DNA of 64,000 nucleotides, taken from NCBI RefSeq assembly GCF_004101785.1, contig NZ_CP035130.1, positions 62,001 through 126,000 of the forward strand, written 5' to 3'. Positions 1-64,000 of this stretch are shown here, piece by piece (position 1 is the stretch's first letter; every line of letters starts with the position of its first letter). The notes under the pieces are model-generated. The model was not told the DNA's origin, did not search any database, and saw nothing but the letters and a program-made list of their open reading frames with translations. The position numbers were made by a program, and so were the translations under genes. This DNA is from Gudongella oleilytica (GTDB lineage Bacteria; Bacillota; Clostridia; Tissierellales; Tissierellaceae).

Positions 1-1
1 A

Positions 2-736
2 GGCGATCTTCGTATCGACAGTCTTGTCTATGTAGATGAAAGGGTTTTATATGAAACTATTGGGGTGGCTTATAAAATAGAGTACAGCAGATACTGGTTA
101 ACACGAGAAAGCCAGGATTCTGAGGGCACTTACGATTGGCATCAAAGCCAACCCGGTTATGTGGTGTTAAATCGCAGTGGCTATGAAGAAAACCCGGACA
201 AGTACACCTGGGATAGGGTAATGGGCATTTCCTATGATGTGGATTCCGATAAGAAAATTGAGGAAACTATTTTGGAAGTTGCTTACGGCATATGGGATAT
301 AGATGTGTCCATTAATTTCGATGGATATCCACAATATGTGGGGCCTGGCTCCACTTATATTCCTATAAACGAGGAACCAGAAAAAGAGATTTTAGAGGAA
401 TATGAGCCAATATACAATGAGGGAGATTATTGGTTACGCTTGGATTACAAGGGACTTACCGCTTTGTGTTACCACAATAAAGCTGAGGATTTAAATAGGA
501 TAAACAACCTTGAGACTGTGCGCACCGACCTTGCCACTTATCGTGGCATTAGAATCGGTATGAGCCGAGAGGAAGTATTGCTTGCATACCCAAACATTTT
601 TGATACGCAATTTTGGAGTCGTGAAGGCGACTACCTCTGGTATTGCAATAACGAAGGTGGGTGGGGACTGGCATTGATATTCTGGTTTAAGGATGATATG
701 GTGACAAAAATTGAGTTAGTGAACATACTTGACTGA
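2..736 (+). CDS. Uncharacterised protein, 5' end outside window
   Basis: The reading frame is open from base 2 to the stop at 734-736, so the gene starts upstream of the window; a GTG at 65 is an internal codon, not a convincing start. About 244 residues are visible. They are acidic and rich in Trp and Tyr, with no membrane segment in the visible part. The C-terminal part carries a run reading RGIRIGMSREEVLLAYP, a pattern seen at the start of repeated small beta-sandwich domains in clostridial lipoproteins. I do not recognise the family and assign no function. It may be a secreted or lipid-anchored protein whose signal sequence lies outside the window. Confidence 0.7.
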   Translation, partial: GDLRIDSLVYVDERVLYETIGVAYKIEYSRYWLTRESQDSEGTYDWHQSQPGYVVLNRSGYEENPDKYTWDRVMGISYDVDSDKKIEETILEVAYGIWDIDVSINFDGYPQYVGPGSTYIPINEEPEKEILEEYEPIYNEGDYWLRLDYKGLTALCYHNKAEDLNRINNLETVRTDLATYRGIRIGMSREEVLLAYPNIFDTQFWSREGDYLWYCNNEGGWGLALIFWFKDDMVTKIELVNILD

Positions 737-888
737 AAGAGCCAATCTCAAATACTTATTTTCAAACAATTAGGGGGTTCACACTCTGCACATGGAACAA
801 ACGGAAACAAGCAAGGGTGTTCACGCAACAAACGGGAACAGAGTTAGCGGGTGCATTTTGTATCAAACTTGTGTTCTTTGCCAGATAT

Positions 889-935
889 TAAAGCACAGTT
901 ATTTATTGAAATAACTGTGCTTTATTTTATTTTTG
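889..935 (+). terminator. Rho-independent terminator
   Basis: The arms AAAGCACAGTTATTT and AAATAACTGTGCTTT form a near-perfect stem with a very short loop, followed by a T-rich tract. It probably ends the transcript of the partial gene at 2-736. Confidence 0.8.
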
Positions 936-1016
936 CTTTTTGAACATTGCCGATAAACGGTCATTTTGTCATGCCTGTGCCAAACTAAAAAAATATGTGT
1001 TTATCGATAAAATGTT

Positions 1017-1045
1017 TTGATAAGATAATTCTAAGATATTAAAAT
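1017..1045 (+). promoter_or_regulatory. Sigma-A type promoter of lipoprotein A
   Basis: TTGATA at 1017-1022 and TAAAAT at 1040-1045 are separated by 17 bases and lie 27 bases before the start codon region. A similar arrangement (TTGATA at 11409-11414, TAAACA at 11433-11438) precedes the paralogous gene at 11466. The whole 110-base upstream segments also look homologous. Confidence 0.6.
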
Positions 1046-1071
1046 ATCAACAATTACAGGGGGTCAGGGCA

Positions 1072-2718
1072 GTGAGAAAATTCAAAGACCTAATTAAGCG
1101 CTTCATAGCGCTTACACTGGCAGCCACAATGATACTAAGCCTAAGTGCATGCGGTTCAAAGGACACCACTAATGAAGCTGAGGAATTAGAACCGATTACT
1201 GTAGATCGGGAACCCGAACCAGAATCGCTAAAAGTAGCAAATGAAGCAACCACAATTGCTCTTAGACAGTACATCTATGCGAGACTTGCAACGGAGAAAT
1301 TTTTGACTTTAGATTCCTCATCGACGACAATGGAGGAAGTCTCTGATATTGTTGACGAGCTCCTGGTCATATGGGAAAATGCAGAGCAGTATTCACTGGC
1401 CGCAGAGGAGCTTAGCAGCAAAGCAGAAAAAATTCTCGAGATATCAGTATCAAAACAAGAATCCCTGATTGGCAGACATAAGCTTCAGCCAATGAGCCTT
1501 GCGTCTATCCCTTCCGGTCTTCAATTCTACGGTCTTGCAGCAGATCCAAAAAAACTTGGATCGCAGATCTGGGCAGAAAATCTGACAAAACAATTTGATG
1601 CTCTGAAAGGAGCTCAGCTGTATAAGCAGCTGGCTCAGCAGCTTGGAACAGATGCTAAATCCGCCTTTGAACAAATGCAGCTTGCCCAGAGTATTATTCA
1701 TGGCCAAGCGACGGAGGATGCGGCATTCTGGGATAAAATGACCAAGGCTGCACAGGCTACAAAGACCGCCAGCAAAGTTGGCGTCTTCGTGGTGGGTACG
1801 ATAGTCACCGGAGGAGGCAGCATAGCCGCTCTTGGGACAAGCAGCATGACACTTGGTACTACTGCAGGAGTCATCGTAGGCGGCACTGATTGCATTGTGG
1901 ATATAGCAGCTACTGGCAGCAATATCATTCTAGGCGAAAATCATCAAGTGACGGTTGGTTTTGATGATGTGAAAGAAAAGCTGGCGCCTGTATCTGCAGT
2001 GGTAGGTCTTGCATCCTTTAATGCTGCTGAGACGGGAGAACAACTTTCATATATTGGAGATACATTGACGGACTGGTTTTTTGAGGGCAAGGTCATGGGA
2101 GTCAAGGTGGATGGCGGGACCGTAACTGCAAGGATCTTCGACAGTGTAGGAGTTGAAGCGCTTAGATCAGCCTTAGAAACCGCTGGCTATGTTTTTCCCG
2201 AGACCTCTGAAAAACTTGAGGATATAATGCAGGAGCTGGGGATAGATCCACAGACAATAGAAGAGAGAATGAGGGAACTGGACTCCAAAATGTCTCAGCT
2301 GGAAAGTTCAGAAAACAAGGGCGAGGTAACTGAGAATCAGCCTCCGGTTGATGAAGCACCGAAGGAAGAAGAACCCCAGGTCCCGGGAGCAGCCGGATTC
2401 GCAGTTGGGAAGTTAAGCCTATTAGGTACATACTCCATCGTTTCCACAAACAAGGATGGTGGAGACCGAGTTGCCGGATCTATAAGCATTGGCGATAACG
2501 GCGATGGAAATATTATTTGGACTCACTTGGATGGAAGACAGCTGATACTCCCCTATGACCAGGAAAGCAGAAGAATATTAGGATCCAGTCAGGGAGTAAA
2601 TGTTGATGTAACATTCGATCCATGGGATGAGGATGTTCTGGGGGTGGGAATTTCCGAAGAGACTGTCTCGGGTACTTACCAAATGAGGATTTTATCTTTA
2701 ACTAAGACATCTGACTGA
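1072..2718 (+). CDS. Lipoprotein, paralogue A of a pair
   Basis: This 548-residue exported protein begins with GTG after GGGGGTCAGGGCA. A basic N-terminus and hydrophobic segment end in the lipobox LSAC, so Cys27 is the likely lipidated residue. Then come an acidic linker (EPEPES), an alpha-helical region to about residue 220, and a Gly/Ala-rich hydrophobic stretch at about 225-290 (KVGVFVVGTIVTGGG). A charged coiled linker follows at about 385-440, and a C-terminal beta-rich domain begins LLGTYSI. The protein at 11466-13091 has the same plan and much sequence identity. I do not recognise a named family. The glycine-rich segment could insert in or pack against a membrane, which is inference. 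It is probably a surface lipoprotein of unknown role. Confidence 0.8.
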   Translation: MRKFKDLIKRFIALTLAATMILSLSACGSKDTTNEAEELEPITVDREPEPESLKVANEATTIALRQYIYARLATEKFLTLDSSSTTMEEVSDIVDELLVIWENAEQYSLAAEELSSKAEKILEISVSKQESLIGRHKLQPMSLASIPSGLQFYGLAADPKKLGSQIWAENLTKQFDALKGAQLYKQLAQQLGTDAKSAFEQMQLAQSIIHGQATEDAAFWDKMTKAAQATKTASKVGVFVVGTIVTGGGSIAALGTSSMTLGTTAGVIVGGTDCIVDIAATGSNIILGENHQVTVGFDDVKEKLAPVSAVVGLASFNAAETGEQLSYIGDTLTDWFFEGKVMGVKVDGGTVTARIFDSVGVEALRSALETAGYVFPETSEKLEDIMQELGIDPQTIEERMRELDSKMSQLESSENKGEVTENQPPVDEAPKEEEPQVPGAAGFAVGKLSLLGTYSIVSTNKDGGDRVAGSISIGDNGDGNIIWTHLDGRQLILPYDQESRRILGSSQGVNVDVTFDPWDEDVLGVGISEETVSGTYQMRILSLTKTSD

Positions 2719-2736
2719 TAAAATTAGTAAGAATTT

Positions 2737-2764
2737 CGGAGCCCTATTGGGCTCCGTATTTTTT
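2737..2764 (+). terminator. Terminator between convergent genes
   Basis: CGGAGCCC and GGGCTCCG pair around a TATT loop, followed by a T-run. It ends lipoprotein A just before the convergent minus-strand gene at 2763-3413. Confidence 0.85.
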
Positions 2765-3413
2765 AAGAAGGATCGAGCTTCATTTCCTGCTTAACTTCCT
2801 CGATCGAACGGACAATATTTGAAATGCTCTGTGCACCACTGACCCTGAATCTTCCATTAATAACCAGGTGAGGAATGCTGCGAATACCATATAGATCAGC
2901 TAAACTGAGGTCTTTTTCAACTTCTTCCAAAGTATTTTTATCTGAAAAATAAAGCTTCCAACTCTCAAAATCAATTCCAGTCTCCTTTACTACTTCCTCA
3001 ATAACATCCTGTGATCCCACGTCCCGGTTTTGTACAAAAAGTGCGTACTGCAATGCATCTAATACATCCCAGTATACTTGGTCGCCCCCCACATAATACG
3101 CCGCTTTACAAGCTGTGAGCGCCTTCATCGAAGTAGGGAATGGAAAATCTGATTGTCGCATACCCTCAATGTTGAATCTGTGAAGGTCATCATTATGGTT
3201 GGCATGCTCCCAATGACCAAGTATCTCATCCTTGGCCTTTGCTCTAGATCCAAACATCAGGTCAAAATGCTTCTCCTCTTTGACCAGTGCAAAGGACCTA
3301 TGAACGATTTCCACATCAGGCATTATTTCCTTAAGCCTTCTCATTCTGTATGACATGGGGAAACAAAAACTGCAAATCACATCGTGAAAAAACTCTATAG
3401 TAATTTTACTCAT
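2763..3413 (-). CDS. DsbA-family oxidoreductase (FrnE-like)
   Basis: This 216-residue thioredoxin-fold protein belongs to the cytoplasmic DsbA/FrnE group, with no signal peptide. The active-site pair lies near residue 15-18 as CSFC in HDVICSFCF. The cis-proline loop is IRSIPHLVI near residue 185, followed by NGRFRVSGAQS. The start ATG follows AAGGAG. Family members catalyse dithiol-disulfide exchange or 2-hydroxychromene-carboxylate-isomerase-like reactions; the substrate cannot be predicted. The CxxC pair favours redox function. It is a single gene convergent with lipoprotein A. Confidence 0.85.
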   Translation of the reverse strand: MSKITIEFFHDVICSFCFPMSYRMRRLKEIMPDVEIVHRSFALVKEEKHFDLMFGSRAKAKDEILGHWEHANHNDDLHRFNIEGMRQSDFPFPTSMKALTACKAAYYVGGDQVYWDVLDALQYALFVQNRDVGSQDVIEEVVKETGIDFESWKLYFSDKNTLEEVEKDLSLADLYGIRSIPHLVINGRFRVSGAQSISNIVRSIEEVKQEMKLDPS

Positions 3414-3629
3414 AATGAAACACTCCTTGCTTGAAATATATTTAGACGTATCGATGTATAGTTACCATTAATCCTTGGAAATTAATCATAAAAAAGTGGA
3501 GAAAGCATAGGAGACGATTCCAGTTGAGATTTGCTGATAATAGTTCATGTTATATCATATGAAATTATCCTGATAACTAGTATAATGGACCTAGGTGACA
3601 TATGTTTAAAAGTAAAAGGAGGAGAGGTT

Positions 3630-4775
3630 ATGATTTTAGCAGACTTTTTAGTTGAGCAGTGGCTTAATCCAATGGATTCAAAAGCGGAACACAATTTAGG
3701 TACAAGCTGTGTTAGGGCAATGACCATGGATGAGCTTTTCCGGGTAACGAACCAGGATGAGGATGCCTTTCTCGAAGAGATGAGGACTATGAGCCTTCAC
3801 TACCACCATGGAGATTCCACAGGTTCTCCAAGGATAAAGAAAGCTGTTGCAGGCATCTACCCAAGGTCCAATGTTTCACCTGACCATGTCATGATGGTTC
3901 ACGGAGGCACCGGAGCAAATGATATAGTCATTATGGGTCTTCTTGAAAAAGGTGACAACATTGTAGTCGTAAAGCCTACATATCAGCAGCACTACGATAT
4001 CCCAAAATCAATCGGCATCGAAACAAGGATCGTCCAGCTTAAAGAGGAAGACGATTATTTGCTCAATATGGACACATTAAGAAAGACGGTTGATAAAAAC
4101 ACTAAGCTAATAGCACTTTCCAATCCCAATAACCCTACTGGAGCGACTCTATATGAGGAGGACCTTAGAGAACTGGTAGAAATAGCTAAGAGCGTAGATG
4201 CATACATACTCTGTGACGAGATCTATCGAGGTTTGGATGAGACATACATGTCATCAATACTAGACTATGGATATGATAAAGCCATAAGCGTAAGCAGTAT
4301 GTCTAAGATGTTTTCAATGGCGGGGACTCGAATTGGCTGGATAGTGACAAGGGATGAAGCTGCCTACAGAAACTTTGAGAACAGGAGATCCTACAATACT
4401 ATATGCTGCGGTATCGTTGATGAAGTGATATCATCGATCGCACTGGAGAATTATGAGAAAGTATGGGAAAGATCAAGAAACATTCTCCTGCCAAATAAAG
4501 AGATCGTATATAACTGGGTCAAAACTCAACCACATTTAAGTCTTCGCGGCGATGCTAAGGGGACAACCTGCCTAGTCCGTTACGATTACAATATTTCATC
4601 GACTGAATTGGCTGTTGATGCTATGGAAAAAGCGAAGATACTCGTATGCCATGGAGCCTGCTTCGATGAGGAGCCGGCATTTAGGATAGGCTATGGTGGA
4701 TACACTGACCAGGATAAGCTAAGAGCCAGCTTGGATGCATTCAGCAGTTATCTAAAAACACTTGAGAATAGGTAA
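3630..4775 (+). CDS. PLP-dependent aminotransferase, class I/II
   Basis: This 381-residue fold-type I enzyme has the motif NPNNPTGATL, the aspartate of the CDEIYRG segment, and the PLP lysine in SSMSKMFSMAG. The C-terminal arginine that binds the substrate carboxylate is in FRIGYGG. I place the start at ATG 3630 after AAAAGGAGGAGAGG rather than at the upstream TTG at 3531, which lacks a binding site. Relatives include aspartate- and aromatic-type aminotransferases and capreomycidine-synthase-like proteins. The amino-acid substrate is not evident. A strong terminator follows directly. Confidence 0.85.
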   Translation: MILADFLVEQWLNPMDSKAEHNLGTSCVRAMTMDELFRVTNQDEDAFLEEMRTMSLHYHHGDSTGSPRIKKAVAGIYPRSNVSPDHVMMVHGGTGANDIVIMGLLEKGDNIVVVKPTYQQHYDIPKSIGIETRIVQLKEEDDYLLNMDTLRKTVDKNTKLIALSNPNNPTGATLYEEDLRELVEIAKSVDAYILCDEIYRGLDETYMSSILDYGYDKAISVSSMSKMFSMAGTRIGWIVTRDEAAYRNFENRRSYNTICCGIVDEVISSIALENYEKVWERSRNILLPNKEIVYNWVKTQPHLSLRGDAKGTTCLVRYDYNISSTELAVDAMEKAKILVCHGACFDEEPAFRIGYGGYTDQDKLRASLDAFSSYLKTLENR

Positions 4776-4796
4776 TTATTGGTGATTAAAAGCAGT

Positions 4797-4831
4797 ATAA
4801 AAGCAGTAGGGACTGTCCCTACTGCTTTTTA
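4797..4831 (+). terminator. Terminator hairpin after aminotransferase
   Basis: AAAGCAGTAGGGAC and GTCCCTACTGCTTT form a perfect stem with almost no loop, followed by T's. A partial extra copy of the left arm (AAAAGCAGTA) lies just upstream. The stem is similar in sequence to the hairpin arms that flank both IS1182 copies. Confidence 0.85.
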
Positions 4832-5619
4832 CTCTAACTCTGGACCTTTCAGAGCTGGATTCTGTAATCAACCAAAAGACTGTTCTCGTAGCCGCAGGCT
4901 TGGCTTCAAACGGTGTGGGAACTATCAACGATGCCAAGAAAATCAGCATGAGAACTAAGGAAGTAGGGGCATTATTCTCGCTTGATGCAGTACAGGCTGT
5001 TCCTCACATTTACGTCGACAGAGACTATTACGACGCTGACATTCTTTTCTGCTCGACCTATAAGTTCTTTGGACCCCATATGGGAGCAGCAATAATAAAG
5101 AAGGGGCTTCTCGAGTCCCTCAAGGCATACAAGCTTGCTTGCGCAACAGATGACATCCCTTTCAAATTGGAGCTAGGAACCCAAAACCATGAAGGTATAG
5201 CAGGGATAGAGCCTGCAGTTGAGTTCATTGCATCCTTTGGGAAGGGTAAGACAAGAAGGGAAAGGATCATATCAGGCTATGAGGTCATGGAAGAATATGA
5301 AAACTTCCTTGCAGATAAGCTTAGAAGTGCTCTTAAAGAGATTCCTGAAATAAAGCTATATCAAGCTCCTGAAGGGGTCAGAAAAACTCCGACCGTATCA
5401 TTTACCATAAAAGGAATGAACTCAGGTGATGCAGTCAGATGGATTATTGAAAACTACTCGATATTCGTTGCCCACGGCCATTTCTATGCAAGTACATTGG
5501 CTGATGTACTCGGTATAAACGAAAACGGGGGCTGGATCAGAGCCGGTTTCGAGCCATACAATACAGAGGAAGAGATCGATGAATTCATAAAGGCAGTAAA
5601 AGAGCTAATAACTAAATAA
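4831..5619 (+). pseudogene. Class V aminotransferase remnant, N-terminus missing
   Basis: This is the C-terminal two thirds of a cysteine-desulfurase-like, class V PLP enzyme. The homologous frame begins at about 4831, directly after a terminator hairpin, with residues reading LDLSELDSVINQKTVLVAAG and then SNGVGTINDAK. Also present are the PLP-binding segment SLDAVQAVPH, the catalytic lysine in CSTYKFFGPH, and the conserved end WIRAGFEPYNTEEEID. The first roughly 130-150 residues, which carry half of the PLP site, are absent, and no start codon with a ribosome binding site exists. TTG at 4900 is only an internal Leu codon. The gene is most likely dead by 5' deletion, perhaps through recombination at the hairpin repeat. 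Confidence 0.8.
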
Positions 5620-5638
5620 CCTTTGATTATCAATAGAG

Positions 5639-7413
5639 AAGCAGCGGGGACGGTTCGAGACCAGTGAAAAACTAAGGTTTTTTAGCGACATTTTTTAGCT
5701 GAAACCTAAAAATCATATCTTGGACCCCAAAATAACCAAAATTGGATATTTGTAAAATATAGAGAGGATGCTATTGCAGCTATCCTCTTTATATTTACCG
5801 CTATCGCAGCCAATTTCGACTGGATCGAGACACTTAAAAGACCATACCCTCTTGCTCGGGACAGTCCGTGAAATCTTTTCAACTCTGCATTTTTACCCTC
5901 TATTGATGCTCTCTTTTTATACTTTTCTCTAAACTCTTCCGTCTTTTGATATTGAGAGATCTCATAGAACTGCATTGTATTTAAACCAACTTGTAAGACT
6001 CTCCTTTTATCGCTACCTGAACACTCATCATGCATTGGGCATTTTTCGCACTGTGCTATATCAAAATAGTATTTGTAACCTGCCCTGAATTTTCCTTGGC
6101 TCGTACCTGTGAAGTATTTTCTTTCTATGCTTGTATTCCCCTGCATGCACTGCCACTCATCTGAATCTTTGTTGTATGTAAATTTTGTTTCATCAAGTCT
6201 GTATACCACTGCACTAACCGGTATGTAGGCTCTTGCTTGTACAGACTCTATGTCATCCAGTATGAATTTTCTAAAGTATGCCTTATCTCCATATACTTCC
6301 CTAATATTTACTCCAGCTTTCTTTGTGCTGTCCAGGAGTTCTTTCGCGTAACTTCCGTCTATGTATGCTCCATTTGCTGTTCTTACTGAGGTTATTATCC
6401 TTTCTTCTGTTGTCATCACAAATTCTGACTTGTAGCCATAAAAATCCTGGGTCTTGCTTTTTCTACCAACTCTTGCATCTTCATCTATCAGTGATCGTGT
6501 ACCCTTTTGATTTATGAATTTCGGGTCGCTTAAGATGTCTTTGGCTCTATTGATCGCTTTATTCGTGTTTGCATTATCCGGGGTTATACAGCTGCCTACT
6601 TTCTCTATTACTGTTTCTAGATAGTCTTTCATGACAGACTTGGCTTCTTTATGATCCTTGATTTCCTTGTATTCAGGAACTTGTGGCAAGTCTTTTAGTT
6701 CTTCTTTTGTATCTTCTTCATAGCTTTTGATTATTTCCTGCGCAAGATGTTTCATCAATCGCTCAGGTGTTTTTTTGATTGTATTTGCTTCTATGTGTGT
6801 AGCATCTATACTTACGCTTGATGAGCTTATGATACCTCTTTCTACGCATTGTTTCACAATCTCAGTTATGATTTCATCAAGAGTGGATTCTCTTAATCTA
6901 TGGGTCCTGAATTTGGATAAGAGGCTTTTGTCAGGAAGACTTTCCTCTGGATTGACTCCTAGGAAGTAAAGATATGCTAAATTAAGCTCTGCTTCTTCGA
7001 TGACTCTCTCGTCTGAAAGATTGTATAGGTGTTGTAAAAACAGCAATTTACACATCAATTCAGGTTCCTTAGCGGGTCTTCCGAACTCCTTGCAGTAGCT
7101 GCTTGAAAGGAGACGATTAATGAAGCTAAAGTCTACGACAGAATCTATCTTCTTTAGGATATGATTCTCGGGTATTTTATTGTATAATGATGAGTGGAAC
7201 GACAATTGCTTAGGCTTTGTTCGTAACATAGAAATATCCTCCTTTTGGTAATGTTGGTTCGCTACTTACATTATACCATAAACGGGGGGATATTTTTATG
7301 TGAAATCGAGTAATTACAATGGTTTTAAGGTTCTGATCGCATAACTCTATTCTATTTTGAGTGGGACTAGTTCAGGACTTTTTCACTGGTCTCGGACGGT
7401 TCCTGGTGCTTTT
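5639..7413 (-). mobile_element. IS1182-type insertion sequence, copy 1
   Basis: The core is 5657-7393 (about 1.74 kb), with ends GAGACCAGTGAAAAA and its exact inverse complement. Both sides are flanked by the direct repeat GGACGGTTC (5648-5656 and 7394-7402), which looks like a 9-base target duplication. Outside it lie AAGCAGCGG on the left and CTGGTGCTTT on the right, the two arms of a terminator-like hairpin. The sequence 5639-7413 matches copy 2 (9579-11352) except for three substitutions (6089, 6456, 7068) and one G in a G-run near 7265. The two copies are in the same orientation and bracket an MFS and a ZIP transporter gene. Confidence 0.85.
5706..7229 (-). CDS. IS1182-family transposase, copy 1
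   Basis: This 507-residue DDE transposase has the N-terminal DUF772-type region typical of IS1182 (CKLLFLQHLYNLSDERVIEE). Segments consistent with the catalytic core are SIDATHIEANT near residue 140, EVYGDKAYF near residue 315 and RASIEGKNAELKRFHGL near the end. A zinc-ribbon-like group CEKCPMHDEC lies near residue 397. The start ATG follows AAAGGAGG. The gene is intact and differs from copy 2 by one residue (Phe for Leu in GTSQGK-F-RAG), so transposition was recent and both copies may be active. Confidence 0.93.
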   Translation of the reverse strand: MLRTKPKQLSFHSSLYNKIPENHILKKIDSVVDFSFINRLLSSSYCKEFGRPAKEPELMCKLLFLQHLYNLSDERVIEEAELNLAYLYFLGVNPEESLPDKSLLSKFRTHRLRESTLDEIITEIVKQCVERGIISSSSVSIDATHIEANTIKKTPERLMKHLAQEIIKSYEEDTKEELKDLPQVPEYKEIKDHKEAKSVMKDYLETVIEKVGSCITPDNANTNKAINRAKDILSDPKFINQKGTRSLIDEDARVGRKSKTQDFYGYKSEFVMTTEERIITSVRTANGAYIDGSYAKELLDSTKKAGVNIREVYGDKAYFRKFILDDIESVQARAYIPVSAVVYRLDETKFTYNKDSDEWQCMQGNTSIERKYFTGTSQGKFRAGYKYYFDIAQCEKCPMHDECSGSDKRRVLQVGLNTMQFYEISQYQKTEEFREKYKKRASIEGKNAELKRFHGLSRARGYGLLSVSIQSKLAAIAVNIKRIAAIASSLYFTNIQFWLFWGPRYDF

Positions 7414-7430
7414 TTAATGTTCGTTTATTT

Positions 7431-8603
7431 TCAATCTGCAGCACAATTCTTCTTATTACCCAATACTACCATTATCATAATAGCAGAGATGATCCCAAGA
7501 ATACCACCGAATATAAATGGAGCATTTGAACCAAATTTGACCCATAACAATCCAGCAATAATTGAAGATAGTAGGAGCCCAATACCCTGAAGCATGCCAT
7601 ATACACCCAGGACTGTTCCAGTTAGCCCCTTCGGTGAATTTTCAACGATGAAAGCTCTTTCAGCCCCGCTGATCAAAGCGTTATAAGCTCCATAAGCAGA
7701 AAAAAGTATAATGGTGGAAAGCTTTGACGATAAAAAAGCAAAACCCAGATATACTATCCCATAAACAATATATCCTGGAACAATGATCCTGCTCCTTCCA
7801 AGTTTATCTGATAGTATGCCTGAAGGGATTGCAAGTAATGAAGCTGAGATATTGAATAGCAAGTACAATAAAATTACCTGAGAAGCTGAGAACCCTCTTT
7901 CCTGAGCCTTTAGAAGCAAAAAAGCATTGGATGAATTGCCTAAGCAGAATATAAATATAATTGCGAGATACCATCTTAAATTGCCCTTAAGCTGTGATCC
8001 TTCTAACTTAAGTTTTTCCCTGTGTGTATTTATGCTTTTATCTTCCTTCACAGCACCTAATATCAAGATTCCTAATATTGCGGGAACTATCGAAAATAAG
8101 AATGCCTTATTAAAGCCATAGTTGGTAGCTATAAAAAAATATGCAAAAACCACGCCCAGAGCAGAACCGGCCATATCAAGCATTTTATGAAGCCCAAAGG
8201 AACCGCCCAGATTATTACCTCTATTGGATTGTGCAACAAGAGCATCTCTTGGAGCAGTTCGTATCCCTTTACCTGTACGATCGATTATTCTGGCAATAAG
8301 TACTCCAGTCCACGATGATGCAATAATAAGGAATATCTTGTATATGACAGATGCAGCGTAACCCGCAAAGGCAAGAGTTTTCTTATTGTGGTAGACATCA
8401 CCAATGTAACCACTAAAAACCTTCAAAATAGAAGCAAGGCTTTCAGCTATGCCCTCAATCACCCCTATTATTGCGGGAGAAGTTCCCAAGGCTGCAGATA
8501 AATACAACGGGATCAATGGGTATACCATTTCTGTGCTCATATCTACAAAAAAACTAACCAGTCCCAATAAAACAATATTTGAATTTAAAAATCTGTTTTT
8601 CAT
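7431..8603 (-). CDS. MFS transporter
   Basis: This 390-residue protein has about 12 hydrophobic segments and is a major facilitator superfamily permease. Conserved loop features include DRTGKGIRTAPRDALVA after helix 4 and LSDKLGRSRI after helix 8. The RTAPRDAL type occurs in uncharacterised bacterial efflux-like permeases. The substrate is unknown; drug or metabolite efflux is the usual annotation. The start ATG follows GAAGGTG. It is divergent from the ZIP gene, and its 3' end abuts the right end of IS copy 1, so its original terminator was probably the hairpin that the IS split. Confidence 0.85.
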   Translation of the reverse strand: MKNRFLNSNIVLLGLVSFFVDMSTEMVYPLIPLYLSAALGTSPAIIGVIEGIAESLASILKVFSGYIGDVYHNKKTLAFAGYAASVIYKIFLIIASSWTGVLIARIIDRTGKGIRTAPRDALVAQSNRGNNLGGSFGLHKMLDMAGSALGVVFAYFFIATNYGFNKAFLFSIVPAILGILILGAVKEDKSINTHREKLKLEGSQLKGNLRWYLAIIFIFCLGNSSNAFLLLKAQERGFSASQVILLYLLFNISASLLAIPSGILSDKLGRSRIIVPGYIVYGIVYLGFAFLSSKLSTIILFSAYGAYNALISGAERAFIVENSPKGLTGTVLGVYGMLQGIGLLLSSIIAGLLWVKFGSNAPFIFGGILGIISAIMIMVVLGNKKNCAAD

Positions 8604-8802
8604 AGCACACCTTCGATTTTATTTATTTTATGAATCTTACGATACCCCTTTGCTTTAATAAAATCAAGATGCATACTGCTCAGCTTGATCAAAGATAATA
8701 CTTATATTCAAGTATTTGTTTCATTGGTGGGTATCAATAGCTTATGATTATAGACAGTGTCAGTAGTTGATTAAAATTCATGATAGTAAAGGGAGAATCC
8801 AT

Positions 8803-9564
8803 ATGAACTCCATACCATTATTTATACAAGCTGGATTTTGGGGAGGATTAGCTGGAAGTTCACTTCTTATTGGCGCCCTTATCGGGTACTACTGCAACCT
8901 TAATCAAAGACTGGTTGCAGCAGTAATGGCATTTGGCAGCGGAGTATTGATATCAGCTCTTTCCTTCGAACTAATTCAGGAAGCTTACAATAAAGGCGGT
9001 TTGAAATCCGCAGGGATGGGTTTCATTATAGGAGCATTGGTCTATACTGCTGCGAACTATTTTATATCCAAAAAAGGGGCGAAGCACCGTAAAAGGTCTA
9101 ACCTCAAGGGGAAATCTCATCTGGACACAAGTGACGCAGGAGCGTTATCAATAGCTATGGGAGCATTCATAGACGGCATACCGGAATCATTGGTTATAGG
9201 ACTAAGTATCATAGACGGGGGAAGGATAAATCTCATAACCGTTTTGGCAATATTCATATCAAATATCCCAGAGGGTCTTTCAAGCTCAGCTGGCATGAAG
9301 AACGCAAAAAGAAGCAAAATCTACATATTTTCTATCTGGGGAATAATTGCCCTCACAAGCTCAATAGTATCTTCTTTGGGTTATACATTGTTTAAAGGAA
9401 TCAGTTCAGGCTTCGTTTCCGCAATACTGGCAGTGGCAGCTGGTGCTATCCTCTCAATGGTTGTGGATACGATGATACCCGAAGCATTTGAAGAAACCCA
9501 TGACTTTGCAGGATTAATAACAGCAATTGGATTTTTAAGCGCCTTTATACTCAGCAATATGTAA
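8803..9564 (+). CDS. ZIP-family metal transporter
   Basis: This 253-residue ZIP (ZupT-like) divalent metal permease has about eight transmembrane segments. The conserved metal-site helices are recognisable: GAFIDGIPESLVIGLS (helix 4) and ISNIPEGLSSSAGM (helix 5), with HxxxE replaced by D/N-xxPE as in many bacterial ZIPs. A basic loop, KKGAKHRKRS, precedes helix 4. I choose ATG 8803 after AAAGGGAG; the longer frame from 8767 has no good start. Likely ions are Zn, Fe or Mn. The stop codon is followed at once by two copies of the AAGCAGCGGGGAC arm and then by IS copy 2. Confidence 0.88.
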   Translation: MNSIPLFIQAGFWGGLAGSSLLIGALIGYYCNLNQRLVAAVMAFGSGVLISALSFELIQEAYNKGGLKSAGMGFIIGALVYTAANYFISKKGAKHRKRSNLKGKSHLDTSDAGALSIAMGAFIDGIPESLVIGLSIIDGGRINLITVLAIFISNIPEGLSSSAGMKNAKRSKIYIFSIWGIIALTSSIVSSLGYTLFKGISSGFVSAILAVAAGAILSMVVDTMIPEAFEETHDFAGLITAIGFLSAFILSNM

Positions 9565-9578
9565 AAGCAGCGGGGACA

Positions 9579-11352
9579 AAGCAGCGGGGACGGTTCGAGA
9601 CCAGTGAAAAACTAAGGTTTTTTAGCGACATTTTTTAGCTGAAACCTAAAAATCATATCTTGGACCCCAAAATAACCAAAATTGGATATTTGTAAAATAT
9701 AGAGAGGATGCTATTGCAGCTATCCTCTTTATATTTACCGCTATCGCAGCCAATTTCGACTGGATCGAGACACTTAAAAGACCATACCCTCTTGCTCGGG
9801 ACAGTCCGTGAAATCTTTTCAACTCTGCATTTTTACCCTCTATTGATGCTCTCTTTTTATACTTTTCTCTAAACTCTTCCGTCTTTTGATATTGAGAGAT
9901 CTCATAGAACTGCATTGTATTTAAACCAACTTGTAAGACTCTCCTTTTATCGCTACCTGAACACTCATCATGCATTGGGCATTTTTCGCACTGTGCTATA
10001 TCAAAATAGTATTTGTAACCTGCCCTGAGTTTTCCTTGGCTCGTACCTGTGAAGTATTTTCTTTCTATGCTTGTATTCCCCTGCATGCACTGCCACTCAT
10101 CTGAATCTTTGTTGTATGTAAATTTTGTTTCATCAAGTCTGTATACCACTGCACTAACCGGTATGTAGGCTCTTGCTTGTACAGACTCTATGTCATCCAG
10201 TATGAATTTTCTAAAGTATGCCTTATCTCCATATACTTCCCTAATATTTACTCCAGCTTTCTTTGTGCTGTCCAGGAGTTCTTTCGCGTAACTTCCGTCT
10301 ATGTATGCTCCATTTGCTGTTCTTACTGAGGTTATTATCCTTTCTTCTGTTGTCATCACAAATTCTGACTTGTAGCCATAAAAATCCTGGGTCTTACTTT
10401 TTCTACCAACTCTTGCATCTTCATCTATCAGTGATCGTGTACCCTTTTGATTTATGAATTTCGGGTCGCTTAAGATGTCTTTGGCTCTATTGATCGCTTT
10501 ATTCGTGTTTGCATTATCCGGGGTTATACAGCTGCCTACTTTCTCTATTACTGTTTCTAGATAGTCTTTCATGACAGACTTGGCTTCTTTATGATCCTTG
10601 ATTTCCTTGTATTCAGGAACTTGTGGCAAGTCTTTTAGTTCTTCTTTTGTATCTTCTTCATAGCTTTTGATTATTTCCTGCGCAAGATGTTTCATCAATC
10701 GCTCAGGTGTTTTTTTGATTGTATTTGCTTCTATGTGTGTAGCATCTATACTTACGCTTGATGAGCTTATGATACCTCTTTCTACGCATTGTTTCACAAT
10801 CTCAGTTATGATTTCATCAAGAGTGGATTCTCTTAATCTATGGGTCCTGAATTTGGATAAGAGGCTTTTGTCAGGAAGACTTTCCTCTGGATTGACTCCT
10901 AGGAAGTAAAGATATGCTAAATTAAGCTCTGCTTCTTCGATGACTCTCTCGTCTGAAAGATTGTATAGGTGTTGTAAAAACAGCAATTTACACATCAATT
11001 CAGGTTCTTTAGCGGGTCTTCCGAACTCCTTGCAGTAGCTGCTTGAAAGGAGACGATTAATGAAGCTAAAGTCTACGACAGAATCTATCTTCTTTAGGAT
11101 ATGATTCTCGGGTATTTTATTGTATAATGATGAGTGGAACGACAATTGCTTAGGCTTTGTTCGTAACATAGAAATATCCTCCTTTTGGTAATGTTGGTTC
11201 GCTACTTACATTATACCATAAACGGGGGATATTTTTATGTGAAATCGAGTAATTACAATGGTTTTAAGGTTCTGATCGCATAACTCTATTCTATTTTGAG
11301 TGGGACTAGTTCAGGACTTTTTCACTGGTCTCGGACGGTTCCTGGTGCTTTT
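9579..11352 (-). mobile_element. IS1182-type insertion sequence, copy 2
   Basis: The core is 9597-11332, with the same 15-base perfect terminal inverted repeats as copy 1 and the same direct repeat GGACGGTTC at 9588-9596 and 11333-11341. The left flank holds a tandem duplicate of the hairpin arm (AAGCAGCGGGGAC at 9565-9577 and again at 9579-9591). The right end sits only about 110 bases upstream of lipoprotein B, at the point where homology to the upstream region of lipoprotein A begins. Confidence 0.85.
9646..11169 (-). CDS. IS1182-family transposase, copy 2
   Basis: This 507-residue intact transposase is identical to copy 1 apart from Leu at the GTSQGK-L-RAG position; the other two base changes are silent. 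Domain content and start are as for copy 1. The near identity of the copies makes them substrates for homologous recombination, which would delete the MFS and ZIP genes between them. Confidence 0.93.
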   Translation of the reverse strand: MLRTKPKQLSFHSSLYNKIPENHILKKIDSVVDFSFINRLLSSSYCKEFGRPAKEPELMCKLLFLQHLYNLSDERVIEEAELNLAYLYFLGVNPEESLPDKSLLSKFRTHRLRESTLDEIITEIVKQCVERGIISSSSVSIDATHIEANTIKKTPERLMKHLAQEIIKSYEEDTKEELKDLPQVPEYKEIKDHKEAKSVMKDYLETVIEKVGSCITPDNANTNKAINRAKDILSDPKFINQKGTRSLIDEDARVGRKSKTQDFYGYKSEFVMTTEERIITSVRTANGAYIDGSYAKELLDSTKKAGVNIREVYGDKAYFRKFILDDIESVQARAYIPVSAVVYRLDETKFTYNKDSDEWQCMQGNTSIERKYFTGTSQGKLRAGYKYYFDIAQCEKCPMHDECSGSDKRRVLQVGLNTMQFYEISQYQKTEEFREKYKKRASIEGKNAELKRFHGLSRARGYGLLSVSIQSKLAAIAVNIKRIAAIASSLYFTNIQFWLFWGPRYDF

Positions 11353-11408
11353 ATTTTTTGTCATCATCGTGCCAAAGATAAAAAATATATGTAAATGGGT
11401 TGATCATT

Positions 11409-11438
11409 TTGATAAAATCGTTCCAAGAGGTCTAAACA
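11409..11438 (+). promoter_or_regulatory. Probable promoter of lipoprotein B
   Basis: TTGATA at 11409-11414 and TAAACA at 11433-11438 have 18-base spacing. They lie in a stretch resembling the promoter region of lipoprotein A (shared TGCCAAA-A-TAAAAAATAT and TTTTGATAA blocks). IS copy 2 ends about 57 bases upstream, so the promoter survived the insertion. Confidence 0.45.
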
Positions 11439-11465
11439 TAAACAAATTCAGGGAGGATCCAGTCT

Positions 11466-13091
11466 ATGAGAAACAGAATAATTTCACTAATACTTGCCTT
11501 TGCAATTGTTCTTAGCCTAAGTGCATGCGGATCACAAGAGACAGCTGATGTCAGCAAAGAGCTTGAGCCAGTAACGGTAGAAAGAGATCCTGAGCCGGAA
11601 TCTCTCCAGGCAGCCAGTAAAGCCACAGCAATAGCCCTAAAGCAGTACATACATGCTAGGCTTGCCACCGAGGTCTATATGTCAGTAGATCCTTCCACAA
11701 TGACCATGGAGGAGCTGGCACAGATGGCTGACGATGCGCTTCTTGCGTGGGAGAGTGCAGAAGCCCTATCAGAATCTGCTGAGGATATTACGAATAGGGC
11801 CGTAAAGGTTCTTGAAATGGCAAGTAAAGAAGGAATTTCTGATGAGCTTAAAGCAAACTCAATACTCAACAGGATTATCAGGCTATCAAAGAGTTCCGGA
11901 TCAATAGCATATGCAGCAGGTACTGCGAGAAAGCTTGACCCGCAAACCTGGGCGGAAAATCTGACCAAGCAATACGATGCGCTAAGAGGCGGCCAAAGGT
12001 ACCAGCAGCTGGCAAACCAGCTGGGTACGGATGCAAGAACTGCCTATGAGCAAATGGCACTGGCTCAAAAGATAATCCGCGATTCAGCTGCACTTGAGGA
12101 AGCCGAGGCCGATGTCAATGCCTGGACAGAGAGCATAAACTATCTTCAGGGAGTTAAGACAGCCAGCAAGGTGGGAGTGTTTGTCGTAGGAACAATAGTC
12201 ACCGGAGGAGGAACGATAGGTGCCCTAGGCAGCAGCAGTATGACTCTTGGAACTGCGACAGGTGTAGTCGTAAGCGGGGCTGACTGCATAGTAGATATTG
12301 GTGCAACCGGAAGCAGCATCATATTAGGTGAGAACAACCAGGTGACAATAGGCTTCAATGAGCTTAAGGATAAGTTAGCTCCGGTTTCAGCGGTGGTTGG
12401 ACTAGCGGGCTTTAATGCAGCAGAAACAGGAGAGCAGTTGACATATATTGGAGATTCGTTGGTAGACTGGTTCTATGAAGGCAAATTCATGGGTGTAAAG
12501 GTTGATAATGGAGATGTCACAGCCAGGATCCTTGACAGTGCAGGCAAGGAGGCCTTGAAATCAGCACTTGAAGCAATAGGGTATGTATTCCCTGAAGAAA
12601 CCAAGACGATCCAGGATCTTGTGAAAGAGTATAAGGACTCCGTTGACATTGGCAGTGTATGGGAAGAAATGGAGATCCTGATTTCAGAAATGGGTAAAAT
12701 CGAGAGCAACGAAGGAATATCAGATGCGATTTCCGTTGGACCTGATATTACTGAGACTCCATCCACAGAAGCCCCTATTTCAGAGATCAATATATTCGGA
12801 AAATACAACAGGGTCAGCAAGGTAGATACGATGGAGGAGCCTGAAGTGGGAATAATAGAGCTACAGGATCTGGGTGACGGAAACATTGTATGGATAGACG
12901 ATGATGGAGAAAGAACGGTATTGTCATATGATAAAGCATCCAATAGCATCCACATGGACCAGGATGGACTTGTTTTCGACCTTAAATTCTCATCATCCGG
13001 GGGGCAGATAACTGGATTTGGTACTATGACAGGACTGTTTTGGGGTGAAGATATTGAGGCCACTATAAGCCTGACGAAAATTTCTGACTAA
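11466..13091 (+). CDS. Lipoprotein, paralogue B of a pair
   Basis: This 541-residue paralogue of the protein at 1072-2718 has signal peptide ISLILAFAIVLSLSAC with Cys20 as the lipid anchor. It shares the EPEPES linker, the ATAIALKQYIHARLATE helix, the Gly-rich segment KVGVFVVGTIVTGGGTIGAL, and the block KLAPVSAVVGLAGFNAAETGEQL. The C-terminal beta domain starts FGKYNRV and ends ATISLTKISD. The middle linker (about residues 390-440) differs most from paralogue A. ATG 11466 follows GGGAGGATCCAGTCT. Function is unknown. The pair probably arose as a tandem duplication later split by inserted DNA. Confidence 0.82.
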   Translation: MRNRIISLILAFAIVLSLSACGSQETADVSKELEPVTVERDPEPESLQAASKATAIALKQYIHARLATEVYMSVDPSTMTMEELAQMADDALLAWESAEALSESAEDITNRAVKVLEMASKEGISDELKANSILNRIIRLSKSSGSIAYAAGTARKLDPQTWAENLTKQYDALRGGQRYQQLANQLGTDARTAYEQMALAQKIIRDSAALEEAEADVNAWTESINYLQGVKTASKVGVFVVGTIVTGGGTIGALGSSSMTLGTATGVVVSGADCIVDIGATGSSIILGENNQVTIGFNELKDKLAPVSAVVGLAGFNAAETGEQLTYIGDSLVDWFYEGKFMGVKVDNGDVTARILDSAGKEALKSALEAIGYVFPEETKTIQDLVKEYKDSVDIGSVWEEMEILISEMGKIESNEGISDAISVGPDITETPSTEAPISEINIFGKYNRVSKVDTMEEPEVGIIELQDLGDGNIVWIDDDGERTVLSYDKASNSIHMDQDGLVFDLKFSSSGGQITGFGTMTGLFWGEDIEATISLTKISD

Positions 13092-13108
13092 CTCCTATAG
13101 ACCAAAAT

Positions 13109-13160
13109 AACTAAGTAAAAAGCAGACCAGAATTCTACGGGTCTGCTCTTTTACTTAGTT
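13109..13160. terminator. Bidirectional terminator
   Basis: AACTAAGTAAAAAGCAGACC pairs with GGTCTGCTCTTTTACTTAGTT, with A- and T-runs on both sides. It serves the convergent lipoprotein B and the minus-strand operon. It overlaps the stop codon of the small gene at 13155-13316. Confidence 0.85.
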
Positions 13161-13316
13161 CAGCAACACGCCAACCATAACACCTACTCCAGCACCTACG
13201 TATAGCCATAGTGTGATATTGTTTGTTAATGCACCTATGACAATACCAAGACCAGTGAATAAACTGATCAGCAATCCTAAATTTAAGATATTGCTATATT
13301 TCTTTTCCGGCTTCAT
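13155..13316 (-). CDS. Small two-helix membrane protein (53 aa)
   Basis: This short gene reads MKPEKKYSNILNLGLLISLF at its start and ends MVGVLLN. It has two hydrophobic segments separated by a short NN turn. The start ATG lies seven bases after AGAGGAG and overlaps the 3' end of the serine hydrolase gene by 23 bases, so translation is probably coupled. The family is not recognised. Its place as the last gene of a seven-gene ABC-transporter operon suggests an accessory or immunity-like peptide, which is inference. The downstream hairpin overlaps its stop codon. Confidence 0.65.
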   Translation of the reverse strand: MKPEKKYSNILNLGLLISLFTGLGIVIGALTNNITLWLYVGAGVGVMVGVLLN

Positions 13317-14808
13317 CAAACCACTCCTCTTTGGATTTCTTTATAATGCCTCTACATGTTATGATAGCTCTCATTATGGTAATTATTGCAAATGTGAACA
13401 ATGCTATCCCCAGTTGGACAGCGGCAGTGGGGAATAGAGTCGTAATAAATAGATACCTTTGCTTATAACACCAAAAGAGGAAGATAATAAGAACCACGGG
13501 AAATAGTATGAAAAATAAGCACTTCATTCCATTCAGATCCCTGCGAGCCAACGTGGTTAACTTGAAAATTCCAATAGTTTTTTCCCCTTGGAACAGTATC
13601 GCTGCCCACACTAACCCTACAAGAGCAATCATCAACTGCTCTCCCCATATGATCCTGGTCATCCCAATAGGGTCGAAATCCCTCCAGACTGCCCAATCTC
13701 TCAGTAAATGTGAAATAAATGGCCAACTCCGTTGACTGTTTGTGAGAATTATGATCCCATCACCACTTTCAGGTACAAAATGCATATGAGTCATTATACC
13801 CGTACCCTGTCCCCCATGTGACAAAGCTATTTTGCCGTTTGACAGCTCCTCCACATAATGTCCCAGGGCATAGGAGTCGAATACGAGGCTATAGATCCCT
13901 ATGTCACTTACTTGGGGGTAGTGAATGGCAGCGATGCTATCCTCACTTAATACCAGATCGTCTCTTGATCCCAAATTCATACTCTCAATCATGAACCTTG
14001 CCAGATCCCTGCTGGTAGAAAGAAGACCTCCTGATGCCTTTTCAGGATAAACATAAGCCGGTACCGGTTTACCCTTCAAGGTATAGCCGGTAGGGACATA
14101 TGGTATCATTGATTCCTTTAGGTCAAATGTGGAATTGGTCATACCAAGGGGAATAAGTATCTCGCTTTCCATATACTCCGTGAAGCTGCGCCCTGTGACC
14201 TCTTCAATCAAGAGCTCCAAAAGATTATATCCAGTATTTGAATAAGAGAAGCTGCTTCCCGGCTTATTAATAAACGAAACCTCATCACGAAGCTTTTCCT
14301 GCAATGATGGCATCCGCGAGCCTGGTGAGTAAACAGTAAATACATCTCCCAGCTGAAGTCCCGAGGTATGGGTTAGGAGCTGCCTTACAGTTACTGATTT
14401 CAGGTAATTACCTCCATCTTTAAATCCGGAGATGTCTATGTAGCATGAAATTGCTGAGTCCAAATCCACTCTGCCATTCTCAACCAGCTTCATTACGCCC
14501 CAGACAGTAACTGACTTGGATATTGACTGTACTCTAAAGGGATCGCGGGATGTCAGCATGATCCCTTTCTCCCTGTCAGAGTATCCGTATGATCTGTAAA
14601 AGAACAAATCTCCATCCTTAACTATTGCCAGGCTGCACCCGGGGATATCATATCTATTCATCAGCCTTGGAACAAATTCATCTAAATGCCTTAAAAAGAC
14701 TTCGTCTGAAGCATGGGAAGATATATCAACCGGAATATAATTTATACCAATCATTACCAGACATATAAGTATTGTCAAAAAGGCTTTGTATAGTCGATTC
14801 CGCTTCAT
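13294..14808 (-). CDS. Membrane-anchored serine hydrolase, beta-lactamase fold
   Basis: This 504-residue protein has an N-terminal signal anchor (FLTILICLVMIGINYI), then a class C beta-lactamase/PBP-type domain at about 40-370. Visible motifs are SxxK (SISK near residue 95), YSNTGYN (Tyr-x-Asn near residue 190) and a HGGQGTG triad near residue 335. Three further hydrophobic segments end the protein. Such proteins are D-aminopeptidases, esterases or peptidoglycan-modifying enzymes acting outside the membrane. It overlaps the upstream gene by four bases (ATGA) and is part of the ABC operon, so it may modify or degrade an extracellular peptide or wall target. The substrate is unknown. Confidence 0.85.
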   Translation of the reverse strand: MKRNRLYKAFLTILICLVMIGINYIPVDISSHASDEVFLRHLDEFVPRLMNRYDIPGCSLAIVKDGDLFFYRSYGYSDREKGIMLTSRDPFRVQSISKSVTVWGVMKLVENGRVDLDSAISCYIDISGFKDGGNYLKSVTVRQLLTHTSGLQLGDVFTVYSPGSRMPSLQEKLRDEVSFINKPGSSFSYSNTGYNLLELLIEEVTGRSFTEYMESEILIPLGMTNSTFDLKESMIPYVPTGYTLKGKPVPAYVYPEKASGGLLSTSRDLARFMIESMNLGSRDDLVLSEDSIAAIHYPQVSDIGIYSLVFDSYALGHYVEELSNGKIALSHGGQGTGIMTHMHFVPESGDGIIILTNSQRSWPFISHLLRDWAVWRDFDPIGMTRIIWGEQLMIALVGLVWAAILFQGEKTIGIFKLTTLARRDLNGMKCLFFILFPVVLIIFLFWCYKQRYLFITTLFPTAAVQLGIALFTFAIITIMRAIITCRGIIKKSKEEWFDEAGKEI

Positions 14809-15230
14809 TTTGACCTCATGATATCCTGAACCTTCTCAACAATGATCCAGTCGTCCATGTTTTTCTCTCTGACATATGAGAAAGGTTCAACCGGAACCAC
14901 ATTCTCTATCTCAACCAGACATAGAAATCTCTTGCCGATCCATCTCTTTCTTTGATCGGGTGTAAGCTTCAGTCGATACATATTCTCATCTATGATCCTT
15001 TCAGATTCATCTCTCGTAAGTTTTTCTGAGTGATATACAAAGTTGACGGTTCCCTTAGCAAGTATTTTCCCACTGCTGTCATTATTTATCAGGTACACTA
15101 TATCTCCAATCGCCACTCTTCCATGCGGCAGCTTTCTACCGGCAGCCCCTCTAATTAACATGGACTTGTTCCCGCTTACCAGGTTGTCAAGCTCATTTGC
15201 CTTAGATTCACAGTATGCTATGTGTTCCAT
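14805..15230 (-). CDS. Small soluble protein, PUA/ASCH-like
   Basis: This 141-residue protein has a central segment GRVAIGDIVYLINNDSSGKILAKG. That pattern (GD-x-V-hydrophobic, then K-x-x-G) recalls the beta-barrel of EVE/ASCH/PUA-like domains that bind modified nucleic-acid bases. This is by eye only. The C-terminus contains RWIGKRFLCLVEIENVVPVE and DDWIIVEKVQ. No membrane segment is present. It lies between the ABC permease (nine-base gap) and the serine hydrolase (four-base overlap), so it is co-translated with them. A role in signalling or RNA binding is possible but unproven. Confidence 0.7.
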   Translation of the reverse strand: MEHIAYCESKANELDNLVSGNKSMLIRGAAGRKLPHGRVAIGDIVYLINNDSSGKILAKGTVNFVYHSEKLTRDESERIIDENMYRLKLTPDQRKRWIGKRFLCLVEIENVVPVEPFSYVREKNMDDWIIVEKVQDIMRSK

Positions 15231-15239
15231 AATTCCTCC

Positions 15240-16016
15240 CTATTGAGCCTTGCGCTCGTTCCATTCAAGTCTATTTAGCCTTTTTAGAGTTACAACGAAC
15301 ATAATTATCGATAAAATAGCTGTTACAGATAAAGTTGTGAATACAGATATATCTGATAAAGGATTTAATCTCTGGGCTTGAAGCAGCAGCCCTGAAGGCA
15401 GCCACTTATGAATACTCAGCAGCTCTCCAATGAAATGCATTCCGAATGCTGTAAGCAGGGTCAAAAAACCTGTTGCAACAGGCTTTTTTATGATACTCCC
15501 CCACATTACAACACACAGGACGAGGAAAACCATATATATTCCCTGCAAGAATCCTGCAATAAGCACTGATGAGGCACCAATTTCAAAGGAATACAGGTAG
15601 CCTGAATACAAGTAGTTTGCAATAGCTGCCAATAAGGATATACTAAAGACCCCCAAACCAAATACTACTACCTTACTTCCAAGAATGCAGGTGTATTTTC
15701 TCCCGGAGCATAGCGGAATTATAAGAGTACCATCCCTGATCTCCTGTGCAAGCAAGCCGCATAGTGAAAACGAGACGATTATAGTCCCTATCTCGAACAT
15801 ATCCTTTAAGTATATTTGGATACACCCTATTTGAGTTATCTCCAACAGACCTGACAGATCCTGTGTAGAAGCACCCCGGCTTAGAAGCACCTGCGGCAGA
15901 ACGACCTTCAGTATAAATGGGGTCAATAGGGAAAAGAACATAAAGCCTCCCATAATGGCCAAAAGCTTGCCGCTTCTAAATCCATACATAGCTTCCTTTT
16001 TCAAATCATAGATCAT
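15240..16016 (-). CDS. ABC-2 type permease
   Basis: This 258-residue membrane protein has six hydrophobic helices and a cytoplasmic segment EIRDGTLIIPLCSGRKYTCILGSK. That segment matches the conserved EIRxGTL...LSRxxxLxxK block of ABC-2 transporter subunits (drug, bacteriocin or lantibiotic-immunity type). It overlaps the ATPase gene by four bases. Together the two form an export-type ABC transporter. The close ATPase, permease and small PLDc_N gene resembles the Bacillus yxlEFG arrangement. Confidence 0.85.
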   Translation of the reverse strand: MIYDLKKEAMYGFRSGKLLAIMGGFMFFSLLTPFILKVVLPQVLLSRGASTQDLSGLLEITQIGCIQIYLKDMFEIGTIIVSFSLCGLLAQEIRDGTLIIPLCSGRKYTCILGSKVVVFGLGVFSISLLAAIANYLYSGYLYSFEIGASSVLIAGFLQGIYMVFLVLCVVMWGSIIKKPVATGFLTLLTAFGMHFIGELLSIHKWLPSGLLLQAQRLNPLSDISVFTTLSVTAILSIIMFVVTLKRLNRLEWNERKAQ

Positions 16017-16915
16017 ATTACCCTAGCCTCCCTTAGGAAGAGATCCTCCAAATCACGTCTTTTCAATTGAAAATACTCTACAGAGATATTGTGTGCTGAA
16101 AGGAAGCTCATAATATCTATAGAAGACCTGTCAGAACCCTCCACCAAAACCTTTAAACAACTTTCGTCAATATCTACACTGTCCACTCCCTCCATTTTTT
16201 TCAGCTCCTCCAGTAAAGGGGATTCTATCGGAACCGAGAACCCAATTTCAAAAACTGGCTTTATTGAGCTTCTTTGGATATCCTCCAGCGGCTTTTCCAG
16301 AATCATTTCACCGTTTCGGATCATGCCGACCGTATCGCATATCCTCTCCACATCACTTAATATATGAGAGGAGAAGATAATGGTTTTGCCAAGCTGCTTC
16401 ATTTCAGAAATTAATCTTAGGACATCACTTCGACCCTCGGGGTCGAGAGCTGATGACGGTTCATCGAGGATAAGCAAATCGGGGTCTCTTACCATCGCGG
16501 AAGCTATTCCAAGCCTTTGCTTCATTCCCCTCGAGTAACCGCCGATCCTTCTGTCCCCAATACCGGACAGACCCACCCAATCAAGGATCTCTTCGATCCT
16601 CGGTTTTCTGATACCGCCGCCAAAGTATTCGAGAGCTTCTGCTGCGGACATCCAGGGGTAGAACCTTGGTTCCTCCGGCAGGTAGCCTATCCTAAGGTCA
16701 CCAGGGTGTTTTACATCTCTAACATTCATTCCGTTGACGACACATTCGCCGTCATCAGGGTTAGACAGACCTGCCAGTATACCCATTGCTGTAGACTTTC
16801 CAGCGCCGTTATGGCCAATAAAACCATAAATCTCGCCCTTATTCACATACATATTCACATTATTTAGTGCCAGGACATCCCCATATTTTTTAGTCAAGCC
16901 TCTTACAGATATCAT
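16013..16915 (-). CDS. ABC transporter ATP-binding protein
   Basis: This 300-residue ATPase has Walker A GHNGAGKST near residue 34, a Q-loop region EEPRFYPWMSA, signature YSRGMKQRLG near residue 134, and Walker B LLILDEPSSALDPEG near residue 155. The H-loop is SSHILSDVE. The last 80 residues form a C-terminal extension typical of the drug/bacteriocin exporter subgroup. It energises the permease encoded next. It overlaps the neighbouring genes by four bases on each side. Confidence 0.93.
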   Translation of the reverse strand: MISVRGLTKKYGDVLALNNVNMYVNKGEIYGFIGHNGAGKSTAMGILAGLSNPDDGECVVNGMNVRDVKHPGDLRIGYLPEEPRFYPWMSAAEALEYFGGGIRKPRIEEILDWVGLSGIGDRRIGGYSRGMKQRLGIASAMVRDPDLLILDEPSSALDPEGRSDVLRLISEMKQLGKTIIFSSHILSDVERICDTVGMIRNGEMILEKPLEDIQRSSIKPVFEIGFSVPIESPLLEELKKMEGVDSVDIDESCLKVLVEGSDRSSIDIMSFLSAHNISVEYFQLKRRDLEDLFLREARVI

Positions 16916-17124
16916 CTAAACTCCCTCTTTCTCCCAACAATCATGAAAGTTATTGGTCCAATAAGATTTATAAATATGCATATCAGTGACCAGGCAAGCT
17001 TGTTCAGGTTTTGCACTCCTTCACTGTGGATCTTGACTAAGCAGTAAATCGCCAACCCAAGCTGCAATAGTAGAAGAGGCAGCAGCATAATAAGGATATC
17101 TGTGGTAAGGACAAAATCATTCAT
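16912..17124 (-). CDS. PLDc_N-domain small membrane protein (YxlE-like)
   Basis: This 70-residue protein has two membrane helices. Its second half, KLAWSLICIFINLIGPITF followed by MIVGRKRE, is the hallmark of the PLDc_N family (the N-terminal membrane piece of cardiolipin synthases). Stand-alone versions such as Bacillus YxlE occur beside ABC exporters and modulate the linked regulator. The gene overlaps the previous small gene by eight bases and the ATPase gene by four. The family assignment is fairly firm; the regulatory role is inferred from context. Confidence 0.8.
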   Translation of the reverse strand: MNDFVLTTDILIMLLPLLLLQLGLAIYCLVKIHSEGVQNLNKLAWSLICIFINLIGPITFMIVGRKREFR

Positions 17125-17287
17125 TATCGATCACCTCATTTCCGATTGCATTAATCGACTTGACCTCCTCATGTTTCTCACCGGATCCATTTATTATCCG
17201 CTCATCGTTTTTGTAGGAGCTGTATGCACATCCAATAATCAGGAAGGGCAAAGCCAGCAAAACGATCAGTAAATATAATGTCCTCAT
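17117..17287 (-). CDS. Small lipoprotein-like peptide (56 aa)
   Basis: This short gene encodes MRTLYLLIVLLALPFLIIGC, then a charged tail (YSSYKNDERIINGSGEKHEE) ending VIDNE. The hydrophobic run ending in Gly-Cys suggests a lipobox (LIIGC) or a single membrane anchor. ATG 17287 follows GGAGGTG by five bases, a strong binding site, and the stop overlaps the next gene by eight bases. It heads the seven-gene operon and may correspond in position to the YxlD-type small protein. Function is unknown. Confidence 0.65.
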   Translation of the reverse strand: MRTLYLLIVLLALPFLIIGCAYSSYKNDERIINGSGEKHEEVKSINAIGNEVIDNE

Positions 17288-17387
17288 AACACACCTCCAT
17301 TTGGTTTATTTGACTACAAACAGATGGTAGCAATTTAATAGGTAATATGATAAGTGACTCCAGTAATATTTTCAGTCACAATAAAAA

Positions 17388-17411
17388 AGAGGGGTCAAAA
17401 ACCACCCTCTT
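17388..17411 (-). terminator. Terminator of the two-component operon
   Basis: Read on the minus strand, AAGAGGG pairs with CCCTCTT and a run of T's follows. It ends the histidine kinase/response regulator transcript before the ABC operon begins. Confidence 0.7.
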
Positions 17412-17429
17412 AGAAAGAATAATCATATT

Positions 17430-18065
17430 CTATAGCCCAAGCTTCTTAAAAAACAGAACTGCATTTGCTCTGTCACTTGCTCCAATCTTGCTATAAATCT
17501 GTGTGATATAATTTTTCACCGTTCCTACAGTCAAATACAGTGTGTCGGCGATTTCCTTATTGCTGCGACCTTCAACAAGCAGACCTATGATATCCTGTTC
17601 CCTTTGGGAAAAATCGCTAAGTTCAACCTGTTCCGTCTTGTTTTGCGCCAGGTGGGATGTGATTTTCGAAGCAATTTTTCCCGGAAGGATTATATTCCCC
17701 GCAAAGCCGTCACGGATTGCCTCCACAAGTTTTTTACTGCCGATATCCTTTGGAAGATAGCCTGAGGCTCCGTAAGTCATTGCGTTTATTATGTAGTCAT
17801 CATCCTCAAATGTCGTCAATATTATAACCCTCGTTTCCGGCTGATCCCTCTTGATGAGTCTGGTAGCTTCGACCCCATCCATAACCGGCATCCTAATATC
17901 CATAAGGACAATATCCGGCTTAAGCTTAATAGAAAGATCATAAGCCTCTCTGCCATTACCAGCCTGCCCGACCACATCCATGTCCGCATAAGATTTAAGG
18001 ATAGAGTACAGACCCTCTCGGATGATGGTCTGATCGTCTGCCAACACAATTCTAATCATAGTCAT
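17430..18065 (-). CDS. LuxR/NarL-type response regulator
   Basis: This 211-residue protein has an N-terminal receiver: the acidic pair is in VLADDQ, the phosphorylated Asp is in DIVLMDIRMP near residue 55, and the Lys is in YLPKDIGSK. A C-terminal HTH_LUXR domain reads LSQ-type SQREQDIIGLL, SNKEIADTLYLTVGTVKNY. I start at ATG 18065 after AAGGGGG; the longer frame from 18092 has no better site. It is paired with the kinase at 18089-19459. The probable target is the adjacent ABC operon, by analogy with LiaR-type systems. Confidence 0.9.
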   Translation of the reverse strand: MTMIRIVLADDQTIIREGLYSILKSYADMDVVGQAGNGREAYDLSIKLKPDIVLMDIRMPVMDGVEATRLIKRDQPETRVIILTTFEDDDYIINAMTYGASGYLPKDIGSKKLVEAIRDGFAGNIILPGKIASKITSHLAQNKTEQVELSDFSQREQDIIGLLVEGRSNKEIADTLYLTVGTVKNYITQIYSKIGASDRANAVLFFKKLGL

Positions 18066-18088
18066 TATGCATCCCCCTTTAAGAAAAA

Positions 18089-19459
18089 TCAAACAGGAAT
18101 TGCTATATTAACAGTAAAGCCCTCGCCAGGGCTTGTGCTCATACCCAAGGTTCCGCCTATGCCCTGGATTCTCTCCCTCATGATCGTCAATCCGGACCCA
18201 GGAGTTATTGAGGATGAACCCTTGCCATTATCTGAGAATGTCAGCTTGACCTCTCCCTTTGATTCCTGGACCAGTACGTCTATTTCACTACACTTTCCAT
18301 GCTTTAGAGCATTTGTCGTACATTCCTTGATCGCCAGGAGAAGGATACCTCTCTGAACTGATAAAAGCTCAGTCTTTAACTCAACGATGCAATTAACTTC
18401 AATATTTGTCGTCTGCCTTACTTCGTCCAACATCCTGCATAAGGAAACATCAAAGGGCTCATCATCACCGGCACGGATCGATCTGATGGAGCTTCTGATA
18501 TCGTTTAATCCACGTTTTACCTGATCCTTAGCAAGATAAAGCTTCTCAGCAGCCTCCCCGCCCGCCGGACCCAGCAACTCCTCTGCAGCCTCGATAGATA
18601 TCAAAGCACTGGCCAGCGTGTGGCCAACTGTGTCGTGTATCTCGCCTGTTATCCTGTTTCTTTCAGATGCAGCACTCATTTCCTTTATCTGTTCAGTTTG
18701 ATCCTTTACTATCCGCAGTGCCTTGTCGAGACGTATATTATTTATAAGCTGTTTTTTCAGGGAATAGAAAGCAGCTGTAATAAGAATAAATACAAGAGCA
18801 TTCACATATATGTAGTTGATTATTTCGTTAAAGCCCATCGAATCATGGAATCTAAGAGCCTTAGCCGTACCACCTGCCAGGAAGGCTCCGAAAGACGCAA
18901 TGAGATATATTTTGGAAAATGTTATGGGAAGCTTGTTTAGAATAATTGCAGATACTATAAGCAGCAACAAGGATGAGTTATAGGTATTATCAAGATAAAG
19001 CACGGGGATCATCAGCATAAGCTGTGCGGCAGGAAGCATATGATCAAGGATAGCATTGCTTTCCCTTACGATTAGGTTCCATATAAGCCCTAAAATGAAG
19101 CAATAAGAAATAAGGCTTACGATCAGAAGGTAATGGGGATTATAGACATTATCAGAAATGATCCTTAAAGAGAATATCTCATAGGCAACCACAAGCAGAA
19201 CAAATATTCCCAGCTTCAGGTTATCATCAATATCTATTTCCTTAAACTCATACTCATAGGAAGTATTCCCATCGCGGGACCTTATCAGATAAAAAGCTGC
19301 TGCAGGGAGGTTTATCAAAAGGATCGCAATTATATACCATAATTTGGCCTTGCCGGACAGCTTTTCATTCCCCCAGCAATGCTTTATAAAATAAGCTTGA
19401 ATAAGTACCTGCAGCAAAACGCCAGGTATTATAATAGGCAATAATTCCCTGATTTGCAT
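18089..19459 (-). CDS. Sensor histidine kinase (HisKA_3)
   Basis: This 456-residue protein has about eight N-terminal membrane segments, then a coiled linker near residue 245 (KDQTEQIKEMSAASERNRI). The dimerisation box has the phospho-acceptor His in GEIHDTVGHTLASAL near residue 275, and a HATPase_c domain carries the N-box IKECTTNALKHGK and G-box FSDNGKGSS. The start is ATG 19459 after GGAGG. The many helices and absence of an extracellular domain resemble intramembrane-sensing kinases that detect envelope stress or peptides. It is transcribed with the response regulator. Confidence 0.9.
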   Translation of the reverse strand: MQIRELLPIIIPGVLLQVLIQAYFIKHCWGNEKLSGKAKLWYIIAILLINLPAAAFYLIRSRDGNTSYEYEFKEIDIDDNLKLGIFVLLVVAYEIFSLRIISDNVYNPHYLLIVSLISYCFILGLIWNLIVRESNAILDHMLPAAQLMLMIPVLYLDNTYNSSLLLLIVSAIILNKLPITFSKIYLIASFGAFLAGGTAKALRFHDSMGFNEIINYIYVNALVFILITAAFYSLKKQLINNIRLDKALRIVKDQTEQIKEMSAASERNRITGEIHDTVGHTLASALISIEAAEELLGPAGGEAAEKLYLAKDQVKRGLNDIRSSIRSIRAGDDEPFDVSLCRMLDEVRQTTNIEVNCIVELKTELLSVQRGILLLAIKECTTNALKHGKCSEIDVLVQESKGEVKLTFSDNGKGSSSITPGSGLTIMRERIQGIGGTLGMSTSPGEGFTVNIAIPV

Positions 19460-19545
19460 AGGAGCCTCCAATCTTATCCAAAAGATTGATATCTATCTCA
19501 TTTTTACATATATAATAATAGGTCGGGTGATGTCAACAATAAATA

Positions 19546-19576
19546 ATGAGACTCCTCCTTTTTGGAGAAGTCTCAT
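19546..19576 (-). terminator. Hairpin after katG
   Basis: ATGAGACT-CTCC pairs with GGAG-AGTCTCAT, with one mismatch in the stem. It lies 12 bases beyond the katG stop. The T-tract on the minus strand is weak, so it may attenuate rather than fully terminate. Confidence 0.6.
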
Positions 19577-19587
19577 GCTGGCTTTAC

Positions 19588-21807
<2,220 letters not shown>

Positions 21808-21809
21808 TT

Positions 21810-21846
21810 AATACTTTATATTGACGAAGTATTGATACCCATTATA
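21810..21846 (-). promoter_or_regulatory. katG promoter -10 and candidate operator
   Basis: On the minus strand a TATAAT box lies at 21841-21846. Just downstream is the inverted repeat AATACTT...AAGTATT (21810-21816 and 21827-21833), placed where a repressor would block transcription. The sequence does not clearly match a full PerR or Fur box. No good -35 is evident. Confidence 0.35.
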
Positions 21847-22027
21847 ATATTTCTGAGCAACAATTTTAATATCAAGACTTCGGATCGATTTCATTAGAGA
21901 TTGCTGATATTGATTTCTGGGCATCTATATCAATACAACATAGTAAATCGGTGACTTGCAAAAAAATGTAATCTTGTGTAGTATTTTGATTGCAGGGAAG
22001 TATAGTTGATTATAAGGAGCGTGGGGT

Positions 22028-22921
22028 ATGAAAAAGAAAGTGGATTTGATAGGAGTGCAGGTCGACTGCGGGGCATCCAAGGTAGGTGCATCCATTGGAC
22101 CGGTGGCAATAAGGATCGCCGGGATCTGTGAGGGAATAAGAAAGCTTGGGTATGAGCTGGAGGATAAGGGAGACATAATCCAACCCAAGGGAGGGGCAAG
22201 CTCCGAAAAGCTTAGAAACCATGAGTCAGTAATATCAACATGCAAATCACTTTATGAAAGCACCCTTATATCACTGGAGCAGGAAGCCTTTCCAATAGCT
22301 ATAGGTGGAGATCACAGCCTGGCAGCGGGAAGCATTTCAGCGACTCTTAAGCACCACAAGGGCAAGGTTGGCGTCATTTGGATAGATGCCCACGGTGACT
22401 GGAATGACGATAAGATCACTGAAACCGGAAACATGCATGGCATGTCATTCTCAGCTGTATGCGGACACGGCCCGGATGTTATGGTAGACTACGGACAAGG
22501 ACCTGTTTATGCAGATGTAACCAAATGCGTGCAAATCGGAGGAAGAGATATAGACGCCGAGGAAGCGAAGAAAATGAAGGCTGCAGGCCTGAATGTATTC
22601 GCAATAGACACTATCGATAAGCTTGGAATGCAGGAAGTAATGAAAAGAGCCATTGAAATTGCATCAAATGGTACTGATGGCATCCACTTAAGCTTCGATA
22701 TAGACTCACTTACACCGGAAGCAGCACCTGGAACAGGAACAAAGGTCCACAGCGGATTGACCATAAGAGAAGCATTCCTCGCAGTAGAAATGCTTCATGA
22801 ATCAGGCAAGCTTCTTTCGATGGATATGGTAGAGGTTAATCCAATTCTTGATATTTCAAACAAGACCGCAAAGCTTGCAAGTGAGCTTGTTCTTTCGGCT
22901 CTTGGAAAGGTAGTTTATTAA
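22028..22921 (+). CDS. rocF: Arginase
   Basis: This 297-residue ureohydrolase probably converts arginine to ornithine and urea. Manganese ligands are visible in GGDHSLAAGS (near residue 96), DAHGDWN (near residue 121, the DAHxD motif) and FDIDSLTPEAAPGTGT (near residue 225). The N-terminus VDLIGVQVDCGASKVGASIGP is the arginase type rather than agmatinase. The start ATG follows AAGGAG. It stands alone between katG and a hairpin at 22937. Arginase versus a related ureohydrolase cannot be settled without assay, but arginase is favoured. Confidence 0.88.
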   Translation: MKKKVDLIGVQVDCGASKVGASIGPVAIRIAGICEGIRKLGYELEDKGDIIQPKGGASSEKLRNHESVISTCKSLYESTLISLEQEAFPIAIGGDHSLAAGSISATLKHHKGKVGVIWIDAHGDWNDDKITETGNMHGMSFSAVCGHGPDVMVDYGQGPVYADVTKCVQIGGRDIDAEEAKKMKAAGLNVFAIDTIDKLGMQEVMKRAIEIASNGTDGIHLSFDIDSLTPEAAPGTGTKVHSGLTIREAFLAVEMLHESGKLLSMDMVEVNPILDISNKTAKLASELVLSALGKVVY

Positions 22922-22936
22922 TTCACTTCAGCTATC

Positions 22937-22960
22937 AGGCTGCAGCAACCGCTGCAGCCT
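22937..22960 (+). terminator. Hairpin after arginase
   Basis: AGGCTGCAGC and GCTGCAGCCT form a perfect 10-base stem around an AACC loop. The following tract is poor in T, so termination strength is uncertain. Confidence 0.6.
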
Positions 22961-23053
22961 TAAGCATTTGATTCAATATATTCCATAAAAGGGGTATAAG
23001 TAAAATGTAAAATATTTACAAGGGAAGAGTATTTATTTGTGGGAGTGTTTTTT

Positions 23054-23315
23054 GTGGGGAAGTTTGATTTAAGTAAAAAACATACTTAGGCTTACAGTTA
23101 TAGCTCTATCACTTATATTTATGATCATATTCCTGGAGGAGGTAATAATAAACTGGATCCCATATTCTATGGTTGTTGCTTCAGCCATAGGTATCATCGT
23201 ATTGCTGAAGAAAAAGGAAGCACCAAAGCCCACAGGGTTTTTACTTGCAATTATAGCAGGATCATTTATAGTTGCCCTCGGACTGGCGATGTTTCTACCG
23301 GCGCTCTGTCTTTGA
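23054..23315 (+). pseudogene. Small membrane protein gene with frameshift in an A-tract
   Basis: GTG 23054, preceded by GGGAG, opens a frame reading MGKFDLSKKHT that stops at 23087-23089. Removing one A from the six-A run at 23075-23080 joins it to the downstream frame: ...SKNILRLTVIALSLIFMIIF, continuing to the stop at 23315. The joined product is about 86 residues with three hydrophobic helices and a basic LLKKKEAPKP loop. The downstream piece alone (ATG 23121, 64 residues) has no ribosome binding site. Either this is a real frameshift, a phase-variable or slipping site, or a sequencing error. Function is unknown. Confidence 0.5.
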
Positions 23316-23365
23316 AGGGGGTTTTTAGTCAAGAATTAGCTTACTGAGGACTAAGAAAAGCACTT

Positions 23366-24373
23366 CTACTTTCCACCATCAGCAATCACCACAATACCTC
23401 CAATTGCGATAGGCAAATAATAGGTAATTACCCTCCACAGAAGCAGTGCAGTGATTATGATATTAGCCGGGTAAAATATTCTAAATACCATATAAAAACT
23501 GCCCTCAGCACCTATGGCTGCTCCAGGCAATGGGATGAATGCCGTCACCATGGATACAAAAGCAGAGGCACCAATAACGTTTAACAAAGAGCTGAATGTC
23601 AATTGGAACCCCAATCCAATTGTGATCGGGATCAGGAAAAACAAGGTCAATTGGACCAGAGATAAAGTAAAGGCTATTCCTAGAGAGCCCATTTCCTTTC
23701 CTGCATCCTTCATGTGGGTATGAAATAAATCGACGCTTCTTATGATCCCGATGGATTTTCGCGTCACTCTCAAGTAATTCATACGCTTTCTTAGGGCTCT
23801 TGTGATAGAAATGATAATTTTTTTAATAGTCCGCGGACTCACAGCAACCAAAACAAGCATCAGGATCACAGCCAGATTTACCAAAAATCCGATGATACCC
23901 AAATAAATGAAGTTTGAGATATGTTCCTTGAAAAATCCGGACATAAACAACAGCACCGCAGACCCATACAACACGAGAGCAGCTTGATAAGCAATGAATT
24001 TTTTGGTTAACACAGAAGCACCCTTACCTACAGAGACTTTATATTTATGCAGCAAGTACAGCTGTGCAGGCTGACCTCCGGAAGCAAAGGGCGTTATACC
24101 GTTGAAAAATTGACCGGCTAATGTGATGCTGAGTATCCTCTTAAAGCTCAACTTTTCTGCAGAATCCTTCAATAAAATCCGCAGAATAGAGGCTTCAGAG
24201 ATCCAATATCCTATTATCAGCACTAAGCTGATAAACAGGAATATTGGATTTATGTTTCTAAGAGCATCGACCACATTAGCCATATTATCCGTTGAAATTA
24301 TATAAATCAACAAGATAATCAGAAAAATCCACGGTAGGAGGAATTTAATTAATTGTTTTGGGGTCATTATCAT
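23366..24373 (-). CDS. LPG synthase-like flippase domain protein (UPF0104)
   Basis: This 335-residue integral membrane protein has about eight helices. Conserved features of the lysylphosphatidylglycerol synthase TM region family are FNGITPFASGGQPAQLYLL near residue 93 and the late segment ITAFIPLPGAAIGAEGSFYMVFR near residue 270. There is no C-terminal aminoacyl-transferase domain, so it is a stand-alone flippase-like protein. Its gene overlaps the 3' end of the glycosyltransferase gene by 29 bases, so the pair is co-translated and probably acts on a glycolipid or polyprenol-linked sugar. That role is inferred. Confidence 0.85.
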   Translation of the reverse strand: MIMTPKQLIKFLLPWIFLIILLIYIISTDNMANVVDALRNINPIFLFISLVLIIGYWISEASILRILLKDSAEKLSFKRILSITLAGQFFNGITPFASGGQPAQLYLLHKYKVSVGKGASVLTKKFIAYQAALVLYGSAVLLFMSGFFKEHISNFIYLGIIGFLVNLAVILMLVLVAVSPRTIKKIIISITRALRKRMNYLRVTRKSIGIIRSVDLFHTHMKDAGKEMGSLGIAFTLSLVQLTLFFLIPITIGLGFQLTFSSLLNVIGASAFVSMVTAFIPLPGAAIGAEGSFYMVFRIFYPANIIITALLLWRVITYYLPIAIGGIVVIADGGK

Positions 24374-25445
24374 ATCGCATACTACCTTTCAGTTCAAACA
24401 TTCTATAATAAAAGCTTTGCCATTTTAAGCCTATGGACTCGCTGTTGTAATATAGGGAGCCTTTTTTTGATTGAGACGACCAAAAGTCATAGAAGCTTCG
24501 ATCGGAAGATAATTTTTGAATCAATTGAGCAAAGCCGTCATTGTCATCTGCGTGTAAATAATAATCAAACAGAATATCCTCATATACGGTTAGGGATCTT
24601 AGTAATATAGGCAACTGGACACTCATAGCCTCAAGTATTGTCATTGGGAAAAGCTCGTTATAGGACGGAAGGAATAGAACATCAGCTATATTATAAACAT
24701 CATTCATTTCATTTCGATCCACTATACCTATAAACTTAACGTTTTCAGGGGGATTTTCTACAATCTCCTTTAACATGTCATATCCATCGGTTATTTTGCC
24801 AAAGGAAAACCCTCCTGCCCAAATAAATTTAATGTCTGGAACTTTCTTTGCAGTTTCTATGAAATCCATTATGCCCTTTCTAGTCTGTATCTGCCCAACA
24901 CCCAATACTACAAAATCATCCATGGAATAGCCGTATCTGATCCTTGTATCCAATTTTTGATCCTGACTCATTTTATAGAATTGATCCATGGAAACGAAAT
25001 TTGGTATGTATTCAATTCTCTCCCGCTTTATCCCAAGCTCAACAAGTTTATCTATAAAAACCGGATTAACAGTGACCAAATGATCCATTGATTTGTAAAA
25101 TCTGATAATGTATCTATAAAAAACCTTTTTCATAAACCAAGGCAGATCTATACTCCCTTCCATGGTCTCAGGTATAAAATGTACTGAAGCGACACGTACA
25201 GTTCTATTCCTGTGGAGCAGCGCATGCAAGTAGAATCTGAAATTGATCGTATGATAGTGCGTGACCTCTCCGCAACCAAACGTATTCAACCTTATATCGA
25301 CACGATCCCCCATCACTTTTCTTATCAGATCATATTGCTCATGGAATGCCGAACCTACTCCCTGACCCTTTACTTTTTCAGCCAAAGACATAACCGTCAA
25401 TTTTAGTATTTTTTCCTTATTAGTATCCTCAAATTTTGTGTTCAT
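24345..25445 (-). CDS. Glycosyltransferase, GT4-like
   Basis: This 366-residue cytoplasmic GT-B enzyme has the acceptor-domain segment TFGCGEVTHYHTINFRF and a donor-domain segment VVLGVGQIQTRKGIMDFIETAKKVP near residue 180. The nucleotide-sugar binding stretch is DVLFLPSYNELFPMTILEAMSVQLPIL near residue 275, with the E-x7-E pattern. It transfers a sugar from a nucleotide donor to an unknown lipid or glycan acceptor. The start ATG follows AAAGGATGG. It is the first gene of a two-gene operon with the flippase-like protein, reminiscent of glycolipid synthesis pairs. Confidence 0.88.
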   Translation of the reverse strand: MNTKFEDTNKEKILKLTVMSLAEKVKGQGVGSAFHEQYDLIRKVMGDRVDIRLNTFGCGEVTHYHTINFRFYLHALLHRNRTVRVASVHFIPETMEGSIDLPWFMKKVFYRYIIRFYKSMDHLVTVNPVFIDKLVELGIKRERIEYIPNFVSMDQFYKMSQDQKLDTRIRYGYSMDDFVVLGVGQIQTRKGIMDFIETAKKVPDIKFIWAGGFSFGKITDGYDMLKEIVENPPENVKFIGIVDRNEMNDVYNIADVLFLPSYNELFPMTILEAMSVQLPILLRSLTVYEDILFDYYLHADDNDGFAQLIQKLSSDRSFYDFWSSQSKKGSLYYNSESIGLKWQSFYYRMFELKGSMRYDNDPKTIN

Positions 25446-25695
25446 TTTTCCATCCTTTCAAAATCCGTCAGCGAATAACCTGAAGAAGAACGACTTTATA
25501 TCATCAAATTTTTTGTATTAGCACATTAATAGTATACCCGCTCAATATTATTTTGCCACATTAAATTCAGATCCGTTCCATAAAGGGAACACCCGATGAA
25601 TATTTATAAATAACCATTATCTATTAAATAATCGAATTTCATGCACGAAATTTATTGTGGTACCCTTTATACATAATGTTAAAAGGAGAGATCAA
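25446..25695. other. Divergent AT-rich intergenic region
   Basis: About 250 bases separate the divergent glycosyltransferase and reductase genes and must hold both promoters. ATTTATAAATAA and TTTATACATAAT blocks are visible, but no box pair with convincing spacing. No gene is supported. Confidence 0.5.
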
Positions 25696-26856
25696 ATGAG
25701 ACCAATAGTAATGGAAGAAGTAGAAGCACTGCGAGGAGTCAACTCAGTTAAAGTAAAAGAAGCGCATGAACAAGGAAGAAAGATAGTCGGCATGTACTGT
25801 ATATTCTCACCATCAGAGATTGCTCTGGCTGCAGACGCCATATCTGTAAGCTTATGCGGAACCTCTCAGGACCCAATCGAGGAAGCAGAGAAGGAGCTGC
25901 CAAGAAACCTTTGCCCGCTGATCAAGTCAAGCTATGGATTTGCGATCACAGACAAATGCCCGTACTTCTATTTTTCAGATGTTTTGTTGGCTGAGACTAC
26001 CTGCGATGGTAAGAAAAAAATGTATGAGCTTATGGGCAAGCTAAAGCCAATGCACGTAATGAATTTGCCTCAAACAGCTAATGACGAGGATTCACTTGAA
26101 TTCTGGAAAAGAGAAATGGTGAAGTTCAAAGGATTCCTTGAGAATCAATTCAATACGAAAATAACAGATGAGAAGCTAAGAGATGCGATCAGACTTATGA
26201 ACAGAGAAAGAAATGTAATGAAGAGGCTCCATAAGCTGAATGCTCACAAACCAGCACCACTTGCTGGTACAGACATGATGAAGGCTCAATGGCTGAAAGG
26301 CTTCAATGTAGACAAGGAAGCCGGGATAGAGCTTATTGAAAGATTGATTGCTGAGGTTGAGGACAGAGTAGAAAAAGGCATCTATGCATTTGATGAAAAA
26401 GCACCAAGAATACTTCTTACCGGCACTCCTATAGGCGTGGGCTCAGACAAGGTACTTAAGGCACTTGAAGAGGCAGGGGCTTCTGTAGTGGCATTTGAAA
26501 ACTGCACAGGCTACAAAGGTCTTGATGTAATGGTGGATGAGGATAAGGACCCAATAACGGCACTTGCTGAAAAGTATTTATCAACGCCCTGCTCATGCAT
26601 GACCAACAATAATGGAAGACTTGACCTTATTCGCAGAATGGTAGACGAGTATAAGGTAGACGGGGTTGTAGATTTGACCTGGCAGGCATGCCACACCTAC
26701 AACATAGAATCATACACAGTCAAGAAATTCGTTCAGGAAGAGCTGGGACTTCCTTTCATACAAATAGAGACAGATTACTCAGATTCAGACACAGGCCAAG
26801 TCAAGGTCAGGGTTGAAGCCTTCCTGGAAACCCTGGACAGCCGTAGCCTGGTTTAA
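25696..26856 (+). CDS. Double-cubane-cluster anaerobic reductase
   Basis: This 386-residue member of the 2-hydroxyacyl-CoA dehydratase superfamily (HgdB/FldB fold) belongs to the double-cubane [Fe8S9] subgroup (DCCP, E. coli YjiM-like). Cysteines likely to bind the cluster are in GMYCIFS, SLCGTS, LCPLIKSSYGF, DKCPYF and TTCDGKK in the N-terminal half, and ENCTGYKG, TPCSCMTN and WQACHTY in the C-terminal half. The start is ATG 25696 after AAAGGAGAG; the extension from 25657 lacks a site. The paired activase gene 15 bases downstream supplies ATP-driven low-potential electrons. The physiological substrate is unknown for this group. The protein would be oxygen-sensitive, supporting an anaerobic lifestyle. 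Confidence 0.88.
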   Translation: MRPIVMEEVEALRGVNSVKVKEAHEQGRKIVGMYCIFSPSEIALAADAISVSLCGTSQDPIEEAEKELPRNLCPLIKSSYGFAITDKCPYFYFSDVLLAETTCDGKKKMYELMGKLKPMHVMNLPQTANDEDSLEFWKREMVKFKGFLENQFNTKITDEKLRDAIRLMNRERNVMKRLHKLNAHKPAPLAGTDMMKAQWLKGFNVDKEAGIELIERLIAEVEDRVEKGIYAFDEKAPRILLTGTPIGVGSDKVLKALEEAGASVVAFENCTGYKGLDVMVDEDKDPITALAEKYLSTPCSCMTNNNGRLDLIRRMVDEYKVDGVVDLTWQACHTYNIESYTVKKFVQEELGLPFIQIETDYSDSDTGQVKVRVEAFLETLDSRSLV

Positions 26857-26871
26857 TTAAGGAAGAAGGAA

Positions 26872-27627
26872 ATGAATTACATTGGTATAGATATTGGATC
26901 AACTGCAGCAAAGGTAACAGTATTTAACGACAACGCCTTAGTTGACAACTATGCCCTGCCAACCGGATGGAGCAGCGTGGAAACGGCCAAGGCAATTAGA
27001 ACAAGACTTGAGAAGGGCGGAGTTGACCTAAGCTCCTCAAAGGTAGTTGCGACGGGCTATGGAAGGATCTCGGTTCCTTATGCAGATAAGACGGTTACAG
27101 AAATAACCTGCCACGGTGCTGGAACAACCTATCTGTTTGGGAAAAACGCGACGGTAATAGACATAGGGGGTCAGGATACAAAAATCATAACACTGGTAGA
27201 TGGGAAGGTAGCTGATTTCGTAATGAATGACAAATGCGCTGCTGGAACTGGTAAATTCCTCGAGCTGATGTCAAACACCCTGGGAGTTGGGATAGAGGAG
27301 CTTGCCCGTATGGCGCTTGAAGGTGAAAACATCGCAATTACAAGTATGTGCACTGTTTTTGCAGAATCGGAGGTTATATCACTTATTGGAGCGGGAACGA
27401 AGAGAGAAAGCATAGCAAGGGGAATAGTAAATTCGATCACCGGCAGAGTGTATGCATTGCTCCACAAACACGGGGCTAAAGACCCAGTATTTCTTACTGG
27501 AGGCCTTTGTGAAATTGAGCCTTTTGTCCATTTACTATCCGAGAAGATTGGAACCCCGGTAAAAACAAACTCAATGGCAAGGTACGCAGGATCGATCGGT
27601 GCTGCATTGATTGCCATGAAAATATAA
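26872..27627 (+). CDS. Acyl-CoA dehydratase-type activase (BadF/BcrA ATPase)
   Basis: This 251-residue ASKHA-fold ATPase of the HgdC/YjiL type starts with the phosphate-binding loop GIDIGSTAAKVTVF. It has a second loop VIDIGGQDTKII near residue 98. The two cysteines that hold the dimer-bridging [4Fe-4S] cluster are in NDKCAAGTGKFLE (near residue 123) and TSMCTVFAESEV (near residue 162). It donates electrons to the double-cubane protein encoded just upstream, driven by ATP hydrolysis. The ATG follows GAAGGA. A terminator ends this two-gene operon. Confidence 0.93.
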   Translation: MNYIGIDIGSTAAKVTVFNDNALVDNYALPTGWSSVETAKAIRTRLEKGGVDLSSSKVVATGYGRISVPYADKTVTEITCHGAGTTYLFGKNATVIDIGGQDTKIITLVDGKVADFVMNDKCAAGTGKFLELMSNTLGVGIEELARMALEGENIAITSMCTVFAESEVISLIGAGTKRESIARGIVNSITGRVYALLHKHGAKDPVFLTGGLCEIEPFVHLLSEKIGTPVKTNSMARYAGSIGAALIAMKI

Positions 27628-27646
27628 CTGAAATCTACTACATCAT

Positions 27647-27678
27647 GCCAGCACCTACCCCAGGTGTTGGCTTTTTTT
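27647..27678 (+). terminator. Terminator after the reductase operon
   Basis: GCCAGCACCT and AGGTGTTGGC pair around ACCCC, followed by seven T's. This is a classical intrinsic terminator. Confidence 0.9.
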
Positions 27679-27742
27679 CAACACTATGATAAGATAAAGT
27701 GTGTAATTTGGGTATAAATCTCCCGTGAAAGGAGTATTGCTA

Positions 27743-28585
27743 ATGAAAATAGGCTTTAATATCGAGGAAGCAGTCAGAAAGAGATACAGCGTAAGAAATT
27801 ATTCTGATATTGAGATCAGTGAAGAAACTATGGAGTCCATAAAAGAGTTTATCGATGACCTTTCCAATCCCTTTGGACCCAAGGTAACATTCCACTACCT
27901 TGACAATGCAAATCCCGAGGAAAATCAAAAGCTTGGAACCTACGGAGTCATCAAGGGAGCTAATAGATATATAGGCACAACTATAAAGGATGAACCTCTT
28001 GCCCTGGAGGCTTTAGGCTATGAGATGGAGGTGCTTATGCTTTACCTGGCAAGTAAGGGACTTGGTACGTGCTGGCTTGGAGGAACCTTTGACAGGGAGA
28101 GCTTTGCGACTGCCATGAAGGTAGATAAGGGGGAGCTGTTCCCCGCTATAACACCCTATGGCTATCCAGCAGAGAAGAAGCATATCAAGGAAGTGGCTAT
28201 GAGGACACTGATAAAGGCAGATCAACGGGTAGATTGGAGCAAGATATTTTTTGAAAATGACCTTAACTCACCTTTGAGCGAGGATCAGGCAGGGGAATTT
28301 GCATTCCCATTGGAAATGCTTCGCCTTGGGCCTTCAGCATCTAACAAGCAGTCCTGGAGGATCGTTCTGAGAGACGGAGCATTCCATTTCTACGAGGATA
28401 AGGAGCCGGGCTACAGTGACCGTTTTACCTACGACATACAGAAAATAGACATTGGAATAGCAGCGGCACATTTTGATCTGGCAGCAAGGGAAAAGGGACT
28501 AAAGGGAGAGTTTGAATTCGAAGAGCCTAAGGGGGAGCTTCCGAAGAACTTGCTATACTCATTCTCATGGAGAATTGGAAAATAG
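27743..28585 (+). CDS. Nitroreductase-family protein (TM1586-like)
   Basis: This 280-residue flavin-type nitroreductase has the N-terminal signature AVRKRYSVRNYSD and the second motif YLASKGLGTCWLGGTFDR near residue 108. The C-terminal half carries LRLGPSASNKQSWRIVLRD near residue 200 and KIDIGIAAAHFDLAAREKG. The two halves together resemble the putative TM nitroreductase family, where one chain mimics a dimer. It probably binds FMN and reduces unknown electron acceptors with NAD(P)H. ATG 27743 follows AAAGGAG; the longer frame from 27725 is less likely. Confidence 0.85.
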   Translation: MKIGFNIEEAVRKRYSVRNYSDIEISEETMESIKEFIDDLSNPFGPKVTFHYLDNANPEENQKLGTYGVIKGANRYIGTTIKDEPLALEALGYEMEVLMLYLASKGLGTCWLGGTFDRESFATAMKVDKGELFPAITPYGYPAEKKHIKEVAMRTLIKADQRVDWSKIFFENDLNSPLSEDQAGEFAFPLEMLRLGPSASNKQSWRIVLRDGAFHFYEDKEPGYSDRFTYDIQKIDIGIAAAHFDLAAREKGLKGEFEFEEPKGELPKNLLYSFSWRIGK

Positions 28586-28601
28586 ATTTGGTGCATTAAA
28601 C

Positions 28602-30046
28602 GAGGTGACTAACTATTAAAAGTCAATGATTTTTTTTAGAAATATGATGAAACAAAAATGGGCATACCAAATAAGCCTTTTGATAGATCATTTCAAAAAG
28701 CAATCAGACTTTAGTGTTACTGATCGCCACTACACAATCAGCGAAGTTTTGTTGGATCAAAATCAATTCCATTCTTTTCAAGAGTAAAGATGACTCGAAT
28801 CAATTTCTTGACAAGATGAGAACATGCCACACGGTGTGATTTACCTTCATTACGCTTTTTGTGGTAGTACTCAGCAAATGTCATGTTGTATTGAATCAAT
28901 GGAATACACAGATTCATCAAGGTGTAGCGAAGATGAGAAGAACCTCTTTTAACCATACCTCCACCATGTTCCGACGTCCCTGATTGATAATAACCTGGTT
29001 CAAGCCCAGCAAAAGAAAGCATCTGAGCAGGGGAATTAAATTTAGATAAATCACCATATTCAGCATATATAACAGCTGCTGACAGAGGGCCAATCCCAGG
29101 TATAGATAAAGTTTTGGGATCAATTTCAACGATTAAAGATTCAATTTGACTTTCAAGAGAGTCTACCTCATTTGCTAATTGTTTATACAAAGATAGCAGA
29201 CTATTCAATTGGCAAGTAAAAAGTTCATGATCGCAGCCAACGGTATTCTTGGCCAATTCTTTTAGCTTTATAAATTTTTGCATAGAGAATTTTCCTCTGG
29301 AAATACTGCGTAAAGCATCATAGGACCTAGTATTCATATTAGCAATACTTTTGGCAGAACCATAATTATCTAAAAGGTAGATAGCAGTCTTGCTAAACCG
29401 ATTATTGAAAAATGGCTTAAACTCAGGAAAGACGTGATCAAGGACATTTGTAATCTTGACCATGTAAAAGCTTCTCTGTTTAACAAGAGAGTCACGAAGA
29501 CGAGTTAATGACTTAAGCGCATAGGTATGATAAAATCCTATTGGATAGGGTTTGTAATCAACCGTCATAAGCCAGCGGGCAATGGATATGGAATCAATTG
29601 CATCCGTTTTGGTACGCCTTAAAGACTGAGACTTGTTAAACTTTGAGAGAAGAACAGGGTTAAATTCCATGAAGCTGTAGTGGGCTTTTTCGAGGAACAA
29701 CTTCAGGTTTAAAGCATAATGACCAGTAGATTCAAACCCTATTCTTACATTCTCTTTAGGATCAAGAGAATCTAGAACAGATAAGAGTTCTGTAAATCCA
29801 TCAGAATCGTTCTTGATAGAAAAAGAATCACAAACAACCTCGCCTGCTTCAGTAACAATGAAACAGTCGTGTTTGAACTTAGAGATGTCGATTCCGACAT
29901 AGAACATTAGAAATACCTCCTTTAATAATATTTAGCACTGTTGTTTTCCACAAGGTTTCCGGCCATGTAATCACGTAAATACAAACGTCAAAGCGTTAAC
30001 TAACCAATTACCAGTGAAGACGAAAAGCTGTGGTCTGAGTCACCTC
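28602..30046 (-). mobile_element. IS110-type element, ends approximate
   Basis: The element contains one IS110 transposase gene. GAGGTGACT at 28602-28610 and its exact inverse at 30038-30046 are a possible boundary pair enclosing about 1.45 kb, but IS110 elements often lack terminal repeats, so these ends are tentative. About 140 bases of non-coding DNA lie upstream of the transposase gene (29908-30046), where group IS110 members encode their guide (bridge) RNA. Confidence 0.55.
28738..29907 (-). CDS. IS110-family transposase
   Basis: This 389-residue protein has a RuvC-like DEDD N-terminal domain, with the first Asp in YVGIDISKFKHDCF, Glu in GFESTGHYALNL near residue 60, and Asp residues in RRTKTDAIDSISIARW near residue 100. 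A coiled middle leads to the C-terminal Tnp_20 domain: SIPGIGPLSAAVIYAEYGD near residue 267, with the catalytic Ser candidate in VKRGSSHLRYTLMN near residue 325. The full-length frame looks active. The start ATG follows AAAGGAGGT. Confidence 0.92.
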   Translation of the reverse strand: MFYVGIDISKFKHDCFIVTEAGEVVCDSFSIKNDSDGFTELLSVLDSLDPKENVRIGFESTGHYALNLKLFLEKAHYSFMEFNPVLLSKFNKSQSLRRTKTDAIDSISIARWLMTVDYKPYPIGFYHTYALKSLTRLRDSLVKQRSFYMVKITNVLDHVFPEFKPFFNNRFSKTAIYLLDNYGSAKSIANMNTRSYDALRSISRGKFSMQKFIKLKELAKNTVGCDHELFTCQLNSLLSLYKQLANEVDSLESQIESLIVEIDPKTLSIPGIGPLSAAVIYAEYGDLSKFNSPAQMLSFAGLEPGYYQSGTSEHGGGMVKRGSSHLRYTLMNLCIPLIQYNMTFAEYYHKKRNEGKSHRVACSHLVKKLIRVIFTLEKNGIDFDPTKLR

Positions 30047-30150
30047 AAAACAGTCAAAGCTGTAGCAAAATAGAAACAAATCCACAGTGCTTTATCATTA
30101 TAATAACGGAGTAATAGATAATCCCCAAATAATTTGGGAGAAAGGAGAAA

Positions 30151-30187
30151 TAATCCAACCCCCTCTATTAAAGAGGTTAATTGGATT
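30151..30187. repeat. Hairpin upstream of the 30200 gene
   Basis: AATCCAA pairs with TTGGATT, and inside it CCTCT pairs with AGAGG around ATTAA. It covers the region where a ribosome binding site would be expected, so it may be a truncated regulatory leader or a transposon-insertion target. Confidence 0.4.
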
Positions 30188-30199
30188 ATACGTGTTAAA

Positions 30200-30760
30200 A
30201 TGAGACAAAAGGAAACATATGAAAGATACGCTTTTGACAAAGAAAACCAGGCATTCATAATACCTGTGGCTTTGGACGACTACAATGACGTATTTGACGA
30301 CTGGGATCCTTCCCCATTTAAGCTTAGGGACATTGAGGATGAGTTCCTTGATTTCCTGTGGGATTCAGTCGAGGATATTCCAAGGAAGTTTCCATTGATA
30401 TTTGAGTTTTCTATCCCAAGAGAACTAAAGAATGAATCCAAGGAAAGGCAGCTTATAAGTGCATTAGGGCATCAATTTGACTATATGCTCTCAAAAAACG
30501 CTAGAAAACGTAGACACGAAAGACTGGAGGAGCTTAAATACTTTGTGCTTGCGATCATATTTTTCTTAATAGCTTATCTGAACCCAATAAAATCCGATCT
30601 GTTCATAACCAAAATAATCACAGAAGGGATATTCATTGGCGGCTGGGTATTCATGTGGGAGGTTATATCAAATATATTTATTGAGTCGAGAGAACTGAAC
30701 GAAGAAAAAACTATCGTAAAGCGCTTCAGGAGTGCTACGATCAGATTCATTGAGAGGTAA
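30200..30760 (+). CDS. Uncharacterised two-helix membrane protein
   Basis: I start this at ATG 30200 (186 residues). No strong ribosome binding site precedes it; AAGAGG is about 22 bases away. The N-terminal 110 residues are soluble and rich in Asp/Phe/Trp (DDWDPSPFKLRDIEDEFLDF), followed by a basic stretch KNARKRRHERLEE. Two membrane helices follow (FVLAIIFFLIAYLNPI and ITEGIFIGGWVFMWEVIS) and then a charged tail. The family is not recognised. The IS110 element ends about 150 bases upstream and may have removed the native promoter. Confidence 0.7.
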   Translation: MRQKETYERYAFDKENQAFIIPVALDDYNDVFDDWDPSPFKLRDIEDEFLDFLWDSVEDIPRKFPLIFEFSIPRELKNESKERQLISALGHQFDYMLSKNARKRRHERLEELKYFVLAIIFFLIAYLNPIKSDLFITKIITEGIFIGGWVFMWEVISNIFIESRELNEEKTIVKRFRSATIRFIER

Positions 30761-30798
30761 TACGATCACTAAATTTCATGAAAGAGGGGCACTAGAAA

Positions 30799-31290
30799 AT
30801 GTTCAGGAAAATGAGAAGGATAAAGCAGCTGCTTTCAACAGAGGATGTTAATGCAATCATGGAAAGATGTACAAATGGCATACTAGCATGTATGGGAGAC
30901 GAGGATTACCCCTACGCTGTCCCAGTAAGCTATACATATTCTGATGGCAAGATATATATCCATTCAGCGAAGGCTGGCCATAAGATCGACGCAATAATGA
31001 AAAACCCGAAGGTGTCCTTTGCAGTCGTCGATGAGGACCAAATTGTAGGAGCTGAATATACTACTTACTTCAGAAGCGTAATAGCATTCGGCAAGGCAAG
31101 AATAGCAGAAGGCGAAGAAAGAATAAATGCTTTCAGGGACCTCGTTGAAAAATACTCGGCCTCACAGCCGGAGGAAGAGAAATTTGAGAAGATACATGAC
31201 TGCAACACCTCGCATATAATTGCCGTTGATGTTGAACACATTACAGGCAAGGAAGCAATAGAGTTTGTCAGGATGAAGGAAAGTAAATAA
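30799..31290 (+). CDS. Pyridoxamine 5'-phosphate oxidase-like (Nim-type) flavoprotein
   Basis: This 163-residue FMN-binding split-barrel protein has the motif CTNGILACMGDEDYPYAVPVSYTY near residues 27-50 and GKIYIHSAKAGHKIDAIMKNPKVSF, both typical of the NimA/PPOX group. Family members reduce nitroimidazoles or bind other flavin/haem ligands. The C-terminal stretch HIIAVDVEHITGKEAIEF is also conserved in it. The ATG follows AAAGAGGGG. It sits 38 bases after the membrane protein gene and is convergent with a regulator. Confidence 0.88.
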   Translation: MFRKMRRIKQLLSTEDVNAIMERCTNGILACMGDEDYPYAVPVSYTYSDGKIYIHSAKAGHKIDAIMKNPKVSFAVVDEDQIVGAEYTTYFRSVIAFGKARIAEGEERINAFRDLVEKYSASQPEEEKFEKIHDCNTSHIIAVDVEHITGKEAIEFVRMKESK

Positions 31291-31296
31291 TAAACC

Positions 31297-31323
31297 AAAA
31301 AGTCCCCAAATAGGGGACTTTTT
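31297..31323. terminator. Bidirectional terminator
   Basis: AAAAAGTCCCC and GGGGACTTTTT form a perfect stem around AAATA. It serves the convergent genes at 30799-31290 and 31337-31792. Confidence 0.9.
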
Positions 31324-31336
31324 GATGGAATAATTT

Positions 31337-31792
31337 TTAGTTTTTCTCAAGATCCCCTAATACACTCATTACAGTACTCATAAATTGAAGATTTCCCCAA
31401 AGCATGACCCTGATTATATTTTCGGGCATAATATACTGAGAGGTCATCGAGGTATGACCATGCTCCGGATTCTTAGCCTGCAGTAGACCTATGACCCAGT
31501 TTATGGTTTGAACAGCCTCGGCCTCGTTATTTACAGGTATGTCTATCACTGCGGAAACCCTAGTCTTCTTGAGGGAATCCTCGATTATTGTCTGCATTCC
31601 TGGTGAAGCAGTCGTCTCAATAACTCCATCGGTACCTTCGACAAAAACACTCAGATCATGTCCGGTTACCCTCCATGCCTTCCCTACCTTTTGAGCCTTA
31701 AGCTTTCCTTCCCTGATATACCTTTGAATCGTCTTAGGATGCATATTTATCAGAGATGCAACCTGCTCTACTGAATAATACGTTTCAATCAT
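31337..31792 (-). CDS. Excisionase/MerR-type HTH DNA-binding protein
   Basis: This 151-residue protein has an N-terminal winged HTH of the excisionase type: YYSVEQVASLINMHPKTIQRYIREGKLKAQKVGKAWRVTGHDLSVF within residues 4-50. The C-terminal 90 residues contain VSAVIDIPVNNEAEAVQTINW and no recognised domain; they may sense or dimerise. I start at ATG 31792 after AAAGGAG rather than at 31855. It is divergent from ada with about 190 bases between, so it may regulate its own promoter or ada. It is not obviously linked to a mobile element. Confidence 0.8.
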   Translation of the reverse strand: MIETYYSVEQVASLINMHPKTIQRYIREGKLKAQKVGKAWRVTGHDLSVFVEGTDGVIETTASPGMQTIIEDSLKKTRVSAVIDIPVNNEAEAVQTINWVIGLLQAKNPEHGHTSMTSQYIMPENIIRVMLWGNLQFMSTVMSVLGDLEKN

Positions 31793-31984
31793 TCTAACCA
31801 CTCCTTTATATTCCCTATAATTCCTTATAAATACATAATAAGTAACAATAAGCAATATGTCAAGGAAATTTTGAGGAACAATAAAAATAAATTGAATGTT
31901 TAAAAACAGAAAGAAATTAATCCATAAATCACGTATAATTAATCTGTAATATTAAGTAGACGATACAAATGAGGAGGTGCAGGA

Positions 31985-33004
31985 ATGGACGACAAAGAAA
32001 AATGGGAAGCCATAATAAGCAACAATAAGGAAGCAGATGGAATGTTCTACTACGCAGTAAAGACAACCGGAATATTTTGCAAGCCCTCCTGCAGCTCAAA
32101 GCAGCCCTCAAGAGAAAACGTACTGACATTTGACACAAGAGAGGAAGCAATTTCGGCAGGCTTCAGACCCTGTAAAAGATGCAGGCCGGATCTTGATGAT
32201 TACGATCCTATGGCGGAAATGGCTGGTGAGATCAAAAGAGTAGTTGAATCAAGCGGACCCAATAAGGAGCAGCTGGAGGATAATCTTAGATCCCTTGGGT
32301 TCTCAAGGCAAAGACTTTCACAGATATGCAAAAAGCAATACGGAAAGACGATTAACGAATATTCCAATGCTCTACGACTTGAGGCAGCAAAGGATAAGCT
32401 AAAAAATTCCGACGAGCAGATCATTGAAATAGCATACTCCTTGGGCTTTGAAAGCATATCGGCCTTCTTCAACTTCTTTAGAAAGCTCACCGATATGACA
32501 CCGGGAGAGTACAGAAATATGGCTAATGCCTCAAATGAGGGGATCACATTCAGCATATACCATACAAGCTTTGGACCGGTAACGATAGGTGCGAACAATT
32601 CCGGAATCAGAACACTACAATTCGGAGAAAAAGCTCCCGTTGGCGTAAACCAAAATAGGACAAGTATAAGTGATACGGCAGCTCATGAACTGGATGAATA
32701 CCTATTAGGTAAAAGAAAGTATTTTGATGTACCAATAGTATATGAGGGCACACCTTTCCAAATACAAGTTTGGAAAGAGCTCTTAAGAATTCCCTATGGA
32801 GAGAACCGAAGCTACAAACAGATCGCAGAGGCAATAGGAAATCCCAAGGGTGCCAGAGCTATAGGCATGGCAAACAACAAGAACAAGCTGATGGTGCTTA
32901 TTCCATGCCATAGAGTGATCGGGGCAAACGGAGCACTTGTAGGCTATGCAGGTGGGATCGGAATAAAGGAAAAGCTGCTAAAGATTGAAAGAGAAAACAA
33001 GTAA
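31985..33004 (+). CDS. ada: Ada: AraC regulator and O6-methylguanine methyltransferase
   Basis: This 339-residue protein has three parts. The N-terminal methylphosphotriester domain has four zinc cysteines (IFCKPSC and PCKRCRPD). The AraC-type HTH is near residues 85-175 (IIEIAYSLGFESISAFFNFFRKLTDMTPGEYR). The C-terminal Ogt domain has active site IPCHRVIGANGALVGYAGG near residue 303. It repairs O6-alkylguanine and, when methylated at the N-terminal Cys, activates its own gene. It is full length for the bifunctional Ada group. ATG 31985 follows GAGGAGGTGCAGG. Confidence 0.95.
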   Translation: MDDKEKWEAIISNNKEADGMFYYAVKTTGIFCKPSCSSKQPSRENVLTFDTREEAISAGFRPCKRCRPDLDDYDPMAEMAGEIKRVVESSGPNKEQLEDNLRSLGFSRQRLSQICKKQYGKTINEYSNALRLEAAKDKLKNSDEQIIEIAYSLGFESISAFFNFFRKLTDMTPGEYRNMANASNEGITFSIYHTSFGPVTIGANNSGIRTLQFGEKAPVGVNQNRTSISDTAAHELDEYLLGKRKYFDVPIVYEGTPFQIQVWKELLRIPYGENRSYKQIAEAIGNPKGARAIGMANNKNKLMVLIPCHRVIGANGALVGYAGGIGIKEKLLKIERENK

Positions 33005-33042
33005 TCTATAGGACATAAAAACTTTAAGGGAGAGGTTATTGG

Positions 33043-33699
33043 ATGACAAAGACGTATTTCAACCCAGGCTGTGGCTTAAGCATTTATAAGCCGGAGATGG
33101 AAAACAGGATACTTAATTTTCTAAACACCAACTATGGAGAGGTGGAGCTACACAAGATATGCTGCCATCATGATCCACAGCTCGAACAAGGCTCGATGAT
33201 AATCAATGTTTGTGCCGGCTGCGACAGAAGGTTTCGAAGCCTCTATGAAGGCATAACGACTAAATCCCTTTATGAGATAATCGATGAGCTGGACTATTTT
33301 CCCTACCCGGACCACAGTGGATTAAAAGTGTCCGTACACGACCCCTGCCCCATAAGAGAAAAGCCTCAGATCCATGAAGCAGTGCGAAGCATACTTGGCA
33401 AAATGAACATTGAGATCGTAGAAACGGAATTCCATGGGACCCGCTCCATTTGCTGCGGTGATGATTTCTACCCAAGCCTACCCTTGGACCAGATACATGA
33501 ACACATGCACAAAAGGGCAAAATCGATGCCATGTGACGACGTGTGCGTATATTGCATTTCCTGCATAAAGTCCATGCACATCGGAGGCAAGAATCCAAGG
33601 CATCTCCTGGACCTAATGCTTGGAGAATCAACCGAGCCACAGATCTATGACACAGTCGAATGGCATGAGCAGCTTCAGGAGTACATAGACGCACATTAA
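33043..33699 (+). CDS. CCG-domain (HdrB-like) iron-sulfur protein
   Basis: This 218-residue protein has two cysteine-rich CCG-type modules as in heterodisulfide reductase subunit B: ICCHHDP with CAGCDRR near residues 47-68, and DPCPIRE, SICCGDD with CISCIKS near residues 105-185. HdrB modules bind non-cubane [4Fe-4S] clusters and act in disulfide or electron-bifurcation chemistry. It lies 38 bases after ada, but a shared role is not obvious. The electron partner is unknown. The start ATG follows GGGAGAGG. Confidence 0.82.
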   Translation: MTKTYFNPGCGLSIYKPEMENRILNFLNTNYGEVELHKICCHHDPQLEQGSMIINVCAGCDRRFRSLYEGITTKSLYEIIDELDYFPYPDHSGLKVSVHDPCPIREKPQIHEAVRSILGKMNIEIVETEFHGTRSICCGDDFYPSLPLDQIHEHMHKRAKSMPCDDVCVYCISCIKSMHIGGKNPRHLLDLMLGESTEPQIYDTVEWHEQLQEYIDAH

Positions 33700-33704
33700 A
33701 TACC

Positions 33705-33734
33705 ATCCCCCGGATCATTCGATCCGGGGATTTT
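33705..33734 (+). terminator. Terminator after the CCG-domain gene
   Basis: ATCCCCCGGATC pairs with GATCCGGGGAT around ATTC, followed by TTTTA. It separates this gene from the sigma-54 activator gene. Confidence 0.9.
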
Positions 33735-33818
33735 ATTTGCACCTTTTTTGATTAACTAATATAATATAGTCGTCGATCAATGGCGACAAGAATCAGTAGC
33801 ATATAAAGGATGATAATA

Positions 33819-35600
33819 ATGAGCTTTCAGCTTACAACAATTCAGGATACAATCCAGGAGTACGCAAAGGTAATAGCACAGGTTTCAGGAGTCGACGTTG
33901 AAGTGGTCGACAACAGACTTTACAGAGTGGCAGGAACCGGGCTATATGCAGGTGAAATAAACCAGGACATGTCGACAGAAGGCTACGTCTACAAGCATAT
34001 CCTTTCTACGGGGGAGACCAAGGTCATCTATGACCCCGGCAAGGACTCGCTTTGCTGCAACTGCCCCAGCAGAAACAACTGCCAGGAGACGGTTGAGATC
34101 TCCATGCCTATTAAGGTAAGGGATGAAATAATCGGCGTAATAGGACTCGTTGGGAGTACTGCGGAACAGAGAGACATGCTTATAAAAAGAGAGACTCTCT
34201 ACCTTGAATTCGTAAGCCAGATGGCCAACTTCATAGCGGCAAAGGCCATAGAGGAAAAGGACAAGGAGATAAAGACCTCCATAATTGCCACCCTCGACAG
34301 CATAATAAATCACATGGACCAGGGTGTACTTATGGTTGGCAACAATGGGATAGTAAGGGGCAGCAACGAAAGCGCCAAAAAGCAGCTGGGTATGACATCG
34401 CTGGAAGGGTTGAACCTTGAGATAGTAAGCACAGGAGATAAGCTGATAAATTCATCAGAATTCATACTTAAAATAGGTGATGCTGAGGTACCCGCCATGG
34501 GCGAGATCTATCCCCTGGGTACTAGAGATGACCAATACACAAGCATATTTGTGTTTAAGAGCATCAAGACGGTTCATTCAGATCTATACGACGTAACCTC
34601 CTTTCATAAAAGCTATGAGACGAAAAATATAATCGGAAAGAGTCACGCAACCCTTACGCTTATAGACAATATTGGAAAAATCGCTGAATCAAACTCCACT
34701 GTCCTCATCACAGGAGAAAGCGGGACAGGTAAGGAGATGGTTGCTTCAGCCATCTGGAGAAAAAGCGACAGGAGAGACCAAAGATTCGTTGCAGTTAACT
34801 GTGCAGCCATACCCGATGCACTCCTCGAAAGCGAGCTTTTCGGTTATGTCAAGGGAGCCTTCAGCGGAGCGGATCCCAAGGGCAGGATCGGGAAATTCGA
34901 GCTTGCCAATCAAGGTGTAATATTCCTGGATGAGATAGGAGACATGCCGATCTACCTTCAAGCTAAGATATTAAGAGTCCTACAGGAAAAGACCATCACG
35001 AGAATAGGATCGAACCAGTTGATCCCGGTTGACATACGAGTGATCGCAGCTACCAATAAGGACCTTAAACAGATGATGCAGCAGAAGAAGTTCAGGGAGG
35101 ATCTTTATTACAGGCTCAATGTAATTCCTTTGCAAATAAAGCCTTTGAGGGAAAGAACTGAGGATATAGAAGACCTGGCAAACTACTTCATAGCAAGGTA
35201 CAGCAAGCTCCTAAATAAGCCGTTTTCGAGGATAGAAACCTCAACAATGAACAAGCTGAAGGTACACAGCTGGGAAGGAAACGTTCGAGAGCTTGAAAAT
35301 ACAATCGAGTTTATGGTCAATATGATGGATCGGGATGGAGTAATAAGAGATAACACACTGCCAATGGACTTCTTCAATGACAACAGAGAGGCAGTGTATC
35401 CAACTGAGGATACAGAGAGCATAACCCCGCTAAAGGAGCTGGAATACAGGGAGATACTTAAGGCTTCGAGGCTTTATGGCGACTCCACAGAAGGGAAGAA
35501 GCAGGCTGCTGAGAGCCTGGGTATAAGTCTTGCCACCTACTACAGGAGATTATTTGAAATAGAGGCATCGGATTTTCTCAAATTGAGAAATCAATTCTAG
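33819..35600 (+). CDS. Sigma-54-dependent transcriptional activator
   Basis: This 593-residue activator starts at ATG 33819, eight bases after AAAGGA. The N-terminal sensor resembles the sugar-diacid-recognition type and carries a cysteine cluster CCNCPSRNNC at residues 79-88. A PAS-like domain lies at about 155-250. The AAA+ domain has Walker A GESGTGKE near residue 299 and Walker B VIFLDEIGDMP. The sigma-54 contact loop is GAFSGA (Ser for the usual Thr), and the domain ends HSWEGNVRELENTIEF. A Fis-type HTH ends the protein (KKQAAESLGISLATYYRRL). Its target is very probably the -24/-12 promoter at 35785 and the catabolic operon beyond. The inducer is unknown; the cysteines could sense metal or redox state. 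Confidence 0.93.
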   Translation: MSFQLTTIQDTIQEYAKVIAQVSGVDVEVVDNRLYRVAGTGLYAGEINQDMSTEGYVYKHILSTGETKVIYDPGKDSLCCNCPSRNNCQETVEISMPIKVRDEIIGVIGLVGSTAEQRDMLIKRETLYLEFVSQMANFIAAKAIEEKDKEIKTSIIATLDSIINHMDQGVLMVGNNGIVRGSNESAKKQLGMTSLEGLNLEIVSTGDKLINSSEFILKIGDAEVPAMGEIYPLGTRDDQYTSIFVFKSIKTVHSDLYDVTSFHKSYETKNIIGKSHATLTLIDNIGKIAESNSTVLITGESGTGKEMVASAIWRKSDRRDQRFVAVNCAAIPDALLESELFGYVKGAFSGADPKGRIGKFELANQGVIFLDEIGDMPIYLQAKILRVLQEKTITRIGSNQLIPVDIRVIAATNKDLKQMMQQKKFREDLYYRLNVIPLQIKPLRERTEDIEDLANYFIARYSKLLNKPFSRIETSTMNKLKVHSWEGNVRELENTIEFMVNMMDRDGVIRDNTLPMDFFNDNREAVYPTEDTESITPLKELEYREILKASRLYGDSTEGKKQAAESLGISLATYYRRLFEIEASDFLKLRNQF

Positions 35601-35605
35601 AATTG
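35592..35605. promoter_or_regulatory. Palindrome, candidate activator binding site
   Basis: CAATTCTAGAATTG is a perfect 14-base palindrome overlapping the activator's stop codon, with extra AATTGAG half-sites on both sides. It lies about 190 bases upstream of the -24/-12 promoter, a usual distance for enhancer-like sites. Binding is inference. Confidence 0.35.
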
Positions 35606-35652
35606 AGAATGAAATATCTCCAATTTTTTGTTGATTAATCCTTCATCAGATT

Positions 35653-35699
35653 TAAAATCAGGCGCTGATAATTTAAAAATTATCGGTGCCTGATTTATT
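35653..35699 (+). terminator. Terminator after the activator gene
   Basis: AAATCAGGC-GCTGATAATTT pairs with AAATTATCGGTGCCTGATTT, with small mismatches, followed by ATTTTT. It isolates the activator transcript from the operon. Confidence 0.85.
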
Positions 35700-35784
35700 T
35701 TTGCTGTGGTAAACATTGAAATAAAGGCAAATCATAATAATGATCCTGCAAATGTTTTCATAAAAAACAAAAGCTTAACGATGT

Positions 35785-35800
35785 TGGCACGGAACTTGCT
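35785..35800 (+). promoter_or_regulatory. Sigma-54 (-24/-12) promoter
   Basis: TGGCACGGAACTTGCT matches the sigma-54 consensus TGGCAC-N5-TTGCT. The invariant GG (35786-35787) and GC (35798-35799) are 12 bases apart. It lies 57 bases before the start of the ammonia-lyase gene, immediately downstream of the sigma-54 activator gene. Confidence 0.9.
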
Positions 35801-35856
35801 TTTATATATGGCATAGATGGATTTAATATCCTCAGAACATTATAAGGAGGAGGCAA

Positions 35857-37083
35857 ATGAAGGAAACCTTTAAAATAGTACAGTTTGAAAGAAAGACAGG
35901 GGAGAAGAGCTCTCTTGAAATTCTAAGTGAAAAGGTATCAAAGGAAGTCATGGACTTTCACAAAAGCTTTCCCATGTACTCAGAGACACCTCTAAGAGAC
36001 ATGAAAAATCTTGCCGGTGAGCTTGGTTTGGGAAGGATCTATGTAAAGGACGAGTCCTACAGATTCGGACTAAATGCCTTCAAGGTACTTGGAGGAAGCT
36101 ATGCGATCGGCAACTACCTTGCTAAAAAGCTAGGTAAGAGTATCACAGAAATGCCATACAACGTTCTGATATCCGACGCTGTCAGAGAAGAGCTTGGTGA
36201 AATGGTATTTGTAACAGCGACAGACGGAAACCACGGAAGAGGCGTCGCCTGGACTGCAAATCAGCTGAAGCAGAAATCAGTTGTTCTGATGCCAAAGGGA
36301 AGCTCCCTTGAAAGACTTGAAAATATAAGAGCAGAAGGGGCAGATGCTTCCATAACAGATCTAAACTACGACGATGCTGTTAGGAAAGCAAACGGCATTG
36401 CAGAGGATAATGGCTGGGTAATGGTTCAGGATACTGCTTGGGCAGGCTACGAGGATATACCCACCTGGATCATCCAAGGCTACAGCACAATGGGCTATGA
36501 AGCATTCGAGCAGCTTAAAGCAATCGGCGAAGAGAAGCCGACCCATATCTTCCTTCAGGCAGGAGTAGGCTCCATGGCTGCAGCGATAACAGGATTATTC
36601 TCCTCTATCTATGGAGAGGATAGACCGATAATAACTATAGTTGAACCAAACAAGGCAGACTGTCTGTATAGAACTGCTGAGGCAAACGACGGACAGCTCA
36701 GAGTGGTATCAGGAGACATGGACACAATTATGGCTGGACTTGCCTGCGGAGAGCCTTGCACGATCGGCTGGGAGATACTTAAGGACTACACCGACTTCTT
36801 CATATCATGTCCTGATTTTACTGCAGCAGAGGGAATGAGAATGATGGGCAACCCTCCAAGGGGAGATGAGAAGGTCATTTCCGGCGAAAGCGGAGCGGCA
36901 ACACTAGGCTGTGTAGCAGAAATAATGACAAACGAAAACCTTGCATGGATGAGAGAAAAGCTTCAATTGAACGAGTCATCAAGAGTACTGTTCTTCAGTA
37001 CAGAGGGTGACACCGACAAGAAAAGCTATCAGGATATAGTTTGGAACGGCAAGTATCCAAGCTACGAGAAAAAACAATTTTAG
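35857..37083 (+). CDS. dpaL: Diaminopropionate ammonia-lyase
   Basis: This 408-residue fold-type II PLP enzyme (YgeX/DpaL) probably converts 2,3-diaminopropionate (both enantiomers in characterised members), and often D-serine, to pyruvate and ammonia. The PLP lysine is Lys76 in RFGLNAFKVLGGSYA. The phosphate loop lies in the VGSMAAAITGLF region near residue 235, and VFVTATDGNHGRGVAW near residue 118 is the Asn-Gly-His substrate segment. The C-terminal GESGAATLG is also typical. The start follows AAGGAGGAGG. It is the first gene of the sigma-54 operon and is followed 11 bases later by a YgeY-type hydrolase, as in E. coli ygeX-ygeY. Confidence 0.94.
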   Translation: MKETFKIVQFERKTGEKSSLEILSEKVSKEVMDFHKSFPMYSETPLRDMKNLAGELGLGRIYVKDESYRFGLNAFKVLGGSYAIGNYLAKKLGKSITEMPYNVLISDAVREELGEMVFVTATDGNHGRGVAWTANQLKQKSVVLMPKGSSLERLENIRAEGADASITDLNYDDAVRKANGIAEDNGWVMVQDTAWAGYEDIPTWIIQGYSTMGYEAFEQLKAIGEEKPTHIFLQAGVGSMAAAITGLFSSIYGEDRPIITIVEPNKADCLYRTAEANDGQLRVVSGDMDTIMAGLACGEPCTIGWEILKDYTDFFISCPDFTAAEGMRMMGNPPRGDEKVISGESGAATLGCVAEIMTNENLAWMREKLQLNESSRVLFFSTEGDTDKKSYQDIVWNGKYPSYEKKQF

Positions 37084-37094
37084 GGGTGAATAGG

Positions 37095-38279
37095 ATGCTA
37101 AGTAAGGAAAGAGAGGAAAAGGTAATAGCTCTCTGTCAGGAGCTTGTTAGAAACCAAAGCTACTCAGGTCAAGAGGACAAGGTAGTTGAAGTTCTTAAGG
37201 AGAACTTCAAGAAAATGGGCTTTGATGATGTTGTAGTAGATCATTACGGAAACATCATAGGCCAGATAAAGGGAAACAGACCTGGGAAGAAAATAGTGTT
37301 CGACGGACACATCGATACAGTGCCGGTATCAAATGTAGATGAATGGACTTACCCTCCATTCGGAGCAGAGATAAGCAATGGAAGGATCTACGGCAGAGGC
37401 ACAACTGACATGAAGGGTGCAGTAGCAGCAATGGCATGTGCAGCAGCCAACTTCGCAGAGGACACAAACAAGGACTTCGCAGGGGAAATCTATGTAGCAG
37501 GAGTAGTCCACGAGGAATGCTTCGAGGGAGTTGCAGCAAGAGCAATAAGCGAAAGAGTAAAGCCTGACTATGTAGTTATTGGTGAAGCATCTGAGCTTAA
37601 CATTAAAATAGGACAAAGAGGAAGAGGAGAGATAGTGATCGAGACATTCGGAATCCCCTGTCACTCCGCAAATCCCGAAAAGGGAGTAAACGCAGTATAT
37701 AAAATGGCAGAGGTTATCCAAAGGATCAGGACCCTTGAGCCTACTCACCATGACGTACTAGGACCTGGGATCCTGGAGCTTACAGACGTAAAATCAAGCC
37801 CCTACCCCGGAGCTTCAGTAGTACCTGAGTACTGCAGAGCGACCTATGACAGAAGACTTCTTGTTGGCGAAACAATGGATAGTGTTCTGGAGCCAATAAA
37901 TAAGCTACTTGATGAAATGATGGCAGCTGATCCACAGCTTAAGGTTAAGGCATCCTATGCAGTTGGGAAAGAACTGTGCCACACTGGTAACCATATAACA
38001 GGTGAAAGGTTCTTCCCGGGATGGCTTTACGACAAGGAAGAAGCCTTTGTTCAGGACACCTACAACGAGCTTAAGAGCATGGGCTTCGACCCAATGATAA
38101 CTCAGTACAACTTCTGCACCAACGGAAGTCACTATGCCGGAGAGGCAGGTATTAAAACCCTTGGAATCGGTCCGTCAAGAGAAAATCTTGCACACACCGT
38201 TGACGAATACATCGAGATAGAGCAGCTGACCAAGGTAACAGAATGTTACTACGGCGTAATGAAAGCACTTTTGAAGTAA
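37095..38279 (+). CDS. ygeY: YgeY-type M20 hydrolase
   Basis: This 394-residue M20-family metallohydrolase starts at ATG 37095 after AGGGGTGAATAGG; an in-frame codon at 37041 lies inside the previous gene. Metal ligands are His72 and Asp74 (FDGHIDTVPVS), Asp105 (RGTTDMKGA), the Glu pair in VHEECFEG near residue 138, and a late His (NGSHYAGEAG, with further NLAHTVDEYIE). It belongs to the group annotated as selenium-metabolism-linked YgeY hydrolases, although no selenium gene is seen here. In this operon it probably deacylates or cleaves an N-substituted amino acid or dipeptide to feed the ammonia-lyase. Confidence 0.9.
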   Translation: MLSKEREEKVIALCQELVRNQSYSGQEDKVVEVLKENFKKMGFDDVVVDHYGNIIGQIKGNRPGKKIVFDGHIDTVPVSNVDEWTYPPFGAEISNGRIYGRGTTDMKGAVAAMACAAANFAEDTNKDFAGEIYVAGVVHEECFEGVAARAISERVKPDYVVIGEASELNIKIGQRGRGEIVIETFGIPCHSANPEKGVNAVYKMAEVIQRIRTLEPTHHDVLGPGILELTDVKSSPYPGASVVPEYCRATYDRRLLVGETMDSVLEPINKLLDEMMAADPQLKVKASYAVGKELCHTGNHITGERFFPGWLYDKEEAFVQDTYNELKSMGFDPMITQYNFCTNGSHYAGEAGIKTLGIGPSRENLAHTVDEYIEIEQLTKVTECYYGVMKALLK

Positions 38280-38306
38280 AAATTACAGACTACAGGAGGA
38301 CAAATA

Positions 38307-39785
38307 ATGAACAGCACTCAAATAACGGCATTGATCATTATCCTAATTTACATGGCTGCAACAGTTGTGATCGGTCTATACGCTTCAAACAGAAAGAAGA
38401 ATAAAAAAGAAAAGCAAAGCAACGAGGATTTCCTAATGGCCAGCAGATCACTTGGACCCTTGGTTTTGGCAGGAACACTTTTTGCTGCCAATACCGGTGG
38501 AGCAAGTACGACAGGTATTGCTACAAACGTACTTAAATACGGATTATCAGCAAGCTGGTATGTAATAGCGGCAGGTATCGGTTTCGTGTTAGTATCCTTT
38601 ATTGCACCCTACTTTAGAAGATCCTCAGCAAGTACAGTACCTGAGATCATAAGCAAAAGATACGGAAAAGGCTCACACATAATAACAGCAATAACATCGA
38701 TAACAGCGCTTTTCATGGCAACAGGAGCTCAAATAATCGCTACGGCATCAATAATCAATGTGCTTACAGGTTTTGAGTTCAACATAGCGGCAATAATAAC
38801 GGCAATCGTAGTAATTCTTTATACAATGGGCGGAGGCTACAAGTCAGTAACTGCAGCCAACCTTATGCACGTAATGTTTATTACAGTAGGTATGACCATA
38901 GCAATGTTTATCATAGTAAATAACGAAGCAGTTGGAGGCTTCTCAGCACTTTTTGAGAAGGCAAGGGCAATGAGCGACGCATCCGGCAACAACATGAACC
39001 TTGTAAGCATGACAAAGATAGGACTACCAACAATAATAGGCTACATAGCCATGTACTTCATGACCTTCCCAACCGGACAAGAGATAGTTCAAACCTATTG
39101 TTCAGCTAAGGACGGAGCATCAGCAAAGCTTGGTTCAATAATAGCAGGATTAGTATCAGCAGCATACGCAATAGTACCTGCAATGATCGGTCTAGTAGCA
39201 TATGTTTGCATCGACGGATTTGGAGTAGACGGACCACAAAAGAACGCATTGGCACAGGCGACTATCACCTTTGCACCTGCAATAATAGCAGGGATCGTCC
39301 TTGCAGCAGTAGTTGCGGCAACCATGAGTAGTGCATCAGGAAACATGATCGGTACAGCAACCATGTTTACAAACGACATCTTCAGACCATACATCAACAA
39401 AGGCGTAAAGGACGACGCTAAGGAAGTCTGGATATCAAGAATAGCAATGGTTATCGTAGGTGGTGTTGGCCTAATAATAGCAATAACAGCATCAAACATC
39501 ATCAGCGTAATGATGGGTGCATTCGCTCTTAGAAGTGCAGGACCATTCGCAGCATTCATATGCGGCATATTCTACAAGAACGTTACCAAGAGAGCAGGCT
39601 TCTACTCGATATTTGCAGGAACTGCTGTTGCAGCTTACTGGATCTACGCACTTAAGACTCCTTACGGACTAAACGCAATGGTACCTGGAGGATTAGTAGC
39701 ATTCATAGTAATATTCCTTGTTTCAGCTATTGACAAGAAGATGGGAGTCAAGCCTCTTCCAATGATCGAGTTCACAGAGAAATAA
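38307..39785 (+). CDS. Sodium:solute symporter (SSS family)
   Basis: This 492-residue membrane protein has about 13 helices. SSS-family features include NEDFLMASRSLGPLVLAGTLFAANTGGASTTG near residues 38-70 and the segment MTFPTGQEIVQTYCSAKDGASAKLGSI near residue 255. The helix-8 sodium-site region VAATMSSASGNMIGTATMF is near residue 340. It sits between the hydrolase and the deacylase genes in the sigma-54 operon, so its substrate is probably an N-acyl- or D-amino acid or small peptide. That is inference from context. The ATG follows AGGAGGAC. Confidence 0.9.
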   Translation: MNSTQITALIIILIYMAATVVIGLYASNRKKNKKEKQSNEDFLMASRSLGPLVLAGTLFAANTGGASTTGIATNVLKYGLSASWYVIAAGIGFVLVSFIAPYFRRSSASTVPEIISKRYGKGSHIITAITSITALFMATGAQIIATASIINVLTGFEFNIAAIITAIVVILYTMGGGYKSVTAANLMHVMFITVGMTIAMFIIVNNEAVGGFSALFEKARAMSDASGNNMNLVSMTKIGLPTIIGYIAMYFMTFPTGQEIVQTYCSAKDGASAKLGSIIAGLVSAAYAIVPAMIGLVAYVCIDGFGVDGPQKNALAQATITFAPAIIAGIVLAAVVAATMSSASGNMIGTATMFTNDIFRPYINKGVKDDAKEVWISRIAMVIVGGVGLIIAITASNIISVMMGAFALRSAGPFAAFICGIFYKNVTKRAGFYSIFAGTAVAAYWIYALKTPYGLNAMVPGGLVAFIVIFLVSAIDKKMGVKPLPMIEFTEK

Positions 39786-39822
39786 ATCGATTATTTCACA
39801 CAAAAATTACAGGGGTGAAAAG

Positions 39823-41403
39823 ATGAAAATACTTATTAAAAACGGTTTGATAGTAGACGGCAGCGGAAAAGAAAGCTACCTAGCCGACCTGCTGATAGAC
39901 GGTGAGAAGATAGAAAAGATTGGAACAGACCTTGTAGCAGATGGCGCGAAAGTAGTAGACGCCAAGGGAATGGTAGTTGCTCCTGGCTTCATAGATACCC
40001 ACAGCCACTCAAGCATGCTAGTATTCAAGGACTCACTACTAAGTCCAAAGATAAAGCAGGGAATAACAACTGAGCTTGTTGCTCAGGATGGTATGGGACC
40101 GGCTCCTGTAAACGAAGCTACCCTGTCACCCTGGAAAAAGGCTATGAAGGGACTTGAGGGCGAGTACGACGTAGAGTGGAGCTGGAGAAGTGTTGCAGAT
40201 TATCTTGAGGTAATCGAAAAGCTTCCACTTGGACCAAATATTGCATACCTTGCACCACACGGAAACGTTAGAATGGTCTCCATGGGTCTTGACAACAGAA
40301 AGCCCACTGAAGAAGAAATGAAGCTGATGCAGGCAAACCTTGCAAAGGCCATAGATGAAGGTGCATTTGGAATGTCGACAGGAATGATCTATCCTCCTTG
40401 CTGCTATGCAGATATAGACGAGTTCATCGAGCTTGGAAAGGTCCTTCACGACAAGGACGCACTATTTGTGACTCATCAGAGAAGTGAGGCAGATTCTATC
40501 CTCGATTCAATGGAGGAGATACTAACCATAGGCAAGGAATCAGGTTGCAAGGTCCACTTCTCACACTTCAAGGTGTGTGGAAAGAATAACTGGGACAAGT
40601 TCCCCAAGGTCCTCGACAGACTTGACAGAGCAAAGGCAGAAGGAATGACAGTATCCTTCGACCAATACCCATACGTAGCAGGAAGCACAATGATGAGTGT
40701 TATCCTTCCACCATGGGTACATGACGGCGGAACCGACAGACTTCTTGAAAGACTGCAGGACGCTGATCTTAGAGAAAAGATGAAGGAAGACATACGAAAG
40801 GGTATCCCTGGCTGGGACAACTTTGTGGACTTCGCAGGCCTTGACGGAATATTCGTCACCTTCGTAGGCTCAGATAAAAACCAGGATGTAGTAGGCAAGA
40901 GCCTTGTTGAAGTAGGTCAGATCAAGGGCAAGGAGCCATTGGATGCAATATTCGATGTAATCCTTGAGGAAGAAAACATAGTAGGACTTGTTGACTTCTA
41001 CGGAACTGAGGAGCACGTGAAGCTTATCATGAGCAGACCCGAGCAAAACGTGTGCACAGACGGCATCATGGGAGGGAAACCTCACCCAAGACTATTCGGA
41101 GCATTCCCAAGGGTCCTTGGAAAATATGTAAGAGATGAAAAAGCCTTCACTCTTGAGACTGCTATTTACAAAATGACAGGTAAATCAGCTCAGGTACTTG
41201 GACTTAAGGACAGAGGTCTTCTTAAGGAAGGAATGGCAGCAGACGTAGTTCTATTCGATTTCGATAAGATAATCGACAAGGGCGACTACACTGATCCAAA
41301 CCAGTTCCCTGAGGGAATAGAGTATGTAATAGTAAACGGTGAAATGGTAATCGAAAAGGGACAGGTAACAGAAAACCGCCCTGGAAGAATACTGAAAAAA
41401 TAA
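39823..41403 (+). CDS. N-acyl-D-amino-acid deacylase family amidohydrolase
   Basis: This 526-residue urease-superfamily amidohydrolase has the N-terminal beta-sandwich start LIKNGLIVDGSGKESYLADL, metal HxH (His60, His62) in GFIDTHSHSS, and a Cys/Glu region GMSTGMIYPPCCY near residue 186. A further metal His lies in FVTHQRSE, and KVHFSHFK is near residue 245. The C-terminal block CTDGIMGGKPHPRLFGAFPR, followed by VLGKYVR, is typical of D-aminoacylases. It probably hydrolyses N-acyl-D-amino acids to free D-amino acids. It is the last gene of the sigma-54 operon and is followed by a terminator. The exact acyl and amino acid are unknown. Confidence 0.9.
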   Translation: MKILIKNGLIVDGSGKESYLADLLIDGEKIEKIGTDLVADGAKVVDAKGMVVAPGFIDTHSHSSMLVFKDSLLSPKIKQGITTELVAQDGMGPAPVNEATLSPWKKAMKGLEGEYDVEWSWRSVADYLEVIEKLPLGPNIAYLAPHGNVRMVSMGLDNRKPTEEEMKLMQANLAKAIDEGAFGMSTGMIYPPCCYADIDEFIELGKVLHDKDALFVTHQRSEADSILDSMEEILTIGKESGCKVHFSHFKVCGKNNWDKFPKVLDRLDRAKAEGMTVSFDQYPYVAGSTMMSVILPPWVHDGGTDRLLERLQDADLREKMKEDIRKGIPGWDNFVDFAGLDGIFVTFVGSDKNQDVVGKSLVEVGQIKGKEPLDAIFDVILEEENIVGLVDFYGTEEHVKLIMSRPEQNVCTDGIMGGKPHPRLFGAFPRVLGKYVRDEKAFTLETAIYKMTGKSAQVLGLKDRGLLKEGMAADVVLFDFDKIIDKGDYTDPNQFPEGIEYVIVNGEMVIEKGQVTENRPGRILKK

Positions 41404-41416
41404 CATAGATATAACT

Positions 41417-41450
41417 AGACCCTGGCTTCTAAATTGAAGCCGGGGTCTCT
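41417..41450 (+). terminator. Terminator of the sigma-54 operon
   Basis: AGACCCTGGCTTC pairs with GAAGCCGGGGTCT around TAAATT, followed by a short T-rich tract. It closes the dpaL-ygeY-symporter-deacylase transcript. Confidence 0.85.
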
Positions 41451-41502
41451 TATATGCTATAATCAAGGACAAGAAGTATAATTCTTACAGGGAGCTGATT
41501 AA

Positions 41503-42432
41503 GTGGCTAAGATAAAAGCTGGAAGAAATAAAACTATAGATACTAGTATAGATGAAGGCAAAAAATATCTGGATAGATGCATTGCAATAGAAAAACCAAT
41601 CGATGACATAAATTCAATCCTGGATAAAACCATTATCGGGAACTCCTTTGATGTAATGGAACTGCTTCCAGTAAAGAGTATAGATCTTATCATAGCAGAT
41701 CCCCCTTATAACCTCACAAAGTCATTCCACGGAACACAGTTCTCCAGGAAAAAGGAGTCGGAATATGAGGATTATACTAGGCAGTGGCTTTCCAAAGCTA
41801 TCCCACTCCTAAAGGATGACGGATCTATTTATGTTTGCTGCGACTGGGAAACGAGCCTTATCATAGGCCGCATACTTCAGGAATACCTTATAGTCAGAAA
41901 CAGGATAACATGGCAAAGAGAAAAGGGAAGAGGTGCAAAGGCCAACTGGAAGAACGGCCTTGAGGACATTTGGTTTGCGACAAAATCAAACAACTACACC
42001 TTCAACCTGGATGCTGTAAAAATAAGAAAAAAAGTAATAGCTCCATACAGAGTAGACGGGAAGCCTAAGGATTGGACTGAAACAGAAAATGGAAACTACA
42101 GAGATACATGCCCCTCCAATTTCTGGGATGATATCACCATACCATTTTGGTCCATGCCTGAAAATACAGCTCACCCTACGCAGAAATCCGAGAAGCTCGT
42201 GGCCAAAATCATGCTAGCCAGCTCAAATCCTGGAGATGTAGTATTTGACCCATTTTTAGGATCAGGCACCACAAGTGTTACGGCTAAGAAACTCGACAGA
42301 CACTACCTTGGTATCGAGCTTAATGAACAGTATTGTATTTGGACAGAGCAAAGACTGGAGATGGCAGATAATGACGACTACATCCAAGGGTATGTAGACG
42401 GAGTCTTCTGGGAAAGAAACGTACTAAATTAA
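41503..42432 (+). CDS. Orphan site-specific DNA methyltransferase
   Basis: This 309-residue enzyme starts at GTG 41503 after AGGGAGC. Catalytic motif IV is DPPYNL at residues 66-71, and the SAM-binding motif I (FDPFLGSGTT) comes late, near residue 248. The IV-before-I order makes it a beta-class amino-methyltransferase; DPPY favours N6-adenine. No restriction nuclease gene adjoins it, so it is an orphan that may affect expression or protect against a nuclease elsewhere. It lies about 3.7 kb before the defence island and overlaps the 3' end of the convergent kinase gene by a few bases. Confidence 0.88.
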   Translation: MAKIKAGRNKTIDTSIDEGKKYLDRCIAIEKPIDDINSILDKTIIGNSFDVMELLPVKSIDLIIADPPYNLTKSFHGTQFSRKKESEYEDYTRQWLSKAIPLLKDDGSIYVCCDWETSLIIGRILQEYLIVRNRITWQREKGRGAKANWKNGLEDIWFATKSNNYTFNLDAVKIRKKVIAPYRVDGKPKDWTETENGNYRDTCPSNFWDDITIPFWSMPENTAHPTQKSEKLVAKIMLASSNPGDVVFDPFLGSGTTSVTAKKLDRHYLGIELNEQYCIWTEQRLEMADNDDYIQGYVDGVFWERNVLN

Positions 42433-43890
42433 AGCCTCAGGGAACACGATCGATATCCTTGTTCCAATGTTGACCCTGCTGTGGATCTCAAAGAAGGCTC
42501 CATGCCTTTCAATGATCCACTTAGCAATTGCAAGCCCCAAGCCTGACCCGCCGCTTTTTCTGGCCCGGGACTCATCCGAGCGGTAGAACCTGTCAAATAT
42601 ATGAGGTAAGTCATCTGGCGGTATACCAATCCCTGTATCCTGAACGACAATAACGACCTTACCATTGCCCTTGGTTACCCTAAGGGCAATTTCCTTGCCT
42701 TCTTGGGAATACTTGATGGCGTTATCAACCAGTATCCTGATGCTCTGCTTAAACAACTGCCTGTCTGCCTCAATAAATGCAGGAGAACTAAGCTCAGTCT
42801 TAAACAGGTGACTCTCATCTATCATTTGAGCCTCTCTTACTATTTCATCCACTATCTCGCTGGTATCGAATCTCTCCATATTAAGCTGGATCGTCTCATT
42901 ATCTCCCCTTGCAAGAAAAAGAAGCTTCTCAACCAGATCCTTCATATTACCTATTTCGCTTTTTATCGCATCTATAGATTCCTGCCTTGTTTTTTCATCG
43001 TTTTTGCCCCACCGGTCCAAAAGATTTACATACCCTTGAATAACTGCAATGGGAGTCCTTAGCTCATGGGACGCATCAGATACGAACCTGACCTGTGATT
43101 GGTAGGACTGGTTTATCCTGTTCAGCATACCATTGATTGCATAGGTAAGATCCTTCAATTCATTCTGGGAGCTGTCCACAGATATCCCCTTGTCCAGCCT
43201 GTTGACATCGATGCTGCTTAATTCCCCTGCAATTGCCTTAAGGTACTTCTCATCATAGGGCTTCATCGTCTGAAGAGTCCTTGTGGTCTCAGCAAGATCT
43301 GCAAGAGGCTTCAAGGTCTCCCTTACGACTCTATGGCCCTTTACCGTGTGCTTAATAAGCATGAGCGACTCCGCAATAAGGAGAATAAAAAGAATTTGTA
43401 ATAGTCCATACACCTCAGGACCAATATTATATACGAACCTGTAATATGAGAAGTCTTTCTCAAAGCCAACGGAGTACCTGATATTCTCGATCCTCTCCCT
43501 AAGGGGAGCAGGAAGTTCCATAGCTCCCGTAAAAACATCCCTTTCTGCATCCTTTATATGGAAGGGTAGAAGTTCCTGGATGTCCCTATGAAGCGTAGTT
43601 CCCTCTTCAGGGGCTACTGTCATAACCTCAAAATCAAGCATAGGGTAGTGTACCGATCCCTCATTAAAGCCCGAAGCAGCCAGGACGTTGTACGAATCCT
43701 CAATAATGACCTCTGCTCTCCATAAAACAACAAAAAACCCCATCAGAAATACGAGGGTATTAACTGCCATAAATCCAGACAATAACCTTCTCACCATTTC
43801 CAGATTGAGTTTTAGTACAAGCGAAGATCTTATTCTGTTTGAAAAGCTTTCCTTGCCTTTATCCTTATTGGTCCTCATCTTTGATTGCAT
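42424..43890 (-). CDS. HAMP-type sensor histidine kinase
   Basis: This 488-residue membrane kinase has a first helix FMAVNTLVFLMGFFVVLW near residue 40 and an extracytoplasmic domain to about residue 155. A second helix, LLQILFILLIAESLMLI, leads into a HAMP-like linker. The HisKA phospho-acceptor is in FVSDASHELRTPIAVIQGY near residue 275, and the ATPase domain has N-box RILVDNAIKYSQE, G1 VQDTGIGIPPDDLPHIFDRF and G2 SGGSGLGLAIAKW. It overlaps the response regulator gene by 26 bases. It probably senses envelope or osmotic change; the signal is unknown. Confidence 0.93.
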   Translation of the reverse strand: MQSKMRTNKDKGKESFSNRIRSSLVLKLNLEMVRRLLSGFMAVNTLVFLMGFFVVLWRAEVIIEDSYNVLAASGFNEGSVHYPMLDFEVMTVAPEEGTTLHRDIQELLPFHIKDAERDVFTGAMELPAPLRERIENIRYSVGFEKDFSYYRFVYNIGPEVYGLLQILFILLIAESLMLIKHTVKGHRVVRETLKPLADLAETTRTLQTMKPYDEKYLKAIAGELSSIDVNRLDKGISVDSSQNELKDLTYAINGMLNRINQSYQSQVRFVSDASHELRTPIAVIQGYVNLLDRWGKNDEKTRQESIDAIKSEIGNMKDLVEKLLFLARGDNETIQLNMERFDTSEIVDEIVREAQMIDESHLFKTELSSPAFIEADRQLFKQSIRILVDNAIKYSQEGKEIALRVTKGNGKVVIVVQDTGIGIPPDDLPHIFDRFYRSDESRARKSGGSGLGLAIAKWIIERHGAFFEIHSRVNIGTRISIVFPEALI

Positions 43891-44554
43891 ACCCCACTCC
43901 TCTTACAGTCGAGAAGATTTTTGTTCCAAAGGGCTCCTCAAGCTTTGCCCTTAAATACCTTATATACACATCAACCGCATTGGTTCCCCCTGAAAAGTCG
44001 TAGCCCCAGATCTTATCAAGTATGGTTTCCCTGGACAACACTATGTTCCTGTTCTCCATAAGAAGCTCTAGGAGATCAAACTCCTTCTTTGTCAATGGAA
44101 CCACTGTACCCTTAACATGTACCTCTCTCTTCTTAGTATCAAGACTAAGCTCTTTATACACCATTATATCCTTTGTCTGAGCCTGGCTGCCGGGTTCTTT
44201 CTTCCTCAATAAAGCCCTGATCCTTGCCAGAAGCTCTTCAATGGCAAATGGCTTCGTGATGTAATCATCCGCACCGCTGTCAAGACCAGTTACCTTGTCT
44301 ACCACAGCATCCCTGGCAGTAAGAAGTATAACAGGTATATCTGATGTCTGCCTGATACGCCTTAGAACCTCAATTCCGTTTAATCCCGGAAGCATTATAT
44401 CAAGAAGAACAAGGTCGAAGGGGCTGGCCTTGACCATGTCAATTCCAGCCCTTCCATCATATGCCTTTTCCACTTCATAGCCCTCGTACTGAAGCTCCAG
44501 CTCTACAAACCTAGCCAGTTTTTCTTCATCCTCAACTATTAGGATCTTAGTCAT
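43865..44554 (-). CDS. OmpR-family response regulator
   Basis: This 229-residue regulator has a receiver domain with the acidic pair in IVEDEE, the phospho-Asp in DLVLLDIMLPGLNG near residue 51, and Lys in YITKPFAIEEL. The C-terminal winged helix has KKEFDLLELLMENRNIVLSRETILDKIWGY within residues 155-190. I start at ATG 44554, which overlaps the preceding gene by eight bases; an upstream GTG at 44569 is an alternative. It forms a two-component pair with the overlapping kinase gene. Confidence 0.92.
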   Translation of the reverse strand: MTKILIVEDEEKLARFVELELQYEGYEVEKAYDGRAGIDMVKASPFDLVLLDIMLPGLNGIEVLRRIRQTSDIPVILLTARDAVVDKVTGLDSGADDYITKPFAIEELLARIRALLRKKEPGSQAQTKDIMVYKELSLDTKKREVHVKGTVVPLTKKEFDLLELLMENRNIVLSRETILDKIWGYDFSGGTNAVDVYIRYLRAKLEEPFGTKIFSTVRGVGYAIKDEDQ

Positions 44555-45107
44555 TTTTGTTCTCACCACTGAATTCTTTTTTTAGGTTGTCTACTACGTC
44601 AGATACCTGATCCATAGTACGATTTACTTCTTCCTTGCCAAGCTCCGGTCCAGAGAAGGAATACTTATATCCGAAGAACAATCCGATAATCATCAAAGGA
44701 ACTGTGAACCAGAATGTAAATAGAAGCAATATTACAAGCACAGTTACCGGCAATGTCATGGTGCTCTGCCCGTTCTTTGAAACCTCGAATATGTTTCTGT
44801 TCCCCTTATGGAACAGCTTGCCCACAAATGTGGTGAACCTGTTTACTAAATCAGAGAACGAGGATGAAGTCTTCTGAGTTGACTCTGTACCCGCCTTAGC
44901 CTCAGAGCTCTTTTGTTCCCCAGTCTCCCCGGCATCCTTTGTGCTATAATACCCACCGCCCTTGGGAGGTTCTATTCTCCCCTTCTTCTCAAGATTTATG
45001 ATCGCCTCCAGAATGTCGCCGTTAGTTTCCTCCAAGGCTTCCTTGGCCTCGTTGAATGTAATATCGGCATACCTTCTTAGTTCTTCTACTTGTTGTAAAG
45101 TTACCAT
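44547..45107 (-). CDS. UBA/TS-N and DUF4342 membrane protein
   Basis: This 186-residue protein starts at ATG 45107 after AGGAGGTGTG. The N-terminal helical domain (EELRRYADITFNEAKEALEE with DILEAIINLEKKG) resembles UBA/TS-N-type domains of elongation factor Ts. A Gly/Ser/Lys-rich linker (residues 50-90) leads to a DUF4342 segment with a strong membrane helix LPVTVLVILLLFTFWFTVPL and IGLFFGYKYSFSGPE. It is the first gene of an operon with the OmpR/HAMP system and may modulate it at the membrane. Function is unknown. Confidence 0.82.
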   Translation of the reverse strand: MVTLQQVEELRRYADITFNEAKEALEETNGDILEAIINLEKKGRIEPPKGGGYYSTKDAGETGEQKSSEAKAGTESTQKTSSSFSDLVNRFTTFVGKLFHKGNRNIFEVSKNGQSTMTLPVTVLVILLLFTFWFTVPLMIIGLFFGYKYSFSGPELGKEEVNRTMDQVSDVVDNLKKEFSGENKND

Positions 45108-45230
45108 TATACACACCTCCTACTATTTTCTATGTCTTTATTATAGTAGTGGAAGATTCAAACACAATTTAAGTAACATTAAAATCACATTAAAAATTCG
45201 TTTATTTTCTCTCATTTTATCAAAGCAAAA

Positions 45231-45863
45231 TCAGTTAGGCAACACCACTTGATTATGATGGTAATCCTCTCCATCAAATACCCCAACCCTTATAACAATA
45301 CCTCCTATGGGGAAGGTAAGTTTCTCTTCAATTCTTTCAACTATATCCATGAATACAGGGTCTGTTTCAACCGGATCTGTCTTCTCAACATCCCAGCTAA
45401 AGTCGATCTTATAATGATTCAAGGCTAATCTCTTATTAAGATCACCCTCAAGAAGGCCAGGCGAATCATATTCTTCAAATACATTCATCTTGTAGTCCAG
45501 GTAATCATAGTCTGAACCAAGAGCTTCCATTACCAGATCACTTAGAAACCTTCTCGCTCTAAGTTCACCATAAGCGTCATTACGTTCAGTCTCATAGAGT
45601 GTGGTCCTGAAGCTCCATTCAGAGTCTGATTCGGGATGCATGGTAAATGAAAACTCATGCCGCTTATAATCATAGCTTGTATATGTTACCTTGAAATCCT
45701 CACCATACTTCTCTTCATACAGCTTCAACAGAGCTCTTTTTTCCTGCCAGCCTTCTATAGGGTTCCCGGAGAGCTGGATGTAGAAGTTGACGGCAAAGCT
45801 TAAAATAACCAGTAGAAAAGACGCAATAATTAGGAGGAGGAGCTTTTTAGTTTGTTTTTTCAT
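45231..45863 (-). CDS. YfjL-like membrane-anchored protein
   Basis: This 210-residue protein starts at ATG 45863 with MKKQTKKLLLLIIASFLLVI, an N-terminal signal anchor. The extracellular part contains LLKLYEEKYGEDFKVTYTSY near residue 40, a block that recurs in Gram-positive YfjL-type proteins of unknown function. The segment FTFPIGGIVIRVGVFDGEDY-like near the end reads TFPIGGIVIRVGVFDG. The ribosome binding site is weak. No enzyme motif is seen. It stands alone at the left edge of the AT-rich island. Confidence 0.7.
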   Translation of the reverse strand: MKKQTKKLLLLIIASFLLVILSFAVNFYIQLSGNPIEGWQEKRALLKLYEEKYGEDFKVTYTSYDYKRHEFSFTMHPESDSEWSFRTTLYETERNDAYGELRARRFLSDLVMEALGSDYDYLDYKMNVFEEYDSPGLLEGDLNKRLALNHYKIDFSWDVEKTDPVETDPVFMDIVERIEEKLTFPIGGIVIRVGVFDGEDYHHNQVVLPN

Positions 45864-46092
45864 GGGTTCACATCCGATCTGAAATATCATTCTGGTATTT
45901 AGATACCCAAACCTAAAACATATTCAAGAAGAGCAAGTAATAAGGCATGGCTTGAATGAAAAATTCGGGAAGTAGAGTAAATTATAAATGCTGTGGAAAT
46001 AGGATGGAAAATTCAGACAAGTTTGTTATACTGTAAATATAAGCTATTTTAGTCATTAGTTCTCTACTTATTTGATCAGAAGGAGTGAAACG

Positions 46093-49000
46093 ATGGATAA
46101 AAAACTATACGTTCTTAAGGGATTTGAAAGATCTTTTATTGAGGAATTTGATCAAGAACCACTAATTAACAATTCACTGGACGATAAGATTGATATTCGG
46201 ATACTTAATGATGATTACAAAAGAGAACTAATGAGTCGATTGCTTGTGTTTACAGGCTTCAAATTTGCGACCTACGAGGAATTTGTACTAATTCAAGAAC
46301 TCGGAGAGGAGTTCATTAGATTAGCACAGGTCGAAATAATAATCCTTAAGAATCTGGTCTATCCTGACTACTATCCAGTAAATCTAATAGATGAAGGAAT
46401 GAGTACTTTACTTGATCTAGCTTATAGCTATTTTAATACTTCCTCTGAGGAATTTGAAATAGATGAAGAATTATCTAATTTACTTAGATTTTATGGAAAC
46501 ATTAAATACATAGATGGTAAATACTATATTTCATATAAAAATCAAGAAAGAGTACTGGATAACATAAGGACAATTGAATACCCAGAGAGTTTAGAGGATG
46601 ATGTTCTTAGAAAGCTAGAAAAAACCACTAACGTAAGTACAGAGATTATATTTGAGATAAACTCTGAAATTGAGAGTTATCTTAGAATTGTTGAAAGCCT
46701 CAATAGCCAAGTATTCAAGTCAGTTGGTATAAAAATAAATGATCAACTATATTTCAATAAATACCTTCAACAAAACTTCAATGCACTGGTTAATAAATTC
46801 AATGATATAAAATTTATGATCGTTAGTGATACTGTCTCAGCTAAGACTTACAGGAAAGATTTTGATGAATACCTCGAGGATATTTGGGGATACAGCTCAT
46901 TTAAAGAGCTTCAGGTATATCAGAATCCAGATGAGAACAAAGATGTTATATCCGTTTCCCAAGGCCAGATTATTGAAGACATTGTGAACCAAGCAGAGAG
47001 AGCCTTTAATAAGGAGAACTTCCAGGATGTTTTTATTACAGCTCCAACAGGTGCTGGGAAATCAATTATATTCCAATTATCTGCTCTTTATCTTGCCAAT
47101 GAATATGACAAGCTAACGATAATCATCTCTCCTTTAATAGCTCTTATGAAGGATCAAATCAAGAATCTTCACAAGAATAATATTGAAAATGCAGCCTATA
47201 TAAATTCAGAGTTGAACTTTATTGAAAAAGAAAATGTGCTACAAAAGATAAGATCTAAGGAGATAGATATTCTCTACCTCTCGCCAGAAACTTTGCTATC
47301 ATATACGATCGAGAACTTCATAGGTGATAGAGAAATAGGCCTTTTCATTATAGATGAGGCTCATATTGTCACGACTTGGGGTAAGGGCTTTAGGCCAGAC
47401 TATTGGTATTTAGGCAAGTACCTCTCTAGAGTACGTTCAAAAAACCAAATATTCCCAATCGTAACCTTCACGGCAACTGCTGTATATGGTGGAAATGACG
47501 ACATGTATGATGAAACAATAGAAAGCTTAAATATGAAGTCTACAATAAAATACCTAGGAAGAGTGAAGCGAGACGACATAAACTTTGATATTAATGTTGA
47601 TCTAAATCCGAAAAGCAAGGAACAATACGAGAATGATAAAATAGAAAAAATGCTTTCTAGGTTTAATGAATATCTAAGTGAAAATAAAAAGGTAATTTCA
47701 TATTTCCCTTATGCATCGATCGCTGAATCCATTAGTTATGATAAGCATTTCTCAGCAATAAAGGACAAGTTTACGGTATATACTGGACGTTTGCACAAGA
47801 CTCAAAAAGATATTTCGGAGAAGGACTTCTCCGGTGGCGAGAAGCCCATAATGTTAGCAACAAAGGCATTCGGTATGGGAATAGATATTAGTAACATAGA
47901 GGTAGTATATCATTACGCACCGACTGGGAATCTAAATGATTACGTTCAAGAAATCGGAAGGGCTGCAAGGGATGAATCAATAAAAGGAACTGCATGTATA
48001 GACTTCATGACTAAAGATTTTAAATTTGTAAATATGCTCTTTGGTATGAGCTCAATTAAGCAGTACCAGGCAAAGGCAGTACTAAAAAAGCTATACAATG
48101 TATATTCAAAGAGGGAGAAGCAAAATTTCTTGGTAACACCAAATGATTTCTCCTATATCTTCTCAAAAGACAGCAAAAGTGGTCCAGATGACTTGGAGAG
48201 GAAAATTAAAACAGTGCTTCTAATGTTAGAAAAGGACCTTGAACAAAGCTACGGATTCCCGGTGCTCATTTCAAGGCCAAAGAGCATGTTTTCGAAAGCC
48301 TTTGTTGTATTAGATAAGGATGTAGACCAAGAAATTCGAGATAGTAAATATGGGATGTATTTCGATAGAATCCAGAACGGCAGGAACAATCACAAGGAGG
48401 GGGCTTGTACTGTAACTGATTTTGGGGACATATATCTTTTCAATCTTAGAAAGCTTTGGGAAGACCATTTTCCAGAAATGAGCTTTGCAAGCTTTAAGTA
48501 CCATGTTTTCAGTAAATCTGACGAACTAAAATTTAATTACTCGAAAAATATTCACCTAAGGTATAAGATAGGAATTCAGACAAAGAATGGTCTAAAAATA
48601 AAAGATCTTAAAAACCAATTAGCCCTAGAGATTGATAAAATAAATAGGATATTAGATAACTACAAAGATTCAGGGAAGATGTTTACAGTACAGGAATTTG
48701 CTTCAGATATAAATCAGATCTATAACAACAGAGAGAAGGCACATTCTATAGCATCATCTTATATAGATCTTATTTCTCCAATTACGGATCAAGGGAAATT
48801 CATTCAAAGAGCGATAGAGTTTAATAGCAGCTTTAACAAGTACAGAATCATTAATAGAACCTACAACATGGTAAAAAGAGATATAATATATAAAAGCGAT
48901 ATTATTCGCAGATTGGATACAGATGATGATCACCTTAATCTATTTTATCCAAAGTCAAACAAAAAGGATTTCGATCTTTTCAGAGGCTTATACCTACTTG

Positions 49001-49284
49001 AGATATTTGACCTCGCAAGCTATGAAATTCTCGGTGGGGAGAGCCCTGAGATTTTTGTACGTCTAAATGATCCCCTAAAGGTAAGAAGGCTGACATCGGA
49101 GAACTTTAATTATCGTAATGAAATACTTCAAGCTGTCAAGAAAAGACACGAGAATTCAACCAAGATTCTAAGAAAATTTTTTGTTGATCTTAAATCAGAT
49201 AACGATAGATGGAATTTTATTGAGGATTACTTCTTGGGATATGATCTTGTTGATGATATTGAGAGTGAAGCTATTGAAGACTAA
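46093..49284 (+). CDS. Large RecQ-like DEAH helicase
   Basis: This 1063-residue SF2 helicase starts at ATG 46093 after AGAAGGAG. The first 300 residues match nothing I recognise. Then come Walker A TAPTGAGKSIIFQ near residue 317, the RecQ-like ISPLIALMKDQIKNL, DEAH box IIDEAHIVTTWG near residue 421, and motif III FTATA. The C-terminal RecA domain has KAFGMGIDISNIEVVYHYAP and motif VI QEIGRAARDE. About 400 further residues follow without a clear RQC or HRDC domain. It is more than twice the length of typical RecQ (about 600), so it is a defence-type helicase rather than housekeeping RecQ. It is the first gene of the island. Confidence 0.85.
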   Translation: MDKKLYVLKGFERSFIEEFDQEPLINNSLDDKIDIRILNDDYKRELMSRLLVFTGFKFATYEEFVLIQELGEEFIRLAQVEIIILKNLVYPDYYPVNLIDEGMSTLLDLAYSYFNTSSEEFEIDEELSNLLRFYGNIKYIDGKYYISYKNQERVLDNIRTIEYPESLEDDVLRKLEKTTNVSTEIIFEINSEIESYLRIVESLNSQVFKSVGIKINDQLYFNKYLQQNFNALVNKFNDIKFMIVSDTVSAKTYRKDFDEYLEDIWGYSSFKELQVYQNPDENKDVISVSQGQIIEDIVNQAERAFNKENFQDVFITAPTGAGKSIIFQLSALYLANEYDKLTIIISPLIALMKDQIKNLHKNNIENAAYINSELNFIEKENVLQKIRSKEIDILYLSPETLLSYTIENFIGDREIGLFIIDEAHIVTTWGKGFRPDYWYLGKYLSRVRSKNQIFPIVTFTATAVYGGNDDMYDETIESLNMKSTIKYLGRVKRDDINFDINVDLNPKSKEQYENDKIEKMLSRFNEYLSENKKVISYFPYASIAESISYDKHFSAIKDKFTVYTGRLHKTQKDISEKDFSGGEKPIMLATKAFGMGIDISNIEVVYHYAPTGNLNDYVQEIGRAARDESIKGTACIDFMTKDFKFVNMLFGMSSIKQYQAKAVLKKLYNVYSKREKQNFLVTPNDFSYIFSKDSKSGPDDLERKIKTVLLMLEKDLEQSYGFPVLISRPKSMFSKAFVVLDKDVDQEIRDSKYGMYFDRIQNGRNNHKEGACTVTDFGDIYLFNLRKLWEDHFPEMSFASFKYHVFSKSDELKFNYSKNIHLRYKIGIQTKNGLKIKDLKNQLALEIDKINRILDNYKDSGKMFTVQEFASDINQIYNNREKAHSIASSYIDLISPITDQGKFIQRAIEFNSSFNKYRIINRTYNMVKRDIIYKSDIIRRLDTDDDHLNLFYPKSNKKDFDLFRGLYLLEIFDLASYEILGGESPEIFVRLNDPLKVRRLTSENFNYRNEILQAVKKRHENSTKILRKFFVDLKSDNDRWNFIEDYFLGYDLVDDIESEAIED

Positions 49285-49396
49285 ACCAATAGTCGCGTAG
49301 AGTCTTTGAAATAACCCATGCTTATTTTGTAAAGACTGAATAAGTATTATATATAGATATAATTGATACTCCGCAACTCTTAATCGGGGGGAAGTT

Positions 49397-52300
49397 ATGG
49401 AAATACTCGATAACATTAATAAAACTGTAAAGGAAGATTTAGAACGAACGGTATCAAAGGGAGATAAGCTAGCAATTGCATCTGCATGCTTCTCGATTTA
49501 TGCATATGAAGCTCTCAGGAAGCAATTGGAAAGTATTGATGAAATGAGATTTATATTTACTGCACCAACTTTTTTAAATGAGAAGATTCCGAGAGAAAAA
49601 AGAGAATTCTATATACCTCGATTGAATCGAGAACGTTCATTATTCGGTACTGAGTTTGAAGTTAAGTTGAGAAATGAAATGACTCAAAAGGTAGTAGCTC
49701 GAGAGTGTGCAGATTGGATAAGAAAAAAAGTCCAGTTTCGTTCAAATACTACCGGTGGATCAATTGGTACGTTCTTTAGTGTCGTAAAAAACGATGAGAC
49801 AATTACTTATTCTCCATTTAACTCATTCACTACTTCAGATTTAGGTTGTGAACGTGGGAACAATATCATAAACATGGTCAACCGGATAGATTCTCCGTTA
49901 TCCAAAGAGTATATTAAGATGTTCGAACAGATTTGGAATGATAAAAACATACTTCAAGACGTTACTGAACAGGTAATCGAAGATATTACAGCAGCTTATA
50001 ATGAAAACTCTCCAGAATTTATATACTTTATTGCAATATACAATATCTTTAGTGAATTTCTTGAGGATATAAATGATGATATACTTCCCAAAGAAGCAAC
50101 AGGGTTTAAAGAAACCCAAATATGGAAAAAACTATATGATTTCCAACAAGATGCTGTGTTAGCTATTATCAATAAGTTAGAAAATTATAATGGATGTATT
50201 CTAGCAGATAGTGTTGGTTTAGGGAAAACATTTACTGCTCTTGCTGTTATAAAATACTATGAGCTTAGAAATCGTAATGTTTTAGTACTATGCCCTAAGA
50301 AGCTAGGAGATAATTGGCTAACATTTAAAGAAAACTACCTTAACAATCCGATAGCTTCGGATCGTCTAAGGTATGACGTACTCTATCATACAGATTTATC
50401 TCGTGAAAGTGGTCGCTCTGGGAGTATAGATATCTCTAAGCTAAACTGGAGTAATTACGATCTTATTGTCATCGATGAAAGCCATAATTTTCGTAATGGT
50501 GGTGATTACTCAAGAAATGGAGATATAAAACGAGAAAATAGGTATCTTACACTCCTTAATAAAGTAATTAGACAAGGAGTAAAAACAAAAGTTCTTATGC
50601 TCTCTGCAACACCGGTAAATAATGGTTTTTCTGATTTGAGACATCAGCTCGAACTTGCATATGAAGGGGATTCATCACAAATAAGCGAAAAGCTAGAGAT
50701 AGAAAAGCCGATTGATGTTATATTTAGGGTTGCACAAACTGCCTTCAATAGATGGAGCAAGTTAGGTCCGAAGGAAAGAACTACAGAAAGTCTACTGCGC
50801 TCGCTGGATTTTGATTTTTTTACAATTCTTGACAGCGTTACAATAGCTCGATCGAGGAAACACATAGTTAAATATTATAATGTTGAGGCTATAGGTAAAT
50901 TTCCTGATCGCCTGAAACCCATCTCACTGCGTCCAAGATTGACAACCTTAGCTGGTGCTATAGATTATGATGAGATTTATAATTTACTAATGAAGTTGAA
51001 TCTTGCTGTATATATTCCAACAGATTTTTTGCTTGAAAGTAAAAGATATAAGTATATAAATTCTGAATTAAATATTGATAGAGCAGGTCGAGAAATCGGG
51101 ATAAGAAGGTTGATGTCAATAAACCTACTAAAGCGCCTCGAAAGCTCAGTTGCATCATTTAGAATAACACTTGATCGTGTATTAAATCTTATTGAGGGAA
51201 CAATTGAGGCTATAGATGCGTATGAAAATGGTGATAATAGGATTTTAAAAGCACAGGATATTTCGGAAGAAGACTTTGATGGTGATGATAGGAACACTAC
51301 TTTGTTTGGAAATAATACGAAGAAAATTGACATAGATCTAGGCGATATGGATTACATAACCTGGAGAGATAAGCTATTTGATGATACAGAGATATTACAA
51401 TTATTATCATCCATGATCAGGGACATTACACCAGAACATGATTCAAAACTACAATCATTAGTTGATCTAATCTCTGTTAAGATCCAAAACCCTATTAATG
51501 AAAATAATAAGAAAGTAATTGTGTTCTCAGCATTTTCTGACACTGTAGATTATCTATATGCTCAGATAGGTACAGTAATAAAAGAAAGATTTGGGCTTAA
51601 TACAGCTATGATAACAGGTACAACTGAAGGTAGAACTACAGCCAAATTACAACGTACGGATATGAATACAATACTTACACTATTCTCACCAAAAGCAAAA
51701 GATAAAGAACTATTAATGCCAAATAATCCGATGGAGATTGATATCCTAATAGCAACAGACTGTATTTCTGAAGGACAAAACTTACAAGACTGTGACTATT
51801 GCGTTAATTATGACATACATTGGAATCCTGTCAGAATTATTCAGAGATTTGGACGGGTTGACCGCATTGGGAGCCATAATAATTCAATTCAGCTCGTGAA
51901 TTTTTGGCCAAATATTGGATTAGATAAGTATCTCGAATTAAAAGGGAGAGTGGAGACTCGTATGAAAGCATCAGTAATGGTTGCTACTGGTGATGATAAT
52001 CCTATTGACCCTGATGAATTAGGAGATCTTGAGTACAGAAAGTCTCAACTAGAACGCCTACAAAATGAAGTTGTCGATATTGAAGACATGCAGAATGGTG
52101 TGTCTATTATGGATTTAGGCCTGAATGAGTTTAGACTAGATCTTCTCGACTACGTTAAAAAACATGATAATCTAGATAAAGTTCCATTTGGTCTTCATGC
52201 AGTTGTAAATGGTAATGAAGAAACCCCTAAAGGAACAATATTTGTATTGAAGAATAATAACACTAAAATCGACAATCAAAGTAGGAATCAACTACACCCA

Positions 52301-52627
52301 TTTTATATGGTCTATGTACAGGATGATTCAAGAGTGTTTATAGATCATTTGCAACCTAAAAAATTATTAGATGTACTTAGACAAATCTGCAAGGGGAAAT
52401 CAGAACCAATATTAGACCTTTGTAAGCAATTCAATCTTGAGACAAAAGACGGGAAAAACATGAAGCATTATTCAGACCTCCTTTATTTTGCAGTGGAGTC
52501 AATAGTAGATCTCAATGAAGATGATATACTTGATAGATTCCTTTCAGGTAAACAAATTTCATTTGCAGCAAATACAATCGATGGACTAGATGACTTTGAG
52601 TTAGTATGCTTCATTAATGTGAGGTGA
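49397..52627 (+). CDS. SNF2/HepA-like helicase with N-terminal PLD-like region
   Basis: This 1076-residue SF2 translocase has an N-terminal 190 residues resembling the phospholipase-D-like regions of such proteins (SKGDKLAIASACFSIYAYEAL). The SNF2 core has ILADSVGLGKTFTALAVIK near residue 270, DESHNFRN near residue 359, and MLSATPVNNGFSDL. The C-terminal half has IVFSAFSDTVDYLY, DCISEGQNLQDCDYCVNYDIHW, and motif VI IQRFGRVDRIGSHN near residue 817. The start follows GGGGGGAAG. It is 10 bases upstream of a DUF4391 gene, then type III mod and res. HepA-like helicases in this position occur in extended type III-like restriction clusters. It probably moves along invading DNA. Confidence 0.87.
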   Translation: MEILDNINKTVKEDLERTVSKGDKLAIASACFSIYAYEALRKQLESIDEMRFIFTAPTFLNEKIPREKREFYIPRLNRERSLFGTEFEVKLRNEMTQKVVARECADWIRKKVQFRSNTTGGSIGTFFSVVKNDETITYSPFNSFTTSDLGCERGNNIINMVNRIDSPLSKEYIKMFEQIWNDKNILQDVTEQVIEDITAAYNENSPEFIYFIAIYNIFSEFLEDINDDILPKEATGFKETQIWKKLYDFQQDAVLAIINKLENYNGCILADSVGLGKTFTALAVIKYYELRNRNVLVLCPKKLGDNWLTFKENYLNNPIASDRLRYDVLYHTDLSRESGRSGSIDISKLNWSNYDLIVIDESHNFRNGGDYSRNGDIKRENRYLTLLNKVIRQGVKTKVLMLSATPVNNGFSDLRHQLELAYEGDSSQISEKLEIEKPIDVIFRVAQTAFNRWSKLGPKERTTESLLRSLDFDFFTILDSVTIARSRKHIVKYYNVEAIGKFPDRLKPISLRPRLTTLAGAIDYDEIYNLLMKLNLAVYIPTDFLLESKRYKYINSELNIDRAGREIGIRRLMSINLLKRLESSVASFRITLDRVLNLIEGTIEAIDAYENGDNRILKAQDISEEDFDGDDRNTTLFGNNTKKIDIDLGDMDYITWRDKLFDDTEILQLLSSMIRDITPEHDSKLQSLVDLISVKIQNPINENNKKVIVFSAFSDTVDYLYAQIGTVIKERFGLNTAMITGTTEGRTTAKLQRTDMNTILTLFSPKAKDKELLMPNNPMEIDILIATDCISEGQNLQDCDYCVNYDIHWNPVRIIQRFGRVDRIGSHNNSIQLVNFWPNIGLDKYLELKGRVETRMKASVMVATGDDNPIDPDELGDLEYRKSQLERLQNEVVDIEDMQNGVSIMDLGLNEFRLDLLDYVKKHDNLDKVPFGLHAVVNGNEETPKGTIFVLKNNNTKIDNQSRNQLHPFYMVYVQDDSRVFIDHLQPKKLLDVLRQICKGKSEPILDLCKQFNLETKDGKNMKHYSDLLYFAVESIVDLNEDDILDRFLSGKQISFAANTIDGLDDFELVCFINVR

Positions 52628-52637
52628 GATTTTTAGT

Positions 52638-53246
52638 ATGTTTGGATTACCAAAATCAACTGAAATGAGTAAGTCAATACCCAAAAGTGCAATATTCAAG
52701 AAGTTTAAACCATGCTCAATAGATCATAATCTATTTGATGATCAGATCCATCGAATAACAATTGTTGCTGAGGTTTCTCCTAAGACTGTTAGTATAGCAG
52801 CAAGTGATGAACTTACAAGTTTTTTTATTGTTTTGGTTCAATTAAAGACTGTTGATTGCGATAAAAAGAATATATTGCTTTTATCAAAGCTTATTGATCA
52901 GAAAATGATATTTGCTTTGCAATATGAAAATACGATTAAGTTCGCTGTTTACAGAGCAAATAGAGTCAATATATCCGATAGTAGATCAGTTGATAAATGG
53001 GAGTTCAGACTTAAAGGATTTGATTTAGTATCAACTTGGGATCACCTATTCTCTGATATTTTTGGGATTGAACTTTTAGAAGGTAAGAAATTGGACGAAA
53101 TAATTATCCAGAATGAGCTTAGAGATAAAGTTAGAAAGCAATTGGAAATTCTTGAAAACAAAGCAATGATTGAAAAACAACCAAGACGAAAATGGGAACT
53201 AGTAGAAGAGATCAATAAATTAAAAGAACAATTAGAGGGAGTGTAA
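52638..53246 (+). CDS. DUF4391 protein
   Basis: This 202-residue soluble protein begins MFGLPKSTEMSKSIPKSAIF, which matches the DUF4391 family start (leucine, proline, serine-threonine, then a lysine-rich IPK). A beta-rich middle (ITIVAEVSPKTVSIAASDEL) and a C-terminal coiled region (LRDKVRKQLEILENKAMIEK) follow. It lies between the SNF2-like helicase and mod genes with gaps of 10 and 2 bases. DUF4391 proteins are known mainly from such clusters and may be an assembly or specificity subunit; that is inference. Confidence 0.8.
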   Translation: MFGLPKSTEMSKSIPKSAIFKKFKPCSIDHNLFDDQIHRITIVAEVSPKTVSIAASDELTSFFIVLVQLKTVDCDKKNILLLSKLIDQKMIFALQYENTIKFAVYRANRVNISDSRSVDKWEFRLKGFDLVSTWDHLFSDIFGIELLEGKKLDEIIIQNELRDKVRKQLEILENKAMIEKQPRRKWELVEEINKLKEQLEGV

Positions 53247-53248
53247 TT

Positions 53249-55258
53249 ATGAATAAACATGAGAGACTAAATATGCATACTCAAAATTTAGCAAATGAGA
53301 AATTCTCTACTCTTGTAAAAATGTTCCCAAACGCAGTGACTGAGGCAATAAGAGGTTATGATGAAAATGGGGAAGCAATAATTGAAAGATCAATAGATGC
53401 AGATGTACTTTCACAGGAAATTAATACCCATGTTGTTGCTGGAAAAGAAGAGAGATATCAATTTACTTGGCCAGATAAGAAGAAATCAGTGCTACTGGCA
53501 AATTCACCATTAGCAGCAACTTTACGACCATGTCGTGAAGAAAGTGTTGATTTTGATACTACTGAAAATCTTTATATTGAAGGGGATAATCTTGATGTAC
53601 TTAAGTTGCTCCGTGAGACATATTTGAATAGAGTAAAGATGATATATATTGATCCACCTTATAACACTGGGAATGATTTCATATATGAAGATGATTTTGC
53701 AGAAGAAACAGGTGAATTTCTTCGCCGAGATGGTCAATTTGATCAGCAAGGCAATCGTTTAATTTCAAATTTCGATAGTAATGGACGATTTCATACAGAT
53801 TGGTTAAATATGATTTATCCCAGACTTCGCATGGCAAGGGACTTGTTGATGGATGATGGTGTGATGCTTATTAGTATTGATGATAATGAAGTCGAAAATC
53901 TAAAAAAGATTTGTAATGAAGTATTTGGTTCTTCAAATTTTGTAGACTGTATAACTTGGAATACTCGTGTACCCAAAAATGATAATAAGGGACTTGGAAA
54001 CATACACCAATACATATTGGTGTATGTAAAACAATCACAAAGAAATAGGCAATTTATGATGCCTAAAGATGGTTTAGATGAAATTTCCGAGCTCCTTGAA
54101 AAAATGAAGAAACAAAGCATACCAATACCTGAAGCAGAAGAAGAATTAAAGAAACTATACAATAAAAAAGGATATGATAGAGGTATCACTCTATATAACT
54201 CATTAGATGAAAGTTACCAACCTTGGGGAAAAATCAACATGAGTTGGCCCAACAGCAATACATTTGGACCAAATTATGATGTATTACATCCCGTAACTAA
54301 AAAACCGACCAAGAAGCCTGATCGTGGATGGAGATGGAATCAGCAAACATTTAGTAACAATTTAGACTACGAAAATGTTATTGAAAGACATGACGGAAGT
54401 TTTATCTGTGGTAATATTTGGTTTGCAAAAGATGAAAATACTCAACCAAGTTCAATTAAATATTTACGCGATGTTGGCAAAATGCTACTAAGAACTATTG
54501 TTAGTTTAAAAAGTGACGGTGGAGTGGAACTTGAAAACATCTTTGAAGGGAAAAGCTTTTTTTCAAATCCAAAACCAACTTCATTGATAAAATTGCTCAT
54601 AGAATCTATCGAAGAAAAAGAAGGAATTTTCCTTGATTTCTTCTCAGGTTCAGCAACGACAGCCCATGCGATAATGAGATTAAATTCAGAAGATGGGGGT
54701 AATCGCAAATTCATTATGGTTCAAATACCTGAACTCTGTGATGAAAAAAGTGAAGCGTTTAAAGCTGGATACAGCAACATTTGCGAAATAGGGAAAGAAC
54801 GTATTCGTCGAGTGGGGATAAAGATTAAGGAAGAAGCTGGTTTAATAGCCCAAAACTTAGACATAGGTTTTCGAGTTCTTAAGCTAGATAGTAGCAATAT
54901 GAAAGATGTATATTATACACCAGAAGAGTATGGAAAACAGGGCTTTAACTTGGAAGGTTTTATGGACAATATAAAACCGGATCGTACAGATGAAGACTTG
55001 CTATTTCAAGTTATGCTAGAACTCGGCATTCCACTTTCAGCTAAAATCAAACAAGAGAACAAAGAGTTTTCTGTTAACGATAATTACTTAATTGCTTGTT
55101 TTGAGAGAGTTGATACTACTATGATTACTGATATTGCAAAGAAACAACCATATTATGCCGTATTTAGAGATAGTAGTTTTATAAATGATAGTTCACTAAT
55201 CAATGTTGAACAAATTTTCAACACGTATAGTCCTCACACTATAAGGAGGGTATTGTAG
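53249..55258 (+). CDS. Type III restriction-modification methyltransferase (Mod)
   Basis: This 669-residue N6-adenine methyltransferase of beta order has catalytic motif DPPYNTGNDFIYEDDF near residue 135 and SAM-binding motif LDFFSGSATTAHAIM near residue 463. Between them lies the target-recognition region (about 200-430), including the insert LISIDDNEVENLKKICNEVFG. The C-terminal 100 residues are variable. It supplies both specificity and protection in a type III system. The stop directly abuts the start of res, indicating co-translation. Confidence 0.93.
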   Translation: MNKHERLNMHTQNLANEKFSTLVKMFPNAVTEAIRGYDENGEAIIERSIDADVLSQEINTHVVAGKEERYQFTWPDKKKSVLLANSPLAATLRPCREESVDFDTTENLYIEGDNLDVLKLLRETYLNRVKMIYIDPPYNTGNDFIYEDDFAEETGEFLRRDGQFDQQGNRLISNFDSNGRFHTDWLNMIYPRLRMARDLLMDDGVMLISIDDNEVENLKKICNEVFGSSNFVDCITWNTRVPKNDNKGLGNIHQYILVYVKQSQRNRQFMMPKDGLDEISELLEKMKKQSIPIPEAEEELKKLYNKKGYDRGITLYNSLDESYQPWGKINMSWPNSNTFGPNYDVLHPVTKKPTKKPDRGWRWNQQTFSNNLDYENVIERHDGSFICGNIWFAKDENTQPSSIKYLRDVGKMLLRTIVSLKSDGGVELENIFEGKSFFSNPKPTSLIKLLIESIEEKEGIFLDFFSGSATTAHAIMRLNSEDGGNRKFIMVQIPELCDEKSEAFKAGYSNICEIGKERIRRVGIKIKEEAGLIAQNLDIGFRVLKLDSSNMKDVYYTPEEYGKQGFNLEGFMDNIKPDRTDEDLLFQVMLELGIPLSAKIKQENKEFSVNDNYLIACFERVDTTMITDIAKKQPYYAVFRDSSFINDSSLINVEQIFNTYSPHTIRRVL

Positions 55259-58200
55259 ATGAAATTTAAATTTAAAATACAACCCTTTCAATCTGAAGCT
55301 GCCAATAGTATAGTAAAAGTTTTCTCGGGGCAACCCAAGCAAGGCCACTTACAATATCGCCGAGACATTGGAAAGAAGCAATCGCAGATGACCTTTGAAG
55401 AGCAAGACATAGATTATGAGGTAGGATATCGCAATTCAGAAATTGAATTAAGTAAAGACCAGTTACTCAAAAATGTTCGAGCTATCCAAACCGCAAATAA
55501 CATAAAAAATTCATCAGCCCTTGAGGATGGATTGGGCATAGTCTCTTTAGATGTTGAAATGGAAACTGGGACTGGTAAAACATACGTTTATATTAAGTCG
55601 ATGTTTGAGCTGTACAAAACATACGGTTGGAGTAAATATATTGTTGTAGTCCCTAGTATAGCCATTCGTGAAGGTGTTAAGAAATCTTTTGAAATGACTC
55701 AAGAACACTTTATGGAGCTTTATGGTATTAAAGCCAGATTCTTTGTATATAACTCCTCAAACCTACATCAACTAGATGAGTTTTCTCAAAACTCAGGGAT
55801 TAATGTAATGATAATTAATACTCAGGCATTCAATACTACAATGAATGAAGAGAAAAGTGTCGAAGGTAGAAAGGGAAACGAGGCTGCTCGTATCATCTAT
55901 ACTAAAAGAGATGAATTCGGATCACGTAGACCCATCGATGTTATCAAGGCTAATCGGCCGATAATAATTTTAGATGAACCTCAAAAGATGGGTGGAGCTG
56001 CGACACAGAATGCATTAAAAAAGAACTTTAATCCTTTGTTTTCACTAAATTTCTCTGCAACTCATAAGACTTCCCATAACCTTATTTATGTACTTGATGC
56101 ATTGGACGCTTTTAAGAAAAAGCTAGTTAAGAAAATTGAGGTAAAGGGATTTGACCTTAAGAATTTGAGCGGTACAAACAGGTATATTTATCTTGCAGAA
56201 ATTGTTATTGATCGAAAAAAACCACCAAGAGCTCGATTAGAATATGAAGTTAGGCGTGCTAACGGGGTTAGTAGAGAGACTAGATTGCTGGAAGTAGGTG
56301 ATAGCCTATATACTGCATCTAATGGTTTGGAAGAGTATAAAGGTTTATCTATTGTTGAAGTTGATCCGATAAGGTCTATTGTTACCTTTTCAAACGGGGG
56401 AACTTTAGAGCCTGGTGAAGCGACTGGGAATGTGAATGAAGATGATATTCGAAGGATACAAATCCGTGAGACAATCGTATCTCATTTTGATAAAGAAGAG
56501 AAATTATTTGACCAAGGAATAAAGTGTTTATCACTATTTTTTATCGATGAAGTATCAAAATATCGACAATATGATGAAGATGGTAACGAAACTACAAGCG
56601 AGTACGGTAGGATATTTGAAGAAGAGTATAATGCTGTTCTTAATGAGAAACTAACCTTCTTCCCAACAGAATATCAAAGCTATTTGAGGAGCATTGAAAC
56701 TAAGGAAACACACAGAGGATATTTTTCAATTGATAAGAAGGGACGAGCAATAAATAGTGAAGTAAAACGTGGCAGTGAATATTCTGATGATATTAGTGCA
56801 TACGACCTGATTCTTAAGAATAAGGAGCGGTTGCTGTCATTTGATGAGCCAACAAGATTTATATTTTCACATTCCGCTTTGCGAGAAGGATGGGATAATC
56901 CAAATGTATTTCAGATTTGCACATTAAAGCATTCTGACAATGTCACAGCTAAAAGACAAGAGGTTGGAAGAGGATTACGCCTTTGTGTAAATAAGAATGG
57001 AGATCGACAAGATATAGATGAATGTGGAGAATCACTTGTTCATGGATTAAATGTCCTAACAGTTGTTGCTAGCGAAAGCTATGCTTGTTTTGTCGCAGAC
57101 TTGCAAAAAGAAATTAAAGCTGATCTATACGATAGACCCACAAAGGCTAGTGTTGAATATTTCGAAAATAAGAATGTATTAGTTGGGGATGAACTTTATT
57201 CAATTACGGCGGCTGAAGCTACAGCGATATATAATTATCTTGTACGGAATGATTATGTTGATGATAATGGCACCATTACGGAAATTTATCGAGCTGCAGT
57301 AGAAGTGGGCAGTTTTGCACCACTTAAGAAAGAGTTAGAACCGCTTGGCAGTGGCATTCATAAATTGGTACAAGCAATATTTGATCCTAACGTACTTGAA
57401 GATATGATTGACAAGGGGAATAAAACAAAAGTCCATGAAAACCCAATAAATGAGAATTGGAAGGATTTCATCGAGCTTTGGGAGAAAATCAACAAAAAAT
57501 ATGCTTACACTGTTGACTTTGATAGCGAAGAACTGATTAAGAAATCTACAAGTGCTATCGAAACTGACTTGAGAGTATCTAGGTTGATGTATGTACTGAC
57601 TAAAGGTGAGCAAACAGGAACAGAGTTTGAGATCAATCGTTCAGAGACTAAAAAGCTTGATAGATCAAAAGGGAGCCTAGTTGAATATGATCTAATAGGT
57701 AAGATAGCGGAAGCTACGACTTTAACTAGGAAAACCATTACAAAGATTTTAATGGGGATATCAAAACCGAAGTTATGGATGTTCCAAGAAAACCCGGAAG
57801 AATTTATAAGTAAAGTATCTGGAATAATAAACCAACAAAAAGCTTCTGTAGTAATAGAACATATAACATACATACCTAGTGCTGAAGAACCATATTCACA
57901 AGACATTTTTAATATGAGTCGTACATCTGATGAATATTCGAAAGCTTTTAAGGCAAAACGTTCAATCCAGGACTTTGTATTTACGGACGGCACTTCACCT
58001 GATAGTGTTGAAAGACGATTTGCTGAAGATTTAGATGTGGCTGATGAAGTAATAGTCTATGCAAAACTTCCTAAAGGACCTAGAGGTTTTTATATTCCTA
58101 CCCCTGTTGGCAAGTACTCACCAGACTGGGCGATCTCATTTAAAAAGGGAGCTGTAAAACACATTTTCTTTATAGCAGAAACTAAAGGCACTATGGACAG

Positions 58201-58336
58201 TCTCCAACTAAGGCCTATTGAGCAAACTAAGATTTCATGTGCGAAGAAATTATTTAATGAGATCTCTACAAGTGAAGTAAAATATCATGATGTAGACAGT
58301 TATCAAAGCTTATTAGCGATTATGGATTCGGTTTAA
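55259..58336 (+). CDS. Type III restriction endonuclease helicase (Res)
   Basis: This 1025-residue SF2 translocase-nuclease has Walker A METGTGKTYVYIK near residue 102, motif II LDEPQKMGG near residue 238 (DEPQ instead of DEAH, common in Res), and motif III NFSATHK. Motif VI reads RQEVGRGLRLCVN near residue 570. The C-terminal PD-(D/E)xK nuclease is visible as TPVGKYSPDWAISF near residue 955 and IAETKGT near residue 974. It acts with Mod to cut unmodified DNA after ATP-driven movement. A terminator follows. The gene looks complete. Confidence 0.93.
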   Translation: MKFKFKIQPFQSEAANSIVKVFSGQPKQGHLQYRRDIGKKQSQMTFEEQDIDYEVGYRNSEIELSKDQLLKNVRAIQTANNIKNSSALEDGLGIVSLDVEMETGTGKTYVYIKSMFELYKTYGWSKYIVVVPSIAIREGVKKSFEMTQEHFMELYGIKARFFVYNSSNLHQLDEFSQNSGINVMIINTQAFNTTMNEEKSVEGRKGNEAARIIYTKRDEFGSRRPIDVIKANRPIIILDEPQKMGGAATQNALKKNFNPLFSLNFSATHKTSHNLIYVLDALDAFKKKLVKKIEVKGFDLKNLSGTNRYIYLAEIVIDRKKPPRARLEYEVRRANGVSRETRLLEVGDSLYTASNGLEEYKGLSIVEVDPIRSIVTFSNGGTLEPGEATGNVNEDDIRRIQIRETIVSHFDKEEKLFDQGIKCLSLFFIDEVSKYRQYDEDGNETTSEYGRIFEEEYNAVLNEKLTFFPTEYQSYLRSIETKETHRGYFSIDKKGRAINSEVKRGSEYSDDISAYDLILKNKERLLSFDEPTRFIFSHSALREGWDNPNVFQICTLKHSDNVTAKRQEVGRGLRLCVNKNGDRQDIDECGESLVHGLNVLTVVASESYACFVADLQKEIKADLYDRPTKASVEYFENKNVLVGDELYSITAAEATAIYNYLVRNDYVDDNGTITEIYRAAVEVGSFAPLKKELEPLGSGIHKLVQAIFDPNVLEDMIDKGNKTKVHENPINENWKDFIELWEKINKKYAYTVDFDSEELIKKSTSAIETDLRVSRLMYVLTKGEQTGTEFEINRSETKKLDRSKGSLVEYDLIGKIAEATTLTRKTITKILMGISKPKLWMFQENPEEFISKVSGIINQQKASVVIEHITYIPSAEEPYSQDIFNMSRTSDEYSKAFKAKRSIQDFVFTDGTSPDSVERRFAEDLDVADEVIVYAKLPKGPRGFYIPTPVGKYSPDWAISFKKGAVKHIFFIAETKGTMDSLQLRPIEQTKISCAKKLFNEISTSEVKYHDVDSYQSLLAIMDSV

Positions 58337-58351
58337 GTATAGAACAAGATT

Positions 58352-58397
58352 AGCCCCAAAAGTCATTAGAAGATGATTTTTGGGGTTATTTATTTTG
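58352..58397 (+). terminator. Terminator after res
   Basis: AGCCCCAAAA-GTCAT pairs with ATGAT-TTTTGGGGTT around TTAGAAG, followed by ATTTATTTT. It separates the type III-like cluster from the radical SAM operon. Confidence 0.85.
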
Positions 58398-58595
58398 TAA
58401 TTCATGTATTTTGCTCAACTGAAATTAAAGTCTAAGGTATGCATGAATTATCAGAGAAAACGAAGAAAATAGATTCAAATATTTACCATCTATGGTATTA
58501 TTAAATTAATGTAAGAATTATTTGAAAATGCTTAATTATACTTATCTTAAACACCATAAACAACAAAGCAAAACAGACCAAAGGCAGGGATAAAA

Positions 58596-59693
58596 ATGAA
58601 GATTGGGTTAATAGATGCAGATTTATTGGATAATGGAACCAAACACCCGAATCTTGCATTGATGAAACTTAGTGCGTACCATAAAGCAGCCGGAGATGAT
58701 GTACATTTAATAAAAAACTATAATGATGACCTGGACTCATTTGACAAATTATTAATGTCTAAGGTATTCAATTTTACGAAGGTTCCGGATCAGGTATTGT
58801 TACGTGAAAATTTAAAAAAAGGCGGTACTGGTTTCTCGGAGGATGGAGGAGAATGTTTGCCTTACGAGGTTGAACATCATATGCCTGATTATTCGCTTTA
58901 TGATGATTATATTCATTTACAAGTTAGCAAAGGTAAAAATATCAAATCATTTTATGCTTATACTGATTATTCAATAGGATTTTTAACAAGAGGTTGCTTT
59001 AGAAAGTGTAATTTTTGTGTTAACAAGAAATATGATAGAGCGGTAAGACATGCTTATATTGAAGAATTTTTAGACAGTAGTAGGAAAAAGATTTACCTTT
59101 GGGATGATAATATTTTAGCTTTTGAAGGGTGGAAGGAAGTCTTATATGAGTTAGAAAGTATCAAGAAACCATTTCAGTTTAGACAAGGGCTAGATATAAG
59201 GCTTATGACATCTGAAAAAGCTAAAATACTGTCTGAGTTAAAATACAGCGGTGACTACATATTTGCATTTGACAATATTGACGATAGAAATCTTATAATT
59301 GAGAAGCTTAAAATCTGGAGAGAGCAATGCAAAAAAACAACAAAGTTATATGTTCTTACTGCGTATTACTCCCAGGATGAAAAAGATATTATTGATACTT
59401 TTGAAAGAATAAAAATAATCATGGAGTACGGTTGTCTACCATATATTATGAGATATGAAAAATATAAAGAATCTAAGCATCGAAGTCTTTATATTCAACT
59501 TGCAAGGTGGTGTAATCAGCCACAATTCTTCAAAAAGATGAGTTTCAGGCAATTTTGTGAAGCTAATCAGAAATATCATAAAACTGAAGGAACTTTATGT
59601 TCAGCCTATAGGGCATTAGCGGATTTTGAATTCCAATATCCTGAGATATCAAGAGAGTATTTTGATTTACGTTATGAGGATGTAAAACAATAA
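58596..59693 (+). CDS. Radical SAM protein in defence operon
   Basis: This 365-residue protein carries the radical SAM motif CFRKCNFC (Cys134, Cys138, Cys141), preceded by SIGFLTRG, as in B12-binding-type and Elp3-like families. The N-terminal 120 residues (IGLIDADLLDNGTKHPNLAL) look like a degenerate Rossmann/B12-binding fold. After the motif come WDDNILAFEGW and FRQGLDIRLMT, typical barrel strands. The C-terminal region is Cys-poor and basic, with no SPASM-type cluster. It probably cleaves S-adenosylmethionine and modifies an unknown substrate. It starts a new operon 30 bases before a helicase gene. It is not viperin-like in its motif. The binding site (AAAGGCAGGG) is moderate. Confidence 0.85.
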   Translation: MKIGLIDADLLDNGTKHPNLALMKLSAYHKAAGDDVHLIKNYNDDLDSFDKLLMSKVFNFTKVPDQVLLRENLKKGGTGFSEDGGECLPYEVEHHMPDYSLYDDYIHLQVSKGKNIKSFYAYTDYSIGFLTRGCFRKCNFCVNKKYDRAVRHAYIEEFLDSSRKKIYLWDDNILAFEGWKEVLYELESIKKPFQFRQGLDIRLMTSEKAKILSELKYSGDYIFAFDNIDDRNLIIEKLKIWREQCKKTTKLYVLTAYYSQDEKDIIDTFERIKIIMEYGCLPYIMRYEKYKESKHRSLYIQLARWCNQPQFFKKMSFRQFCEANQKYHKTEGTLCSAYRALADFEFQYPEISREYFDLRYEDVKQ

Positions 59694-59723
59694 AAAGATC
59701 AGTATTTTGAAAGGGGATATACT

Positions 59724-61724
59724 ATGGAGATTATACCAAAAAGATTAGATAATCTGGATCTTTCCCAAGGAGAAAAATTATTGATCAAAAAGTTAGAACA
59801 ATTGCACGCTGAGGATGGTTCAATTCTTTTAGCTAAAGCAAATCCTGTTGGTAGTGCAAACATACATGCTCTCATATCTAGCAAAGGAGTAGTATTTATT
59901 GAGCATAATAGTATTAATAACACTAGTGTATTACCTCATGTAGTTAAAGGTATTGAGAGTAATAGTACTGATCAAGCAAGAAAGATTCACTCTAGATTGA
60001 GTCAGCATAAAATGCTTAAAGTTAAAAACGGTGATAAAGAATTCCTAAAATTTCCGTTTACATATAAGGTTTATTTTAGTGAGCTGAAGGAAAAGGAGGT
60101 AACTAAATTAGATGTCGCAGGAGATGATAAAGAATTTCTAAGAGATCACTGCATATATCAAGACACTCAGATCTCTGAAGAAAAACCACTTTTCAAAATT
60201 TTCAAAGATACTTCGACAAGAAGAGATCTTCAATATGCTCTACACTCTAATGTTAAGAATTCTTATTGGGGAGATTGGGATGGATTTAGCAAAGAAGAGA
60301 TTAATTATGTGATCCAGATGATTTGCCCCGAGTATACTATACCTATTCCTAATTCCCACGAGGCCGAAACACCTCAAGTGGAAAATATTGCTGTCAACGA
60401 ATCTGAAGAAGTGTATGACATTAGCAAAGATGATTTTAATGTAAAAGTACATCGTTTGGATGAAGAGCAGATTCAAATTATAAATAATCTTAGAAAAGGG
60501 AATCAGCTTATTCTTGCATGTGCTGGGAGTGGTAAGAGCGTTATTCTAATTTCTAAGGCTTTTAGAGCTGCCAGCATACATACAGATCAAAATTTCTTAA
60601 TAACGTGTTTTAACAGAAACCTTGCAAGCTTTTACCAATGGAAGATGGGTTACTCAGGGTATAGAGAGCGAAATGTAAAAGCGGTGACTTTTCACAAGCT
60701 AATACAAGAATTGTTACACGAAGCAGGAATTCAATATTCAAGAATTGATCATGAAGAAAATTTTGAAAAAGCAAATAAAGCTCTACATGAAGGCAAAATT
60801 AAGAGAAGATATTATGGTATCTTTTTAGACGAGATTCAAGTATTTAAGCCTGAATGGTATGAGTTTTGCTATTATTTATTAGCGAATCACGATAGGGATA
60901 ATTACTTCTTTACTATTTGTGGAGATATATCCCAAAACGTAAATAGAAACATTAAAAAAGGCGGCGCACCATGGCAGTCTACAGGTAATCTAGAGTTACC
61001 AAAATATACGGGTCGAAGCTTGAGAATTGACAAGAATTATAGAAATTCAATTGAAATTAATGATTTTGTTACTGAAATCACCAGGGTGTCAAAACAATAT
61101 CTTCAAGAGTTCAACATTAATGTTGAAAATGAAGAAGAGACATTCTTAATGGGGAAAGCTTTTAGAACATCAACAAAGCCTCGTGTAATTAAATCAGATA
61201 GAATGAAAGTGGTAGATAAAGTAGTTGAAGAGATTATTTACTTGAGAGATAAAAACAAGGTACCATTGGAAAGAATCGCAATAATTTTCCCATTCAGACA
61301 ATATCAGCCAAATAGGTATTACTTTTATAATTGGTTGGTTGATAAACTAAGAGAAAAATACATTGAGAGCTATTCATTAATAGTCGGACAAGATGGGACT
61401 TTGCCTGCTATATATGGCATGAATAGCGGAGTTGCGCTTACGACGATCGAATCATCACTTGGACTGGATTTTGACGCAGTAATTTTGAGCGGATTATTTC
61501 CGATGGGAAGTTACTATAATTCGAAAAATAAAACTAGGATGACTAATTCAGGAGGTACTAACGATGAGCTCAACCAGGAGTTCATTGATTGCATAAACAA
61601 AATCTATACTGCTTGTACTAGAGCAAGAGACCACTTAACTATAGTCCTTGAAGAAGATGAAAATATTTCTTTGTACTCAAAAATTATTTTAGAGTCTTAT
61701 GAAAGGGTGATGAACAATGACTAA
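59724..61724 (+). CDS. SF1 (UvrD/Rep-like) helicase with degenerate NERD-like N-terminus
   Basis: This 666-residue protein has an N-terminal 150 residues with SQGEKLLIKKLEQL and SANIHALISSKGVVFIEHN, which resemble a NERD nuclease domain in which the catalytic Asp and ExK are changed. The helicase core begins LDEEQIQIINNLRKGNQLILACAGSGKS near residue 245-273. It has motif II FLDEIQVFKPEW, motif III GDISQNVNR, and motif IV-like RIDKNYRNSIEIN. The late motifs are VALTTIESSLGLDFDAVIL and YTACTRARDHLTI. The start follows AAAGGGG. The stop overlaps the next gene by eight bases, so the two are translationally coupled. It probably unwinds DNA or RNA within the system. Confidence 0.87.
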   Translation: MEIIPKRLDNLDLSQGEKLLIKKLEQLHAEDGSILLAKANPVGSANIHALISSKGVVFIEHNSINNTSVLPHVVKGIESNSTDQARKIHSRLSQHKMLKVKNGDKEFLKFPFTYKVYFSELKEKEVTKLDVAGDDKEFLRDHCIYQDTQISEEKPLFKIFKDTSTRRDLQYALHSNVKNSYWGDWDGFSKEEINYVIQMICPEYTIPIPNSHEAETPQVENIAVNESEEVYDISKDDFNVKVHRLDEEQIQIINNLRKGNQLILACAGSGKSVILISKAFRAASIHTDQNFLITCFNRNLASFYQWKMGYSGYRERNVKAVTFHKLIQELLHEAGIQYSRIDHEENFEKANKALHEGKIKRRYYGIFLDEIQVFKPEWYEFCYYLLANHDRDNYFFTICGDISQNVNRNIKKGGAPWQSTGNLELPKYTGRSLRIDKNYRNSIEINDFVTEITRVSKQYLQEFNINVENEEETFLMGKAFRTSTKPRVIKSDRMKVVDKVVEEIIYLRDKNKVPLERIAIIFPFRQYQPNRYYFYNWLVDKLREKYIESYSLIVGQDGTLPAIYGMNSGVALTTIESSLGLDFDAVILSGLFPMGSYYNSKNKTRMTNSGGTNDELNQEFIDCINKIYTACTRARDHLTIVLEEDENISLYSKIILESYERVMNND

Positions 61725-64000
61725 GTCTTATAATAATAGAAAAATTTTCGCTGAGAAGATCTGTGAAGATTTCATTGATAGCATAACTGGGAGAAATGTA
61801 GAGCAGTTAAAAGGAATAAATCCTGATAAAGCCTACTATGTAGGGAAACTATTCCCAGTAATAGAAACACTAAATGGAAATGAAATGACCTCAAATGTTA
61901 TCGTAAGTCAAATGTCTATAGATTTCTTTCTGAAGGAGGAACATATTCACAAGGCTAGAGTCGCAATCAAAATTAAGGGTGATTTCTATTATAGGGTTCT
62001 ACCTACATATGAAGAGCAGCTTAATTACTATATAGATACAGTCAGCGACAAGATATCCGATATGGATTTAAATACAATTACTGAAATCAACGATTTTTTT
62101 AGGATGAACAGTAAGAATCTACAGATAACAAATCTTAATAAATGTGATATCTATAAAGTTTACAATAAAATCTCATTTGATGATACATATTTTGAAATTG
62201 AACTGGATGAAGTTGTAGCAGGGAAAGCTGAATCGAGATTTTCATTTAATAATAAAATAATTGAATACCTTGATGTAAAAATTGATGAAATTATGGCAAA
62301 TCCAAAAGTATATAGACCTATAAATGATAACATTTCATCTCATAACTTGATTTCAGAAATTGAGTATGAAGAATTTTTGGATATGTTTAGGAATAAAGAT
62401 ATCCCAAGGCCGAATTTTAATATAGATCTATTAATCAATACCAAACTAGTGGGTGAAGGGAAATATAGGATTAGTGCCAGTCTAATAAACAAGACCGAGT
62501 CCAACATTGTGAGCAGGAACCTGGATAAAGCACCATATCTACCAATACTATTCAACTCTGGGGTGGAAATTTGCTTACAAAATGCTGAATATAGGGACAT
62601 CGAGTTAGATTATTTCTTGGATGATTATAAGTATAATAAAACTACAAAGGGTATTGGGACCAACTGTAGCATAGAATTCGATGCAGAATCGAATAAACTT
62701 GTTAGTACCAACATTCCTATGTTCATTCAAAAAAGACTCAAAACTAGAGAAGATCTATCAGTTAAATTTATGGAGCTAATTGAAGATCCTGTAACTGTTT
62801 TGAATAAAGTTGCTAAGAGGATGGAAAAAGAATTAGATCAATGGGTTATCGATTATGAGACGAAGAAAGATCATCTGGTTTCAGACCGTGAACATCTAGA
62901 ATCAGCACAAAGAACTTATACTGAGGAAATAAAGAGTTTTGAATTCGAAATAAAGAGATTTAAGTATGGTATTGAACAAATTAAGAATAGAGAAATGGTA
63001 AGAAAATCATTCATTAATATGAACAAAGCCTTTAAGAATACCTCTGATAAGTATGATAGTTGGAGACTTTTCCAGTTAGTATTCATCGTTTCAGTGATCC
63101 CAGATATAATTTCTACGCATTATGGAGAAGACGACATAGATAAATCATTCATAGATATGGTTGATTTGTTGTACTTCCCAACAGGTGGAGGAAAAACAGA
63201 AGCTTTCATAGGCTGCATAATTTTCACTTTATTCTTTGATAGAATAAGAGGAAAAAAGTCAGGCGTCTCTGGCCTTATTAAATATCCACTTAGGTTATTG
63301 TCTGTGCAACAAATAGATAGGTTGGCCAATGTCTTGGCAAGTGCTGAGATAATAAGAGAGCAGGAAGCAAAAATATTCGATGGGGATAGATTTTCCCTTG
63401 GATATTTTGTTGGAGATTCTAATACTCCAAATAAACTTACGGAGACATCTCTTCAAAATTATCTTTCCAAATCACAAGAACAACTTAATGATGAGCTAAG
63501 GATCATAGACTACTGCCCATTTTGCAAGCAGAAGTCTATTAATATTGCAGTTAATGAAGAGTCTCTAAGAATCATTCACACTTGTAACACTGAGGGGTGT
63601 CCCTCAAAAGGGGAGGTTCCGTTGATAATTGTAGACAACGAAATTTATAGATACCTCCCTTCAGTAATCATAAGCACAATAGATAAGATAGCATCAATAG
63701 GATTTCAATCAAACTTTAGAAACATTTTGGGGGATGTTTTTCATAAATGTCCTAAGCATGGATATACAAGTAAGAAGACTTGTACTGAAAAGGACTTGTG
63801 CAAAGTTGATGTGACAGAATTCATAGATGTTGAACTCTTTGACCCTTCACCTTCGCTAATTATTCAAGATGAGGTTCACTTAATTAGAGAGTCATTAGGA
63901 ACTTTTAATTCTCACTACGAAACTTTAATACAGTATATGCTTGAAAATCTATGTCGTAGTAATAAAAAAGTCAAAGTAATTGGAGCTACTGCAACAATAT
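61717..64000 (+). CDS. DrmA-like (DISARM-type) helicase, 3' end outside window
   Basis: The frame is open from ATG 61717 to the window end (761 codons, no stop), so the protein is larger. About 480 N-terminal residues include a coiled coil near 370-420. Then comes the DISARM helicase hallmark LLYFPTGGGKTEAFIG near residue 487, followed by SGLIKYPLRLLSVQQIDRL. A zinc-ribbon-like insert has CPFC near residue 600, CNTEGC near residue 623, and a further CPKHG...C group. Next are VIISTIDKIASIGFQ, the DEVH box LIIQDEVHLIRESLGTF near residue 718, and VIGATATI. The arrangement matches DrmA, the helicase of DISARM. The start overlaps the SF1 helicase gene. The usual partner, a DUF1998 (DrmB) protein, would be expected downstream. 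Confidence 0.88.
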   Translation, partial: MTKSYNNRKIFAEKICEDFIDSITGRNVEQLKGINPDKAYYVGKLFPVIETLNGNEMTSNVIVSQMSIDFFLKEEHIHKARVAIKIKGDFYYRVLPTYEEQLNYYIDTVSDKISDMDLNTITEINDFFRMNSKNLQITNLNKCDIYKVYNKISFDDTYFEIELDEVVAGKAESRFSFNNKIIEYLDVKIDEIMANPKVYRPINDNISSHNLISEIEYEEFLDMFRNKDIPRPNFNIDLLINTKLVGEGKYRISASLINKTESNIVSRNLDKAPYLPILFNSGVEICLQNAEYRDIELDYFLDDYKYNKTTKGIGTNCSIEFDAESNKLVSTNIPMFIQKRLKTREDLSVKFMELIEDPVTVLNKVAKRMEKELDQWVIDYETKKDHLVSDREHLESAQRTYTEEIKSFEFEIKRFKYGIEQIKNREMVRKSFINMNKAFKNTSDKYDSWRLFQLVFIVSVIPDIISTHYGEDDIDKSFIDMVDLLYFPTGGGKTEAFIGCIIFTLFFDRIRGKKSGVSGLIKYPLRLLSVQQIDRLANVLASAEIIREQEAKIFDGDRFSLGYFVGDSNTPNKLTETSLQNYLSKSQEQLNDELRIIDYCPFCKQKSINIAVNEESLRIIHTCNTEGCPSKGEVPLIIVDNEIYRYLPSVIISTIDKIASIGFQSNFRNILGDVFHKCPKHGYTSKKTCTEKDLCKVDVTEFIDVELFDPSPSLIIQDEVHLIRESLGTFNSHYETLIQYMLENLCRSNKKVKVIGATATI

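Follow-up and report, generated by a model that had tools for sequence, protein, structure and literature searches.

A DISARM-like gene cluster with a radical SAM protein in a possible modification slot in Gudongella oleilytica

The window analyzed here, a stretch of 64,000 nucleotides from Gudongella oleilytica (contig NZ_CP035130.1, positions 62,001 to 126,000), ends within an operon that, according to its ORFs and the genome sequence beyond the window, encodes in this order a radical SAM protein, a UvrD-like SF1 helicase, a DrmA-like SF2 helicase, DrmB and a NERD-nuclease/SF1 helicase. Three of these genes, all on the plus strand, start inside the window: the radical SAM gene at 58596-59693 (365 aa, PHROG 9298 type), the SF1 helicase gene at 59724-61724 (666 aa, with a degenerate NERD-like N-terminal domain) and the DrmA-like gene at 61717-64000 (1145 aa), which is open at the window end and has its stop at window-equivalent 65154. 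The 30-base gap between the first two, the 8-base overlap between the second and the third, and the run of the last gene off the window all agree with the preliminary description of this DNA, which had also placed a terminator before the operon. Such a terminator-like hairpin was located on the plus strand at 58351-58388 (17 pairs, loop of 4, T-rich tail), standing between the upstream Res gene, which ends at 58336, and the radical SAM gene, and setting the operon apart from the type III restriction genes before it. Because the scanned region holds 2 terminator-like sites against 2.2 expected in shuffles, the argument for a terminator lies in the length of this hairpin and not in the count. 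The N6/N4 methylase of the type III system (Mod, 53249-55258) is 3.3 kb upstream of the operon, behind the terminator and paired with its own Res. Beyond the window, the same genome carries DrmB at window-equivalent 65159-67102 and the fifth gene at window-equivalent 67087-68709. Profile scans detected no methyltransferase among the window-operon proteins, and an HSP90-like ATPase is absent from the operon. The EF-Tu-domain, NYN and ZorAB-like genes of the window were rejected as system parts, being absent from the relative in [Clostridium] ultunense, where the five genes stand alone and are flanked by housekeeping genes.

The first gene had been read as a radical SAM gene, and this was borne out by a CxxxCxxC motif (C134, C138 and C141; codons at 58995-59018, plus strand) present in every one of the 41 aligned relatives and by a predicted model (pLDDT 92.5) with the radical SAM fold (Z up to 17.7), despite a Pfam Radical_SAM score of 15.7 bits, below the cut-off of 29.5; at E 0.01, Pfam detects just 1 of the 41 members of the alignment. 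Two further cysteines, C306 and C280, are present in 40 and 35 of the 41 sequences, respectively. The closest fold matches are AprD4 and MgmA together with the methylthiotransferases MiaB and RimO, with VIA-align Z scores of 17.7 for AprD4 and 16.5 for MiaB, whose structure has bound RNA. The matches to AprD4 and to MiaB/RimO-type proteins span almost the whole length (Z 15.7-17.7 over 276-307 residues), whereas identity is only 11-13% and the auxiliary-cluster cysteines of these enzymes are not conserved in the window family. Weaker matches include the peptide-acting radical SAM enzyme SuiB (Z 8.7) and MoaA (Z 8.1), which we take to represent the fold of viperin. None of the fold matches listed was recognized as a DNA-acting radical SAM enzyme, an absence that proves nothing; the superfamily catalyses many kinds of reaction, and function does not follow from a fold match. 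The second (auxiliary) cluster of MiaB and RimO needs three N-terminal cysteines, and a methylthiotransferase was rejected in the absence of a conserved triad of this kind, only C134, C138 and C141 being invariant in the 41. A classical B12-dependent radical SAM enzyme was likewise rejected, as the cobalamin motif of such enzymes, DxHxxG, occurs within the first 130 residues in 0 of 41 relatives; cobalamin-binding enzymes that do without DxHxxG exist.

The DrmA-like nature of the third gene, already proposed in the preliminary description, is sustained by matches to PADLOC PDLC02576 (E 1e-169) and to the PDB DrmA structure 7s9v (E 9e-55), by the Walker A motif FPTGGGKTEAF (residues 487-497; codons at 63175-63207, plus strand) and the DEVH box (residues 718-721; codons at 63868-63879, plus strand), and by conserved Cys/His residues that fit zinc-binding inserts; against the NCBIfam DrmA model it scores 382 bits, below the cut-off of 950. 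The adjoining DrmB (DUF1998/MZB), which lies past position 64000 and provides the partner that had been predicted for a DISARM-related operon, matches PDLC02582 (E 4e-56), scores 72.7 bits with NCBIfam, where the cut-off is 240, and 17 bits with Pfam MZB, where it is 24.2, and found no match at E 0.01 in the PDB sequence search. The second gene had been called a NERD-like SF1 helicase. It does encode a UvrD-like SF1 helicase with a degenerate NERD-like domain, yet the ExK of the NERD signature (D..ExK) is at the aligned place in 0 of 17 gene-2 proteins, and its model (pLDDT 76) has Schlafen and UvrD helicases as best Foldseek matches, so an active NERD nuclease was rejected here. The true NERD protein is the product of the fifth gene, which joins NERD to SF1 and shows D..ExK in 16 of 16 cases.

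Among known systems, DISARM (DrmA-DrmB-DrmC with DrmMI/DrmMII) likewise encodes DrmA and DrmB in two distinct neighbouring genes, but joins them to a PLD nuclease and a methyltransferase, where the window operon has instead the radical SAM protein, the UvrD-like SF1 helicase and NERD-SF1. The PLD gene that had been anticipated downstream did not materialize: none of the ten proteins scanned, core or downstream, matched PLD, and the gene after DrmB is the NERD-SF1 nuclease-helicase in its place. Plain DISARM was rejected because these two defining parts, DrmC and the methyltransferase, are missing. ARMADA, BRIGADE and TALON are YprA-family helicase operons, with BrxHII- and PglX-like genes in ARMADA and with TPR-CSD and TBP genes, as well as a NERD nuclease, in TALON; the main text on these systems names no radical SAM protein (PMC12458937). 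The window operon does not group with TALON, as its helicase matches DrmA models and TPR-CSD/TBP domains were detected in none of the ten proteins. The PbeABCD and CxC-DndE systems (PMC6459918; PMC10853773) also couple a restriction-like helicase/nuclease module to a varying modification partner. Their core differs, comprising a PLD-SF2 helicase, an ABC ATPase and DndE without DrmAB, and some of them carry the same radical SAM types. Among main texts in the open-access literature searched, we found no paper on the pairing of radical SAM proteins with such defence genes.

Related DrmA proteins were found at 20 loci including the window, and the 19 placed in a tree form one clade with support 100/100. 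Two loci whose contigs end inside the operon (L095 and L104, the latter also not in the tree) were dropped before the counts, and at 17 of the 18 judgeable loci a radical SAM gene is in the cluster. Three types are represented: a long type 3' of NERD-SF1 at 14 loci, a third type located 5' at two loci, and that of the window, also 5'. The exception, L103, is sister to the other tree members and has neither the radical SAM nor the NERD gene. The 17 include near copies (L093/L094/L107 and L098/L099), and the 18 probably undercount the loci, since the genome scan used two peptide patterns; neighbourhoods were read in 5 of 18 other genomes with DrmA matches and in 3 of 85 plasmid records. An HSP90-like ATPase occurs at 15 of the 20 loci. 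FapA as a name is weakly grounded, at 28.8 and 29.1 bits where the cut-off is 31, and a PDB sequence search with the long-type profile returned nothing meaningful. Methyltransferases of PF00145, PF01555 and PF02384 were found inside none of the 16 radical SAM-bearing operons searched; a comparison among DrmAB loci, set up after the data were seen and with the first group forming one clade, gave methyltransferases at 0 of 17 against 5 of 9. With DrmB present and a radical SAM gene at 17 of 18 loci, neither of the two outcomes that the preliminary description had named as refuting it, rare adjacency to DrmA-like genes or a missing DrmB-like partner, holds for the clade. The usual radical SAM partner of this DrmA is only 24% identical to the window protein, whose true orthologues, at 60% and 47% identity, sit beside Pbe genes in two other genomes and not beside DrmA. 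The case is weakest at the window, the one place where its radical SAM type was found beside this DrmA.

Other restriction-like modules repeatedly contain relatives of these radical SAM proteins. In 398 genomes of the phylum to which the window belongs, 30 had PbeA at E 1e-60 or better, and the 22 strongest were examined: of these loci, 6 carry a radical SAM gene, 13 phosphorothioation genes, none both and 3 neither (Fisher p 0.0011). The p value becomes 0.0028 when L303, a doubtful locus counted as phosphorothioation by its DndA and DndD/PbeC-like matches without DndC in view, is moved. The radical SAM label is clustered on the PbeA tree, with 3 changes, at least 2 of them forced, as gains or losses, and the 22 loci are therefore not independent. 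An ORF with CxxxCxxC at L310, considered as a radical SAM candidate, proved to be a helicase. The window genome has no PbeA at E 1e-60, and the window-operon proteins have no Pbe match. At HerA loci, the neighbouring protein is presumably NurA-like, judging by its position next to HerA and a motif; it drew no match when searched against PDB sequences. Additionally, the window type occurs in 79 virus contigs (76 of them of suitable length, which reduce to 38 at 80% identity) and in 15 phage records. It lies within 300 bases of a ParB/N6-N4-methyltransferase cluster gene in 29 of the 79 contigs and of a C5-methyltransferase cluster gene in 22, one representative of each cluster having been confirmed, and annotated phage matches overlap 'DNA methyltransferase' and 'ParB-like' genes.

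We consider the chances about even that the operon is a DISARM-like defence system in which the radical SAM protein occupies the modification slot, held in DISARM by DNA methyltransferases and in many Pbe systems by phosphorothioation enzymes. The Pbe exclusion and the methyltransferase neighbours in viruses favour, short of proof, a nucleic acid or nucleotide as what is modified. The protein probably acts on DNA, through a chemistry that we infer. DrmA-DrmB would load onto invading DNA that is exposed or carries no mark and would translocate along it, the UvrD-like SF1 helicase and the NERD-SF1 nuclease-helicase would unwind and cut this DNA, and the radical SAM protein may mark host DNA, or a DNA-reading component, so that host DNA is spared; the DNA substrate, the self-marking purpose and this order of events are all putative. 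Against such a slot stand the type III Mod of the window genome, the 3 of 22 Pbe loci with neither gene set, and the rSAM-less L103.

Other explanations assign the radical SAM protein a different target or no part at all. It may, though we think it unlikely, make a small antiviral molecule or signal, in the way that viperin-like enzymes produce a ddh-nucleotide, or modify a peptide or protein of the system, with DrmAB recognizing DNA by structure alone. According to PMC9142583, DISARM DrmAB responds to 5' overhangs, and DNA structure is proposed to be part of how it avoids self, so a mark need not exist; the peptide-acting SuiB among the weaker fold matches points the same way, whereas the exclusion at Pbe loci and the viral proximity to DNA methyltransferases point to nucleic acid, and MoaA scores far below the best match (Z 8.1 against 17.7). 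We find it still less probable that the window protein is a phage-derived neighbour of a DrmAB set working without it. Its type is that of a phage family (phrog_9298, E 7e-62), in line with the virus and phage records above, and a second DrmAB locus carrying it was not found; yet it sits on the same strand 30 bases from the next gene and downstream of the terminator, and the same type adjoins Pbe modules in two other genomes. Moreover, the window genome has no long-type radical SAM gene at E 1e-40, so that, its own protein aside, the window and L103 would be the only two judgeable loci with none. Least probable, in our judgement, is modification of RNA (e.g., tRNA) in the manner of MiaB, as a component that repairs or senses in response to phages that target translation: RNA-bound MiaB is among the best fold matches, but its N-terminal cysteine triad is not conserved here and the core partners belong to helicase and nuclease types that occur in systems directed at DNA.

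For the modification-slot reading, the presence of a radical SAM protein where many relatives of this cluster have DNA-methylating enzymes, and a similar substitution in another defence system, hint at an undescribed marking of DNA. More tentatively, such proteins, often with an HSP90-like ATPase, might make up an exchangeable module for DNA modification that differs from methylation and phosphorothioation and has repeatedly been joined to DrmAB/NERD, PbeABCD, ParB/SNF2 and HerA/NurA-like restriction modules. The authors of PMC10853773 consider that some ABC ATPase-DndE systems without phosphorothioation genes may mediate entirely different modifications, and the radical SAM protein is a concrete candidate for the question thus raised. 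If the reading is true, radical chemistry would be added to the known prokaryotic ways of marking DNA as self.

The operon begins with three plus-strand genes whose spacing agrees with the preliminary description: a radical SAM (rSAM) gene at 58596-59693 and, after a 30-base gap, a gene of SF1 helicase type (gene 2) at 59724-61724, both from open reading frames, followed by a DrmA gene that starts at 61717 with an 8-base overlap. Before them, where a terminator had been claimed, a hairpin of 17 pairs was observed at 58351-58388. The DrmA-like character proposed for the third gene was strongly supported by the profile PDLC02576 (E 1e-169) and by the solved DISARM DrmA 7s9v (E 9e-55). When the genome, a single contig of 2.36 Mb, was read past the window end (numbering continued beyond 64000), DrmA was found to end at 65154 and the DrmB gene that had been proposed for checking there was detected at 65159-67102 (PDLC02582, E 4e-56; a sequence search of the PDB gave nothing at E 0.01), followed at 67087-68709 by a gene encoding a NERD and SF1 nuclease-helicase (NERD-SF1). 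In the alignments, the NERD signature D..ExK was retained in 16 of 16 NERD-SF1 proteins, and ExK was absent from all 17 gene-2 proteins.

Upstream, at 49397-58336, lies a separate type III-like restriction cluster comprising an SNF2-type helicase, a 202-aa protein, an N6/N4 methylase and Res with an endonuclease domain. In the downstream continuation of the genome (L002 and L003), a stand-alone protein of 110 aa, similar to EF-Tu domain 2, is encoded between the NERD-SF1 and NYN-nuclease genes (L002:17742-18074), and ZorA- and ZorB-like genes directly follow the latter (L002:19643 to L003:2156; window-equivalent about 70643-73156). The ZorB-like protein matched the ZorB1 model at E 3e-70, the ZorA match was weak, and ZorC, ZorD and ZorE had no match among ten proteins scanned from the operon core and downstream; the pair is possibly a Zorya variant. 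Genes for DarT (L003:5449-6435; Pfam E 3e-15) and an ADP-ribosylglycohydrolase (L003:9536-10408; E 2e-34) are located further downstream.

The expected recurrence of rSAM with DrmA-like genes was addressed in 20 DrmA loci (18 from the genome scan with DrmA, one from the virus scan, and the window), of which only 18 could be judged because the L095 and L104 contigs end within the operon. An rSAM gene was present in 17 of these 18, as a long type located 3' of NERD-SF1 in 14, a third type located 5' in two (Fictibacillus and Bacillus), and the phage type, also 5', in the window alone. The sole judgeable locus without rSAM, from Ureibacillus (L103), also misses the NERD gene and is placed sister to the other clade members in the DrmA tree, in which the tool flagged several long branches, including L103 and control rows; the clade of 19 rows exhibited 100/100 support among 27. 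[Clostridium] ultunense, from the same order as the window, conserves UvrD-like, DrmA, DrmB, NERD-SF1 and rSAM genes in this order, with identities to the window proteins of 58%, 62%, 55%, 63% and 24%, respectively, flanked by MTAP-like phosphorylase and PurL genes (both names read from sequence). An HSP90-like GHKL ATPase gene, whole or partial, occurs in 15 of the 20 loci (matched by profile with TRAP1/HtpG at E 2e-10 to 5e-10) and is missing from the window, [Clostridium] ultunense and Ureibacillus loci. In many of the 20, gene 2 and DrmA are separated by a gene whose product weakly resembles FapA/bactofilin. Since the clade includes one Spirochaetales MAG member and one virus-contig member, the operon may be mobile. 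At L100, near-alike 412-aa integrase-like genes (2567-3805 and 21552-22790), so named from sequence, bracket the entire operon, which suggests that it belongs to a mobile element. In two Bacillaceae loci (L105:2002-5213 and L106:1-2807), a different radical SAM protein (629 aa) and a 441-aa partner are encoded 5' of the HSP90-like gene, and in L106 a transposase-like gene, by its sequence, is interposed in this stretch.

Members of three methyltransferase families (PF00145, PF01555 and PF02384) were not found inside the 16 rSAM-bearing operons from the genomes searched, all of them outside the window. The nearest on the same contig are about 5 kb past the L107 operon and about 9 kb past that of L101, and a fragmentary one precedes the [Clostridium] ultunense operon by about 10 kb; in the window, a type III N6/N4 methylase lies 3.3 kb upstream, with Res and the terminator in between. 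In contrast to 0 of 17 rSAM-bearing loci, a methyltransferase adjoins five of nine DrmAB loci without a matching rSAM (L073, L076, L103, L269 and L271; p 0.0019, in a post hoc comparison that is not phylogenetically independent). This count leaves out L075 (type I-like genes) and L077 (C5 methylase at 4.6 kb), and no methyltransferase was seen beside L074 and L270.

The distribution of the rSAM module is broader than DrmAB. The window-type rSAM corresponds to PHROG 9298 (E 7e-62), with relatives in 79 virus contigs, where cluster genes for a ParB/N6-N4-methylase (29/79) or a C5-methylase (22/79) lie within 300 bases of it and a SAM-synthetase-like gene occurs in 19 (e.g., L118:7057-7953). One representative of each neighbor cluster was Pfam-confirmed (S-AdoMet_synt_N for the SAM-synthetase-like one), in agreement with two annotated phage matches; no other window-operon gene was detected in these loci at E 1e-5, in flanks of up to 10 kb. 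The nearest bacterial relatives in the genomes searched (60% and 47%) adjoin PbeA and PbeC, not DrmA. The long type is also found with PbeA/PbeC/DndE-like genes, with ParB-like and SNF2-like genes, or with HerA and a NurA-like gene, usually accompanied by a GHKL gene, and in none of these contexts in five virus contigs (L190, L195, L197, L199 and L201). At E 1e-40 it was detected in 6 of 398 Bacillota genomes, always within modules (three Pbe, three HerA; GHKL in five of six). In L080, L088, L198, L200 and L319, NurA-like, HerA, HSP90-like ATPase and same-family radical SAM genes form a four-gene cluster, a candidate further defence system whose HerA matched 7f6d by profile (E 1.4e-55). Virus contigs L188 and L191-L194 encode a ParB-like protein, an SNF2-like helicase (ZorD/DpdE-like), a second ParB-like protein, a radical SAM protein and an HSP90-like ATPase, the two halves of the set being oriented toward each other in L194.

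PbeA was detected at E 1e-60 in 30 of an equal number (398) of Bacillota genomes, and the 22 strongest loci (E 3e-129 or better; 14-20 kb each; including L070, L071, L079, L081 and L082) were read. Six carry rSAM (two window type, three long type, one other), 13 carry phosphorothioation-type genes (Ssp/BrxP-like or Dnd), three carry neither and none carries both (Fisher p 0.0011; 0.0028 with the doubtful L303 moved); thus, in the Pbe restriction module, rSAM and phosphorothioation genes are mutually exclusive within this sample. Phosphorothioation genes were called from matches of representatives to PF01507, PF00266, DUF4007 and PADLOC SspA, SspC, SspD, BrxP, DndA and DndC; rSAM absence was judged from a motif scan together with BLAST searches using five rSAM queries (E 1e-5). 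The rSAM label is clustered on the PbeA tree and requires three changes, gains or losses, at least two of them forced by well-supported branches.

The predicted model of the window rSAM (pLDDT 92.5) aligned in VIA-align with AprD4 (Z 17.7, rmsd 3.9, 307 aligned), tied with MgmA (Z 17.6, rmsd 3.8, 291), followed by MiaB (Z 16.5, rmsd 3.6, 280) and RimO (Z 15.7, rmsd 3.9, 276), and MiaB was the top Foldseek match (E 4.5e-8, TM 0.47); these matches denote structural likeness only, from which function does not follow. Among 41 aligned relatives, no cysteine is invariant apart from the three of the cluster (C306 in 40), and DxHxxG was not found in the first 130 residues.

In the most likely working, DrmAB would act, by homology with DISARM (PMC9142583), as a sensor-translocase, with NERD-SF1 as the putative nuclease, gene 2 as a helper helicase and rSAM as a modifier whose mark would either shield self DNA or prime the system. 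Two points count against this working: according to the same paper, DISARM possibly tells targets apart by DNA structure alone, and the pairing of the window-type rSAM with DrmA was seen once only. In the open-access literature searched, we found no paper pairing radical SAM with DISARM-like genes. PMC12458937 deals with YprA helicases; one of its figure legends refers to classes described as "many uncharacterized DISARM-like", and its main text, when searched by word, yielded no radical SAM protein. A word search of PMC12839542 likewise yielded no DISARM, HSP90 or GHKL. PMC10853773 describes Pbe-type modules partnered by methylases or phosphorothioation and allows for other modifications, both of its "radical SAM" mentions referring to DndC. 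Together, the operon is genuine and conserved, a DISARM-like variant that includes a radical SAM protein and for which our searches found no earlier description; its rSAM likely has the predicted modification function.
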